NCBI GenBank assembly: GCA_947846985.1
Contig: CANTUZ010000025.1
Coordinates: 14,382,100-14,446,099, forward strand
Origin: Fratercula arctica
Lineage: Eukaryota; Chordata; Aves; Charadriiformes; Alcidae
Direction of reading: 5' to 3'
DNA: 64,000 nucleotides
Position 1 is the first letter of the stretch; the number at the start of each line of letters is the position of its first letter. A model generated the notes under the pieces. That model was not told the DNA's origin. It ran no database searches and saw nothing but the letters and a program-made list of their open reading frames with translations. Shown piece after piece: positions 1 to 64,000 of the stretch. The position numbers and the translations under genes were made by a program.

Positions 1-958
1 CCAGGGGTCAGTACTGGGCCCAGTCCCGTTCAATATATTCATCAATGACCTGGATGAAGGGATAGAGTGCACCCTCAGCAAGTTTGCTGATGACACAAAG
101 CTGGGAGGGGTGGCTGACACACCGGAAGGCTGTGCTGCCATACAGAGAGACCTGGACAGGTTGGAGAGTTGGGCAGAGAAAAACCTTATGAAATTCAATA
201 AGGGCAAGTGTAGGGTGCTGCACCTGGGGAGGAACAACCCCATGCACCAGTACAGGTTGGGGGCTGACCTGCTGGAGAGCAGCTCTGTGGAAAAAGACCT
301 GGGAGTCCTGGTGGACAACAGGATGACCATGAGGCAGCAATGTGCCCTTGTGGCCAAGAAGGCCAATGGCATCCTGGGATGCATCAAGAAGAGTGTGGCC
401 AGCAGGTCGAGGGAGGTCATCCTCCCCCTCTACTCTGCCCTGGTGAGGCTGCATCTGGAGTACTGTGTCCAGTTCTGGGCTCCCCAGTTCCAGAAGGACA
501 GGGAACTGCTGGAGAGGGTACAGCAAAGGGCTACCAAGATGATTAGGGGACTGGAACACCTCTCTTGTGAAGAAAGGCTGAGGGATTTGGGTCTCTTCAG
601 TCTGGAAAAAAGACGACTGAGGGGGGACCTTATCAATGCTTATAAATACTTAAAGGGTGGGTGTCAGGAGGATGGGGCCAGGCTCTTTTCAGTGGTGCCC
701 GGCGACAGGACAAGAGGTAATGGGCACAAACTTGAGCATAGGAAGTTCCACGTAAACATGAGGAGAAACTTCTTTACCCTGAGGGTGGCAGAGCACTGGA
801 ACAGGCTGCCCAGAGAGGTGGTGGAGTCTCCGTCTCTGGAGACATTCAAAACCCACCTGGATGCGTTTCTGTCCAGCCTGCTCTAAGATGACCCTGCTCT
901 GGCAGGGGGGTTGGACTAGATGATCTCCAGAGGTCCCTTCCAACCCTATGATTGTTTG
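1..958 (+). mobile_element. CR1-A: 3' part of a CR1 LINE, runs off the left window edge
   Basis: This is the 3' part of ORF2 and the 3' UTR of a chicken-repeat-1 LINE. It ends with the typical CR1 tail, in which the motif for GATGATCTCCAGAGGTCCC is followed by a short terminal repeat. It is directly followed at 959 by reverse-oriented ERV-L integrase sequence. The same junction occurs in inverted orientation at 29263/29264, so this end is a copy of the 3' end of CR1-D and not an independent insertion. Only about half a dozen substitutions separate the two arms by eye. Confidence 0.93.
2..886 (+). pseudogene. CR1 ORF2 C-terminal part (reverse transcriptase)
   Basis: The frame is open from base 2 to a TAA at 884-886. 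It starts inside the RT palm with the QGSVLGP block and carries the FADDTK motif (the CR1 version of the YxDD catalytic box) near base 85-105. The conserved thumb and C-terminal region follows, including the blocks [14 protein letters not shown] and [10 protein letters not shown]. The stretch is free of stops, which fits a young copy, but the endonuclease and the first half of RT lie outside the window. RT nicks and copies its own RNA during target-primed insertion. It is called a pseudogene here because no complete ORF can be shown. Confidence 0.9.
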
Positions 959-1043
959 ATTCCGGGGAGTGGCATGGAGTACAGCATAGGTTTCCAACCA
1001 TCCGTTGCTTGCTTTCACCATTGTAATCACATAGTGCCTACCC
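959..1043 (-). mobile_element. 85-bp ERV-L integrase fragment (inverted copy of 29179-29263)
   Basis: These bases are the exact reverse complement of the ERV-L integrase stretch of provirus P2 that abuts CR1-D. They encode the start of the integrase core on the minus strand (the YVITMVKAS block). At 1043 the sequence switches abruptly to a CR1 fragment with only a base or so of shared sequence at the joint, which marks a rearrangement breakpoint. Confidence 0.9.
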
Positions 1044-1183
1044 AGGTTGGGGGCTGACCTGCTGGAGAGCAGCTCTGTGGAAAGAGACCTGGGAGTCCTG
1101 GTGGACAACAGGATGACCATGAGGCAGCAATGTGCCCTTGTGGCCAAGAAGGCCAATGGCATCCTGGGATGCATCAAGAGGGG
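1044..1183 (+). mobile_element. Short CR1 RT fragment
   Basis: This piece of ORF2 corresponds to about 252-386 of CR1-A, with one visible substitution. It begins at the breakpoint at 1043 and ends where the 5' part of CR1-B begins. It has no CR1 3' tail, so it is not a normal 5'-truncated insertion and was probably placed here by the same rearrangement that made the inverted repeat. Confidence 0.8.
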
Positions 1184-1643
1184 TGCATCTACTTGCCAAG
1201 GAGACCAGCTCCAGTGCAGGTAAGTCTGTACTGGGGAAGGGTATTGCAGCAAAAAAGGCTGGCAAGGGGCTCATTTTCGGGACTTTTTCAAGCCAGGAAA
1301 AGTGGCCAGCCCAAGCTGGTACCCGGCACTTCCGGGGGGTGGTGACAGCTGAGGAGGAGTGGGGCATCGGCAGGTCTGAAAGAGGACGGGGTGGGACCAC
1401 TCTCCCCCCTCATAAAAGAAGCCCTTCAGGAGAACAGCGACCTGGTCACTCCCCACTGAGCAAACAAGCAGCGAATGGGCGTTGCCTGGGTGTCACCTGC
1501 GGAACCACCTGGGAGCACCAGAGGAGGGTGTACGTCATTGGCGAGGCGACAGCAGTGGCAGCCAGCCACCGCAGAGTGCAGCGCGGGATGGGTGACTACG
1601 AGGGGAGAGCAAGCAGGCAGGCTAGGTTGACTACAAAGGAAAC

Positions 1644-2702
1644 ATGGTCTCCACTTGTTCTGTAGCCAAAGCCAAAAGGAATAAAGTGACCCAAACGGAC
1701 CTGATGGAGAGACATGCAGCTGTCCAGGTGACGGGCTGCATGGAATGTCTGTCACTCTGGCAGGAGAACAGCAAAGACAGTGCCTGTGTGCGCTGTGACC
1801 AGGTAAATGATCTGCTCAGCCTGGTGGCTGAGCTTAAGGAGGAAGTGGAAAGACTGAGGACTATTTGGGAGTGTGAAAGGGAGATTGATTGGTGGAGCCA
1901 CACCCTGCCATCTTTAGGGAAAAAGCAGTGGGCGGAGGCTCCATGAGAGGTAGAGGATCCCCTGTCCTCTTGTCACCAGACAGGAGGAGGGGAACTAGGA
2001 GAGGATATGGGGGAATGGAAGCAGGTACCTGCTTGGGGCAGCAGGAGAGTCCCCTCCGGACCTCCCATGCCTCCCCAGGTGCCTGTACAGAAGAGATATG
2101 GGTCTCTGGAGATAGATGATGAGGGAACTAAGGATGCTGATAAAGCCCCATCCAGGGAGTTGCCAAAGCCGCCAGCTCCAGGCATTAAGACTGCTTCTGT
2201 GAAGAGCAGGAGGTGGGCAATAGTCATAGGGGGTTCCATTCTGAGGGGAACCGAGGGTCCCATATGCAGGCCGGACCCTTCCCACAGGGAGGTCTGCTGT
2301 CTCCCTGGGGCCCGTGTTAAGGATATAGCCAGGAAACTTCCTGGCCTGATACGACCCTCAGATTATTACCCTCTTTTGATCTTACAGGCAGACAGTGATG
2401 AGCTGGAGAGTAGAAGTCTGAGGGCAATGAAGAAAGATTTCAGGGCCTTGGGACAGCTTGTCAAGGGTTCGGGAGCACAAATTGTGTTCTCCTCTGCCCT
2501 TCCAGTTTTGGGGACTGATGAATGGGTAAACAAGAAAGTCGGACAGATCAACACCTGGCTCAAAAACTGGTGCTACGAGCAGGGCTTTGGGTTCTATGAT
2601 CATAGTTTGATCCACAGGACACCGGGCCTGCTTGCTAGGAATGGGAAAACCCTATCCCAAAAGGGGGAAAAGGGTACTAGGCCAAGAGTTAGCAAGGCTC
2701 AT
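1644..2702 (+). pseudogene. CR1-B ORF1 (zinc-finger, coiled-coil and esterase-like protein)
   Basis: ORF1 of CR1 encodes an RNA-binding protein that acts with ORF2 in the retrotransposition particle. The start chosen is the ATG at 1644. Residues about 32-55 hold paired cysteines (CMEC and CVRC) of the N-terminal finger, followed by a leucine-rich coiled coil around residues 55-75. An in-frame TGA at 1944-1946 breaks the frame. From about 2209 comes an SGNH-hydrolase-like domain: block I reads VIGGSILRG, where the family usually has GDS or GNS around the serine, and the final block reads FYDHSLI with the Asp and His. The usual terminal TGA of ORF1 seen in CR1-D is GGA here (2703-2705), so the frame runs on into ORF2. 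Confidence 0.85.
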
Positions 2703-2723
2703 GGACAGGGCTTTAAACTAGAA

Positions 2724-3922
2724 ATGAAGGGGGAAGGGGATAAAACCAGGCCCACTAGTAATGAGCCTAGGGATAAAGGGCCAAGGATGGGGGTGAAATC
2801 GGTAGCCCAGCTCAAGTGCATCTACACGAATGCACGTAGCGTGGGCAACAAACAGGATGAGCTGGAAGCAGTTGTGCAGCAGGACAACTATGATGTAGTT
2901 GCCATCACGGAAACGTGGTGGGATGACTGTCATGACTGGAATGCTGTGATGAATGGCTATAAGCTCTTCAGAAGGGATAGGCAAGGAAGGAGAGGCGGGG
3001 GTGTGGCTCTGTACATTAGGGGATGTTTTGATTGTATAGAGCTAGATTCCAGGGATGATGAAGTCAAGTGTTTATGTGTAAGGATGAAGGGGAAGGCAAA
3101 TAAGGGAGATCTTGTGCTGGGAGTATGCTATAGACCACCCAACCAGGATGAGGAGACAGATGAAGTATTCTGTAAGCAGCTGGCTGAAGTCTCACAATCA
3201 CCAGCCCTTGTTCTGGTTGGGGACTTCAACCTGCCAGGTATCCGCTGGAAATATAACACAGCAGAGAGCAGGCAGGCTAGGAGGTTCCTCGAGTGCATGG
3301 AAGATAACTTCCTGACACAACTGGTAGGTGAGCCTACCGGGGAGGTGCCTTGCTAGACCTACTGTTCACAAACAGAGAAGGACTAGTGGGAGATGTGGTG
3401 GTTGGAGGCTGTCTTGGGTTTAGTGATCATGAAATGGTCAAGTTTTCAATTTGTAGTGATGTAAGGAGGGGGGTTAGCAAAACCTCCACCTTGGACTTCC
3501 GGAGGGCGGACTTTGGCTTGTTCAGAACACGGGTTGAGAGAGTCCCTTGGGAGAGAGTCCTGAAGGGCAAAGGGGTCCAGGAAGGCTGGATGCTCTTCAA
3601 GAAGGAAATCTTAAAGGCCCAGGAGCAGGCTGTCCCCAAGTGTCACAAGTTTAAAGGGCAGGGAAAATGGCCAGCCTGGATGAATAAGGAACTTCTGATG
3701 GGACTTGGGAATAAAAGGAGGGTTTACCACCTTTGGAAGAAGGGACAGGCAACTCAGGAGGAGTACAGAGATCTCACTAGGTTATACAGAGAGAAAATTA
3801 GGAAGGCAAAAGCCCAGCTGGAGCTCAACTTGGCCACTAACATTAAGGACAGCAAAAAAAGTTCTTATAAATACATCAACAAAAAGAGAGTCAGGGAGAA
3901 TCTCCATCCCTTACTGGGTGCA
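2724..3922 (+). pseudogene. CR1-B ORF2, endonuclease half
   Basis: This is the apurinic/apyrimidinic-type endonuclease that nicks target DNA for target-primed reverse transcription. Visible motifs in order are TNARSVGNK, AITETWWDD, GGGVALYIRG, VCYRPPNQ, GDFNLPGI and SDHEMV, which include the metal-binding and catalytic positions of the family. The likely ORF2 start is the ATG at 2724. A one-base deletion near 3337-3345 shifts the frame, after which the linker region (PAWMNKELL, ELNLATNIKD) continues up to the provirus insertion. The same frame as ORF1 is used upstream. Confidence 0.88.
3917..3922 (+). repeat. Target-site duplication GGTGCA, left copy
   Basis: The six bases GGTGCA just left of the LTR at 3923 are repeated at 10770-10775 just right of the other LTR. 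A 6-bp duplication is usual for alpha/beta-retrovirus-like (class II) integrases. CR1-B reads continuously across the site when the provirus and one copy are removed. Confidence 0.95.
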
Positions 3923-4275
3923 TGCGACGAGCGAGGGAAGACAAGCAGCCGACTCAATGTGAGTGATAAAGCAAGCTTCAGTTTATTGCCCGAATACGCT
4001 TCATTATATAGCTACTGGTTACATCATCGCTTGAATATTGGCTAATTATAAAAGTCATCTGCTCACTGCGATTGGCTCTCTGTCAACACGACAGGGTTCA
4101 GCCTTAGTTCCCTATTCTTATCAGCTCCTTATTCTTGCTTCTGCATTCTCATGGCTTGTTTACTTAGTACTTTCCCATTGCCGAGCTGTAACTTTCCACT
4201 TGCTTCTACGCTATTCTCATCTCACATAACTCCTCTATTGTCCCATGACCTTGCTCCTCAAGCCATTCTGCAACA
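3923..4275 (-). mobile_element. 3' LTR of the mosaic provirus
   Basis: The 353-bp LTR reads TGTTGCAGAATGG to GACGAGCGTCGCA-type ends on the minus strand (TG...CA). A TATATAA box lies at 4004-4010 and an AATAAA polyadenylation signal at 3982-3987, both on the minus strand, giving a normal U3-R-U5 order. No difference from the 5' LTR was seen. Confidence 0.95.
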
Positions 4276-4302
4276 ATTCCCCCTTTTTTTTTTTTTTTTT
4301 TT
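4276..4302 (-). promoter_or_regulatory. Polypurine tract next to the 3' LTR
   Basis: On the minus strand a run of A followed by GGGGGAAT lies directly before the LTR TGT. This is the plus-strand primer site of reverse transcription and fixes the provirus orientation. Confidence 0.9.
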
Positions 4303-4707
4303 TTTTAAACACTCCAGGCTTGGTTTATTACTTTTAACATAGCTCTCTTAACACAAGAAAGAACTACACATAAGCACAAACTTATGATTACAAGAATTAT
4401 TATAATATGCAAGCCTTCAACAAGCAATTCTAATACTTCCAAACAAGCTAGTTAGCCACTCATCAAAAAACCCATGAGTTTGCTGAATTTTGTTTGTATG
4501 TTCTTTTAACCACTGCAACTGTTTGTGAATTGATTCACTGTGATCGGACAAATTCATACAACACATACCCTCAAAATCTTCGCAACCATGTCCTTGAGCT
4601 AATAACAAAAAGTCAATTGCTGCTCTATTTTGCAAAATCGCATGGCGCAGGCTATTCTGGTCTTCTAACAAACTTTCAATTATTTCTGTGGTGACATTGG
4701 CTATCAT
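4303..4707 (-). pseudogene. Env transmembrane subunit remnant, second copy (segment D)
   Basis: The fragment starts in the heptad region of the TM subunit and contains the immunosuppressive-type block [13 protein letters not shown] followed by a CX6CC motif (C-EDFEGM-CC), which in alpha- and gamma-type envelopes links SU and TM covalently. After a frameshift near 4425 the membrane anchor can be read in another frame, ending just before the polypurine tract. The surface subunit, cleavage site and fusion peptide are missing, so it cannot make an envelope. Its 5' edge at 4707 joins directly to a partial LTR of another element. Confidence 0.85.
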
Positions 4708-5015
4708 TACATTTATAGTATTATGCTATCTGTTCACGCGCTCTAACACCTACTGATTGGCTGCATGCTATTTTCACGAGCTGTCCATGCGCAGGCAGCA
4801 TCCTGCTGATAGGTTGAGGGTCGATTGCCACGCGCTTCTCAGTGTCTTTTAACTGATCGTCTCTGACTGTTCACACAGAGCAGCAGCTTTGCTTTTCACA
4901 TTCCTTTCCTTGCTGATATCTCCTGGCACTTGCTTCTCAAGGCGCCTCTCACGGGTACAGCTTTGTCTCATCAAGGCCAAACAGATTCCCTACGCTGCTC
5001 TCTATCATCTCCACA
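4708..5015 (-). mobile_element. Partial LTR (U3 and start of R) inside the mosaic provirus
   Basis: On the minus strand the sequence after GGGGGAAT at 5016 begins TGTGGAGATG, parallel to the PPT-LTR junction at 4276/4275, but the following 300 bases differ from the outer LTR. It ends a few bases after a TATA-like ACTATAAATG near 4720, then runs directly into Env TM. This looks like the 3' end of the RNA of a related retroelement. Confidence 0.7.
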
Positions 5016-5029
5016 ATTCCCCCTTTTTT
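5016..5029 (-). promoter_or_regulatory. Internal polypurine tract
   Basis: Minus-strand AAAAAAGGGGGAAT directly before TGTGG. It is nearly the same as the polypurine tract at 4276 and supports the reading of 4708-5015 as LTR. Confidence 0.75.
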
Positions 5030-5054
5030 ATTTTTTATGCAACAAAAAGCTTGA

Positions 5055-5835
5055 TTAATCATTTTTTGCACTATTTTCTGTAAGCAGCCTAAAATACAGC
5101 GCATGACAAGCATTGGATGACAAAGATGACATGTTTAGAAAATTTAAAACATAAGTTGCTTTATACAATTGCTCTTGAGGTGTCATACCGACGGGATTTC
5201 CCCTGTTTCGTTTATCAAGCATGGTTTTTAAGGTATGATGAATACGTTTCGCAATTGCTTGCCCAGTTGGGGAATGAGGAATACCGGTGACATGTTTGAT
5301 ACCCCATGTCTGTAGAGAGGCCTGTATTTTAGCGGACACATAAGCTGGTCTGTTATCAGTTTTTACAGTTTTCGGTACTCCCATGACTGCAAGGCATTGC
5401 AACTAATGTCGAATAACATCACGAGCCTTTTCTCCTATATGAGCACTAGCTACAACAAGGTGAGAAAACAAATCAACTGAAACATGTACATAGCGCAAAC
5501 GTCCAAATTCCATAATGTGCATAACATCAGATTGCCAAAGTTCATCAGGTGTAAGCCCTCGCAGGGTAATCCCCACAAATGATGGCAGAGGAGCCAGCTG
5601 CTGACAGCGCAAACGACCCTGTGAAATCAATCATGCTAACATTTCAATCATCATAGTTACTGTTTTTTGAAAAGTTATGTGGCAAAAATACTCACTCTAA
5701 TGCAGTCAGGCTCTTTGCGAGTGCATCATCCCACTGTCCTATCAGGGTGTAAGGTTGAAATTTTTGATGTATCATAAACAAATCTGCAATGTGCTGTAAT
5801 GCTTTCTGAGCTGTTGGGGTTAATGAACGTGGAAC
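5055..5835 (-). pseudogene. Class II pol remnant: RT connection-like piece and integrase (segment C)
   Basis: From 5835 downward a short stretch resembles the RT connection region (it contains the block IGQWDDALAKSL near 5735-5700). It is followed, after stops, by integrase without a complete zinc-binding domain. Core motifs visible are LWQSDVMHI with the first Asp and KTDNRPAYVS with the second. The residue 36 positions after the second Asp, where the catalytic Glu belongs, is Lys (QAIAKRIHHTLK), so the D,D(35)E triad is broken. A TAG near 5403 splits the core. Its 3' end runs to the internal polypurine tract without any env. Confidence 0.82.
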
Positions 5836-6242
5836 CTACCAGGGAGGGGGGGTGGGCAGACACAGCACTGCAGGGCATCCCCTGTATCTTCAAAGTGCGC
5901 TCATGTCTATCCCCCTCTCTCTGACCCGAGACAGCCCCCTTATATCCTGCCCCGGACTGAGTGGAAAAGTACAGGCTAGGGTCGCTGCATGCGTGGCCAG
6001 CACATGCAGCGAGCCTCACCAGACTCATGATCCAGCTTTGCTAACTGCGGATGTCTGATACCTGACTCCCTTGTACTCCCTCCTTGTTATCTTCTTCTTT
6101 GAAAGTTAGGTTCTCATGGATACACATATAGTTTTTCAGCAACAGTACTGAGTCCCTTTTTCCCAACATGCATACTGGGTTTGGTTCAACTAGTAATTCT
6201 CCGTCGTGTCTCACTCGAACCATCCTCTATTATCCCTTACAC
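5836..6242 (-). mobile_element. Partial LTR of a second class II family
   Basis: Read on the minus strand it begins TGTAAGGGATAATAGAGG and includes the TATA box in GATATAAGGGGGCTG near 5935-5947. The same family is present as a solo LTR at 50245-50842. The match stops about 100 bases after the TATA box, before the polyadenylation signal, and the sequence switches to pol of another element near 5836-5850. Confidence 0.8.
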
Positions 6243-6249
6243 ATGCCAC

Positions 6250-6813
6250 CCTGTGGCCCATAGTTGGGACACAACAGTATTCTATAACTCGTACAAAGGT
6301 ATGATGCAAAGCAACATCTGCAACTGATCGTATAATGCTTATTAAACATAGCAAATAGCATACTAAACATAACAGACAGATTCCTTCCACACAGGCAATG
6401 AGTATAATTTCCTTCAACCAACCCCACCCCCAAGTCCATCCAGCAAAGAGATTTCACACAGTGGTCTCCACAAGTTGCTGGCTCGGTCGGTGCAGTTCTT
6501 GCAACTGGGCATGGATGGATTTGGAGTGGTCACTTAGATTCATACAACACAGTCCTTTAAAATCTTGACAACTGTGTACGTGAGCTAAAAGCAAAAAATC
6601 AATAGCAGCTCTGTTTTGCAGCATTGCATGTTGAATACTATCTACATCTAGCAATAACTCAGAAACAGCTGTACTAGTAGCATTACTAAATTTATCCCTG
6701 GCAGCGAGAGAGTCCTTGTTATCAAGAATCCTTGGCATCGAAAGAGTCCTTGTTAGCAAGAGCGCATGCGGACTCCCTGTTCTTGCTGGTACTGGGCTTT
6801 GATCTTCTTCCAC
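6250..6813 (-). pseudogene. Env transmembrane subunit remnant, first copy (segment B)
   Basis: The frame 6813-6454 contains the block [13 protein letters not shown] and a CX6CC motif (C-QDFKGL-CC), as in the other TM copy, but the two differ in many residues and so come from different elements. After a frameshift the membrane anchor follows at about 6400-6320 (a long Ile/Leu/Cys-rich stretch). The surface subunit is absent. It ends just before the partial LTR that begins at 6242, so segment B keeps the natural env-to-LTR order of its source. Confidence 0.83.
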
Positions 6814-7799
6814 AACAGGCCAAGATTCTCAGGCAGCTAGATAAGGTGTCCCTGAGTCCATTACAGACTTATGTCATCTAAGTGTTTTTCTTGCAAGCAT
6901 CTGAGACTGAATAACAATTAGTGTGATAGATGTGTTTTCCAGCACCCAGGTGCGAGTCCCTTGAGCATATTTACAATCCTCCTTGCTGATCTTCCGTTGC
7001 TTTCCCATATTCCACCCCCCTGCTCAAGAGACTGCTTCTGCTGGTGTTCATTTAGTCTCACAGGGTATAACACAGAGTAACTTACAAAGGCGTGCAATAA
7101 CATATATACATATAGGAAAAAAAAGCCCAAAACATATCTCTATAGTACTGCTTGAATCAGGGGTCTTATTTCTCTTTTTCTGCTGCTGTCTTGTAGCATG
7201 TATGGCATACTTTTGTGCTAAGACGGCACATTTCCCTTCTAATTGTTCCCTTTTTCTTCTCTCATCACTTACAGCTGACATAAAAGTCTGCCTTGCAACA
7301 AGAGCTCACCCTTAAGTTTCTCATTTTCCTACAGAGCATCCTATAAATTTTAGCTTAACTCCTTTTCCCAATCAACCATGATCTTATAGGCAAACAACAA
7401 ACAACCAGCCATACACCCTGCATGGGTAAGCTGTTCCCGAGACTGTAAGCATGTCGGCTGGCAAAAACACCCCCAATATTTCAGGACTTCCATCGGTTCT
7501 ACAGCCCATCATGGTCTATCTACCTGGGGTGCACTCGCCTTACATCTAAACATTGTGTATATACAAACTTCTTCGCTTGACAGAGTGTCAGCCCTAGTCA
7601 CGTACGAGAACAGTACCACACCGGGCAGAACACCTGCTCAAGCAGAGTCACCAAACGACACTGCACACAGCAACAAACAAACAGTAGCACAGATGCTGAT
7701 CAGCAGATATAAATTGGCACCCACACACACTTACACAGCAGACATACAAAAACACCACTTCTATCTCAGGGAAATGGCTGGGGCTGGGGGGGGGGGGGT
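6814..7799 (-). other. Unresolved stretch inside the mosaic provirus
   Basis: No retroviral domain could be recognised here. There are only short frames, among them a basic, charged 77-residue frame at 7281-7048. A run of 13 G at about 7786-7798 marks the edge where integrase similarity ends. By position it would be expected to hold the end of integrase and the surface part of env. Confidence 0.6.
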
Positions 7800-8415
7800 G
7801 GCGGCTCTTTTCACTTGTATAAGCAGGTCTATTATCGGTCTTAATTTCTCGTGGTAGTCCCATGACTGCAAAGCAACTCGCAAGATGCCTAATTACATGT
7901 AAGGCCCTCTCGCCAGCCTGAGCTGTGGCCCAAAGAAAGCCACTATAAGTATCAATAGTAACATGTACATATTTCAGTCGTCCAAACTCGGGAACGTGTG
8001 TGACATCCATCTGCCAGAGCTCACAAGGACCCAATCCTCGCGGGTTAACGCCTAAACCGAGCCCAGGGCCGTGGTGACTACAGGTGGGACAAGCACGCAC
8101 GATTCCTCTGGCTTCATCCATAGTGACATTGAACTGTTGATGCAATCCCTTAGCGTTTTGATGGAACATGCCATGTGATTCCCTGGCTTTGATGAATTCA
8201 CTCAGGGGGGCTGCCACTGTCACCAGTCTGTCTGCTCGGGCGTTACCTTCTCCTAACCCTTGGTCCCACATGTGACTCCGAATGTGGATGACACAAAATG
8301 GAGCAGTACGTTGCTTAATCGCTGCCTGTAGCGCTCTCAGCAGCTCAAAGAGCCACCGATTAGACAGCTCTTTTATTCTTGCGTCCGCTCTGGCTCTGTC
8401 CTTCTCCCCTGACAT
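7800..8415 (-). pseudogene. Class II RNase H C-terminus and integrase (segment B)
   Basis: The open frame begins in the last part of RNase H (WLFELLRALQAAIKQ, then the GEGNARADRL block with the final Asp) and continues into integrase. The HHCC zinc-binding module is visible (H..H in GMFHQNAKGLHQQ, then CPTC), followed by the core with LWQMDVTHVPEFG carrying the first catalytic Asp and KTDNRPAYTS with the second. Similarity stops soon after, at a G run, so the catalytic Glu and C-terminal DNA-binding domain are lost. Upstream the sequence changes to gag at about 8420, which means that protease and nearly all of RT are deleted. Confidence 0.85.
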
Positions 8416-9066
8416 TCTGACAATACACTGCTATACCCTGATTCTGGCTGCGCACACATAAGCGGTTGAAAAGGAAGAACAAACGCGATACCTGGCGCAA
8501 ATGGAGGAGGCTTAATAATGGAGGAACGCGATAACGACTTTCGTCTCTGTTGCTGTAAAATCTCCTCCGCAGTTGTAGCAGAGGCAGCCATAGCTTTAAT
8601 CAGGGTTAAAGGTGGACATAAATCAGGTTCAGTCTCTGGATTTATTAGGCCAGGATCAAAGGGATCTTCTGGCTCTTTGCCTCCTGAATTCTGTTTTTGG
8701 TAATGTTTTTCAGAATTGGGAATTTGAGCATATTTAGGCTAAGGGTCTGCCACTGGGGGTGTCATTTCAAAAGACTGAGGTTCCTTTGGGGGAGCTTGTG
8801 GTGCCCCTCCAGCAACCCCTTGCAGGGCTCTGGCAAGGACAAGTGCAGCGTCTCCCGCATTTGCAATTCCTCCCCCACTTTTAGCCACTGAGCCAAATCG
8901 TAGGACCACCCTTCAGGGAACCATAAGCAATAATCACGTATCCATACAAGCAAAAAATTTCTGAGTCAAATACTCATCCGCATCCTATGAACCCATCTCT
9001 GCTTCTTCTAGCATAGTACAAATCCATCTCCTCACTTTCTATTCTTTAACACTATCTCCCTTTTCT
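8416..9066 (-). pseudogene. Second gag fragment (matrix and proline-rich region, segment B)
   Basis: On the minus strand this reads as a betaretrovirus-like matrix piece with the block YCLWFPEGWSYDLAQWLK near 8945-8880, broken by stops and frameshifts. In another frame a proline-rich region follows with the block INPETEPDLCPPLTLI and PPPFAPGIAFVLPF. It lies downstream of another, complete-looking gag start (10107), so the provirus carries two overlapping gag regions from different sources. Confidence 0.7.
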
Positions 9067-9077
9067 GATACATTACA

Positions 9078-10107
9078 CTATTGCGTATCCCCAGACTCGT
9101 CCGCTGCTGTTTCAGACGGATCACCCGTTCCCGGACTCCCACACACCCTCTCCTCAACCGCCTGCAAACCCTCCTTGATAACCTCATGAGCCTTTTTATA
9201 AGCAGCCCGTATCGTGCCCGCTTTCAAACCCTTATCAAGTCTCTGCATTTCCGCGAGCAATTGCTGCATAGTGTTCTGTTGTTCGCGGAGAGCGTCACGG
9301 AGCTCCGCAGTATCTTTAGGTGGATAGATGGTTTTCGGACGAATGTCCTCGGAGGATGATGATGTTTCCATAGGCTGAGGAGAGTCGGGGGGAACCTGCA
9401 TGGATGACTCCGGTAGACCAGAGTACGGTGGAGCGGTCAGTTGCAGAGGCGAAAATGTCCATTCGTCAGACGCCCCCCAGAACTCCTTTTCTGACTGCTT
9501 TATTACAGGAAATGCATTGGAGGATGAACTGTTTCCCTCTTCCCCAGCTGCATCTAACACCCTCTGGGCTGTGGCGGCAATAACAGCTGATCCATGCATG
9601 CCTGCAATCAGTCCCTTCACCTGTCAATAAGTGCCTGCCAGGTTCCAGGCTTCCTTATTCTCTGACTGCACTGCTTCCCACATTTCCACTCCAATTCGAG
9701 TCCATGTTGAAAGGTCAAAAAACTGAGTCGGATCTCTGAGCAATCCTTATTGTCGGCATCAAGATAATAGTTCCAGTAAAGCACTCTCACTAAGGTTTTC
9801 CCTGGCACTTTTGCCAGCTGCAGCAAACTTTGTACCGCTGCCTTTTCGCCTTATACTTTTTCATACAGTTAATAACGTCTCGTCAAGATTTCATCAACTT
9901 TTTTGTAGTTTTATCGTCATCTATAACTTTATCCCATAAGCAATCTCCAAACGTTCGCCACTCTTCTACTTCAAACATATCGTCTGGGTCCTTAAAGTAT
10001 CCAGGAGCTTTGCCTAATGCAATTAACCCGGCCAGATCTTTTATAGGGCCTACTCCCCGCTTTTCTAAAAAGCATTGTAAAAATTGTAAAGCTACCTCTC
10101 TATCCAT
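9078..10107 (-). pseudogene. Gag 5' part of the mosaic provirus (segment A)
   Basis: The likely gag start is the ATG at 10107-10105, following the leader and primer site. The first 74 residues form a helical, matrix-like domain containing the block ALQFLQCFLEKRG. A TGA stop ends it at 9883. Two more frames follow, 9826-9617 and 9620-9078. The latter is 180 residues, with an acidic and proline-rich part (PPDSPQPMETSSSSED) and a coiled coil (AELRDALREQQNTMQQLL). No capsid major homology region or zinc knuckle is seen. Gag normally packages RNA and builds the particle; this one cannot as it stands. Confidence 0.75.
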
Positions 10108-10130
10108 TTGCGACGCATCGTCTTCCTCTT

Positions 10131-10203
10131 TATGATCCCTTGATTACTTATGATCCCTTGATTACTTGTGATCCCTTGATTACTTACGATCCCTTGATTA
10201 CTC
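10131..10203. repeat. 18-bp tandem repeat, four copies, in the gag leader
   Basis: The unit is close to GATCCCTTGATTACTTAT and is repeated four times with one or two changes per copy. On the provirus strand it lies between the primer binding site and the gag start, where packaging signals are often found. It contains stops in the gag frame and so is non-coding. Confidence 0.9.
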
Positions 10204-10396
10204 TGCAGCCTTTTTTTTTTTTTTTCTTTTCCGTTTAGGTAGCTTTCCTCAGACGGCGATCCTCCTCTTAATTATCCGAAGATCAGGTACGGACAGACAT
10301 ATCATGTGCCAGCCATATCATGTACTGTCTTTTACCCCCTGGTCGCTGCTACCAGTGCTTTTCCAAGCTCGCTGTCCGGTGGGAACAAGGCTGGGG

Positions 10397-10414
10397 GTCC
10401 CTCTTCGGGCGCCA
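10397..10414 (-). promoter_or_regulatory. Primer binding site, tRNA-Lys3-like
   Basis: Minus-strand TGGCGCCCGAAGAGGGAC lies two bases from the LTR. It differs at one base (G for C) from the usual tRNA-Lys3 site. It primes minus-strand DNA synthesis and shows that the 5' end of the provirus is on the right. Confidence 0.88.
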
Positions 10415-10416
10415 CT

Positions 10417-10769
10417 TGCGACGAGCGAGGGAAGACAAGCAGCCGACTCAATGTGAGTGATAAAGCAAGCTTCAGTTTATTGCCCGAATACGCTTCATTA
10501 TATAGCTACTGGTTACATCATCGCTTGAATATTGGCTAATTATAAAAGTCATCTGCTCACTGCGATTGGCTCTCTGTCAACACGACAGGGTTCAGCCTTA
10601 GTTCCCTATTCTTATCAGCTCCTTATTCTTGCTTCTGCATTCTCATGGCTTGTTTACTTAGTACTTTCCCATTGCCGAGCTGTAACTTTCCACTTGCTTC
10701 TACGCTATTCTCATCTCACATAACTCCTCTATTGTCCCATGACCTTGCTCCTCAAGCCATTCTGCAACA
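10417..10769 (-). mobile_element. 5' LTR of the mosaic provirus
   Basis: 353 bp, with no difference from the 3' LTR at 3923-4275 by eye. The minus-strand TATATAA box is at 10498-10504 and the AATAAA signal at 10476-10481. LTRs are identical at integration, so this identity indicates a recent event. Confidence 0.95.
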
Positions 10770-10775
10770 GGTGCA
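10770..10775 (+). repeat. Target-site duplication GGTGCA, right copy
   Basis: Matches 3917-3922 exactly. Confidence 0.95.
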
Positions 10776-12429
10776 GGGGGGGGAAGTTGCAACCAAGGAT
10801 GAGGAGAAGGCTGAGATACTTAATGCCTTCTTTGCCTCCGTCTTCAATAGTCAGACCAGCTATCCCCAGGGTGTTCAGCCTCCTGAGCTGGAAGATAAGG
10901 ATGGAGAGCAGAACAACCCACCCATAATCCAGGAGGAAGTAGTCAATGATCTGCTTCTGCACCTAGATGCACATAAGTCTATGGGGCCGGATGGGATTCA
11001 CCCAAGAGTCCTCAGGGAGCTGGCGGGAGAGCTCACCAAGCCTCTCTCCATCATTTATCAACAATCCTGGTCAACAGGGGAGGTACCAGATGACTGGAGG
11101 GTGGCTAATGTGACGCCCATCTACAAGAAGGGTCGGAAGGAGGATCCGGGGAACTACAGGCCTGTCAGCCTGACCTTGATACTAGGAAAGATCATGGAGA
11201 GGATCATCTTGAGTGAGCTCTCACGGCAAGTGCAGGGCAGCCAAGGGATCAGGGCCAGCCAGCATGGGTTTAGGAAAGGGAGGTCCTGCTTAACCAACCT
11301 GATCTCCTTCTATGACCATGTGACCCACATTCTGGACACGGGGAAGACTGTGAACATTGTCCATCTGGACTTTGGTAAGGCCTTTGACACCGTCCCCCAC
11401 AGCATTCTCCTGGAGAAGCTGGCCAATCATGGCATAGACAAGTGTACTCTTTGCTGGGTTAAAAACTGGCTGGATGGCTGTGCCCAGGGAGTTGTGATTA
11501 ATGGGGTGAAATCCTCTTGGCAGCCGGTCACCAGTGGTGTCCCTCAGGGCTCAGTTTTGGGGCCAGTTTTGTTTAATATCTTTATCAATGATCTGGATGA
11601 GGGGATTGAGTGCACCCTCAGTAAGTTTGCAGACGACACCAAACTAGGTGGGAGTGTTGGTCTGCTTGAGGGTAGGAAGGCTCTACAGAGGGTCCTGGAC
11701 AGGCTGGATCGATGGGCCAAGGCCAATTGTATGAGGTTCACCAAGGCCAAGTGCCGGGTCCTGCATTTCGGCGACAACAACCCCAAGCAACACTACAGGC
11801 TTGGGGAAGAGTGGCTAGAAAGCTGCCCAGCAGAAAAGGACCTGGGGGTGCTGGTGGACAGCCAGCTTAACATGAGCCAGCAGTGTGCCCAGGTGGCCAA
11901 GAAGGCCAACAGCATTCTGGCTTGTATCAGGAATAGCGTGGCCAGCAGGAGTAGGGAAGTGATCGTGCCTCTGTACTCGGCACTGGTGAGGCCTCACCTC
12001 GAGTACTGTGTTCAGTTCTGGGCCCCGCTGTACAAGAGGGACATTGAAGTGCTGGAGTGTGTCCAGAGGAGAGCTACCAAGCTGGTGAGGGGTCTGGAGA
12101 CCAAGCCATATGAGGAGAGGCTGAGGGAACTGGGCATGTTTAGTCTGGAGAAGAGGAGGCTGAGGGGAGACCTCATTGCCCTCTACAACTCCCTGAAAGG
12201 AGGTTGTGGAGAGGTGGGTGTTGGCCTCTTCTCCCAGGTGAATAATGAGAGGACCAGAGGAAATGGTCTGAAGTTGCAGCAGGGGAGGTTTAGATTAGAT
12301 ATTAGGAAGAATGACTTTACTGAAAGAGTGGTCAGGCACTGGAAGAGCCTGCCCAGGGAGGTGGTTGAGTCACCATCCCTAGAGGTATTTAAGAAACATG
12401 TAGATTTGGCACTTCAGGGCATGCTCTAG
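10776..12429 (+). pseudogene. CR1-B ORF2, reverse transcriptase half
   Basis: The frame is open without stops from the provirus junction to the TAG at 12427-12429. The RT blocks appear in order: [52 protein letters not shown] with the first catalytic Asp, [14 protein letters not shown] and [10 protein letters not shown] with the catalytic pair. The C-terminal region includes [10 protein letters not shown]. The protein would copy CR1 RNA at the nicked target. The RT half itself is well preserved, but the element is split by the provirus and its 5' half has a stop and a frameshift, so the element as a whole is inactive. Confidence 0.93.
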
Positions 12430-12546
12430 TGGCAGAGATTGTAGGGTTGGGGGTTTTTTTTTGTGTGTAGGGTTGGGGTTTTTTTGTGTGTGTATGGTTA
12501 GACTCAATGATCTCAAAGGTTCTTTCCAACCATGAAGATTCTATGA
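10776..12546 (+). mobile_element. CR1-B, 3' half
   Basis: Continues CR1-B after the provirus. It contains the RT half of ORF2 and a 3' UTR that ends in TCTATGATTC, the CR1 tail. A GT-rich stretch with T runs lies just before the tail (12450-12500). CR1-C starts directly at 12547. Confidence 0.93.
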
Positions 12547-13100
12547 TTCGTGTGGCCAGCAGGTCGAGGGAGGTCATCCTCCCCCTCTACTCTGCCCTGG
12601 TGAGGCTGCATCTGGAGTACTGTGTCCAGTTCTGGGCTCCCCGGTTCCAGAAGGACAGGGAACTGCTGGAGAGGGTACAGCAAAGGGCTACCAAGATGAT
12701 TAGGGGACTGGAACACCTCTCTTGTGAAGAAAGGCTGAGGGATTTGGGTCTCTTCAGTCTGGAAAAAAGACGACTGAGGGGGGACCTTATCAATGCTTAT
12801 AAATACTTAAAGGGTGGGTGTCAGGAGGATGGGGCCAGGCTCTTTTCAGTGGTGCCCAGTGACAGGACAAGAGGTAATGGGCACAAACTTGAACATAGGA
12901 AGTTCCACGTAAACATGAAGAGAAACTTCTTTACCCTGAGGGTGGCAGAGCACTGGAACAGGCTGCCCAGAGAGGTGGTGGAGTCTCCGTCTCTGGAGAC
13001 ATTCAAAACCCACCTGGATGCGTTTCTGTCCAGCCTGCTCTAAGATGACCCTGCTCTGGCAGGGGGGTTGGACTAGATGATCTCCAGAGGTCCCTTCCAC
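12547..13100 (+). mobile_element. CR1-C: 5'-truncated CR1 with the ORF2 3' end
   Basis: A separate CR1 copy of the same subfamily as CR1-A and CR1-D. It starts inside ORF2 (the [14 protein letters not shown] block), keeps the frame to TAA at 13041-13043 and has the 3' UTR up to about 13100. It begins exactly at the tail of CR1-B, so it probably inserted into that tail. Confidence 0.88.
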
Positions 13101-14347
13101 CCCCTACCATTAGGTATGAATAAAAGAGTTTAGCAAATAAAATAAAAGTAAGATTGAGTTTATGTAAATTGAAGCTAGAAAAATGTGAACTATAAATTAA
13201 AACTAAGGTTTAACAGGAAATGTAATGAACAATGTGTGGGAATGACAGGGTAAGGGTTATGTTGGGTTTTTCATCAACAGAAATGTTTAAATCAAGGAGT
13301 TATCTCAACATTGGAAGAAGTTGTTAAGACAGGCTGTAGAATCTCCATCTTCAGAGACATTCAATATGTGGTTGGATATGACCCGGAACAACCTTATCTA
13401 ACTCTGAAGTTGTCTCTACACTTGAAAGTTGGCCTTGGTTTGAGTGAGAGGTGTCTTCCATCAGAGGAAATTTCTGATATTTGAAGTTTCATACAAGCTT
13501 CAGCTTGATCTCTCTCTTCGTATGTCAAAGGTCTTGTAGGTCAACACAGGAATTATGACCTTCAAAAACAACAATGCCTGGGAAAAGAAACACCAAATCC
13601 TGTCTTTTACAATACCTCTACTTGGGTGGCTTTTTCGTCTTCTCCCCCCTTCATTGCTTTCCCAGCTAAGCAGCTCTGACTCTTTTGTAATGTCATTTGC
13701 TTGCTACATAGCATAAAATTGAACTAAAAGAAGCAATAATAAATACTAAAAGAACTACTCAGCTTAGCAAATTGCCTCTACTTAAAGTCAAAGCAAAGGT
13801 CTTTCTGAAATCCCTTTGCTATTTGTTCCTGAACACTAGCAAATAGCATTACAAAAGGCCTGGGCTTAGACTGTTTACTTTTATTAACCTGGCTGAGCAG
13901 GGCATCAAATAGCCATTTGTTTCTCTCCATCTTCCTACTTCACTTAAGGACACATACTGAACTTCTTATCCAGATCTTCAACCTTACAAATAGCCTGAGC
14001 TGCTTGCTGGGCTGAAAATTTCCCCTTTGCATCTCTCACAACTGAATGGTTAAACAGTAAATTGAGGATCTAGCTCATGTTGAGAGCCCAGTGTAAATGC
14101 TGGGAAGTGGTGACATTTGCCTCTGAAATATTTGGTTGAGGGATTGGGGTACCTTGTTCTGGAATTTCCCCCTTTAGGGGAAGTTCTCAGAAACTGAGGA
14201 TAAAGAATTAATCTATAAGTATTATTGGCTGGCCGCAGCTTGTAAATTAGCTTCTTCTGAAGCTCAAGAACTGAAATTACAGGCTCTGAGTTCCAGAGGA
14301 CAGAGCAGATCAGCAGGGTATGTTACTTTTCTCCCATGCTGTGACTA
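13101..14347. other. Unique AT-rich stretch without a recognised gene
   Basis: No long open frame, no RNA gene and no clear repeat was seen. Confidence 0.6.
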
Positions 14348-14846
14348 ATCATAGAATGTGTTGGGTTGGAAGGGACCTTTAAAGGTCATCTAGTCCAGCC
14401 CCCCTACAGTAAGCAAGGGCATCTTTACCTAGATCAGATTGCTCAGAGCCTCATCAAGCCTGGCCTTGAATGTCTCCAGGGATGGGGCCTCCACCACCTC
14501 TCTGGGCAACCTGTTCCAGTGCCTCACCACCCTCATTGTAAAGGACTCCTTCCTAATGTCTAATCTAAACCTACCCACCCATCAAATCTGTATCTCTCCA
14601 ACTTAGAGAGAAGGATGTTGTGGGGGACCATGTCAAAGACCTTGCAGAAGTCCAGATAGATGATATCCCTTGCTCTTCCCTTGTCCACTGATGCAGTCAC
14701 TCCATTGTAGAAAGCCATTAGGTTGGTCAGGCAGGACTTGCCCCTGGTGAAGCCATGCTGGCTGTCTCGAATCGCCTCCCTGTCCTCCATGTGCCTTAGC
14801 TTAGGTTCTAGGAGGATCTGTTCCATGATCTTCCCGGGCACAGAGG
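14348..14846 (-). mobile_element. CR1 fragment with internal deletion
   Basis: On the minus strand it has a CR1 3' end (about 14348-14575) joined directly to an RT segment from further 5' (14576-14846). The RT segment shows the blocks [14 protein letters not shown] and [12 protein letters not shown]. The middle of RT is missing. It stops where the next CR1 fragment begins. Confidence 0.85.
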
Positions 14847-15394
14847 TGAATCACAAAATGGTAGGGGTTGGAAGGGACCTCTGGAGATCATCTAGTCCAA
14901 CCCCCCTGACAAAGCAGGTTCACCTAGAGCAGGCTGGACAGAAACGCATCCAGGTGAGTTTTCAATATCTCCAGAGAAGGAGACTCCACCACCTCTCTGG
15001 GCAGCCTGTTCCAGTCCTCTGGTACCCTCAAAATAAAGAAGTTCCTCCTCTTGTTGAGATGGAATTTCATGTGTTATAGCTTGTGCCCATTGCCCCTTGT
15101 CTTGTCACCAGGCACCACTGAGAAGAGTCTGACCCCATCCTCTTGACACCCACCCTTAAGATATTTACAAGCATTGATGAGGTCCCCTCTCAGTCTTTTC
15201 TTCTCCAGGCTGAAGAGACCCAGGTCTCTCAGCCTTTCTTCATAAGAGAGGTGCTCCATTCCCTTGATCATCTTTGTAGACCTCCGCTGGACTCTTTCCA
15301 GTAGCTCCATGTCCTTCTTGAACTGGGGAGCCCAGAACTGGACGCAGTACTCCAGATGCAGCCTCACCAAGGCAGAGAAGAGGGGGAGGACCAT
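14847..15394 (-). mobile_element. CR1 fragment, ORF2 3' end and tail
   Basis: Minus-strand CR1 with the 3' UTR near 14850-14940 and the ORF2 C-terminus above it (blocks [10 protein letters not shown] and [17 protein letters not shown]). It is placed at the broken end of the preceding fragment, probably having inserted into it. Confidence 0.87.
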
Positions 15395-15599
15395 GAGGTA
15401 TGAGGCAGGCAAATGTTGAGAGGGACCAAGTTTCACATGTGCTCATGTGAAAATGGACCCTTATGTAGGTCCTGCACACTCTTCAATATTGCTGAGAAGC
15501 AACTGAAAACAGATTTTTCTCTCAAGTCAAAGGTTTTCAATTTCTGCAATTATTCCACCAGTTTTCATCACTTTTGGTAAAAATCAAGTTATGGGTCCT

Positions 15600-15879
15600 C
15601 CACTGTGCACCATGCAGATACAGGAACGAGATGGTACCATGAAACAGATAAGCTGCCTAACTAGCTTACTGTGGAAAAGATAAGCTGCCTACTCGCTATC
15701 CTGAGCCAACATTTTGTCAAATTTTGATGAAATGCTGTCCTTTGTGCAAACTTTGCTCATTATAATGTCATTATAATACCAAAACACACCTCCATCCCAA
15801 AGGCTACCCGCCTCCAAGGTGCGACCACTCCTTCTTGAGTCTGTGCCCTGAATTTTTCATAAACTATACCTTTAAATGT
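15600..15879 (+). mobile_element. Left part of an LTR-like sequence interrupted by provirus P1 (tentative)
   Basis: Together with 22180-22800 it resembles a retroviral LTR: after P1 is removed, a TATA box and an AATAAA follow in the right order. The outer left limit is not certain, and no internal retroviral sequence adjoins it. Confidence 0.4.
15875..15879 (+). repeat. Target-site duplication AATGT of P1, left copy
   Basis: AATGT directly before the LTR at 15880 and again at 22180-22184 after the second LTR. A 5-bp duplication fits the ERV-L group. Confidence 0.95.
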
Positions 15880-16225
15880 TGTCCTGGTTCCGGCAGGGAC
15901 AGGGTTAAGTATTCCATGCCATGTGAGCCACGCCCACCCTGAGATTAAAAGGAGGGAGGGGGGGAGCAGTCGGGTTCGGAGCGGGCTGGCGCGTCCCGGG
16001 GCCGGACCGGCGGGGAGCGGCGGGGAGCGGCAGTTCCGTAATCGCGTTTGTATATTTCTCTGTCGGTGTTATTGTTGTTGTTTTCTTGTTCCTTTTGCTG
16101 TTCTGTTAAACTGCCTTTGTCTCAACCCAAGAGTTTTGCCTTTTTCTTTTGATCCTTCCCGTACCGGGAAGCGCTGAGCGAGCGACACGTGGTTCTTTGT
16201 TGCCATCTGAGGCCAAACCACGACA
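15880..16225 (+). mobile_element. P1 5' LTR (346 bp)
   Basis: Begins TGTCCTGGTTCC and ends ACCACGACA. A possible TATA variant ATTAAAAGG lies about 65 bases from the start. The middle is GC-rich with two copies of GGGAGCGGCG. No AATAAA is present; how it polyadenylates is not clear. Confidence 0.95.
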
Positions 16226-16233
16226 GTCCTTTT

Positions 16234-16251
16234 TGGTGCCCAACGTGGGGC
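16234..16251 (+). promoter_or_regulatory. P1 primer binding site, tRNA-Lys1,2 type
   Basis: TGGTGCCCAACGTGGGGC, eight bases after the LTR. It has one C-to-T change from the site seen in P4. Confidence 0.9.
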
Positions 16252-16329
16252 CCGAAGGGTTGAGACAACAACAGAATCCAACTAGAGCTTGAAAAAATGA
16301 ATTTGTTAGGTAAATAGTCGCTGGTCACT

Positions 16330-18383
16330 ATGTTGCTTAGTTTGTTCTCATGGCTGTGTTATGTAAATTCCTATGTGTTTTATGCACTCCCTGTGATGAT
16401 ATTTGTTACTTCTGGGAGGGGGATGAGGATTATCATTTTACTGTCCTGTGCAATATCGGCTTATGATATGATAACATCACTTGTTAGATGGTTATTTTGG
16501 GGTGTTTATGTGGTATTGCTGTCCTGTCCGTACACTGGGCACCACCTCTCAGAATTCATTAATAATTACACCCAGTCTATGGGGGAAACAGGGGGAGACA
16601 CTTTCCCCAGCTCTTTTGCCTCCCTTTTCACCTTTGAGTCAGGTATGACAGCTTTTGGGAATTTTGAATATCCTTGGGATGCTCAAACCAGCATGTTCCT
16701 AGTGTTATGTTTGCTGAATGTGTTCCAGGTCTCGTTTAGGGTTAAACAACTCTTTAAGACTACCACCCAGAGATCTGCTCCAAGGCTGGACAGTCAGGGG
16801 TGGCATGGCATGTGGGAGAACATGGGCAGGTACTTAGAGAACTTCTCACCTCCAATGGTCTGGGACTTCACCCCTGAACAATTACAGGACCCTGATAGAA
16901 TAGTAGAATATCTGAAGGGAAAATGCTGTGGCTGTTCTAGAGAGGCACAACTCACCGCACTGTGCTGGGCCCTGGCTAGTGTCTACCAGGCACTGCTCAG
17001 TGCTATGCAGCACCCTCAGAAGAAAGAGACAGAGACCAGACCAGCAGGCGCTGCAGCCCCTGCGGCAGGTGCTGCGGCCCCTGCGGCCCCTGTGGCACAT
17101 GCTGCTGCGATGGGCACTGCAGCTACCGCGACCCCTGCGATGGGCACTGCAGCTACCGGGACCCCTGCGACGGGCACTGCGGCTACCGCAACCCCTGCGA
17201 CGGGCACTGCGGCTACCGCAACCCCTGCGACAGACACTGCAGCTACTCCAGCCCCGGTGACAGCCACTGCTGCTGAACGAGGGAACCAACCCGTGCCAGT
17301 ATCCGTTGCCCCCATACAAAAGAAGAAGTACACAAAGAAATCGGTTCGCATAGTAAGAGACGACGATGAACCAGGGCCATCACAAGGACAGGAGGAAGAG
17401 GCAGAACCAGAGATAATTACCCGATCCCTATCCCTGAGTGAGCTGCGGGATATGCGAAAAGATTTTAGCCGACTTTCAGGTGAGCACATTGTCACCTGGC
17501 TGCTTCGGTGTTGGGATAACGGGGCCAGTAGCCTGGAATTAGAGGGTAGGGAAGCCAGGCAGTTGGGATCCCTGTCTAGGGAAGGTGGCATTGACAAGGC
17601 AATTGGAAAGAAGACCCAAGCCCTCAGCCTCTGGAAACGACTCCTGTCAGGCCTGAGGGAGAGGTACCCCTTCAGTGAAGATGTTGTATGTCACCCAAGC
17701 AAATGGACCACCATGGAAAGAGGTATTCAGTACCTGAGAGAATTAGCCATTCGGGAGATGATTTATTATGACTTGGACAACACAGACTTGCCCACGGACC
17801 CTGATGAGGTGCAATGCACAAGGCCCATGTGGCGGAATTTGTACGGAGTGCACCATCGTCATATGCCAACTCACTGGCAGTAATGGAATGGAAAGGGGAA
17901 GAAGGACCAACGGTGGATGAGGTGGCTAGCTGGCTCCGGCGATATGAAGAAAGCCTCTCTTCCCCCCTTGTCTCAGCTGTGGAGAAACTGTCCCGGAAGG
18001 TCCAGCAACTTGAAGAGAATATGTCCTACTCCCCACCTATACGGGCCAGCATCTCAGCTATTAGGAGCAGGCATTTCCCCACTCAAGAGAGAGAGTACAG
18101 AGGGTACACACCACGAGGCACCCTCTGGTTCTACCTGCGTGACCATGGAGAGGACATGAGGAAGTGGGATGGACAACCTACTTGGATCCTGCGGACACGG
18201 GTACAGGAGTTGCAAGGAAGGACAACCACAAAAGGAGATCCCTCCAGGAAAAGTGCCGCCCCAGTTTCCAGTGGGCAGTTCCCCAGAGAGAGCAGAAGGC
18301 CTGATCTTGCTTCTGATCCTCTTGAAGGAACCTCCAAGTCATTTCTGCAAGAAGTGAGTACCGGATACCATGACCAGTATTAG
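16330..18383 (+). pseudogene. gag: P1 gag, membrane-anchored N-terminus, one frameshift
   Basis: Gag would build the particle. The start is the first ATG after the leader. Residues 1-70 contain three hydrophobic segments in close succession (around 4-27, 33-50 and 52-68) and a fourth lies around 122-138, so the N-terminal domain looks like a multi-pass membrane protein where other retroviruses have a myristoylated matrix. A helical region follows, then five 10-residue Ala/Thr repeats, then a basic patch (KKKYTKKS). The capsid-like part after that contains WLLRCWDNGASSLELEG, similar to ERV-L gag. There is no CCHC zinc knuckle. A one-base deletion near 17837 shifts the frame (17814-18383 continues it). 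Correcting for the shift the length is 684 residues, exactly 50 fewer than P4, which has five more repeats. Confidence 0.85.
17107..17256 (+). repeat. Coding 30-bp tandem repeat in P1 gag, 5 units
   Basis: Five in-frame units encoding variants of ATGTAATATP. The last unit reads ATDTAATPAP. Unit number differs between proviruses (1 in P3, 10 in P4). Confidence 0.95.
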
Positions 18384-18440
18384 AGGGACCCTGCCTCCAG
18401 CCAGGTGGAAGAAAGGGACAACCGGGTTTATTGGACAGTG
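18381..18440 (+). promoter_or_regulatory. P1 gag-pol junction with in-frame UAG
   Basis: The gag stop is TAG and the following codons stay open in the same frame into pol, so pol is most likely made by stop-codon readthrough as in gammaretroviruses. In P4 and P2 the downstream bases can form a CCTCC/GGAGG stem about ten bases after the TAG; in P1 a G-to-A change weakens it. Confidence 0.7.
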
Positions 18441-21400
18441 TGGATTCGATGGCCTGGCACATCAGACCCACAGGAGTATAAGGCTCTAGTGGACACAGGA
18501 GCACAGTGTACTCTGATACCATCAAGCTATAGAGGGGCAGAACCCATTTGTATTTCTGGGGTCACAGGGGGATCCCAAGAGTTGACTGTACTGGAGGCTG
18601 AAGTGAGCCTAACTGGGAATGAGTGGCAAAAGCATCCCATTGTGACTGGCCCAGATGCTCCATGCATCCTTGGTATAGATTACCTCAGGAGAGGGTATTT
18701 TAAGAACCCAAAGGGGTATCGGTGGGCCTTTGGCATAGCTGCCTTGGAGGCGGAGGAAGTTAAACAGTTGTCCACCTTGCCTGGTCTCTCGGAGGACTCT
18801 TCTGTTGTGGGGTTGTTGAGGGTCGAAGAACAGCAGGTGCCGATTGCTACCACAACGGTGCATCGGCGGCAATATCGCACTAACCGAGACTCTCTGATTC
18901 CCATCCATAAGCTGATTCGTGAACTAGAGGTTCAAGGAGTGATCGGCAAGACTCGCTCGCCTTTTAACAGTCCTATACGGCCGGTGCGAAAATCCAATGG
19001 AGAGTGGAGGCTAACTGTAGACTATCGTGGCCTGAATGGAGTCACACCATCGCTGAGCGCTGCTGTGCCGGACATGCTAGAACTCCAGTATGAACTGGAG
19101 TCCAAGGCAGCCAAGTGGTATGCCACGACTGATATAGCGAATGTATTTTTCTCAATCCCTTTGGCAGCAGAGTGCAGGCCACAGTTTGCTTTCACCTGGA
19201 GGGGCATCCAGTACACCTGGAATCGACTGCCCCAGGGGTGGAAACACAGCCCCACCATTTGCCATGGACTGATCCAGACTGCACTGGAACAGGGTGAAGC
19301 TCCAGAACATCTGCAGTACATTGATGACATCATCGTATGGGGAAACACAGCAGAAGAAGTTTTTGAGAAAGGGAGTAAAATAGTCCGAATCCTTCTGAAA
19401 GCTGGTTTTGCCATAAAACGAAGTAAGGTCAAGGGACCTGCACAGGAGATCCAGTTCTTAGGAATAAAATGGCAAGATGGACGCCGCCAAATCCCAATGG
19501 ATGTGATCAACAAAATAGCAGCTATGTCTCCACCAACTAGCAAAAAGGAAACACAAGCTTTCTTAGGCATTGTGGGTTTTTGGAGGATGCATATCCCAGA
19601 TTACAGTCTGATTGTAAGCCCTCTGTATCAAGTAACCCGGAAGAAGAACGACTTTAAATGGAGTCCTGAGCAACGACAAGCTTTTGAACAAATCAAACAG
19701 GAAATAGTCCATGCAGTGGCCCTGGGGCCAGTCCGGGCAGGACAAGATGTGAAAAATGTGCTCTACACCGCAGCCGGGGAGAATGGCCCTACCTGGAGCC
19801 TCTGGCAGAAGGCACCAGGGGAGGCCCGAGGTCGACCCCTAGGGTTTTGGAGTCGGGGATACAGAGGATCCGAAGCGCGCTACACTCCAACAGAAAAGGA
19901 GATATTGGCAGCATATGAAGGGGTTCGAGCTGCTTCGGAGGTGGTTGGTACAGAAGCGCAGCTCCTCTTAGCACCTCGACTGCCGGTGCTGGGTTGGATG
20001 TTCAAAGAAAGGGTCCCCACCACACATCATGCAACTGATGCTACATGGAGTAAGTGGATTGCACTGATCACACAGCGAACTCGAATGGGAAACCCCAGTC
20101 GCCCAGGAATTCTGGAAGTGATCATGGACTGGCCAGAAGGCAAGGGTTTTGGAATGTCACCAGAGGAGGAGGTGACGCGTGCGGAAGAGGCCCCACCATA
20201 TAATAAATTGCCAGAAAATGAGAAGCAATATGCCCTGTTCACTGATGGGTCCTGCCGGATTGTGGGAAAGCATCGCAAGTGGAAGGCTGCTGTGTGGAGT
20301 CCTACACGACAAGTTGCAGAAGCCAGTGAAGGACAAGGTGAATCGAGCCAGTTTGCAGAGGTGAAAGCCATTCAGCTGGCTTTGGACATCGCCGAGCGAG
20401 AAAGATGGCCAGTACTTTCTCTCTACACTGACTCATGGATGGTGGCAAATGCTCTGTGGGGGTGGTTACAGCAGTGGAAGCAGGGCAACTGGCAGCGCAG
20501 AGGCAAACCCATCTGGGCTGCTGAACTATGGCAAGATATTGCTGCCCGCATAGAGAATCTGGTTGTGAAAGTACGCCACGTAGATGCCCACGTACCGAAG
20601 AATCGGGCCACGGAGGAACATCAGAACAACCAGCAGGTGGATCGGGCTGCCAGGATTGAAGTGGCTCAAGTGGATCTGGATTGGCAACATAAGGGTGAAC
20701 TATTCATAGCTCGGTGGGCCCATGACACCTCAGGCCACCAAGGAAGAGATGCGACATATAGATGGGCTCGTGACCGAGGGGTGGACTTGACCATGGACAC
20801 TATTGCACAGGTCATCCATGAATGTGAGACATGCGCTGCAATCAAGGAAGCCAAGCGTTTGAAGCCTCTTTCGTATGGAGGACGATGGTTGAAATATAAA
20901 TATGGGGAGGCCTGGCAGATTGATTATATCACACTGCCACGAACCCGTCAAGGCAAGCGCTATGTGCTCACAATGGTGGAAGCAACCACTGGATGGCTGG
21001 AAACATACCCTGTGCCCCATGCCACTGCCCGGAATACTATCCTGGGCCTTGAAAAGCAAGTCCTGTGGCGACATGGTACCCCAGAAAGAATTGAGTCGGC
21101 TCATTTCCGAAACAGCCTCATAGACACCTGGGCCAAAGAGCATGGTATTGAGTGGGTGTATCACATCCCCTATCACGCACCAGCCTCTGGGAAGATAGAA
21201 CGGTACAATGGACTGTTAAAAACTACACTGAGAGCAATGGGTGGTGGGACCTTAAAACATTGGGATGCACATTTAGCAAAGGCTACCTGGCTAGTTAATA
21301 CCAGGGGATCTACCAATCGGGCTGGCCCTGCCCAGTCAAAACTTCCACGTACTGTAGAAGGGGATAAGGTCCCCATAGTGCACATGAAGAATATGTTGGG

Positions 21401-21560
21401 GAAGACAGTCTGGGTTAGTCCTGCCTCAGGCAAAGGCAAACCCATCCGTGGGATTGCTTTTGCCCAAGGACCTGGGTGCACTTGGTGGGTAATGCGGCAG
21501 GATGGGGAAGTCCGATGTGTACCTCATGGGGACTTGATTTTGGGGGAGAATAGCCAATGA
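18384..21560 (+). pseudogene. pol: P1 pol: full-length frame, integrase active-site deletion
   Basis: The frame runs without stops from just after the gag TAG; a GTG at 18405 is the first start-like codon, but readthrough is more likely than initiation. Domains in order, numbering from 18405: aspartic protease with VDTGAQ at residue 29-34, RT with the catalytic Asp in TTDIANVFF near 243 and YIDD at 305-308, RNase H with FTDGS near 614, the integrase HHCC module, and the integrase core with QIDYI (Asp 840). A 9-bp in-frame deletion at about 21099 removes the Asp-Asn-Gly of the second catalytic block, leaving Ala at 899. The protein would be full length but the integrase should be inactive. Confidence 0.9.
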
Positions 21561-21843
21561 ATCAAATCGTGTGCGACACTGTCACTGTATGTCCTCGTTA
21601 CTATAATTGCTATTGGCTGTACTGCAGTAAGACTCACCCAAATTAAGGACAGATGGACTTTGATGAAGAATTGAGTAAAGCACAGTGGTGATGGGATCAG
21701 AGCTGACGCCCAGCAACTTCCTCAAGATCTGCATCTTTGGCCCATGGACTGTGTGCATGAGCTACGCCGGGTACACCAGTCACATGTTCCGAAAACTGTA
21801 AGATCTGGGCGTGGCAAAATGGTATGGAATAAGGGGTGGATAA
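21561..21843 (+). other. P1 region between pol and the 3' LTR
   Basis: After the pol TGA, 37 more codons are open in the pol frame (21561-21671) and include a hydrophobic run (LSLYVLVTIIAIGCTAV) followed by a basic tail, much like a membrane anchor. A separate 36-codon frame from ATG 21691 to TAA 21801 is open here but shifted in P4. No env protein is recognisable. A purine-rich tract (GGAATAAGGGGTGGATAA) at 21826-21843 precedes the LTR. Confidence 0.7.
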
Positions 21844-22179
21844 TGTCCTGGTTCCGGCAGGGACAGGGTTAAGTATTCCATGCCATGTGAGCCACGCCCA
21901 CCCTGAGATTAAAAGGAGGGAGGGGGCGAGCAGTCGGGTTCGGAGCGGGCTGGCGTGTCCCGGGTCCGGACCGGCGGGGAGCGGCGGTTCCGTAATCTCG
22001 TTTGTATATTTCTCTGTCCGTGTTATTGTTGTTGTTTTCTTGTTCCCTTTGCTGTTCTGTTAAACTGCCTTTGTCTCAACCCAAGAGTTTTGCCTTTTTC
22101 TTTTGATCCTTCCCGTACTGGGAAGTGCTGAGCGAGCGACACGTGGTTCTTTGTTGCCATCTGAGGCCAAACCACGACA
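21844..22179 (+). mobile_element. P1 3' LTR (336 bp)
   Basis: Same family as the 5' LTR but has one, not two, copies of the GGGAGCGGCG unit, making it 10 bp shorter. Confidence 0.95.
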
Positions 22180-22184
22180 AATGT
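22180..22184 (+). repeat. Target-site duplication AATGT of P1, right copy
   Basis: Matches 15875-15879 exactly. Confidence 0.95.
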
Positions 22185-22800
22185 GAAGCAAGAGAATTTT
22201 ACACCAATCATAATAAAAGTATGTATGACTAAAGTCACTCAAACTCCACCTTGAAGATAACAAATAGTATAAAAATAGCCCGAGAGAGGGGGGATACCCA
22301 GGGAAGACACTATTGTGAAGAACTCCATCACTGACTTCTGGGATCAGTCAATGGGCTGAGCCTTTCTCCACCCCCATAGGGACGCCTTTGGGTAAGACTT
22401 AGATTATACCGAGTGTTTCCTCGGGGAGCTTAGAAATCTCTCTAGAGAATCTCTTTCCTACATTTATAGCCAGGCTGTATCGTTTATAACTTTGTCGCGT
22501 GTTTGATATATGTAATAATACTTTCATTTGCACGTGCTTTGCAGACAGTGTATTTATCACCGGCAATCCTAAGAACCTATCTATCTGTTGTTTAAATAAA
22601 CTGCACTGTTTAAGTAGCTAGTTGTTGTAGTTCCTCACTGAACGCGACCAAAGACTCGAGAGTGTCCGTGCTAGTTCGTGAGCATGACTAGACTGAAGGT
22701 GCAGTCCACTATTAGTGTATCCAAATCGTAATGGTTTAATACATATTAAACACGACTGGACTGATAGTGCTGAATTGGGCATCACTCAGAATTTAAACCC
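22185..22800 (+). mobile_element. Right part of the LTR-like sequence interrupted by P1 (tentative)
   Basis: Contains TATAAAAAT at 22268-22276 and AATAAA at 22595-22600, about 330 bases apart, as in U3-R-U5. The right limit, and whether internal sequence follows, cannot be decided. Confidence 0.4.
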
Positions 22801-23609
22801 AGCCGCACCTAGCCTCCCACCTCAGTGAGGAGTGTTAGAACGAAAGGGGGTTTATCTTCTGCCAAAACCGCTTTGCCCCTTTCCATGCAATAAGAAGATA
22901 CTGAATGGAGTTGGGTAATTTGGACAAAATTCTTTGCCACTTGCCATAAACCAAACACTAATAGGATAGTTGCAATATTTAAAGTTATTCTACAACCCAA
23001 ATTTTTCTTGTACAGACATCTGCAAACCATACTTAGATGGTCAATTCCTTAATAGTTATGTGTTCAGACACATGGTCAAGTTAGCTTGGCTTATCTTATG
23101 AACTAAATCACAGTAAATCATGATTTGCACCCCCACATCCTGCAGCAAACACAAGGATTATACATTAGCATAGACCTGAGGGAAGATGGTTTAAACTAAA
23201 GTTCCTTATCTCATTAGCAATGTGTTGACTTCACTAATGGACATTTAGTGCAGCAATATACTGTAACAAATTAAACCTCAGTAACAAAGTTGAGATAGGA
23301 TATGCATATTTGTTTTAACTATAGTTCAGAGCAAGAGCAGTAAATGGTTCTTTTGCACTCTCTAGGAGTCAACAGATATCAAGTGCAAATGGGTTTAGTT
23401 ATTTTTTAATAAAGTGATTTTATTTTGGTATGCCTCCTTTTCTCCTTTTTAGTGGGGACTTGGCAAGCCAGGAAGATAACTTTTAGATGTTTGGCTGACA
23501 TTTTTCAATCAAAAGCTAAATATGATAAGATGAAATGGCCTTTATTTTAAGTTTTTGGCCTGAAAGTCATTTATATTTTATCTTATGTGCATGGACAAGC
23601 CCAGAGGGT
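22801..23609. other. Unique stretch without a recognised gene
   Basis: No domain or RNA gene recognised; only short frames. Confidence 0.55.
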
Positions 23610-24338
23610 TGTCCTGGTTTGATGTAAAATAGAACCAACTTTCTGTTCAGTAATTTTACTTCTTAGCTTAGGTCTCTTCTAACTCTCTGAAATTAACAGC
23701 ATATTGTGCTGAAAACAGTTCGTTCTCAGAGTGATAAGACCAATTTTTACAGCTTGTGCCAGGGAATGGTACACAGAGAGGTTCTTGCTTATACTTATTG
23801 CTATAACAACCAAGGTCAGCTAATTTTGTTATTTGCCCCGTTGGAGGGTTGGAAGGGGAAAAGCATAGAGGGGTCCCACCTGCTGGGAGGAGCGGACAGG
23901 ACAGGTGACCCACAATTGACCAACAGGGGTATTCCATCCCATCTGCCCCATGCTCAGTATAAAAGTTGAGGGATCAAAGGGTCAGCCCTCTTTCTTCAAT
24001 GGCCAATGTCCGAGGATGACCCTGTCTGTTATCTGCCTTTTGATCTGATCCATGTGTTCCTGACTCCAGATGTGGAATCCAGTTCCCACCCATCGCTGAG
24101 TCCAGCCTGGGACTTCCCCAGTGCCTGCTGGTGATGTCATCCTGAGAGCTTAATATGGTTTTGTATATACTGTATCTATTTCATTATTTCCTTTTTATTT
24201 TATTATTAATGTTTCATTGACGTAGTTTAGTTCCTTCTAAACTAGTAAATCTCTTTATCTCTTCTCCTCCCCGTGTGCGAGAGGTAGGGGGAGAGCATCT
24301 GTCACCGGCCATTGGCCAATTTGGCCAAAACCATGACA
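23610..24338 (+). mobile_element. P2 5' LTR (729 bp)
   Basis: Starts TGTCCTGGTTTGATG and ends CCATGACA, matching the ends of the P1/P3/P4 LTRs, while the middle is unrelated by eye and much longer. A TATAAAA box lies at 23958-23964. Confidence 0.85.
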
Positions 24339-24345
24339 AATGTAC

Positions 24346-24363
24346 TGGCGCCCAATGTGGGGC
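24346..24363 (+). promoter_or_regulatory. P2 primer binding site, tRNA-Lys1,2 type
   Basis: TGGCGCCCAATGTGGGGC, seven bases after the LTR; one change from the site of P4. Confidence 0.9.
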
Positions 24364-24437
24364 ACAAATGGAGCTCTGGTAGATTGCCTGAATAGTTTGA
24401 ATTCCAGCTTGTTCAGGGAGAACAGACAGCTCACATC

Positions 24438-26613
24438 ATGTCGTTCTTATGCGAAATCTTATATTGTGCCTTTAGAGAGCTTTGTATGAAGTTGATGCAT
24501 TGGGGTTTAACTGGTCAAATATATTGCATGGCCTATTTCTTCTTTGTGTTTGGATATGGTGGTCTAAGCGTGCTATGTTGGTGTGGATTTGCCTTCACAT
24601 GTATAAAATAATTGCTTGGATAATGGTTCTACCTGCATATCTTCGGCATCTTGTGATGGAGTCTTATACTAATTACACTTTTGTGATGGATTCTTTTACT
24701 AATTACATTCTTGGTCTTACCTGGGGAAAGTTTACTTTGCCCTTTGATTATTATGCCAAAGTGACACTAACAGAATTAGGGGATGAGAAACCTTCAGGCT
24801 GTTTAGAGAGTGAATGTTACTTTCATTCATACCTGATTCTGTTGGGTTTCCTGAATGTGTTGCAGGGGTGGTTTATTGTTAAACCAGGAGTGAGTATTAT
24901 GTGACCTGTGATATTGCCACTCAAACCCCATGGCCAAAGTCAAAGATAGCAGAAATTCAGACAACATCGACACTAAAAGCCACAGCAAAAAGCCAAACAA
25001 CCCCCCCACCGAAAGCTACAGTAGAAACACAAACAACTCAGATTACTGCCCAAGGAACAACACAGACAAAAACAATGCCACCGGCCCCGACAACAGCCCG
25101 AGTGGCATCGGCTGCCCCCACAACCAGCACCGGCAAAAGCAACGGCCCCATCCCAAGCCACGGCCCAGCCCATCCCGGCAGCAGTCACTCAACAGCCTGC
25201 GGTCAAAGTTACTCCGCCGCCTGCCCCCCCAACACCCGTATCGCCAGCCCCTCCCCCGCCCGCAGCGGCACCAGCTGCTCCAGCCCCGACAAGAAGCACT
25301 GTCATTACTCTGGCTGCTCTGACAACGAGCGCTGCTGCTACCCAAACTCCAGCAGAACCGGCACAAGTTGCCTCAGCGACCAGGAAGCAGAAAAAGTCAG
25401 CTTGTTCCCCTGACAACAGAGACCAGCCCAAGCCAGACAGCATGGGAGAGGGGCTCCTCTGTTGAAGATACAGGAGAGGGTCCTCATGTAGATAAAGGAA
25501 AAGGTCCTGCTAAAGCAGATAAAGGAGAGGGTCATTCTCATCCAGCATTAACACAGGATGAGGACTCAGATGCAGAGATAATCATTAAATCCTTTTCTAT
25601 GAAGGATTTGCGAAATATAAGGAAGGACTTCAGTCATCATGAAGGGGAGACACTTGTCTCCTGGTTGCTCCGATGCTGGGACAATGGAGCTGATACCGTA
25701 GACTTGGAAGGTAGAGAAGCTAAGCAGTTGGGAAACCTGTCCAAAGATGGAGGTATTGATAAAGCGAGTGGGAGAAAGACAAACACTCTCACTTTCTGGA
25801 GGTGACTGCTATCAGCTGTGAAGGACAGGTATCCCTTTAAGGATGATATCAAATGCTGTCCAAGCAAATGGACCAGTATGGAAAAAGGTATTAAGTACCT
25901 GAGGGAACTGGCTGTGCGAGAGGTGATTTATAGCAACAGGTAAGTGATTATAGACCCTGATGAAATGCCATGCAAAGGATCTTTATTGAGAAAGTTTGTG
26001 CAGAGTGCACCATCAAGGTATTCCCACACTTTGTCAACAATGGTCTGGGGAGGATCTGATACTGATACACCAACTGTAAATGAGGTGGCTAACAAGGTGC
26101 GACAGTATGAAGACAGTCTCTCATCTCCTCACTGTAGCAGCTGTGGAAAAAATGGGTGAGCAAGCTAAGACCATGGCTGATCAAACCAAGACAATGGCTG
26201 AGACAACTGAGAAATTGGCTAAGAATACTGAGAAAATGACTAAGACAATAGCTGAGGAAAATGATAAACTTTTTCATGAGCTGCTTGAAAACCTGTCTGA
26301 GAAGGGGAAAGAACCCCACTCTTCCCCTCAACAGACCGAGGTTGCAGTAATTAAGAAAAAATGTCCTCCTACAGGATCAACTCAGGGGAAACAGGACCCA
26401 CTCCAAGATTTCCTGTGGCTTTGCCTCTGCAACTATGAGTTGTGGGATAAAAAACCTACCCTGGTCCTACAAGCACGAGTGCTTGAGTTGCAAGGTAAAG
26501 CAGATGGAAGAAAGAATTCTTCCAGCAGGGGGGCTGCTCCAGTCCATGGAAAGAGATTTTCCGGACTGTGCAGGAACTTAACTGCTAATTGTAGATGTTG
26601 TCCTCAACACTAG
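24438..26613 (+). pseudogene. gag: P2 gag, degraded
   Basis: The likely start is the ATG at 24438. The first frame is strongly hydrophobic and, after a frameshift near 24590, continues with more hydrophobic segments up to about 24870, so the membrane-spanning N-terminus of this gag group is old. A Pro/Thr/Ala-rich region replaces the 10-residue repeat of P1 and P4. The capsid part begins near 25560 and contains SWLLRCWDNGADTVDLEG. Several stops follow (25804, 25942 and others). A coiled-coil rich in MAE/AKT repeats lies at 26160-26290. The frame ends at TAG 26611-26613, in frame with pol. Confidence 0.8.
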
Positions 26614-29263
26614 AGGTGCCCTGCCTCCAGCCAGGAGGAGGAGAGGGATAACTGAGTTTATTGGACTGTGTGGATTCGATGGCCTGGCACATTAGAGCCA
26701 CAAAAGTATAAAGCCCTGGTGGACACTGGTGCACAGTGTACCCTATTGCCATCGAATCATAAAGGGGCAGAATCTGTTACTATTTCTGGAGTGACAGGTG
26801 GGTCTCAAGAACTGACTGTATTAGAGGCCAAAGTGAGCCTGAATGGGAATAAATGGGAGAAGCACCCCATTGTGACTGGCCCAAATGCTCCGTGCATCCT
26901 TGTCATAGACTACCTCAAGAGAGGGTATTTCAAAGACCCGAAAGGGTGTTGGTGGGCTTTTGGCATAGCAGCTGTAGAGACTGAGGACATTACACAGCTG
27001 TCTACCTTACCTGGCCTTTCAGATGACCCTTCTGTGGTGGGACTGCTGAAGGTTAAAGAACAGCCGGTGCCAAGTGCTACTGCCATGGCGCAACAATGAC
27101 AGCATCGCACTAACCAAGATTCCCTGATTCCCATCCAGAACATGATTCGTTGGCTGGAGACCCAAGGGGTGATCAGCAAGACTCGCTCACCCTTTAACAG
27201 CCCTATGTGGCCAGAGCGAAAGTCTGATGGAGACCGGAGATTAACAGTAGACTATCGTGGCCTGAATGAAGTCACACCTCCGCTGAGTGCTGCTGTGCCA
27301 GACATGCTGGAACTCCAATATGAACTGGAGTCAAAGGCAGCCAAGTGGTATGCTACGATTGACATTGCTAATGCATTCTTCTCTATTCCTTTAGCAGCAG
27401 AGTGCAGGCCACAGTTTGCTTTCACCTGGAGGGGCATCCAGTACACCTGGAATCAACTGCCCCAGGGGTGGAAACACAGCCCTACTATTTGCCATGGACT
27501 GATCCAGACTGCACTGGAGAAGGGTGGAGCTCCAGAACACCTGCAATACATTGATGACATCATTGTGTGGGGAAACACAGCAGAAGAAGTTTTCAAGAAA
27601 GGCAAGAAAATAATCAAGATAGATACTTTTGAAAGTAGGTTTTGCTGTCAAAAGAGGTAAGGTCAAGGGACCTGCACGAGACATCCAGTTCTTGGGAATT
27701 AAGTGGCAAGATGGGTGTCGCCAGATCCCAATGGATGTGATCAACAAAATAACATCTATGTCCCCACCTACTAACAAAAAGGAAACACAAGTCTTCTTAG
27801 GCGTTGTGGGTTTCTGGAGACTGCACATTCCAGGTTATAGTCAGATTGTGAGCCCTCTCTATGAAGTGACTTGAAAGAAAAATGAGTTTACACGGGATCC
27901 TGAGCTACGACAGGCCGTTGAGCAAATTAAGCAAGCGATTGTGCATGCAGTAGCCCTTGGACCAGTCCGAACAGGACGGGACATTAAAAATGTGCTCTAC
28001 ACTGCAGCTGGGGACAATGGCCCTACCTGGAGCCTCTGGCAGAAAGCACCAGGGGAGACTTGAGGTCGACCCCTAGCATTCTGGAGTGGAGGATACAGAG
28101 GCTCCGAGGCCGACTGTACCCCAACTGAGAAAGAAATACTGGCAGCATATGAAGGAGTCAGAGCTGCTTCAGAGGTAATTGGTACTGAAGCACAGCTCCT
28201 CCTGGCACCCCAATTACCAGTCCTGGGCTGGATGTTCAAGGGTAAAGTTCCTTCTACTCATCATGCCAACAATGCTACCTGGAGTAAGTGGGTTGCCTTA
28301 ATCACACAGTGAACTCCAATAGGAAACCCCAATCGTCCAGGAATCATATACGTGATCACAAACTGGCCTGACGGCAAAGACTCCAGAATGCCACCACAGG
28401 AGGTGATGACACGTGCTGAGGAAGCCCCACAATATAATGAACTCTCAGATAAGGAGAAACAGTATGCCTTGTTCACTGATGGGTCTTGTCGTATTGTAGG
28501 AAAGCATCGAAAGTGGAAAGCAGCTGGGTGGAGTCCTACATGACAAGTCGCAGAAGCTGCTGAAGGAGAAGGTGAATTGAGTCAATTTGCAGAGGTAAAA
28601 GCCATCCAGCTGGCCTTAGACATTGCTGAACGAGAAAAATGGCCAATACTTTATCTCTGTACTGACTCATGGATGGTGACCAATGCTCTGTGGGGATGGT
28701 TAAAGCAGTGGAAGCAGAGCAACTGGCAGCACAATGGTAAACCCATCTGGGCTGCTGAACTATGGCAAGATATTGCTGACCAGCTAGGGAAACTAGTCGT
28801 GAAAGTACACCATGTAGATGCCCACGTACCCATGGGACGGGCCACTGAGGAACATCAAAACAATCAGCAAGTGGATCAGGCTGCTAAGATTTTCCAGACA
28901 GATTTGGACTGGGAACATAAAGGTGAACTATTTTTAGCTCAGTGGGCCCATGACACCTCAGGTCATCAAGGAAGGGATGCAACATATAAATGGGCTCGTG
29001 ACCGAGGGGTGGACTTAACCATGGACGTGATTGGGCAGCTTATCCACGATTGGGAAACATGCACCGAAATCAAGCAAGCTAAAAGATTAAAACCTTTGTG
29101 GCATGGGGAATGATGGTTAAAATATAAGTATGGCAGAGCTTCTCAAATAGACTATATCACACTCCCTCAAACCCACCAGGGTAGGCACTATGTGATTACA
29201 ATGGTGAAAGCAAGCAACGGATGGTTGGAAACCTATGCTGTACTCCATGCCACTCCCCGGAAT
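26614..29263 (+). pseudogene. pol: P2 pol, degraded and 3'-truncated
   Basis: Protease (VDTGAQCTLL near 26720), RT (TIDIANAFFSIPL near 27360 and YIDDIIVWG near 27550), RNase H (FTDGSCRIVG near 28475, CTDSWMV near 28660) and the integrase HHCC region (HDTSGHQG near 28955) are recognisable. The frame is broken by stops at several places, including 27097, 27872 and 29111, and by a frameshift near 27625. The core aspartate block reads QIDYI at about 29145. The gene ends at the CR1 junction. Confidence 0.87.
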
Positions 29264-29335
29264 CAAACAATCATAGGGTTGGAAGGGACCTCTGGAGATC
29301 ATCTAGTCCAACCCCCCTGCCAGAGCAGGGTCATC

Positions 29336-32251
29336 TTAGAGCAGGCTGGACAGAAACGCATCCAGGTGGGTTTTGAATGTCTCCAGAGACGGAGACTCCA
29401 CCACCTCTCTGGGCAGCCTGTTCCAGTGCTCTGCCACCCTCAGGGTAAAGAAGTTTCTCCTCATGTTTACGTGGAACTTCCTATGCTCAAGTTTGTGCCC
29501 ATTACCTCTTGTCCTGTTGCTGGGCACCACTGAAAAGAGCCTGGCCCCATCTTCCTGACACCCACCCTTTAAGTATTTATAAGCATTGATAAGGTCCCCC
29601 CTCAGTCGTCTTTTTTCCAGACTGAAGAGACCCAAATCCCTCAGCCTTTCTTCACAAGAGAGGTGTTCCAGTCCCCTAATCATCTTGGTAGCCCTTTGCT
29701 GTACCCTCTCCAGCAGTTCCCTGTCCTTCTGGAACCGGGGAGCCCAGAACTGGACACAGTACTCCAGATGCAGCCTCACCAGGGCAGAGTAGAGGGGGAG
29801 GATGACCTCCCTCGACCTGCTGGCCACACTCTTCTTGATGCATCCCAGGATGCCATTGGCCTTCTTGGCCACAAGGGCACATTGCTGCCTCATGGTCATC
29901 CTGTTGTCCACCAGGACTCCCAGGTCTTTTTCCACAGAGCTGCTCTCCAGCAGGTCAGCCCCCAACTTGTACTGGTGCATGGGGTTATTCCTCCCCAGGT
30001 GCAGCACCCTACACTTGCCCTTGTTGAATTTCATAAGGTTTTTCTCTGCCCAACTCTCCAACCTGTCCAGGTCTCTCTGTATGGCAGCACAGCCTTCCGG
30101 TGTGTCAGCCACCCCTCCCAGCTTTGTGTCATCAGCAAACTTGCTGAGGGTGCACTCTATCCCTTCATCCAGGTCATTGATGAATATATTGAACGGGACT
30201 GGGCCCAGTACTGACCCCTGGGGAACACCACTCGTCACTGACCTCCAACTAGACTCTGTGCCCCTAATCACGACCCTCTGAGCTCTGTCTTTCAACCAGT
30301 TTTCTATCCACCTTACTGTCCAGTCATCTAACCCACATTTCCTAAGCTTCCCTATGAAGATGCTGTGGGAGACCAACGCCTTGCTGAAGCCAAGGTAGAC
30401 AACATCCACTGCCTCCCCTCATCTATCCATCCGGTCATGCCATCATAGAAGGCTATCAGATTAGTCAGACATGATTTCCCCTTGGTGAATCCGTGTTGAC
30501 TACTTCTGATAGCTTTCTTTTCCTCCATATGCCTTGAGGTGATGCCCAGAATGAGCTGTTCCATCATCTTTGCAGGGGTGGAAGTGAGGCTGACCGGCCT
30601 GTAGTTTCCTGGGTCCTCCTTCTTGCCGTTTTTGAAGACTGGAGTGACATTGGCTTTCCTGCAGTCCTCAGGCACCTTGCCTGTTCTCCGGGACCTTTCA
30701 AAGATGGTGGAGAGTGGCCCAGCAATGACTTCTGCCAGCTCCCTCAGCACCCTCGGGTGCATCCCATCAGGACCCATGGACTTGTGGATATCTAATTGAC
30801 TTAATTGATCTCTCACTTGATCCTCCTCAACAAAGGGGAAGTCTTCCTTTGTCCAGACTTTCCCTGTTACTTTCTCCAAAGTCTGGGACTCCTGAGGGCT
30901 GGGCCGAGCAGTAAAGACCAAAGCAAAGAAGGCATTCAGTAACTCCGCCTTCTCCGCATCCTCTGTGTCACCATGGCTCCTGTCTCATTCAACAGCCAGC
31001 CCACAACTTCTCTAGTTTTCCTTTTGCCTCCAATATACTTGAAGAAGCCCTTCCTGTTGAGCTTGACATCCCTTGCCAGGTTTAATTCCAAGGAGGCCTT
31101 GGCTTTCCTTGTTTCATCCCTGCACGCTCTGACAGCATTCTTGTAATCTTCCCAAGGGGTCAGTCCCTTCTTCCACATGCTGTAAACTTCCCTCTTCCTC
31201 TTGAGCTTTTTCAGAAGCTCCCTGCTCAACCATGCAGGTCTCATGCTTCCCTTGGCCTATTTCTTGCTCTTAGAGATGCATCGATCCTGAGCTTGGAGGA
31301 AGTGGTATTTGAATACCAACCAGCTCTCTTGAGCCCATTTGCCTTCCGGAGCCCTAGCCCATGGGATCTCTCCAAGCAGTTTCTTGAAGAAGTCAAAGTT
31401 AGCCCTTCATGAAGTCCAAAGCTGCAATCCTACTTGTTGTTGTTTTGTGCATACTACCCATGATCCTGAACTCTATCTTCTCATGGTCACTACAGCCAAG
31501 GCTGCCCCCAACCTTCATGTCCTCCACCAGTCCCTCTGTGTTTGTCAGTACTAGGTCCAGTAGTACACCTCTTCTTGTTGGCTCCTGCACCACCTGAGTC
31601 AAAAAGTTATCATCAATACACTGGAGGAACCTCCTGGACTGTGCATGCCTGGCTGTGTGGTCTTCCCAGCAGACATCAGGGTGATTGAAGTCCCCCATGA
31701 GAAGCAAGGCCTGTGATTGTGAGGCTACTTTCAGCTGTCTGTAGAAGGCCTCATCAGCTTCCCCATCCTGATCAGGTGGCCTGTAATAAACACCCACAAG
31801 AGTGTCCCTCATATTAGCCTGCCCCTTAATCCTTACCCATAAGCTCTTTTTCTTTATCCACCCCGAGTGGCAGCTTGATGCATTCCAGTTGCTCTCTCAC
31901 GTAGAGTGCAACTCCACCACCACGCCTTGCTGGCCTGTCTTTCCTGAAAAGGACATAGCTATCCATGACATCATTCCAGTCATGTGAGCTGTCCCACCAC
32001 ATCTCAGTAATTGCAATGAGATCATGGCCCTGTAACCTCACTCATATCTCCAGCTTTTCCTGATTATTCCCCATGCTGCGTGCATTGGTGTATAAGCATT
32101 TCAGAGAGGGAGTTGTGTGTGTAGTTTTCACCCTTGAGGGGTGGTAGGCCTTCTGGCTCTCAGAAATACTGGCACCCTCCCCCACAAGTGCTGAGCTACT
32201 ACACCCAGGCACCTCACTGGCAAGCCCAGTTGCATCCCCATCCCCCTTCAA
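29336..32251 (-). pseudogene. CR1-D ORF2 (endonuclease and reverse transcriptase)
   Basis: Endonuclease motifs TNARSMGNN, AITEMWWDSS, GVYYRPPDQDG, GDFNHPDV and SDHEKIEF occur in order but in several frames separated by stops (for example near 32042, 31826 and 31399). RT is better preserved: [26 protein letters not shown], then a frameshift near 30400, [10 protein letters not shown] and [10 protein letters not shown], with an open frame of 357 residues to 29336. The element is inactive in its present form. Confidence 0.88.
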
Positions 32252-32269
32252 ATCTAGTTTAAAGCTCTC

Positions 32270-33323
32270 TCAATGAGCCCTGATAACTCTTGTCCAAGAA
32301 CCCTTTTCCCCCTGCAAGATAAGCTATTCCCGCCCATTACCAGCAGGCCTGGTGTCTTGTAAATCAAGCCATGGTCAAAGAACCCAAAGTCCTGCTGTGA
32401 GCCCCAAGGCTTGGAGCCAGGCATTGATCTGCTGGCTCTTCCTGTTTACCCCCTCATCATTCTCCACAACTGGGGGGATAGAGAAGAACACAACTTGTGC
32501 TCCCGATCCCTTGACCAGTCATCCCAAGGTCCTGAAATCTCTCTTCATTGCCCTTGGACTTCTTCTCACTACCTCATCGCTGCCTACCTGAAAGATCAAA
32601 AGGGGATAATAATCTGAAGGCCATACTAGGGAAGGAAGCTACTTTTTTACATCCTTAACCTGGGCCCCAGGGAGGCAGCAGACCTCCCTATGTAGTGGTT
32701 CTGGTCTGCATATCAGGCCTTCCACTCCCTTCAGTAGTGAGTTGCCTATGACAATGACCCGTCTTTTGTTCTTAACCGCAGAGGTTTTGATGCAGTGGGT
32801 GGTCCGACTAGACCTCGATGACACTTCCAAGCTGGAAGAACTATCATCCTCATTCAGGTTCCCTTGCAGAGCACTGTACCTATTACACAATGACATCTGT
32901 GAAGGTGGGGTAGTCACAGCTGCGGTGCCTGTTGCACTGGGCAGGAACTTCTTGCCATTGCCCCCTGTCCTCCAAATCACCACATTCAGTCAGGCAGAGA
33001 GAGGACAGGGAGTTCTCTGTAGCAGGGGTTCTGTCTGCCTGCTTGGTTTCTGTCATGGGAGGCAGGGTACTACTCCAAGCATCTCTTTCTTGCATTCCCT
33101 GATGGCCCTCAACCTGCTCACCTCCTCCCTGAGCTCCATCACTAAGCAGAGGAGCTCCTCTACCTGGGCACATCTCCCACAGGAATACCCACCACTGCCA
33201 TCCAACACCAGCATAAGAGCAGGGCACGCTGCAGCCTAATGTCTGTGCAGCAGCATGTTCCCACAGGAGCTCCATCTGGGAGGCTGCATCAGAGCTGGTG
33301 GGTGTGGAGCTCACAGATGCCAT
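32270..33323 (-). pseudogene. CR1-D ORF1
   Basis: The start is the minus-strand ATG at 33323. Frameshifts break the N-terminal part, where a coiled-coil (VEELLCLVMELREEV) can be read in one frame. The esterase-like block I reads VIGNSLLKG at about 32755, the family form with Asn before Ser. The frame ends at TGA (32272-32270), in the same frame as the ORF2 that follows. Confidence 0.78.
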
Positions 33324-33804
33324 GGTCTTCTTCCGAGTGGATACCACCGCTACCTGGCCGGGTTGGCAGTCTTTCAGCACTCTCCCACGCAAACTGCTGT
33401 GACCAGACTGTCACGTCACATCCTGTTTGCCCGGTCTGTTTACCTACCAAAGAAATACACCCTTATCGTGGTGCTCCCGGGTAATGCCCAGGCGACACCC
33501 CCTCACTGCTTGCTTGCTCAGTACACAGCAACCTATCTGATCGCTGTTCTCCTGAAGGGCTTCTTTTATGAGGGGGGAAGTGGTCCCACCCTGCCTCGTT
33601 TAGATCTGCCACCGGGGGTGCTGACTCCACCCTCGGCTCCTTCGCTGTCTCCGCCCCCCAGAACTGCCGGGCACCGTCCCGGGCTTGCCGCTTTTCCTGG
33701 CTTTGAAAAGCCTCAAAAATGAGCCCCTTACCGGCCCTTTTTTGTCATGATTCCCTTCCCCAGTGTGGACTCACCTGTACTGGAGCTGGTCTCCTCGGCG
33801 AGAC

Positions 33805-36800
33805 CAAATTCTGTTTCTCACATTTATAAGAAACATATTTATAAACTATGGTCATGTCACCCTATTTATAAGCTAAATAGATCAAGTACCTTGAATGTCT
33901 CGTGGTGAGGCATGTTTAATCTATTAGCCATTCATAAGGCTTTTCTCTCAAACCTACCTTGTTTTTCCACATTGTTTAGAATGTCTCTTTCTCTTTCTTC
34001 AAAAAATGCACCTGTGAAGGTCTGCTTGTTGCTGCTGGAATGTAGCTTTATCAGATAAGCACACTGGGTCAGAATCTGTCTTTGGAGCTGCCAATTTCAG
34101 CACAGGAGAGGGAGCCATGATACACAGGAGAGTTTCAGCTAATGAAGTTTATACTTTCGATGTTTTTATTGCCCCAGCAGTAGGTCGGGATCTCCTCATG
34201 ACATGAGCTGTACAAGCACCGCACAAAGCTGTTACAATCTAAGTACAAATTAAGCTGGTTGATCAAAGTTTCCCTGTCCTTATTGGTTTTCCAAAGCTGG
34301 ACTTAAAAAAAAAAAAACCAAAACCAAAAACAAAAAAAAAGAAAAAGGCTTGGTTATATCACTTCTGTTCCAGGATCAAAACATTCACATGCATTACATG
34401 TGAGACAGATTCAGACTGATTCTTCCAGAGGAGTTCAAACTATCAGCTAAGGGAAAACATGGACCAAGACTGGGAAAATAATGTAAATATTGCCAGCAAG
34501 AACATTTACCTGAGCTACAAGAAGGTGTATGGCTTACCAATTCCCAATTTTACTCAGTGTCTTTGTTTACTCAGTGCCTTGAGTTTAATTTCTCCTAGTA
34601 GGCAATGGCTGGTAGAGGGTCTTTGGCATTTTAGCCAGGCATTTCTATCATATTTTTGGGATCCCCCTCATGACATTCTCTTTCAGTCTCAGTCCAAGCA
34701 CAAAGCATCAATCCATATGAGTTCTGTCCAACTCCGGCATGTTATTTTACAACTTGCAGTCAAAGAAATATTGAGATTCTACCCCAAACAGTGATGCACA
34801 CTTGCCAGATATTTTTCTAACAAAATCAAACTGAGAATGCAAACAAAAGGCCCCACATTATTTTTTTCCAATTTTTTTTAAAGTCCTCCTGCAAGGGAAT
34901 GGTAGCTTAGTCATACACAGTTAGGCAGCTGAGCTTTCCGTAGATAGGAAATGCAATAGATGTTCAAAGATATATGGGGAAGGACAAAAAAGGTAGTACA
35001 CCATGACCCCCCTATTAGAAGTTGTTCAATTAAGTATTAATTTCACAGTAATATTTTTCCTTTAAATAAATCTGAGGTATGCTTATACCTCTAAGCTTTG
35101 TGCATTAGCTTGATATGCATATCAAAATGTGCACTGTTTCTTAAATTGGTAGATAGGGCAGGTTTCCATTAACATTTATACATTTAAGTTTCATAGTCAT
35201 GTGCTTAGAATACATTTCTCCTTCAAAGATTTGTATGGCTTTCAGCTTGTAATTTATTGCTGAATATGTGAGGTACACTGAGTCCTGATTCACAGCTTTC
35301 TAATCAGCTATTTAGAGTTTACACCAAGCAGAAAATCAATGTATTCAATATGTAGTAGTTCTCTCATTAACTCTAGTCATTTGCTTAAAGAGTAATGTTG
35401 AGCTGATAATTGAAATATGGTCTAAACCATGGATTTTAATTTAAAATAAAAAACTCCTTGAAATATTATTAATTTAATCATTTTTTATTCTCTCCTCTCT
35501 CCCCCGCTAAAGGGCATATTTATTTTAGTGCTTTGGGATCCTAATTCCATGGCTGACTAGGATTTCAGAATAATATAATTTTTTATTTCATACAATATCC
35601 TACAGAAATCTTGATACACTTTAAAAACATTCTGTTGAAAAGCTGTCACTTCTGGGGTATGAAATATAGCATTTAGCAGCATCCAGGAACATCTTACAGC
35701 ATTTCGGCACAGGATATAAAGAATACTTGATCCAATGGAAGAGTAGAAGTGGAATTTATAAAAGGCTGATTGCACAGAAGTTTGGCTAAGATTCCAATGT
35801 GTTACACAGGTGTTTTATTTGTTTGTTTAGTTGGGATTTTTTTTATTTTTTTTGTTTTGTTTGTTTTTTTTCTTTTTAAATGCCATAGGGCCCTTAAAAA
35901 ATAAATAAAAAGAAGGATGTTCTGAAAGTAGGAAACAAATATGAAAATATCTAATCTGTTCAGATTGCTTAGATTTCTCTAGGGTTATTATTATTTAAAT
36001 AGTGTACATCCATATATTGAGTTCGTGAGTAAGGAATACAGTAAAACTGTAGCATTGGGTTCTGATGTGATATGATGTGATACAAACTGGCACGGTTTCT
36101 TTGAAGTTAAATGAACAATACTGTTTTGCAGCAAATCAGAAGTTGAACCTATTTTGTTCTGACTTGGTGCCTGAAGTTATGCTTATGAACACTTCATTTT
36201 AGATGCTGAAAACAGGGATTTAGAAGTCAAATTAAAAGCTAAAAGTCTAGCTACAGCCAACCAGATTTGAAAGTAGGATTTATACTTAGGTAGAAAATAA
36301 AAGGAAGAAAATGTATAGAAATAGGTATAGTTATAAGTATACATATTCGTTACACTCTGTCTCTTTTTTTTTTGTTATCTAGCAACAATTCACTCTTATC
36401 TCTGAAGGTACATGTGAGATTACAGCTTGATTGTACAATGGTTGCTACATTAACTGGAACAGTCCCATCACTGTCAGTTCCACTGTAATTCACTGTTACA
36501 CAACTGCTTCAGAGGAATCGGAGTATAACTGCTCAGAAAAAAAGTATCTCTTTTTACTTATTAATGTAATATTTTCTCATTTAAAGACCTTTTTGGGCAA
36601 AATGAATATTTTCAAGTTGATCAAGTTTCAAAAGGTTGACCGCACATTTTAAAATTTATTTTATGTTTGTTTCATGAATTCATATTTACTTTCTGAGAAG
36701 AAAAGATTATAAGCATTCTTATAAATAAAAATAATCTGAAAAACACAGAGAGTTTTGCTCAGAAATGCTTGAATATTTTTTTTTCTTAAGGGTTATCTTC

Positions 36801-38992
36801 TTCTCTACTCCCAGTATATTTCTAACCACAACAGAAATGTGTTAGTATTTCCCAGTTAGCTACTACCTTAAACCTCCACTTTGATATTATCTGTGCCTGA
36901 GGATTAGTTCCAATCAATATGTTACATTCTATTAATACACATTATTTTTAGATTTATTTGCTCAGTTTGCTGGTCTGTTATTTTCCTTCTCTTTACCTTC
37001 TTTTTCTCTGTGAAATGACATACATCTTACAGCCATTTTGACAGTGAAAAGCCTGCTCTACTGCCTCCTCTTCTGTTCCCACTGACTCCCAGACTCACAG
37101 CCTTTTACCTTCTCTTCTTGCAAAGAGCATCCTGAACTCCAGAAACTGAGCTTTCCCCTTTGCCGCTGAGGTCCTGACACTCAATCTGCATAGCTCTTAT
37201 CTGTCCTGCACAGGAGGAGGGAGGGAGAGATGTAAGAGACTATTTGTTGCGGTTCAAAGTCAGGATTCTTTTATGTTTTGTTTCTCTTTTCTCCTCTCCC
37301 CTCTTTTTTTTTTTTTAATTCTCCTCCCCCCACCCCAAGATAAATAGAGGTAGAAAGGACAAGTGGTTTTGATTAGCATTTAAAATGTTGTCAAGTTTTA
37401 ATGGAAGTGTAACCTCCAACCATCGACTTTGCACAAACTGGAGACAAGGTTGCAAAATGAATGCTAATATCATTGTCAGGCTTTGGTTGGATTGCCCTTC
37501 TGTGAACTTCCCTTATTGTTAATTTATGTCAGCCCATATTAGTAGTTTCCTGAAGCCTGAACTGGTGAGAGTGTCAGCCTTAAGGAGCCAGAGTACATAA
37601 GAGTTTGCTGTTACTGATATTATTTAGTTGCACACAATGCTTTGAGGTCTGGGTCCTTCAGCACTGTATACTCTGCAGACATAAATCTTACCAGATGGTG
37701 TTTCCCCAAATGGGCTTATCATTTAAGTGTAAAGTGAGAGGCAAGAAGTGAGGATGGCAAAGGGAAGAGGTGGAGAAGTAGCAGGTGAGATAATTCTACA
37801 TGACATGAGTTAGTTACATAAAGAAGAGGCTACTCTTTCTATAAGCACATGCAACTGGCTGCATAAGTGCTTTAGATGTATTTCTAACAAGCCATTGCTC
37901 TGCAGAGTGAATGAAGAATTTGAAAGAAGTGGTGACATGGTTTTGTAGGTATTCCTGAAGATATTCCCTATTCACAGAGGGAGGAAATTGTAAATAAGGT
38001 GTGGGAAAATTCGAGCAGCAGAGCAGCAAAGGTTGACAGTGCTGGCACTGCACTAAATATGCCATTATATTTGGAATATTCATTTTGTTATTGAGCTCCA
38101 TGTGAAAAATCACAGGGTTAATTGTCTTTTTCTGACTGAATCACTTTTATACTTGACAGGAGACTTTCTAATATGTGAAATAGTCTCACAGCTGCACAGA
38201 AACTTCTATTTAAAATTAATCAAACACAAATATTTTGCAATGTACCACAAAATACATCTTTCCTTTGCCCATGAAATTATATCAGTTGGCTATGCAGGTC
38301 ATTTAATAATAAGTGGGGGGAGCAAGAACAAATTAGTGTATTGTTCTACAAAAAAAGCTATGAATGGGACTTCAACTTTCTTGAAGCTTATTTTGAACAT
38401 TAAAGTCAACAATTTAAATTCTACCTGACTGCACAATTCATCATGGGGATATCATAATCACCTCTGTGATATGTCTGTGTGTGTGTGTGTGCATGCGCAT
38501 GTATGCATATGCATTTATACACATTACATTATTTCTGTAAATAATTTGCCCTGGCATGATTAAAATGAAGTCAGTGGTGGCATGCAATGCAGTGACTGTT
38601 TAGCGGTGCAGATCACTGCTGTAATGAAAAGGAGTGGAGAATAATTCTGTACCTAACTGAAAGATGAAAGGCCCAATCCTGCGATTAGAGACCCATGAAG
38701 GCACTATCTAGGCCTCTGTTTCTTTTTCCTTGCCAAAAATGTAGTACCTGAATGAGTTGAAAGCTCTGATCACTGTAATACAGATCAGATATCAAATGAA
38801 GGTAAGAAAATGGACCCAGCTGAATATGTAGGCTGCAATATACTCTATGCAGTGTTTAAAGGACAGATCTACTCATACTACCCAATGCACAGCTTGTGTA
38901 TATATGCACGTATATCCTGATTATGGATGCCTGTGTACCTGTCTGGATGAAGCATGCATACATGCCAGATTTTCACACACAAGAGGAAAAAA
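33805..38992. other. Unique AT-rich DNA, no gene recognised
   Basis: Only short frames with no domain. Simple sequence includes an A-rich stretch at 34302-34344, a T-rich stretch at 35815-35880 and a TG repeat near 38474-38492. A better balanced, possibly conserved block is at 37380-37560 (see findings). Confidence 0.6.
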
Positions 38993-39270
38993 AGGAGATA
39001 GGACAAGGGGTAACAACCCTTTTAAATTGAAAGAGGGGAGATTTAGATTAGATATTAGGAAGAAATTGTTTACTGTGAGGGTGGTGAGGCACTGGAACAG
39101 GTTGCCCAGAGAAGTTGCAGATGGCCCTTCCCTGGAATTGTTCAAGGCCAGGCTGGACAGGGCTTTGAGCAGCCTGGTCTAGTGGGAGGTGTCCCTGTCC
39201 ATGGCAGGGGGGTTGGAACTAGATGAACTTCAAGGTCCCTTCTAAACCGAACCATTCTATGATTCTATGA
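38993..39270 (+). mobile_element. CR1 3' end fragment
   Basis: ORF2 C-terminus ([20 protein letters not shown]), 3' UTR and the ATTCTATGATTCTATGA tail. 5'-truncated. Confidence 0.92.
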
Positions 39271-39281
39271 ATATGCCCCTA

Positions 39282-40345
39282 GCATGCCCTTGATGTCCCT
39301 GGACAGATTTAATTCTATCTGGGCTTTAGCTTGCTTAATCTGGTTCCTGGCCACTCGGACAGTTTCTCGGTATTCCTCTCAGTCTACTCATCCTTGCTTC
39401 CACCCTCTGTAGGCCTCCTTTTTGCTTTTGAGCTTGTCCAGGAGCTCCTTGTTCATCCATGCAGGCCTCCTGGCTTTTTTGCCTGACTTCTTCTTTCTTG
39501 GGATGCACCACTCCTGAGCTTGGAGGAGGTGATCCTTGAATACTAACCAGCTTCCTTGGGCCCCTCTCCCCTCCAGTGCTTTTTCCCATGTTACCCTGCC
39601 AAGCAGGTCCCTCAAGAGGCCAAAGTCTGCTCTCCTGAAGTCCAGGGTAGTGAGCTTGCTGTGTACCCTCCTCGCTGCCTGAAGGATCTTGAATATACCA
39701 TTTCATGATCACTGCAGCCAAGGCTACTGCCCTTGAGCTTGACATTCCCCACCAGCCCCTTCTTTGTTGGTAAGGACAAGGTCCAGCATAGTTCCGCTCC
39801 TCGTTGGCTCCTCTACCATTTGGAGAAGGAAGTTGTCACCGACACATTCCAAGAACTTCCTGTATTTCTTGTGCCCTGCTGTGTTGTCCCTCCAACAGAT
39901 ATCGGAGTGGTTCAAGTCCCCCATGAGGACCAGGGTCTGTGAATGCGAGGCTGCTCCTATCTGTCTATAGAGGGCCTCATCCACTCTGTCGTCCTGGTCA
40001 GGTGGCCTGTAGCAGACCCCCACTGTAACGTCACCTGCCCCTGCATTCCCTTTAATCTTGACCCATAAGCTCTCCATTGGCTCTTCATCCATCCCCAGGT
40101 GGAGCTCCATGCACTCCAGCTGGTCATTGACATAGAAGGCAACACCCCCTCCTCATCTCCCCTGCCTGTCCTTCCTGAAGAGTCTGTACCCCTCCATTCC
40201 AACACTCCAGTCACAGGAGTCATCCCACCAGGTCTCCATGATGCCAATGAGATCATAGCCCTGGAGGCGTGTGCATGTCTCTAACTCCTCTTGTTCCCCA
40301 TACTGCATGCATTTGCCTAAGGCACTTCAGCTGGGCACCCGATGA
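39282..40345 (-). mobile_element. CR1 fragment, endonuclease region of ORF2
   Basis: On the minus strand, motifs [20 protein letters not shown] and [10 protein letters not shown], then the PAWMNKELLDKLKSKK linker, in two or three frames with stops. It lacks the RT half and the CR1 tail, and lies directly beside the plus-strand fragment above. Confidence 0.88.
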
Positions 40346-43300
40346 AGCTGACTTACTGGCTGGAGTGGCTGCATTTCCTTCATGCTGCTCTTCAGGTGGT
40401 CAAAATATTCCCCACAGTTATTTTCTTGCTGTGCATAGTCAAAAAAATCACTTAATGTCTTTATACCTTATTTTAGCCATCTGTAGTTATTATTACTAAG
40501 TAGGTATTAAAAATGCCCAGAGTTGCCGATCCTGATAAGAGTCCTGTTGTTTTAGGTAGCAGTGTACAAAGATTTGGTAAGTGACACTTCTTGAGGAATT
40601 TACTGGTTAAAAAACATGCCAAAGCAATGTCCAGGGAAGGGATGCTCTAATGCTTTTATGCTGTTCTGAGATCTTTAAATACATCAGGTTCTCTATAGAT
40701 ACAAAGCATTAATATGCACATTAGAATATATGTGCATAGCCATAGATCCAGCTTATCATATTGTTTATAAAACACACACATATACATATACACACACTTC
40801 ATCCTCCTCATGTTTTCTGAACGTATTTCTCCAACTGCATATAATTTTTATCCTTGTTCTGTAATGATATGACAGTAAATGAATTACCATAAGTAAGCCA
40901 GACACAGGGATTGGTGCATAAAGTTGTCCTAGCTTCATACAAGATCTGACCTTGGAACAAAGACTACTTTACATCCGTGATGATTCTATCTACCACTGAT
41001 GAATCAGAACTCCTGCTTATGTTTAATCACTGCTGACAGTAACAGCTGACAGCTAGTTAGGAAGAAAAATTCCTCCGCAACTAAATTCCTTTCTACAGAA
41101 GAAAATAAAACTCTTTATATATGACTGGCTTTGCATACAGACAGCGATCGGAAGGATTTTCTACAGATTTTTATGTACTAAATAAATGCTTTGCCTGCTT
41201 TTCCCCTTTAAATATAGCTGCATTTATTTACTCATTTTCACTTGTCATTATGATTTCAGTACTAGCTTTGGAGATTTTTTTGGTTAGCTATTTCATCATT
41301 TTTGCTCAAGCCAATGAGTTGAATTTATTTGTAAATTTTAATGAGAGAATGCTATTTTTCTTTTGTATTTAGAGAAAATGGGGAATTTGTAGTGATACTT
41401 TTATTTTCAGGCCCAATTCACTATACTGTTGATGGGCAGTCAGTTTCCAGAGTTGATGAAAGGAATCTGTTAATATCAAAGGCTATTTTGTGCTTGATTT
41501 ATTTTTTTTTGTCGTTATGTCCTTGTGCATCAGTTTACTCCCATTATTGGCCCATGGAAATCAGTGGGACAAGAGGACTGTAGACTTTATTTCATGTGAG
41601 CAACAACAACTGTAACAATTGGCTCTGTATTATCAGATTATGTCTCTCAGTTGGAGAATTAGGTTTCTTTTGCCCAGGCTTCACGTATGCATTGTTTATG
41701 TGGTGAGAGTAATTACTAACTTTCTGGCCTCAGCATTTACAGCATGGAAAAGTCCTGCATGATTTTTCATCACAAAAGGGTTTAAGAAAAAAGCAAAGGA
41801 GAGACTGTGTATCTCTTAGTGAATTTCTATTTACCAGTGAGATGACAGAATTTAGTCTGTCCTGCAGAACAGGACAGGGTTGTACAATGAAGTAAATGTG
41901 TGGCCGAACTGATTAACGCTGCTGGGAATCACATAATGGCTGTTTATCTGAAATTCATTCTCATTTGGAAAACAGACTGCAACTCTCCAAAAATTACATT
42001 CTGTAAAGGAAAGTCACACAGACAACAAACTATTCTGTCTGTTCCTTGAGCTTTTTGGCATGCCCCTAAATACAGTGCTTCCTAAGTTGGGTACTACCAT
42101 AGTACATCTGTAGGGCCTTTGGAGTAGAACTGCCATACATACAGCCAGGTCAGTCTGGGAAGTACTTGTAGTTTTCTACGTGAGTAGCTGTGCATGCATA
42201 AATAACTTTTCTCCCTGCAAAGGAAATAATAAAGGACTCCCTGCAACCCACCACTTTCCCCTTCCAACCAAAAGAAGTGTTTTTTAAAAGAAATGAAGGG
42301 ATGCGCTGATAATGAAGTTCAAGGGAAAATGTCCTAATTCTGGGGATATATAGAAGACACAGTGAAGCAGTAATACTGATTTCATTCCTGTTCTTAGTCC
42401 TATAAAGTTGATTGAAAAAAAAAAAAAGTCTTGACAATGGAAAAGGGCTAAAAATTATTTCCTAGTAATGATTTAATAATGACATTATTAAGTTTAAAAG
42501 AAGAAACACAGGAAGTGTTTTGATCATATCTCATAAACTGACACATGGAAAAGATATACCAGGAGACATCCCTTTAATAAAGATGGTAAACTACATCAAC
42601 ATTCTTAAAACTGTAAGCTGAACCAAAAAAGCTTAAACTAAAATGAAATAGTTTTTGCATTCATTTAAACCCTGGGAATAATTAGTTATTGGATCAATTT
42701 ATCCAGAGTCCTGGTTTCTCCACCATTTAAAGACATCAAAATTTAAGCTAAATTGCTTTCTCAAAATGGTCTTAAAATAGGAAATAGTTGGTGAAATTCA
42801 TTGAAAATTGCTTAAAATGAGCTGAAGTCTGCTAACCTGGGTACCATTACTTTTGTTATGAATGAGTATATCAATAGTAATTTTGGGATTTTTTTTTGTA
42901 TGTTTATTGTGTTAATTTTTTAGTCTTTCACATTCCTGTTAAAATATAAATGAATAATATCATACAGAATTTGAATCAGTTTTGTCCATTTTACTTCCAC
43001 AATTTTTATTCTTTTTTAATGTGGTATATATTTTCCGAATCCGGTGAACTTTCATATCCAGAAGTATCAGGCAGGTATACCAACAAGCCTAACTGACAAA
43101 AAGCACTGAATTCATTCTTTTTGGTGATATGTTTTTCTTATCAGGAAATATAAAAAGGCATCCCCTGTTGGAAGGGAAACATGTAATACAAATATCATGG
43201 ATGTATGTGCACATGTGTGTGTACTATATAAACATATATATATGTACACCTGATTTTAAGAGTTTTAAAGTTATTTTCTAATACTAATAGTAAAAAAAGA

Positions 43301-45189
43301 TAAGGTTCTTCTTTGATGACATAGACTAAATATTTGCAGCTGTTTCCAAGAAGTCTAGATGAGTCTGACCACTGGATAAAGTATGTGAGCTAATTGTGCA
43401 TTTAGTGATAACAAGAGTTTTACAGATAAGTCAATAAACACTGTCCATTATATTTCCTAAATGGAATGCAAGGTGGCTATGGGTGCTAAGAAAAAAGGCA
43501 AAATAGGAATTTTTTTCAAATTAGTTATTAGCACTTACCTCCATCTTCTGCCACCTTTGCAGCCAGGTTACAAAATAACATTGCCCTGGGCAGCCTTTGT
43601 ACATCTGAACATTGGTACATGTAATAGCTGCACCACTGGCCTCTAGTGAAGGTCCTTACAATGAGAGTAACAGCACTGAAGAGAACTGGATTTGTTGTAT
43701 ATTTGCAGACAAGCCATTGATAGGAAATACCTCTGAACATAAATCTTGATGAATTTTCTATTTCTAACTACTTAAATAAAATGGAAAGAAGAGAGGCAAG
43801 AGAAGGAAGGCAGGAAGGAAGGAAGGCAGGAAGGAAGGAAGGGAGGGAGGGAGAAAGAAAGAAAAAGAAGGAAATGAAAGAAAGAAAGACAAATTTATCC
43901 TGGGAGATGCTAAAGCAAAGCTGAATTTCTGTGCTTTAGTGCATCATTTCTCGTAATTTCACCCAAAATGATATCCTGAAAAAATTATTCTTATTAATGT
44001 TCTCTTCATTTCTGCAGGGGGCATAAAAATAACTGATGAGTGTGAGAATATAAACCATATGGTTAGTGAGGCAGAGGTGATAATTAGACCATGCTGTACT
44101 ATGCAGTAAACAAAGCTATTATGCATGATAGAATTCTTTATAGAGTATTTAAAAGGGGGATGGAAATAATATACTTCCCCCTAACTGGCTTAAAAGCTCT
44201 GTCTGTAACTACCATGAAAAATAATAAAAAGAAAAAAGAAGGACATTTGGAGTTAATCACTCAAAGGGTTGGTTTCTAGTTAAAAACAACTGCAAATATT
44301 ATCAATACTTATTTGATTCCATACTAATTTATGTATAGCATATTATTTGTTTCTCATTTAGTGATATGTTTGGAGAGGATAAATCATGTCACAACTGCAA
44401 ACACAAGGTTCTAGAAGAAAATTACTATAGATTTATTTTCCTAGTAGAATTATCTGTTTGTCACTATGTATGTTCTGTTTCCAATGTCAAAGACTCATAC
44501 TTTCTAAAGGCAAGTATAGTTCATGGGGTACAAGGGGTAAATCCAACCTAGAATTTCATCTTGCAAGGTTTTTAGGGCCACAAAATTCTTCTCCCCTGAT
44601 TGTGAAGACTAAATGGATATTTGATATTGAGGTTACCACTGTCAAAATTATCTCAAGGATAACCACATTACAATACCTTCACATACTTGTGATACCTTTA
44701 GTAGTATGCAACTGTAAAAATACCTCGTATGAAATTCAAGAGCCCATTCTGGGGCTAAAAGGATATGGCATCAAAATGTGCTCAAGACAAGTACCCCTGG
44801 GGCTCTACATCATCTTGAAATACACCTTTAGATTGAATCTTGATCAAAACAAAAAAAAACCACAACCAAACAAACCAACAAAAAACAAGCAAAAGAAGTC
44901 AATATGTCATTAATTACATGTACATCTTTTACCTGTTTGAGGTCTGTCCCAACTTTTTTTTTCTTCTTTTTAAAAGAAACATTCTAAAAGTAAAAGCATG
45001 AGTCAAGATGAGTCAGCGTGAGCTTAAGAGCCAAGATAATGTTACTGTTACTATAATAGAGATGAATGCTTTTTGGACCAAACCCAGAGAATGAATGTGT
45101 ACACACTACTGTGCTACACCAGCTCTGCAGCAGAAAGCTTTGACCTAAAGGGGCTTACAGGAAGGATGGGGAGGGACTGTTTATCAGGG
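40346..45189. other. Unique AT-rich DNA, no gene recognised
   Basis: No coding or RNA gene seen. Simple sequence includes a CA-rich stretch at 40771-40797 and A-rich DNA at 44849-44893. A possibly conserved block lies at 41880-42060. Confidence 0.6.
43785..43891. repeat. GGAA/GAAA microsatellite
   Basis: About 105 bases of GGAA, GGCA and GAAA tetranucleotides, all purine on the plus strand apart from a few C bases. Confidence 0.92.
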
Positions 45190-45468
45190 AGTGTAATGAT
45201 AGGACAAGGGGTAACAGCTTCAAACTGAAAGAGGGTAGATTTAGATTGGATATTAGGAAGAAATTCTTCACTGTGAGGGTGGTGAGGCAGTGGAACAGGT
45301 TGCCCAGGGAGACTGTAGATGCCCCATCCCTGGAAGTGTTCAAGACCAGTCTGGATGAAGCTTTGAGCAACCTGGTCTAGTGGGAGGTGTCCCTGCCCAT
45401 GGCAGGGGTGTTGGAACTAGATGATCTTTAAGGTCCCTTCCAACCCAAACCATTCTATGATTCTATGA
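45190..45468 (+). mobile_element. CR1 3' end fragment
   Basis: ORF2 C-terminal coding remnant, 3' UTR and ATTCTATGATTCTATGA tail; same subfamily as 38993-39270. Confidence 0.92.
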
Positions 45469-45825
45469 CCTCCTCAGTCGCTATTTGAGAAAGGAGACAT
45501 TGGCGCTTCCTCAATACCTGTACACACTGAATTTGAGATTCCGGTAACATGTGTGTTATCTTGTTGCTTCCTGCATAGACAGTGAATGCATGGATTCTGC
45601 ATCCTATATACTGCTGAAAATTCCTTTATATGTTACTAAGTGCAGTGCAGATGAGAAGAATAGATTTAAAGGGCTTGAGAGCAGACAGGCATATCATGGA
45701 AGAGGAACATGTAATATAATAGCCTGCATGAGGGAAAGAAGGTGGATTGATTGAATCCTGAATGAAATTCCAAATCTAAATGATGAATATGCTCTTGCTA
45801 AGATGTAATCATTAGTTGGAAAAAA

Positions 45826-45830
45826 GACAT
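45826..45830 (+). repeat. Probable target-site duplication of P3, left copy (GACAT)
   Basis: GACAT before the LTR and GAGAT after the second LTR (50020-50024): four of five bases match. Confidence 0.7.
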
Positions 45831-46176
45831 TGTCCTGGTTCCAGCGGGGACAGGGTTAAGTATTCCATGCCATGTGAGCCATGCCCACCCTGAGATTAAG
45901 AGGGGGGAGGGGGCAGGAAGTCGCGTCTGGGAGCGGGCTGGGGCGTCCTGGGTCCGGTTGGTGAGCGGCGGGGAGCGGCGGTTCCGTAATCATGTTTGTA
46001 TATTCCTCTCTCCGTGTTATTGTTGCTGTTTTTTTCTTGTTCCCTCTGCTGTTCTGTTAAACTGCCTTTGTCTCAACCCAAGAGTTTTGCCTTTTTCTTC
46101 TGATTCTTCCCATATTGGGAAGACACGAGCGAGTGGCATGTGGTTCTTTGTTGCTGTCTGAGGCCAAACCATGACA
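45831..46176 (+). mobile_element. P3 5' LTR (346 bp)
   Basis: TGTCCTGGTTCCAGCGG to CCATGACA; a slightly different subtype, with GGTTGGTGAGCGGCGG where P1 and P4 have GGACCGGCGG. Confidence 0.95.
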
Positions 46177-46184
46177 GTCCGTTT

Positions 46185-46202
46185 TGACGCCCAACGTGGG
46201 GC
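46185..46202 (+). promoter_or_regulatory. P3 primer binding site
   Basis: TGACGCCCAACGTGGGGC, one G-to-A change from the tRNA-Lys1,2 site. Confidence 0.88.
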
Positions 46203-46298
46203 TCGAAGGGTTGAGATAATGACAGAATCCAATTAGAGCTTGAAAAAACAAATTTGTTGTATGCGTTTATTTTATTAGGTAAATAGTCGCTGGTCACC

Positions 46299-48197
46299 AT
46301 GTTGCTTGGTTTGTTCTCATGGCTGTGTTATGTAAATTCCTATGTGTTTTATGCACTCCCTGTGATGATATTTGTCACTTCTGGGAGGGGGATGAGGATT
46401 ATCATTCTACTGTCCTGTGTGATATTGGCTTATAATATGATAACATCACTTGTTAGACGGTTATTTTGGGGCGTTTATGTGGTATTGCTGTCCTGTCCGT
46501 ACACTGGGCACCACCTCTCAGAATTCATTAATAATTACACCCAGTCTATGGGGGAAACAGGGGGGGACACTTTCCCCAGCTCTTCTGCCTCCCTCTTCTC
46601 CTTCGGGTCAGGTATGACAGCTTTTGAGAATTTTGAATATCCTTGGGATGCTCAAACCAGCATGTTCCTAGTGTTATGTCTCCTGAATGTGTTCCAGGTC
46701 TTGTTTAGGGTTAAACGACTATTTAAGACTACCACCCAGAGCTCTGCTCCGAGGCTGGACAGTCAGGGGTGGCATGGCATGTGGGAGAACATGGGCAGGT
46801 ACTTAGAGAACTTCTCACCTCCAATGGTCTGGGACTTCACCCCTGAACAATTACAGGACCCTGATAGAGTAGTAGAACATCTGAAGGGAAAATGCTGTGG
46901 CTATTCTAGAGAGGCACAACTCACCGCACTGTTCTGGGCCCTGGCTAGTGTCTACCAGGCTCTGCTCAGTGTTATGCAGCACTCTCAGGAGAGAGAGACA
47001 GAGACCAGACCGGCAGGCACTGCGGCTGCCGCAGCCCCTGCGATGGGCACTGTAGCTACTCCAACCCCGGTGGCAGCCACTGATGCTGAACCAGGGAACC
47101 AACCCGTGCCAGTATCCGTTGCCCCCATACAAAAGAAGAAGTACACAAAGAAATCAGTTCACTTAGTAAGAGATGACGATGAACCAGGACCATCACAAGG
47201 ACAGGAGGAAGAGGCAGAACCAGAGATAATTACCCGATCCCTATCCCTGAGTGAGCTGCGGGATATGTGAAAACATTTTAGCCGACTTTCAGGCGAGCAC
47301 ACTGTCACCTGGCTGCTTCGGTGTTGGGATAACGGGGCCAGTAGCCTGGAACTAGAGGGTAGGGAAGCCAGGCAGTTGGGATCCCTGTCTAGGGAAGGCG
47401 GCATTGACAAGGCAATTGGAAAAAAGACCCAAGCCCTCAGCCTCTGGAAGCGACTCCTGTCAGGCGTGAGGGAGAGGTACCCCTTCAGTGAAGATGTTGT
47501 ATGTCACCCAAGCAAGTGGACCACCATGGAAAGAGGTATCCAGTACCTGAGAGAATTAGCCGTGCGGGAGATGATTTATTATGACTTGGACAATACAGAC
47601 TTACCCACGGACCCTGATGAGGTGCAATGCACAAGGCCCATGTGGCGGAAGTTTGTACGGAGTGCACCATCGTCATATGCCAACTCACTGGCAGTAATGG
47701 AATGGAAAGGGGAAGAAGGACCAACGGTGGATGAGGTGGCTGGCCGGCTCCGGCGATATGAAGAAAGCCTCTCTTCCCCCCTTGTCTCAGCTGTGGAGAA
47801 ACTGTCCCGGAAGGTCCAGTAACTTGAAGAGAATATGTCCTACTCCCCACCTGTACGGGCCAGCATCTCAGCTATTAGGAGCAGGCATTTCCCCACTCAA
47901 GAGAGAGAGTACAGAGGGTACACACCACGAGGCACCCTGTGGTTCTACCTACGAGACCATGGAGAGGACATGAGGAAGTGGGATGGACAACCTACTTGGA
48001 TCCTGCGGACACGGGTACAGGAGTTGCAAGGAAGGACAACCACAAAAGGGGATCCCTCCAGGAAAAGTGCGGCCCCAGTTTCCAGTGGGCAGTTCCCCAG
48101 AGAGAGCAGAAGGCCTGATCTTGCTTCTGATCCTCTTGAAGGAACCTCCAAGTCATTTCTGCAAGAAGTGAGTACCGGATACCATGACCAGTATTAG
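46299..48197 (+). pseudogene. gag: P3 gag with two stops
   Basis: The frame runs from the ATG at 46299 to the TAG at 48195-48197 without frameshift, but a CGA-to-TGA change at 47268-47270 and a CAG-to-TAG/TAA type change at 47820-47822 interrupt it. The membrane-spanning N-terminus matches P1 and P4. Only one unit of the 10-residue repeat is present (47040-47069). The capsid-like part is collinear with P1. CpG decay explains the first stop. Confidence 0.88.
47040..47069 (+). repeat. Single 30-bp unit of the gag repeat in P3
   Basis: Encodes AMGTVATPTP, the non-expanded form of the repeat in P1 and P4. Confidence 0.85.
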
Positions 48198-49506
48198 AGG
48201 GACCCTGCCTCCAGCCAGGTGGAGGAAAAAGGGACAACCCGGTTTATTGGACAGTGTGGATTCGATGGCCTGGCACATCAGACCCACAGGAGTATAAGGC
48301 TCTAGTGGCCACAGGAGCACAGTGCACCCTAATACCATCAAGCTATAGAGGGGCAGAACCCATTTGTATTTCTGGGGTCACAGAGGGATCCCAAGAGTTG
48401 ACTGTACTGGAGGCTGAAGTGAGCCTAACTGGGAATGAGTGGCCAAAGCATCCCATTGTGACTGGCCCAGATGCTCCATGCATCCTTGGTATAGATAACC
48501 TCAGGAGAGGGTATTTTAAGGACCCAAAGGGGTATCGGTGGGCCTTTGGCATAGCTGCCTTGGAGATGGAGGAAGTTAAACAGCTGTCTACCTTGCCTGG
48601 TCTCTCGGAGGACTCTTCTGTTGTGGGGTTGTTGAGGGTCGAAGAACAGCAGGTGCCGATTGCTACCACAACGGTGCATCGGCGGCAATATCGCACTAAC
48701 CGAGACTCTCTGATTCCCATCCATAAGCTGATTCGTCAGCTAGAGGTTCAAGGAGTGATCGGCAAGACTTGCTCACCCTTTAACAGTCCCATATGGCTGG
48801 TGCAAAAATCTAATGGAGAGTGGAGGCTAACTGTAGACTATCGTGGCCTGAATGGAGTCACACCATCGCTGAGCGCTGCCGTGCCGGACATGCTAGAACT
48901 CCAGTACGAACTGGAGTCCAAGGCAGCCAAGTGATATGCCATGACTGATATAGCGAATGCATTCTTCTCAATCCCTTTGGCAGCAGAGTGCAGGCCACAG
49001 TTTGCTTTCACTTGGAGGGGCATCCAGTACACCTGGAATCGACTGCCCCAGGGGTGGAAACACAGCCCCACCATTTGCCATGGACTGATCCAGACTGCAC
49101 TGGAACAGGGTGAAGCTCCAGAACATCTGCAAAACATTGACGACATCATTGTATGTGGAAACACAGCCGAAGAAGCTTTTGAGAAAGGGAATAAAATAGT
49201 CCGAATCCTTCTGAAAGCTGGTTTTGCCATAAAACGAAGTAAGGTCAAGGGACCTGCACAGGAGATCCAGTTCTTAGGAGTAAAATGGCAAGATGGACGC
49301 CGCCAGATCCCAATGGATGCGATCAACAAAGTAGCAGCTATGTCTCCACCAACTAGCAAAAAGGAAACACAAGCTTTCTTAGGCATTGTGGGTTTTTGGA
49401 GGATGCATATCCCAGATTACAGTCTGATTGTAAGCCCTCTGTATCAAGTAACCCGGAAGAAGAATGACTTTAAATGGGGTCCTGAGCAACGACAAGCTGT
49501 TGAATG
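48198..49506 (+). pseudogene. pol: P3 pol remnant, protease and RT only
   Basis: A frameshift lies just after the gag-pol junction. The protease active site reads VATGAQ, so the catalytic Asp (codon 48308-48310) is Ala. RT has a TGG-to-TGA stop near 48932 just before TDIANAFF, and the catalytic box reads NIDD in place of YIDD. The frame ends at 49507 where the deletion begins. It could make no functional enzyme, so if P3 was ever mobile in this form it depended on a relative. Confidence 0.9.
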
Positions 49507-49630
49507 AACTCACCAGACACTTTGGAAGGATGGCCCATAAACTCAGGGCATTATATCTTCATGAATATTTATGTGCATATATATATATATATGACAGAGG
49601 AAAGTGGTGGCAATTCCTTGGAACCTGTAA
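49507..49630 (+). other. Unrelated filler replacing integrase in P3
   Basis: About 124 bases with a short (AT)n at 49577-49592. No match to P1 or P4 was found by eye. It may come from the 3' region of another retroelement or be host DNA. Confidence 0.65.
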
Positions 49631-49673
49631 GATCTGGGCATGGCAAAAATGGTATGGAATAAGGGGTGGATAA

Positions 49674-50019
49674 TGTCCTGGTTCCAGCGGGGACAGGGTT
49701 AAGTATTCCATGCCATGTGAGCCACGCCCACCCTGAGATTAAAAGGAGGGAGGGGGCAGGCAGTCGCTGCTTGGAGCGGGCTGGGGCATCCCGGGTCTGG
49801 TTGGTGAGCGGCGGGGAGCGGCGGTTCCGTAATCGTGTTTGTATATTCCTCTCTCCGTGTTATTGTTGCTGTTTTTTTCTTGTTCCCTCTGCTGTTCTGT
49901 TAAACTGCCTTTGTCTCAACCCAAGATGTTTGCCTTTTTCTTTTGATTCGTCCCGTATTGGGAAGTCCCGAGCGAGTGGCATGTGGTTCTTTGTTGCCGT
50001 CTGAGGCCAAACCACGACA
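49674..50019 (+). mobile_element. P3 3' LTR (346 bp)
   Basis: Same subtype as its 5' LTR and equal in length, with several substitutions between them. Confidence 0.95.
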
Positions 50020-50244
50020 GAGATGTAATCAGAAAAGGTTGAAAAATAAGTATATGTCAATTTTTGAGGGGATAAAAAATCTCATCAGAAGGAGGTGGCA
50101 AATTATAAGTAACTTGACAAAAGAGAGTTAAAAATAGAAACTGAGGGTTTAATTAGAACTACACAGGAACAGGTGATTCACATGAGATATTTTGAATGTC
50201 AGATAGACAGTACATCCAAGATGTAGAATTTGTGCCCAGAGCTG

Positions 50245-50842
50245 TGTAAGGGATAATAGAGGATGGTCCGAGTGAGACATGACAGAAAATTACTAGTTGA
50301 ACCAAACCCAGTATACGTGCCCAGAAAAAGGACCTCACTACTGTTGCTGCAAAAACTATGTGCGTATCCATGAGAACCTGACCTTCGAAGAAGAAGATAA
50401 CAAGAAGGGAGTACAACAATGTAGTCACGTATCAGACAGCCGCTGTTAGCAAAGCTGGATCATGGGCCTGGTGGGGCTTGCTGCATGTGATGGCCATGCG
50501 TGCAGCGACTCTAGCCTGTACTTTTCCACTCAATCCGGTGCAGAATATAAGGGGGCTGTCTCGAGCGGAGAGAGAGAGAGACATGAGCGCACTTTGATGA
50601 TACAGGGGATGCCCTGAACGGCGCTGTGCCTGCCTTCCCTCTGCCGTACCGATGTGACTCCTCGTTATCCTGCTGCTCAGCGGTGCTACTACCATCTATG
50701 GGGAGGTAAGACTCTCTGAAGTAACTTTTGGGACATTTGGGAACTGCTTAGCAAGGCTTCACAATAAAGCAGATTTAACTTTTTTTTCCTTTGTGTGAGC
50801 TCTGGTTTGTACGTTGGAATCTTTAAAAAAGAAACCGTTACA
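50245..50842 (+). mobile_element. Solo LTR of a class II family
   Basis: Shares its first about 380 bases with the partial LTR at 6242-5850. TATAA lies at 50546-50550 and AATAAA at 50763-50768, so U3, R and U5 are all present. The start TGTAAGGG is well supported by the other copy; the end (near TTACA at 50842) is approximate, and no clear target duplication was found. Confidence 0.75.
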
Positions 50843-53431
50843 AGATCCCAGCAAAAATTGTTCATATATATAAGTAGGTATTTCTGTAAATCTGGCTAGA
50901 GATGTGTGTACTGCAGAGAATGTCAATTAGTGGGACCAAAAGTAGTATTACCACTGTAGACAAAATTGTACTGCATAAGTACATAACAATATTACAGAAT
51001 ATTCTTTTCAGCCACTGTGTTAGGAAATATGCATAGCCACGGTGGCTACAAAAAAAGAGACTGATTACAGCCTCATGTACTTTTGTATTCAATTTAATGC
51101 AAGAAACCATGATTACTTCTTAAAAGAGATGGACAGAATCTGGGTCAGGAAAAGTACAAGCTTGCTGTCAGAAACTTGTAGTGTGTTGGGATGGGAATAT
51201 TTCAAGGAAAATTTGACGCTAGTATTGGATTTTGGGTCCTCAGAAAATGCTAATGAGTCAATGAGGATAAATAAAATATCAGGAAAGACAACTTAAACTT
51301 ACTTATGTCTTGTAAAGAAAGCCCTATACAAGGAGTGTTTCTCTCCCATCACTTCCAGAAAGCTTTGATTTTGGAGAAAACATTCAAAAAAATAAGCTAA
51401 AAGATATGTTTCTATCTTTGTAGTACATAATTAAACTAAGATCCTTAAATTTTTTACTACAAGTACATTACATCTGGTGTCTTTATTAGCATTCAACTAG
51501 CTGTCATAAACCAGTGAAGAAATATTTTGAACAGTATTCTCAGAAGGATCTTTCATTCTTAATTTCTTCACTTTTTCCATGAAGTTCTTGTTTGTTATTT
51601 CCTTTAGCCTTTCTCCTGCTTTTTCTCTCGCAGGATTTCTCTTTGCTCTTCCATTGTGACTGTGAACTAAATAACCTTGCAAAAGCAGATCCACAACAGC
51701 TGTAAGATGAAGGGAGCTCCCCTAAAGTTAACACACATTTTTCTGACCAAAAGTGGCCACTTGAAATAAAGAAATGGATGAAATGTGTATTTCTGCAAGG
51801 CAAAGGCACTTTCCCTATAGCTACAGGTGACTTCCACCCTCCACTCAGGATTTAGATCCCCAATCCTCTCCTAAAAGTATGGGCTTTAAATACAGGACCA
51901 AAAAGACCTGGTTTCAGTCATGACTTAATGATCTTAACCATTTTGTCTAAAGGCCATTTCGTATGAAATACTGGTAGTTACTGTATAAATGAACTTCATG
52001 TCTTTAAAAGAACATTCCCATAAAATACTCAGCTCACAAACTCCTAGTAGAGTCTCAGGGTATTCTTGAAACATAACCATAAGGCTGACCTCCAAGTAGT
52101 ATGTGGTAGGAAGCATTGCTTTCTTTTACAACACAGCAACGGGAGGAGAAGAGTGGTTCTACCTCTTTGGCTTGGGGGCTTGAATTCACATGTCCTCTTT
52201 CCTGGGAGATAATTCAAACTATTGTGTCATTGGGTATTCTTGGGTACATATTCTTTGAGTGTCTGTCTTGAAGTTATTCCACTTTGCAAGATAAAATGAA
52301 ATATTCATCAAGACAGAAAGAATGAATAAGCAAGATTCCTTTGTCTATTGGTTTGGGTAGTCATGTGGGAGAAGAACACATGGGTTCTGGTCCCTGCTCC
52401 AATAAATACTTAATACATATCAGTGTATAACTCTGGGAGCAAGTCCTTCACACAAGACAGGTAGAGACATGCCTGTTTTGTGAATCTTGGGAGGATTTAG
52501 GCATAAAATAGATATCTCACTCTGTCAAGACTGGAGTTCTTGGCATGCTCAGAGCAGAACTTTAGATACCAAAAAGGAACCTCTGTGTCAGAAATCCTCA
52601 TGAGTTTGCAGTGCAGCAGCTTTGAAAATCTGAGCTTTAAAAATGAGAATCTGAGATCTTAGTAGACATAATCTTGTGTTGTTTTCATTTTCTCTTATTT
52701 TTATTAACTTTATTTTCTCAGAAGACACACAAAGTTTGTGTTGAATTGAGGAGTTCAACTGCCAGCTATTGAGCAAAAGCCTGGTAGAATACACAGCTGC
52801 CTTCCAATTTCTTAAGTGTCCAAAGTGTGTAACTGGAAGGAAGAACAATAACATTACTGTATTATGACAAGCAATTTTCCCTGTTCCAGTGTCTAGGAAG
52901 AAATCTCCATTACAGTCTGAGATGGAACCTGCTCATGCAGATGAATGTCCAGGGTTTTGCAACTGTAGCTACACCACGTGCATGTGAGAGGATGGACAAC
53001 TGTCTCTCTGTTTGCGGGAGATATTTAATGGTTTTGCTACCAAATATCACAGAAGGTCAGGAGGGAGATGGATGGTGATAAACTAACAAGCAAAATTGTT
53101 CTAACAAAACATCTGTGAGCAACTGCTTGATCAAAATGACAGACATCAATCAGAATAATAACTTCAAATATGAAATTTTCAATTAGCAAGGGAACATAAA
53201 TAAATGTGCCTGGAAAATGAGCATAAGGGATTTGGGAAGGAGACAGCACATACATAACAAAAGAAAGAGAGAGAGGCAGCAGGAAGAAAAACAGACTGAT
53301 ATACACAAAGAAATGTGCACAGAAGCAGACTTACAAACAGGTCTGCTGGGAGATGCACAGATAAACAGAAGTATTACAAATATTGTCTCTAGCTTGCACA
53401 CAGAAAATTCTTGCTAGAGTTTTGCAAAGAT
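50843..53431. other. Unique AT-rich DNA, no gene recognised
   Basis: No coding gene, RNA gene or clear repeat seen. Confidence 0.6.
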
Positions 53432-53436
53432 CTTAC
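53432..53436 (+). repeat. Target-site duplication CTTAC of P4, left copy
   Basis: CTTAC before the LTR and again at 59892-59896. Confidence 0.95.
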
Positions 53437-53782
53437 TGTCCTGGTTCCGGCAGGGACAGGGTTAAGTATTCCATGCCATGTGAGCCACGCCCACCCTGAG
53501 ATTAAAAGGAGGGAGGGGGCGAGCAGTCGGGTTCGGAGCGGGCTGGCGCGTCCCGGGGCCGGACCGGCGGGGAGCGGCGGGGAGCGGCGGTTCCGTATTC
53601 GCGTCTGTATATTTCTCTGTCGGTGTTATTGTTGTTGTTTTCTTGTTCCCTTTGTTGTTCTGTTAAACTGCCTTTGTCTCAACCCAAGAGTTTTGCCTTT
53701 TTCTTTTGATCCTTCCCATACCGGGAAGCGCTGGGCGAGCGACACGTGGTTCTTTGTTGCCATCTGAGGCCAAACCACGACA
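53437..53782 (+). mobile_element. P4 5' LTR (346 bp)
   Basis: TGTCCTGGTTCC to ACCACGACA, with two GGGAGCGGCG units. Confidence 0.96.
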
Positions 53783-53790
53783 GTCCTTTT

Positions 53791-53808
53791 TGGCGCCCAA
53801 CGTGGGGC
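53791..53808 (+). promoter_or_regulatory. P4 primer binding site, tRNA-Lys1,2
   Basis: TGGCGCCCAACGTGGGGC, eight bases after the LTR; perfect to the usual Lys1,2 site. Confidence 0.93.
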
Positions 53809-53881
53809 TCGAAGGGTTGAGACAACGACAGAATCTAACTAGAGCTTGAAAAAACGAATTTGTTAATAGTCACCAGTCACT

Positions 53882-56087
53882 ATGTTGCTTAGTTTGTTCT
53901 CATGGCTGTGTTATGTAAACTCCTATGTGTTTTATGCACTCCCTGTGATGATATTTGTTACTTCTGGGAGGGGGATGAGGATTATCATTTTGCTGTCCTG
54001 TGCAATATCGGCTTATGATATGATAACATCACTTGTTAGACGTTTATTTTGGGGCGTTTATGTGATATTGCTCTCCTGTCCGTACATTGGGTACCACCTC
54101 TCAGAATTCATTAATAATTACACCCAGTCTATGGGGGAAACAGGGGGGGACACTTTCCCCAGCTCTTTTGCCTCCCTTTTCTCCTTTGAGTCAGGTATGA
54201 CAGCTTTTGAGAATTTTGAATATCCTTGGGATGCTCAAACCAGCATGTTCCTAGTGTTATGTTTGCTGAATATGTTCCAGGTCTCGTTTAGGGTTAAACA
54301 ACTATTTAAGACTACCGCCCAGAGATCTGCTCCAAGGCTGGACAGTCAGGGGTGGCATGGCAGGTGGGAGAACATGGGCAGGTACTTAGAGAACTTCTCA
54401 CCTCCAATGGTCTGGGACTTCACCCCTGAACAATTACAGGACCCTGATAGAATAGTAGAATATCTGAAGGGAAAGTGCTGTGGCTATTCTAGAGAGGCAC
54501 AACTCACCGCACTGTGCTGGGCCCTGGCTAGTGTCTACCAGGCACTGCTCAGTGCTATGCAGCACCCTCAGAAGAAAGAGACAGAGACCAGACCAGCAGG
54601 CGCTGCGGCCCCTGCGGCAGGCGCTGCGGTTGCTGTGGCCCCTGTGGCAGGTGCTGCTGCGACGGGCACTGCGGCTACTGCGACCCCTGCGACGGGCACT
54701 GCGGCTACTGCGACCCCTGCGACGGGCACTGCGGCTACTGCGACCCCTGCGACGGGCACTGCGGCTACTGCGACCCCTGCGACGGGCACTGCGGCTACTG
54801 CGACCCCTGCGACAGGCACTGCGGCTACTGCGACCCCTGCGACAGGCACTGCGGCTACTGCAACCCCGGTGACAGACACTGCGGCTACTGCAACCCCGGT
54901 GACAGACACTGCGGCTACTGCAACCCGGGTGACAGACACTGCAGCTACTCCAGCCCCGGTGACAGACACTGCTGCTGAACCAGGGAACCAACCCGTGCCA
55001 GTATCCGTTGCCCCCATACAAAAGAAGAAGTACACAAAGAAATCGGTTCGCATAGTAAGAGATGACGATGAACCAGGGCCATCACAAGGACAGGAGGAAG
55101 AGGCAGAACCAGAGATAATTACCCGATCCCTATCCCTGAGTGAGCTGCGGGATATGCGAAAAGATTTTAGCCGACTTTCAGGCGAGCACATTGTCACCTG
55201 GCTGCTTCGGTGTTGGGATAATGGGGCCAGTAGCCTGGAATTAGAGGGTAGGGAAGCCAGGCAGTTGGGATCCCTGTCTAGGGAAGGCGGCATTGACAAA
55301 GCAATTGGAAAAAAAGACCCAAGCCCTCAGCCTCTGGAAGCGACTCCTGTCAGGCGTGAGGGAGAGGTACCCCTTCAGTGAAGATGTTGTATGTCAACCA
55401 AGCAAATGGACCACCATGGAAAGAGGTATCCAGTACCTGAGAGAATTAGCCGTGCGGGAGATGATTTATTATGACTTGGACAACACAGACTTGCCCACAG
55501 ATCCTGATGAGGTGCACTGCACAAGGCCCATGTGGCGGAAGTTTGTACGGAGCGCACCATCGTCATATGCCAACTCACTGGCAGTAATGGAATGGAAAGG
55601 TGAAGAAGGACCAACGGTGGATGAGGTGGCTGGCCGGCTCCGGCGATATGAAGAAAGCCTCTCTTCCCCCCTTGTCTCAGCTGTGGAGAAACTGTCCCGG
55701 AAGGTTCAGCAACTTGAAGAGAATATGTCCTACTCCCCACCTGTACGGGCCAGCATCTCAGCTATTAGAAGCAGACATTTCCCCACTCAAGAGAGAGAGT
55801 ACAAAGGGTACACACCACGAGGCACCCTGTGGTTCTACCTGCGAGACCATGGAGAGGACATGAGGAAGTGGGATGGACAACCTACTTGGATCCTGCGGGC
55901 ACGGGTACAGGAGTTGCAAGGAAGGACAACCACAAAAGGAGATCCCTCCAGGAAAAGTGCCGCCCCAGTTTCCAGTGGGCAGTTCCCCAGACAGACCATA
56001 AGGCCTGATCTTGCTTCTGATCCTCTTGAAGGAACCTCCAAGTCATTTCTGCAAGAAGTGAGTACCGGATACCATGACCAGTATTAG
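53882..56087 (+). pseudogene. gag: P4 gag, open except for one A insertion
   Basis: The start is the first ATG after the leader (53882). Three hydrophobic segments lie in residues 1-70 and a fourth near 122-138; loops between them carry few charges. The following part is helical (YLENFSPPMVWDF, then CREAQLTALCWALASVYQALL-type helix). Ten Ala/Thr repeats occupy residues 260-359. The capsid-like region contains WLLRCWDNGASSLELEG and, after the frameshift, RERYPFSEDV and LRRYEESLSSPLVSAVEKL, a coiled coil. A run of seven A at about 55308-55315, one more than in P3, shifts the frame and ends the first frame at 55381; the second resumes and ends at TAG 56085-56087. Without the extra base it would be 734 residues. 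No zinc knuckle is present. Confidence 0.88.
54659..54958 (+). repeat. Coding 30-bp tandem repeat in P4 gag, 10 units
   Basis: Exactly ten in-frame 30-bp units. Seven read ATGTAATATP and are almost identical; the last three are VTDTAATATP-type variants. The evenness of the first seven points to recent expansion. Confidence 0.96.
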
Positions 56088-56145
56088 AGGGGCCCTGCCT
56101 CCAGCCAGGTGGAGGAAAGGGACAACCGGGTTTATTGGACAGTGT
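56085..56145 (+). promoter_or_regulatory. P4 gag-pol junction: in-frame UAG and possible stem
   Basis: TAG is followed by an open frame into pol. Ten bases further CCTCC can pair with GGAGG across an eight-base loop (AGCCAGGT). The same stop, spacing and stem are kept in the much older P2. Confidence 0.72.
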
Positions 56146-59100
56146 GGATTCGATGGCCTGGCACATCAGACCCACAGGAGTATAAGGCTCTAGTGGACAC
56201 AGGAGCACAGTGTACTCTGATACCATCAAGCTATAGAGGGGCAGAACCCATTTGTATTTCTGGGGTCACAGGGGGATCCCAAGAGTTGACTGTACTGGAG
56301 GCTGAAGTGAGCCTAACTGGGAATGAGTGGCAAAAGCATCCCATTGTGACTGGCCCAGATGCTCCATGCATCCTTGGTATAGATTACCTCAGAAGAGGGT
56401 ATTTTAAGGACCCAAAGGGGTATCGATGGGCCTTTGGCATAGCTGCCTTGGAGGCGGAGGAAGTTAGACAGTTGTCCACCTTGCCTGGTCTCTCGGAGGA
56501 CTCTTCTGTTGTGGGGTTGTTGAGGGTCGAAGAACAGCAGGTGCCGATTGCTACCACAACGGTGCATCGGCGGCAATATCGCACTAACCGAGACTCTCTG
56601 ATTCCCATCCATAAGCTGATTCGTCAACTAGAGGTTCAAGGAGTGATCAGTAAGACTCGCTCGCCTTTTAACAGTCCCATATGGCCGGTGCGAAAATCCA
56701 ATGGAGAGTGGAGGCTAACTGTAGACTATCGTGGCCTGAATGAAGTCACGCCACCACTGAGCGCTGCTGTGCCGGATATGCTAGAACTCCAGTATGAACT
56801 GGAGTCCAAGGCAGCCAAGTGGTATGCCACGATTGATATAGCGAATGCATTTTTCTCAATCCCTTTGGCAGCAGAGTGCAGGCCACAGTTTGCTTTCACT
56901 TGGAGGGGCATCCAGTACACCTGGAATCGACTGCCCCAGGGGTGGAAACACAGCCCCACCATTTGCCATGGACTGATCCAGACTGCACTGGAACAGGGTG
57001 AAGCTCCAGAACATCTGCAGTACATTGATGACATCATTGTATGGGGAAACACAGCCGAAGAAGTTTTTGAGAAAGGGGATAAAATAGTCCGAATCCTTCT
57101 GAAAGCTGGTTTTGCCATAAAGCGAAGTAAGGTCAAGGGACCTGCACAGGAGATCCAGTTCTTAGGAATAAAATGGCAAGATGGACGCCGCCAAATCCCA
57201 ATGGATGTGATCAACAAAATAGCAGCTATGTCTCCACCAACTAGCAAAAAGGAAACACAAGCTTTCTTAGGCATTGTGGGTTTTTGGAGGATGCATATCC
57301 CAGATTACAGTCTGATTGTGAGCCCTCTGTATCAAGTAACCCGGAAGAAGAATGATTTTAAATGGGGTCCTGAGCAACGACAAGCTTTTGAACAAATCAA
57401 ACAGGAAATAGTCCATGCAGTGGCCCTGGGGCCAGTCCGGGCAGGACAAGATGTGAAAAATGTGCTCTACACCGCAGCCGGGGAGAATGGCCCTACCTGG
57501 AGCCTCTGGCAGAAGGCACCAGGGGAGACCCGAGGTCGACCCCTAGGGTTTTGGAGTCGGGGATACAGAGGATCCGAAGCGCGCTACACTCCAACAGAAA
57601 AGGAGATCTTGGCAGCATATGAAGGGGTTCGAGCTGCTTCGGAGGTGGTTGGTACAGAAGCACAGCTCCTCTTAGCACCTCGACTGCCGGTGCTGGGTTG
57701 GATGTTCAAAGAGAGGGTCCCCACCACACATCATGCAACTGATGCTACATGGAGTAAGTGGATTGCACTGATCACACAGCGAACTCGAATGGGAAACCCC
57801 AGTCGCCCAGGAATTCTGGAAGTGATCATGGACTGGCCAGAAGGCAAGGATTTTGGAATGTCACCAGAGGAGGAGGTGACGCGTGCGGAAGAGGCCCCAC
57901 CATATAATAAACTGCCAGAAAATGAGAAGCAATATGCCCTGTTCACTGATGGGTCCTGCCGGATTGTGGGAAAGCATCGAAAGTGGAAGGCTGCTGTGTG
58001 GAGTCCTACACGACAAGTTGCAGAAGCCAGTGAAGGACAAGGTGAATCGAGCCAGTTTGCAGAGGTGAAAGCCATTCAGCTGGCTTTGGACATCGCCGAG
58101 CGAGAAAGATGGCCAGTACTTTATCTCTACACCGACTCATGGATGGTGGCAAATGCTCTGTGGGGATGGTTACAGCAGTGGAAGCAGGGCAACTGGCAGC
58201 GCAGAGGCAAACCCATCTGGGCTGCTGAACTATGGCAAGATATTGCTGCCCGGATAGAGAATCTGGTTGTGAAAGTACGCCACGTAGATGCCCACGTACC
58301 GAAGAATCGGGCCACGGAGGAACATCAGAACAACCAGCAGGTGGATCGGGCTGCCAGGATTGAAGTGGCTCAAGTGGATCTGGATTGGCAACGTAAGGGT
58401 GAACTATTCATAGCTCGGTGGGCCCATGAGACCTCAGGCCACCAAGGAAGAGATGCGACATATAGATGGGCTCGTGACCGAGGGGTGGACTTGACCATGG
58501 ACACTATTGCACAGGTCATCCATGAATGTGAGACATGCGCTGCAATCAAGCAAGCCAAGCGTTTGAAGCCTCTTTGGTATGGAGGACGATGGTTGAAATA
58601 TAAATATGGGGAGGCCTGGCAGATTGATTATATCACACTGCCACGAACCCGTCAAGGCAAGCGCTATGTGCTCACAATGGTGGAAGCAACCACTGGATGG
58701 CTGGAAACATACCCTGTGCCTCATGCCACTGCCCGGAATACTATCCTGGGCCTTGAAAAGCAAGTCCTGTGGCGACATGGTACCCCAGAGAGAATTGAGT
58801 CGGACAACGGGACTCATTTCCGAAACAGCCTCATAGACACCTGGGCCAAAGAGCATGGTATTGAGTGGGTATATCACATCCCCTATCATGCACCAGCCTC
58901 TGGGAAGATAGAACGGTACAATGGACTGTTAAAAACTACACTGAGAGCAATGGGTGGTGGGACCTTAAAACATTGGGATGCACATTTAGCAAAGGCTACC
59001 TGGCTAGTTAATACCAGGGGATCTACCAATCGGGCTGGCCCTGCCCAGTCAAAACTTCCACGTACTGTAGAAGGGGATAAGGTCCCCGTAGTGCACATGA

Positions 59101-59273
59101 AGAATATGTTGGGGAAGACAGTCTGGGTTAGTCCTGCCTCAGGCAGAGGCAAACCCATCCGTGGGATTGCTTTTGCCCAAGGACCTGGGTGCACTTGGTG
59201 GGTAATGCGGCAGGATGGGGAAGTCCGATGTGTACCTCATGGGGACTTGATTTTGGGGGAGAATAGCCAATGA
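56088..59273 (+). CDS. pol: P4 pol polyprotein, intact frame (protease, RT, RNase H, integrase)
   Basis: It would copy the RNA genome and integrate the DNA. The frame is open from the gag TAG to TGA 59271-59273; numbering from the GTG at 56109 gives 1054 residues. Protease active site DTG at 30-32. RT: catalytic Asp 243 in TIDIANAFF and YIDD at 305-308. RNase H: Asp 614 in FTDGS, a Glu in FAEVKAIQL, Asp in YTDSWMV and in NQQVDRAAR. Integrase: zinc-binding HETSGH and CETC, then Asp 840 (QIDYI), Asp 899 (ESDNGTHF) and Glu 935 (KIERYNG), an exact D,D(35)E spacing. The closest family is class III ERV-L, but the dUTPase that many mammalian ERV-L elements carry at the end of pol is not seen. Expression most likely depends on readthrough of the gag UAG. 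Confidence 0.93.
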   Translation, partial: RGPASSQVEERDNRVYWTVWIRWPGTSDPQEYKALVDTGAQCTLIPSSYRGAEPICISGVTGGSQELTVLEAEVSLTGNEWQKHPIVTGPDAPCILGIDYLRRGYFKDPKGYRWAFGIAALEAEEVRQLSTLPGLSEDSSVVGLLRVEEQQVPIATTTVHRRQYRTNRDSLIPIHKLIRQLEVQGVISKTRSPFNSPIWPVRKSNGEWRLTVDYRGLNEVTPPLSAAVPDMLELQYELESKAAKWYATIDIANAFFSIPLAAECRPQFAFTWRGIQYTWNRLPQGWKHSPTICHGLIQTALEQGEAPEHLQYIDDIIVWGNTAEEVFEKGDKIVRILLKAGFAIKRSKVKGPAQEIQFLGIKWQDGRRQIPMDVINKIAAMSPPTSKKETQAFLGIVGFWRMHIPDYSLIVSPLYQVTRKKNDFKWGPEQRQAFEQIKQEIVHAVALGPVRAGQDVKNVLYTAAGENGPTWSLWQKAPGETRGRPLGFWSRGYRGSEARYTPTEKEILAAYEGVRAASEVVGTEAQLLLAPRLPVLGWMFKERVPTTHHATDATWSKWIALITQRTRMGNPSRPGILEVIMDWPEGKDFGMSPEEEVTRAEEAPPYNKLPENEKQYALFTDGSCRIVGKHRKWKAAVWSPTRQVAEASEGQGESSQFAEVKAIQLALDIAERERWPVLYLYTDSWMVANALWGWLQQWKQGNWQRRGKPIWAAELWQDIAARIENLVVKVRHVDAHVPKNRATEEHQNNQQVDRAARIEVAQVDLDWQRKGELFIARWAHETSGHQGRDATYRWARDRGVDLTMDTIAQVIHECETCAAIKQAKRLKPLWYGGRWLKYKYGEAWQIDYITLPRTRQGKRYVLTMVEATTGWLETYPVPHATARNTILGLEKQVLWRHGTPERIESDNGTHFRNSLIDTWAKEHGIEWVYHIPYHAPASGKIERYNGLLKTTLRAMGGGTLKHWDAHLAKATWLVNTRGSTNRAGPAQSKLPRTVEGDKVPVVHMKNMLGKTVWVSPASGRGKPIRGIAFAQGPGCTWWVMRQDGEVRCVPHGDLILGENSQ

Positions 59274-59555
59274 ATCAAATCGTGTGCGACACTGTCACTG
59301 TATGTCCTCGTTACTATAATTGCTATTGGCTGTACTGCAGTAAGACTCACCCAAATTAAGGACAGATGGACTTTGATGAACAGTTGAGTAAAGCAAAGTG
59401 GTGATGGGATCAGAGCTGACGCCCAGCAACTTCCTCAAGATCTGCATCTTAGGCCCATGGACTGTGTGCATGAGCTACGCCGGGTATACAGTCACATGTT
59501 CCGAAAACTGTAAGATCTGGGCGTGGCAAAATGGTATGGAATAAGGGGTGGATAA
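59274..59555 (+). other. P4 region between pol and the 3' LTR
   Basis: As in P1, 37 codons after the pol TGA remain open in the pol frame (59274-59384) with a hydrophobic run and basic tail. The other small frame of P1 is shifted here by a one-base deletion. The purine-rich tract at 59538-59555 precedes the LTR. Confidence 0.7.
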
Positions 59556-59891
59556 TGTCCTGGTTCCGGCAGGGACAGGGTTAAGTATTCCATGCCATGT
59601 GAGCCACGCCCACCCTGAGATTAAAAGGAGGGAGGGGGCGAGCAGTCGGGTTCGGAGCGGGCTGGCGCCTCCCGGGGCCGGACCGGCGGGGAGCGGCGGT
59701 TCCGTATTCGCGTCTGTATATTTCTCTGTCGGTGTTATTGTTGTTGTTTTCTTGTTCCCTTTGTTGTTCTGTTAAACTGCCTTTGTCTCAACCCAAGAGT
59801 TTTGCCTTTTTCTTTTGATCCTTCCCATACCGGGAAGCGCTGGGCGAGCGACACGTGGTTCTTTGTTGCCATCTGAGGCCAAACCACGACA
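59556..59891 (+). mobile_element. P4 3' LTR (336 bp)
   Basis: Differs from the 5' LTR by one substitution (GCGCC for GCGCG) and lacks one GGGAGCGGCG unit. Confidence 0.96.
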
Positions 59892-59896
59892 CTTAC
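59892..59896 (+). repeat. Target-site duplication CTTAC of P4, right copy
   Basis: Matches 53432-53436 exactly. Confidence 0.95.
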
Positions 59897-62800
59897 TCTG
59901 CACTTCGCATTGAAAGATTTAAAAAAATAATAATAATTCAACCCCTCTGCTATACATCCCGTCCACCTTTCAAAATTTTCTCTAACACAAAACTGCTTGT
60001 AAGAAATGATTATCAAAAGTGTAATCAAAAGGAAAAGCATATTCAGGATGAGTGACTCTCTTGCCATTTCCCTACCTCTGATGTTGTCATTTGCATCAGT
60101 GGAAAATGGGTGTAAAATGCAGCCCAATCAGAATGACAACATTTTACTTCCACTGCACAAGATGATGGGCCATAAGGACTCGTTACAAATCTCAAACAAA
60201 AGAATTAAAGACATCAGCTCCATCTCAGGAAAACCTTGATCTGCAGGTTGTTGAAAGGTGCAGGATACACCAGGAAAGTGTTATTACATATAGATCTGGT
60301 TCTTATACTCTCATCACGGTTAATGCTATTGGATTGGATACTGGGATAGATGGAGTTTTGGTCTAACGTGACATGGCCACTCTAATGTTTTCACAAACAA
60401 CTTTAAACTAATGTGTGGGCTTCAAGAATCTTGGTGAATAAGACATAAATTCTGCACTTCTCCTCCTCAAAGCCTCTCTACTGTGACCTTGTTTTATTTG
60501 GCTTCATGATAAGTTTCCAAAAGCTGAGTGGAGTTTTGAAATATACCAAAAACTTTAGGGATAAGGATTAGAAAACAAGTGAAATTCAGAAGTCTGAAAA
60601 AGAATACAAGGGGAATCTAGGTCCCAGTTACTGCTAAAAAACCTGAAGGGCTCAATTAACAAACTTCCTTGTATGAATCAAGCCCTGCATTGTTCATGCT
60701 GCTCTAGCAGTAACATAATGAACATATCATTGTGGAGAGATGGGTGGGAAGGAAAAGAGTCAGTTCTATCTATTGTCAAGTTTTCAGAGAGATGTAAGAT
60801 TTCTTCATGAAAGTGATACTTATTTCAGGAATAGCAAGGCTGTAGTCTTGATTCACCATTCAGGCAAGAACACTGTCTATTACTGATGTCTTAAGACAAA
60901 GATACATGAGACTTTTAACAGGTCAGGTGAAGAAGGAGCTCTGCTGTGTCCCATTCAGGGTTTGGATATCCTTTAATTTGCAAAAGAAATTCTGACAGAG
61001 GTAAATTTAGATCACATGTTTTCTACAGATGACTATATAGGCAAAATTTTATATCATAAGCATCACTGAATACCTGTGTATAAATTAAAAAGGGTGGAAA
61101 ATTGAAATGTTTTATGATACAGGCCATCTTCAAAGTTAAGTGGACTAGAAAGAGGTTGTGCAAATTGCCACATCTGCTTCTTGCATTTTCTCTTGTGCCT
61201 TCTAAACACTCATTTTTCCAGAAGACATTCTGGAGATTCAGAAGACTGAATAGAGCCTGACCCAAGACTAAGCAGCCTTGGAGAGTCTAGAGGAGGTAAA
61301 GATAAAAGGCCTGACAGCTGAGAAATATACCCAGGAAAAAAAAAGGAGAGAAAAGAAAGGCTAGGCCTGTCAGAAGGACACTGCAAGAAGTATTTGGATA
61401 TAAGCAGTAAGTCATTATCATCTGTTCAATGGCAGCTTGTATGAAATGAACTGCTATTATTCAAGCATGCAGTGTACAGGTCTACACAATGGGAATGAAA
61501 TTATCAGAAACCCATATGGCCAGGTAAGCAAACTCACAATGTACCACACAAAACAAAAGATTTCAATTTGTACAGGTGTATCACATGTGCCACTTAGCAA
61601 TATCCCTCAGTCCTTACAAAGAAGCCAAAATACAGCAGCTATCACCAGATTCATGTATTTCATTGTCATTGACTCATATAGTGTTGAGTGACTCTCCATT
61701 CATTTAAGAATTGTAGACCTGATTTTGTCCTTGGTAATTTTTTGTGGGTTCAAGGGCAAACATTTGGTCCATCATCTTGACTAATTTGGGTTCAGTTCTA
61801 GTTGTGATTGTGATTTGACTTTCTCTGTGGTGGGGTACTTGCCCTGTTTTATGCTAATTATCTGTCAAAGTGTCTCACAGCTCCAGAATTTGGTTTCCCC
61901 TTGAGCAGCTCCCAAGTTTATTAGTTTGACCTTATCAAGCTTCTTTTAAGGCGGCTCTCAATGTCAATCCAAAGTTACAACTTCCCTTCATTCTTATTTT
62001 CACAATTACAGCTCTTCCGAACTCCTCATTGTCAACCCTGCAGACTGAGTCACTTACCTAAGGCATCTTTGAAAATCCTAGGCACTTGTGGTATAGAAGG
62101 AAGAGGAATGATGGAAACACATGGGAAAATCAGTGCTTCTCTCTCACAGTCATTACTCTTGGTTTTCTTCTTTTGTCACTGACCTGAATGCAGGCACACC
62201 AGCAGCTGTTTCCCCCAAAATATGGACTTGTGAATCTCAGAGAGCAATTTATGGCATGCACACACCTCCCCTTTTGCCTTTTTGTTTGAAAGCAATTTTC
62301 AAGCCTTTTCTTTGTTCCAGCTATAACAACAGCTTTTCTTGCAACAAAAACTGTGGATGAAGGGCTATTTGCAAAAAGTTTTCCTGAATGCAAAAACCTC
62401 ACCTCAGTTCTTTGATAAGGTTATTTATAAATGTATATGTATAGGCATAAACACACACACAAATATAAGAGCTACAGCAGGACTGATGAAATGCATTACC
62501 TTCAACTGATCATGCTACTTTGGCCTGTCATCTCTTTCACAATATCTGTATTTAAAAAAAAAAAAAAAAGTGAAATCATCACCTGGTCTAGTTACACAGA
62601 AATCATTAGAGTGATATCCACTACCTGAGGATATGGCTTTGGATCTTCTGGATCGTTACTGCCAGCATGGGGGGTCTTCACTTTTGTATATATTTTCTAG
62701 CCAGTCTGGGAGCTTTCATCACTTCCCTAGATTTTTTCACAGTCCAGCTGTGCTCTGTGTTAAGGAGACCTTCTTTCTGTCCCATAACTGTTTGTTGCAT

Positions 62801-64000
62801 AACACTGCACTCTTCTAAAATACCCAGTTCTTCTGTGCTCTGTTGGCTTTTAAGGGGATAGTTTCAGTTAAATGCTTGTTTTTGTAACTTGTCTTGAAGT
62901 CATCTCAGAAGTTCCCTTTCATAGTATGTCCTTACAAATCTAGACAGATAAATTAAAGAAAGAACTTTTATTATTGACATTAATGAGTGATTTTTATACC
63001 TATCCAGGGCTGAACAGGCCTCTGAATTTGATGTGTAGTGGCTAATAAAATAGCTTGTCTCTTCATCTCCTTAGATTCTATGAAAGGACCAAGAGAAAAA
63101 AAAAGTAACAAATAGAAGTTGAAAAGAATAGTTAGCAACTCATAGGAGAACTGTTACAATTCATAAATGAGGGTTACACACTCAATCTCTTTCTCTTTTT
63201 ATGTCTAAAGTGAAATAGATAGAACTCCCACACATTTTTCCTCCAGCCACTTTGAATATTGTTCGCTCTTGTTCTCAGCTTTGCCAGTGATAAAAGGTTT
63301 ATTCCACTTATTCCCAGGCGATGGTAGAGCAAAAAGTATACCTAATGTGGCTGTCCAATGCATTGACATTCATATTTATCCTCTAAAGTCAAGTAATTTC
63401 AGAGGAATAGGGAATACAATTTGCTATGTAATGCGCTGAGACAATCCTATATCTCTGACTGTTTCATGACAGATTTTATAAAAGATCGTAAATTACTTTG
63501 TTGAAATATATGAATTTAATGGATTCCATTAATGCACACACCTGCACATAAAAGATTTTGCAAGCCAGAAGATATGATCAGTCAAGCAGCTTTAATAGTT
63601 ATTAATTACAGTTTCTCACTATTTAATTCTCACCAGCATAGAAATGTTAAGGTATTTTAATACCTATACTCTTGAATAGCATGCATAAAACAGGGAAACA
63701 GTCTTTTTCTTCTTCTTTGTAATCAATCAGCAAGTTACCCAATGCTTTAAAATCTTTGTTAGACATTTTCTGAGACAGGATCCTTATTTTTTTCCAAATG
63801 CTTCAGAAAAGCACAGAGAGATTTCTTCAAAAAGCTTTCTGCTCTTCTGATTCTGTGTTACTTAGGCTGAATCCAGAAAGCTTCAGCTTGGGTTTAACCT
63901 AGTAAAAGATTTCGGCATTCGGTTTAAATTTATTACAAGTCATGTGAGAGGCTTAAAAAAATAAAAATCCATAATGTTGTTGCCTTGTCAAATGATTTGT
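59897..64000. other. Unique AT-rich DNA, no gene recognised
   Basis: Only short frames without domains. An A run lies at 62554-62569. Confidence 0.6.

Follow-up and report, generated by a model that had tools for sequence, protein, structure and literature searches.

A young and badly scrambled provirus of Fratercula arctica very probably belongs to a large non-autonomous family of mosaic endogenous retroviruses

The locus described here occupies positions 3923 to 10769 of a 64,000-nucleotide stretch of Fratercula arctica DNA (the window; contig CANTUZ010000025.1, positions 14,382,100 to 14,446,099) and holds an endogenous retrovirus (ERV) on the minus strand, whose parts are listed in Table 1. 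The initial annotation had described its long terminal repeats (LTRs) as identical by eye and its 6-bp target duplication as perfect, and both observations were borne out: in a base-by-base alignment, the two LTRs (LTR0) have 353 bases each and 0 differences, the identity ends exactly at both borders, and GGTGCA stands on either side. The best 40 of 261 candidate genome matches of LTR0, the window's own two included, were 97-100% identical, and a comparison of the 27-base LTR0 start with viral contigs gave no match. The primer binding site, whose tRNA we take to be of Lys type, was present in 13/13 reads of other copies, in canonical form in 12 of the 13, and the polypurine tract was present in all 10 reads that aligned there.

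Table 1. Parts of the provirus, with positions in the window
Feature	Position	Strand	Remark
Target duplication GGTGCA, 6 bp	3917..3922 and 10770..10775	.	perfect match of both copies
3' LTR (LTR0)	3923..4275	-	same sequence as 5' LTR
Polypurine tract (A-run, GGGGG, AAT)	4276..4300	-	adjoins 3' LTR; F0 homology reaches 4292
TM2 block: most of env TM piece (ORF 4725-4417) and 3' untranslated stretch	4301..4703	-	
LTR2 piece: U3 to just past TATA box	4703..5016	-	own polypurine tract at about 5017-5035
F4 block, single contiguous 3.1-kb match to L056	4703..7800	-	93.7%
Second pol piece: stretch read as RT connection, and integrase fragment	5055..5835	-	F3-type match 5606-5114, 92.9%
LTR1 piece: U3 and part of R, 653-bp LTR family	5855..6243	-	contiguous with preceding env end
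TM1: env transmembrane end and tail	6244..6723	-	interrupted by TGA
F1 (LTR1 family) stretch upstream of env	6703..7772	-	85-89%
Integrase piece from F0-type pol	7806..8208	-	97.8% over 403 nt
RNase H end and short patch	8209..8496	-	weak RNase_H; 8463-8387 matches F4, 89.6%
Gag_p10-like gag piece, F3-type	8497..8954	-	L047 92-98%, L048 89-92%
F4 gag block including open frame 9623-9078	8955..9847	-	92.6% to F4
F0 leader and gag start (ATG 10107)	9840..10416	-	leader 90-95%, gag start 92-94% vs four F0 loci
Primer binding site, Lys-type	10397..10414	-	one mismatch in window
5' LTR (LTR0)	10417..10769	-	TATA box and AATAAA seen

The interior can be read as a chain of pieces from at least four ERV families, and the donor families, to judge by their relatives, still reside in the same genome. 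Two gag regions had been counted before; gag is indeed present, in three pieces rather than two, namely an F0-type start (10107-9884, minus strand) in which MA is named by position only, an F4-type piece, and a Gag_p10-like piece with its domain at 8965-8762 (E 1.1e-5). For the frame at 9078-9623, none of 262 candidates proved to be a protein homologue at E <= 0.001, and its origin was later accounted for by the F4 match. The two integrase pieces noted earlier were both found. The first belongs to an RNase H-integrase piece (8430-7806) with Pfam matches to rve (2.9e-16), Integrase_Zn (1.9e-14) and, at an E value of only 0.078 and below its cut-off, RNase_H; its best PDB matches include 3jca and 7usf, which we take to be MMTV. 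At 7806 the mosaic breaks off, whereas the F0 integrase continues. The second (5630-5055) lies in two frames, with rve matches of 1.7e-6 and 1e-6 that are both below the curated cut-off. The stretch at 5835-5620 is presumably the reverse transcriptase (RT) connection, going by a motif known to us, and Pfam returned no family for it; splice-like motifs had suggested an exon captured from the host, together with a short intron, but this reading was rejected because in L040 the stretch is open and in frame with the integrase. Pfam scans of pieces of the element (9 and 8 pieces, two of them shared) detected neither a protease nor an RT domain, and both integrase pieces of the family are truncated. 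This agrees with the earlier statements that protease is missing and that the enzymes came from elsewhere; the reported loss of most of RT holds for the domain in the scanned pieces.

Two env transmembrane (TM) pieces and two extra partial LTRs were also recovered, as the initial annotation had indicated. TM1 (6723-6454) gives a weak domain match (E 0.015), and the TGA within it is common to 13/13 reads of other copies, while the TM2 ORF (4725-4417) matches TLV_coat (4.4e-6) and an ASLV fusion TM (E 1.1e-27). Purifying selection on TM2 was considered and rejected, as 9 nonsynonymous and 10 synonymous changes (p 0.017, one of seven tests) are too weak a signal. As for the partial LTRs (6243-5855 and 5016 to about 4703), LTR1 is broken inside R and LTR2 stops after its TATA box, and no target duplication of their own was found around either piece. 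A nested solo LTR was rejected as the explanation of LTR1, because in L036 LTR1 is contiguous with its env end. Several nested insertions, which had been named as a finding that would speak against a mosaic, do not fit inner LTRs that are truncated, contiguous with donor sequence and unduplicated; these pieces are inherited 3' ends carried in from donor families.

The same patchwork recurs in other copies. A probe across the gag-to-integrase breakpoint matched at 98-100% in 40/40 of the best 40 of 330 candidates, from query position 1-3 to 1311-1321 of 1321 in every case; a TM1-LTR1-pol probe matched at 97-100% over its whole length in all of the best 40 of 781 candidates, and a TM2 probe (4310-4725) at 98-100% in 40/40 scored genome matches, the window being included each time. 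The LTR2 and pol pieces lay upstream of TM2 in 11/11 further TM2 matches read, of 40 listed. As only the best 40 candidates were scored, these copy counts are lower bounds; a 28-base pattern with 403 matches was rejected as a copy count because it also lies in both F4 LTRs. The main joints were found in all 12-13 alignable reads of other copies (13/13 or 12/12), which are reads and not copies, L016 having been read twice (two units) and L014, L015 and L017 being pieces of longer loci. Alignments of less than 90%, 85% or 60% of a piece, depending on the comparison, and table rows of fewer than 80 or 90 bases were left out before counting. Some lesions are not common to all, the stop in the second integrase piece being present in 10/13 reads and the gag stop in 9/13. 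Eleven LTR-paired copies with TG...CA ends, the window included, lie at different sites; ten have a perfect 6-bp target duplication and L024 has 5/6, and their LTR pairs differ at 0, 3, 5, 3, 3, 4 and 6 of 353 positions and at about 1, 3, 0 and 2 of 346-347. Paired LTRs, a fixed duplication, primer and polypurine sites and many separate insertion sites characterize a defective ERV family, here called family M. Its 6-bp duplication and betaretroviral integrase place it in class II (betaretrovirus-like), with a dUTPase in the relative F0 and not in M; its Lys-type primer site sets it apart from alpharetroviruses (ASLV-like), although TM2 is nevertheless ASLV-like.

Because the same joints occur in other copies at separate sites, the patchwork was inherited by copying and not made in the window insertion. 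The initial annotation had favoured formation before or during reverse transcription. Formation in the window provirus's own reverse transcription from co-packaged RNAs, with one integration in trans, would account for identical LTRs, a perfect duplication and an interior from several sources, yet it is refuted by joints shared on several contigs, between other flanks and in every scored match of each probe, and we regard it as extremely improbable. The timing before reverse transcription stands, and that during the provirus's own reverse transcription does not. An assembly artefact, in which near-identical repeats were collapsed or mis-joined, is scarcely more credible, since copies on C11, C14, C15 and C25, and in part on C27, show the same order between flanks and duplications that differ. 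Gene conversion between LTRs is a known process and could have equalised the LTRs of an old provirus that had decayed in the ordinary way, but this reading deserves almost no credence, because damage is common to copies at other sites and ten other copies also have nearly equal LTR pairs. The insertion is recent, and the interior damage predates it, as had been supposed: the LTRs show no difference while the main joints recur elsewhere. Identical LTRs around a broken interior are expected of a fresh defective copy, because the LTRs are equalised in each round and the interior is inherited. We therefore consider it very likely, on the strength of these sequence comparisons, that the provirus is a young copy of the large non-autonomous family M, assembled by stepwise template switching before insertion and mobilised in trans, and such a family accounts for the combination of a very young insertion and a badly scrambled interior in one provirus.

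The same genome contains a coding family with the cis-acting ends of M, F0, of which pieces outside RT were read. It has a 581-aa gag frame with Gag_p24 (5.7e-31), a dUTPase (4.2e-20), a protease start, an integrase and the target duplication TCAGGT. The LTR, primer site, leader, gag start and integrase of family M are common to F0, and 4/4 loci of the F0 protease group share the LTR, leader and gag start at 87-95%. Because their LTRs are only 87-94% identical to that of the window, the F0 loci are relatives and not proven helpers. F4, read in one provirus (L056), is a further defective mosaic; its LTR is a different one, and its primer site we assume to be of Trp type. It matches the window at 93.7% over 3127 aligned columns and at 92.6% over 909. 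The direction from an F4-like element to M is favoured over the reverse, because F4 carries the whole LTR2 and M only its U3. A direct origin of the 3' half from F2 (gag-pro-pol; L040-L043, L046) was rejected, as F4 fits better, in one piece to 4703.

The mosaic looks like the work of retroviral recombination. We infer that RNAs of several ERV families were packaged together and that template switching built the patchwork stepwise before the window insertion. The last large step may have fitted both F0 ends, and with them the integrase piece of F0, onto the interior of an F4-like element, with F0 supplying the LTR, Lys-type primer site, leader and gag start on one side and the polypurine tract and LTR on the other, and small patches would have been added from other gag and env sources. 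The M RNA would retain the primer site, leader and polypurine tract as well as the promoter in the LTR. It would depend on particles, integrase and reverse transcriptase made elsewhere, for which F0-type or other class II proviruses would be the simplest source in trans. Every new copy would gain a pair of equal LTRs and a 6-bp duplication of its own and inherit the old interior. M has probably spread with such borrowed proteins. The joints show short homologies, which agree with template switching and are compatible with DNA-level joining too. In the latter case, ERVs would have nested or recombined in a crowded locus on the repeat-rich contig, and a single transcript spanning both outer LTRs would have founded the family. 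Real nesting does exist, as inside copy L014 lies a 6,270-bp ERV from a different family, which has a duplication of its own (GGTTC). LTR1 matches are frequent on C25, as is the F4 LTR pattern. Nevertheless, we consider this origin unlikely, since no duplication was found beside the inner LTR pieces, LTR1 adjoins its own env end and is broken within R, LTR2 has its own polypurine tract and ends after the TATA box, and most pieces within each donor retain retroviral gene order.

We speculate that an F4-like element with an LTR2-type promoter and a Trp-type primer site passed most of its interior on to the ends of F0 (LTR, primer site and leader), so that it changed its helper, became M and then spread through the genome, a proposal that we believe and doubt in about equal measure. 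The inner LTR remnants might then record earlier rounds of end swapping. If this is true, end capture allows parasites of retroviruses to survive the loss of their helper, and donor families for testing the idea are still present in one genome. Because donor relatives survive, the recombination chain among co-resident ERV families appears readable in steps.

The kind of element is already known, and the pedigree of M is unusually clear. Mouse ETn elements, which are mobilised by MusD, share their ends with a coding family and have their coding region replaced, as M does. The interior of ETn is not known to consist of successive gag, pol, env and LTR pieces from other ERVs, as that of M does. 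By description, M also resembles ART-CH and other non-autonomous chicken elements, which are short bird LTR elements without enzymes of their own. ALV-type elements use a Trp-type primer site, in contrast to the Lys-type site of M. Harlequin and other mosaic human ERVs, for which 'midwife' elements are described, are said to have multiplied following recombination (PMC4724089); Harlequin-like elements and M both have several loci, one mosaic plan and different flanks, and both would need proteins of a more complete element. One of the criteria given there for the re-integration potential of human mosaics is that no third, unrelated inner LTR is present, whereas M, compared by description, has two inner LTR pieces and yet amplified (PMC4724089). 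Bovine ERVK[2-1-LTR] D-type elements, about 6.8 kb long, are mobilised with C-type copies and are described as lacking functional genes (PMC10924933). M is likewise a defective class II element of similar size with a coding relative alongside, but it consists of pieces that point to at least four ERV families, and its mobilisation is deduced from sequence, whereas that of the bovine elements was measured (PMC10924933). According to a simulation in the same source, ERV lineages may come to an end when their helpers are overtaken by defective families (PMC10924933), and helper switching by end exchange would be a way around such an end.

The minus-strand provirus of the window is a member of a family of defective mosaics, here called M, and the initial annotation of this copy largely held. 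Its two 353-base LTRs were equal in a base-by-base comparison, with the identity ending at the LTR ends, and the 6-bp target duplication was perfect. The two integrase pieces, two env transmembrane pieces (TM1, TM2) and two inner partial LTRs (LTR1, LTR2) were recovered, but the gag pieces number three, not two. The first integrase piece has a weak RNase H end, the second (integrase-2) is split over two frames, and TM1 is a weak match (E 0.015); protease and RT, claimed to be missing entirely and for the most part, respectively, were not found in the element pieces scanned, nor was a whole integrase. Mutual similarity of the outer LTR, LTR1 and LTR2 was not clearly above that of shuffled sequence (scores 36, 37, 27 vs shuffle maxima 36, 39, 39). 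A LINE-like ORF, presumably of a CR1-type LINE, adjoins the element, and the window's inverted copy pair overlaps sequence about 68% alike to it.

Coordinates of the features discussed (window positions unless a contig or locus is named)
Feature	Position	LTR pair	Target duplication	Remarks
Window provirus (M)	3923-10769	3923-4275, 10417-10769	GGTGCA
LTR1	5855-6243
LTR2	4703-5016
TM1	6244-6723
TM2 (ORF)	4725-4417
Integrase-2	5055-5630
gag stop	8739-8741
LINE-like ORF	10546-12429			RT domain (RVT_1 7.2e-36)
Inverted copy pair	1-1050, 29172-30221			99.1% identical
Other ERV family, copy 1	15880-22179	94.8% alike
Other ERV family, copy 2	45831-50020	94.2% alike
Other ERV family, copy 3	53434-59891	96.6% alike
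LTR1-family LTR	50243 to ~50846			87% to inner LTR piece
M tandem array (L016/L017)	C25:1803300-1817100
ERV nested in M copy	L014 2145-8414	99.1% alike	GGTTC	6,270 bp; family of 15880-22179
F0 provirus (L045, L051)	about C25:13864552-13871558	97.6% alike	TCAGGT
F4 provirus (L056)		about 402-404 bp, 98.0% alike	CTACAT	5.2 kb

The same internal joints recur across the genome searched (1,214,569,813 bases in 28 contigs, of which C25, the window's contig, has 28.4 Mb). With the window's own sequence included in every list, the gag-to-integrase probe matched at 98-100% in 40 of 40 scored places (330 candidates), spanning query positions 1-3 to 1311-1321 of 1321, and the TM1-LTR1-pol probe at 97-100% over its whole length in 40 of 40 (781 candidates); the LTR probe gave 97-100% in the best 40 of 261 candidates and the TM2 probe 98-100% in 40 of 40 (267 candidates). 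Eleven of the 40 TM2 matches had no counterpart in the other lists and were followed upstream as candidate helpers; all 11 had M's LTR2 and pol piece there, the latter cut by an LTR in L029. The window, L009-L013, L014/15, L020, L021, L023 and L024 are collinear and have both LTRs; 5137-5287 is missing from L009, L011 and L023, and L022 is a partial copy. A second LTR subtype, 346 bp long and matching that of the window at 97%, flanks the same mosaic in L020, L021, L023 and L024, on C11, C14, C15 and C25, and seven LTR matches of this subtype have one common score. At L016/L017, M units form a tandem array with an LTR shared between units, which seems to extend past the stretch read. The M LTRs of L008 and L015 (C25 near 6.28 and 6.30 Mb, about 14 kb apart) have an identical 20-base flank, a local duplication.

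Thirteen reads of other copies covered most features; for some features at the 3' end there were 12, and the polypurine tract was read in 10. All 13 showed the TM1 stop and the joint of TM1 with LTR1 (one-base variants of the joint in four), and the polypurine tract with LTR2 start and the LTR2-TM2 region were present in 12/12, with small variants. The integrase-2 stop was found in 10/13 and the gag stop in 9/13; the primer site is canonical in 12/13 and one base off in the window, and copies differ in how long the C-run at the integrase joint is. The joints of M were thus inherited: the mosaic, proposed to have formed before or during reverse transcription, arose before and not during this insertion, as other copies have the same joints. 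Mean pairwise difference among copies is 2.25% in leader-gag, 1.74% in gag-integrase, 3.07% in the middle and 1.27% at the TM2 end, and segregating sites are rarer in TM2/3' UTR, leader and gag-integrase than in the middle untranslated/LTR stretches (Fisher p 0.00018, 0.0003, 4e-5), a pattern that block exchange at different times, or constraint on the low blocks, would produce.

The copies lie at different sites. Besides the window's, perfect target duplications are GTCTTT, CCCTCC, CTTGGC, CTACTG, GGTACC, TCTTCC, TGGGGA, GGGGAA and CAGGAG; that of L024 is imperfect (CCCCAT/CCCCGT). LTR pairs differ at 0, 3, 5, 3, 3, 4 and 6 positions in the 353-bp copies and at about 1, 3, 0 and 2 (derived from percentages) in the 346-347-bp copies, so equal LTRs are not unique to the window copy, the L023 pair also having about 0 differences. 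At a bird rate of about 2e-9 substitutions per site and year, zero differences are compatible with an age of up to roughly 2 million years.

A rival reading is several separate nested insertions, each with its own target duplication. Duplications around the inner LTR pieces were looked for and none found, each piece ends inside its LTR, and short shared stretches are present at the joints; these features fit template switching more readily than nesting. The genuine nested case, in L014, looks different: there an ERV with its own 5-bp duplication interrupts an M copy.

Most gaps in donor assignment are closed by F4, a second defective mosaic whose primer site we take to be Trp-type. L056 matches M over 7800-4703 in one piece (93.7%) and over 9847-8955 (92.6%). 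At the integrase joint, the C-rich spacer of M is explained by a C-rich stretch in F4 itself. LTR2 is whole in F4 and present as U3 alone in M, which makes an F4-like element the more probable source. F4 is likely multi-copy: 11 same-strand pairs of its LTR pattern lie 4.8-5.2 kb apart among 100 places listed of 403, and one pair, L056, was read. Other relatives cover further parts. The F1 locus L036 (653-bp LTRs, 5-bp duplication) matches 7772-6703 and 6593-5855, its env running unbroken into its own LTR. Of the F2 loci (L040-L043, L046), L040, L042 and L043 have the TM1-LTR1-pol piece, continuing into LTR2 in the last two; F2 gag was seen in L041 and L046, and RT with integrase in L040. F3-type L047 and L048 match gag 8954-8497 (89-98%), and integrase-2 is matched at 92.9% by L052, which lies 1.6 kb past L047. 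The LTR1 family was scored at 40 places of 499 candidates.

The RNA of M retains the LTR promoter, the primer site, the leader and the polypurine tract, but as no protease, RT or whole integrase was found, reverse transcription and integration must come from elsewhere. In the coding F0 provirus the primer site is Lys-type but for one difference, gag is a 581-aa frame with Gag_p24 and CCHC, dUTPase and the protease start share a frame, and integrase includes its C-terminal domain; from integrase to 3' LTR the provirus has no frame of at least 120 aa. The mosaic shares 403 nt of F0 integrase at 97.8% and breaks at 7806, where F0 reads on, and LTR, leader and gag start match M at 87-95% in 4/4 loci of the F0 protease group (283-aa frame). 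From these shared ends we infer that F0-type proviruses would be the simplest helpers. Eight protease loci on C1, C2, C12, C14, C27 and C25, all scoring 82.3 bits and six of them having a 276-aa frame, may belong to a very young ERV family; one of them, L044, has no DNA match to M in 4.1 kb upstream.

C25 holds 26 of the 40 scored LTR matches, 33 for gag, 35 for TM1 and 35 for TM2 vs 0.93 expected, counts that rest on top-scoring matches, not a random sample. Among the 120 integrase protein matches listed out of 265, those with a name come almost entirely from birds, plus a pangolin and a turtle; with its size and repeat content, these suggest that C25 is probably the bird's W chromosome. This assignment of C25 would fit the avian W as described in one study, a refugium for ERVs (PMC8310711). 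Of the three other LTR-flanked ERVs in the window, two encode RT, RNase H and integrase in pol frames of 1058 and 1061 aa. Human mosaic ERVs are described as having multiplied after recombination (PMC4724089), and defective class II elements of cattle as mobilised together with coding ones (PMC10924933). No description of M was found in the titles, abstract openings and some text passages of the literature searched.
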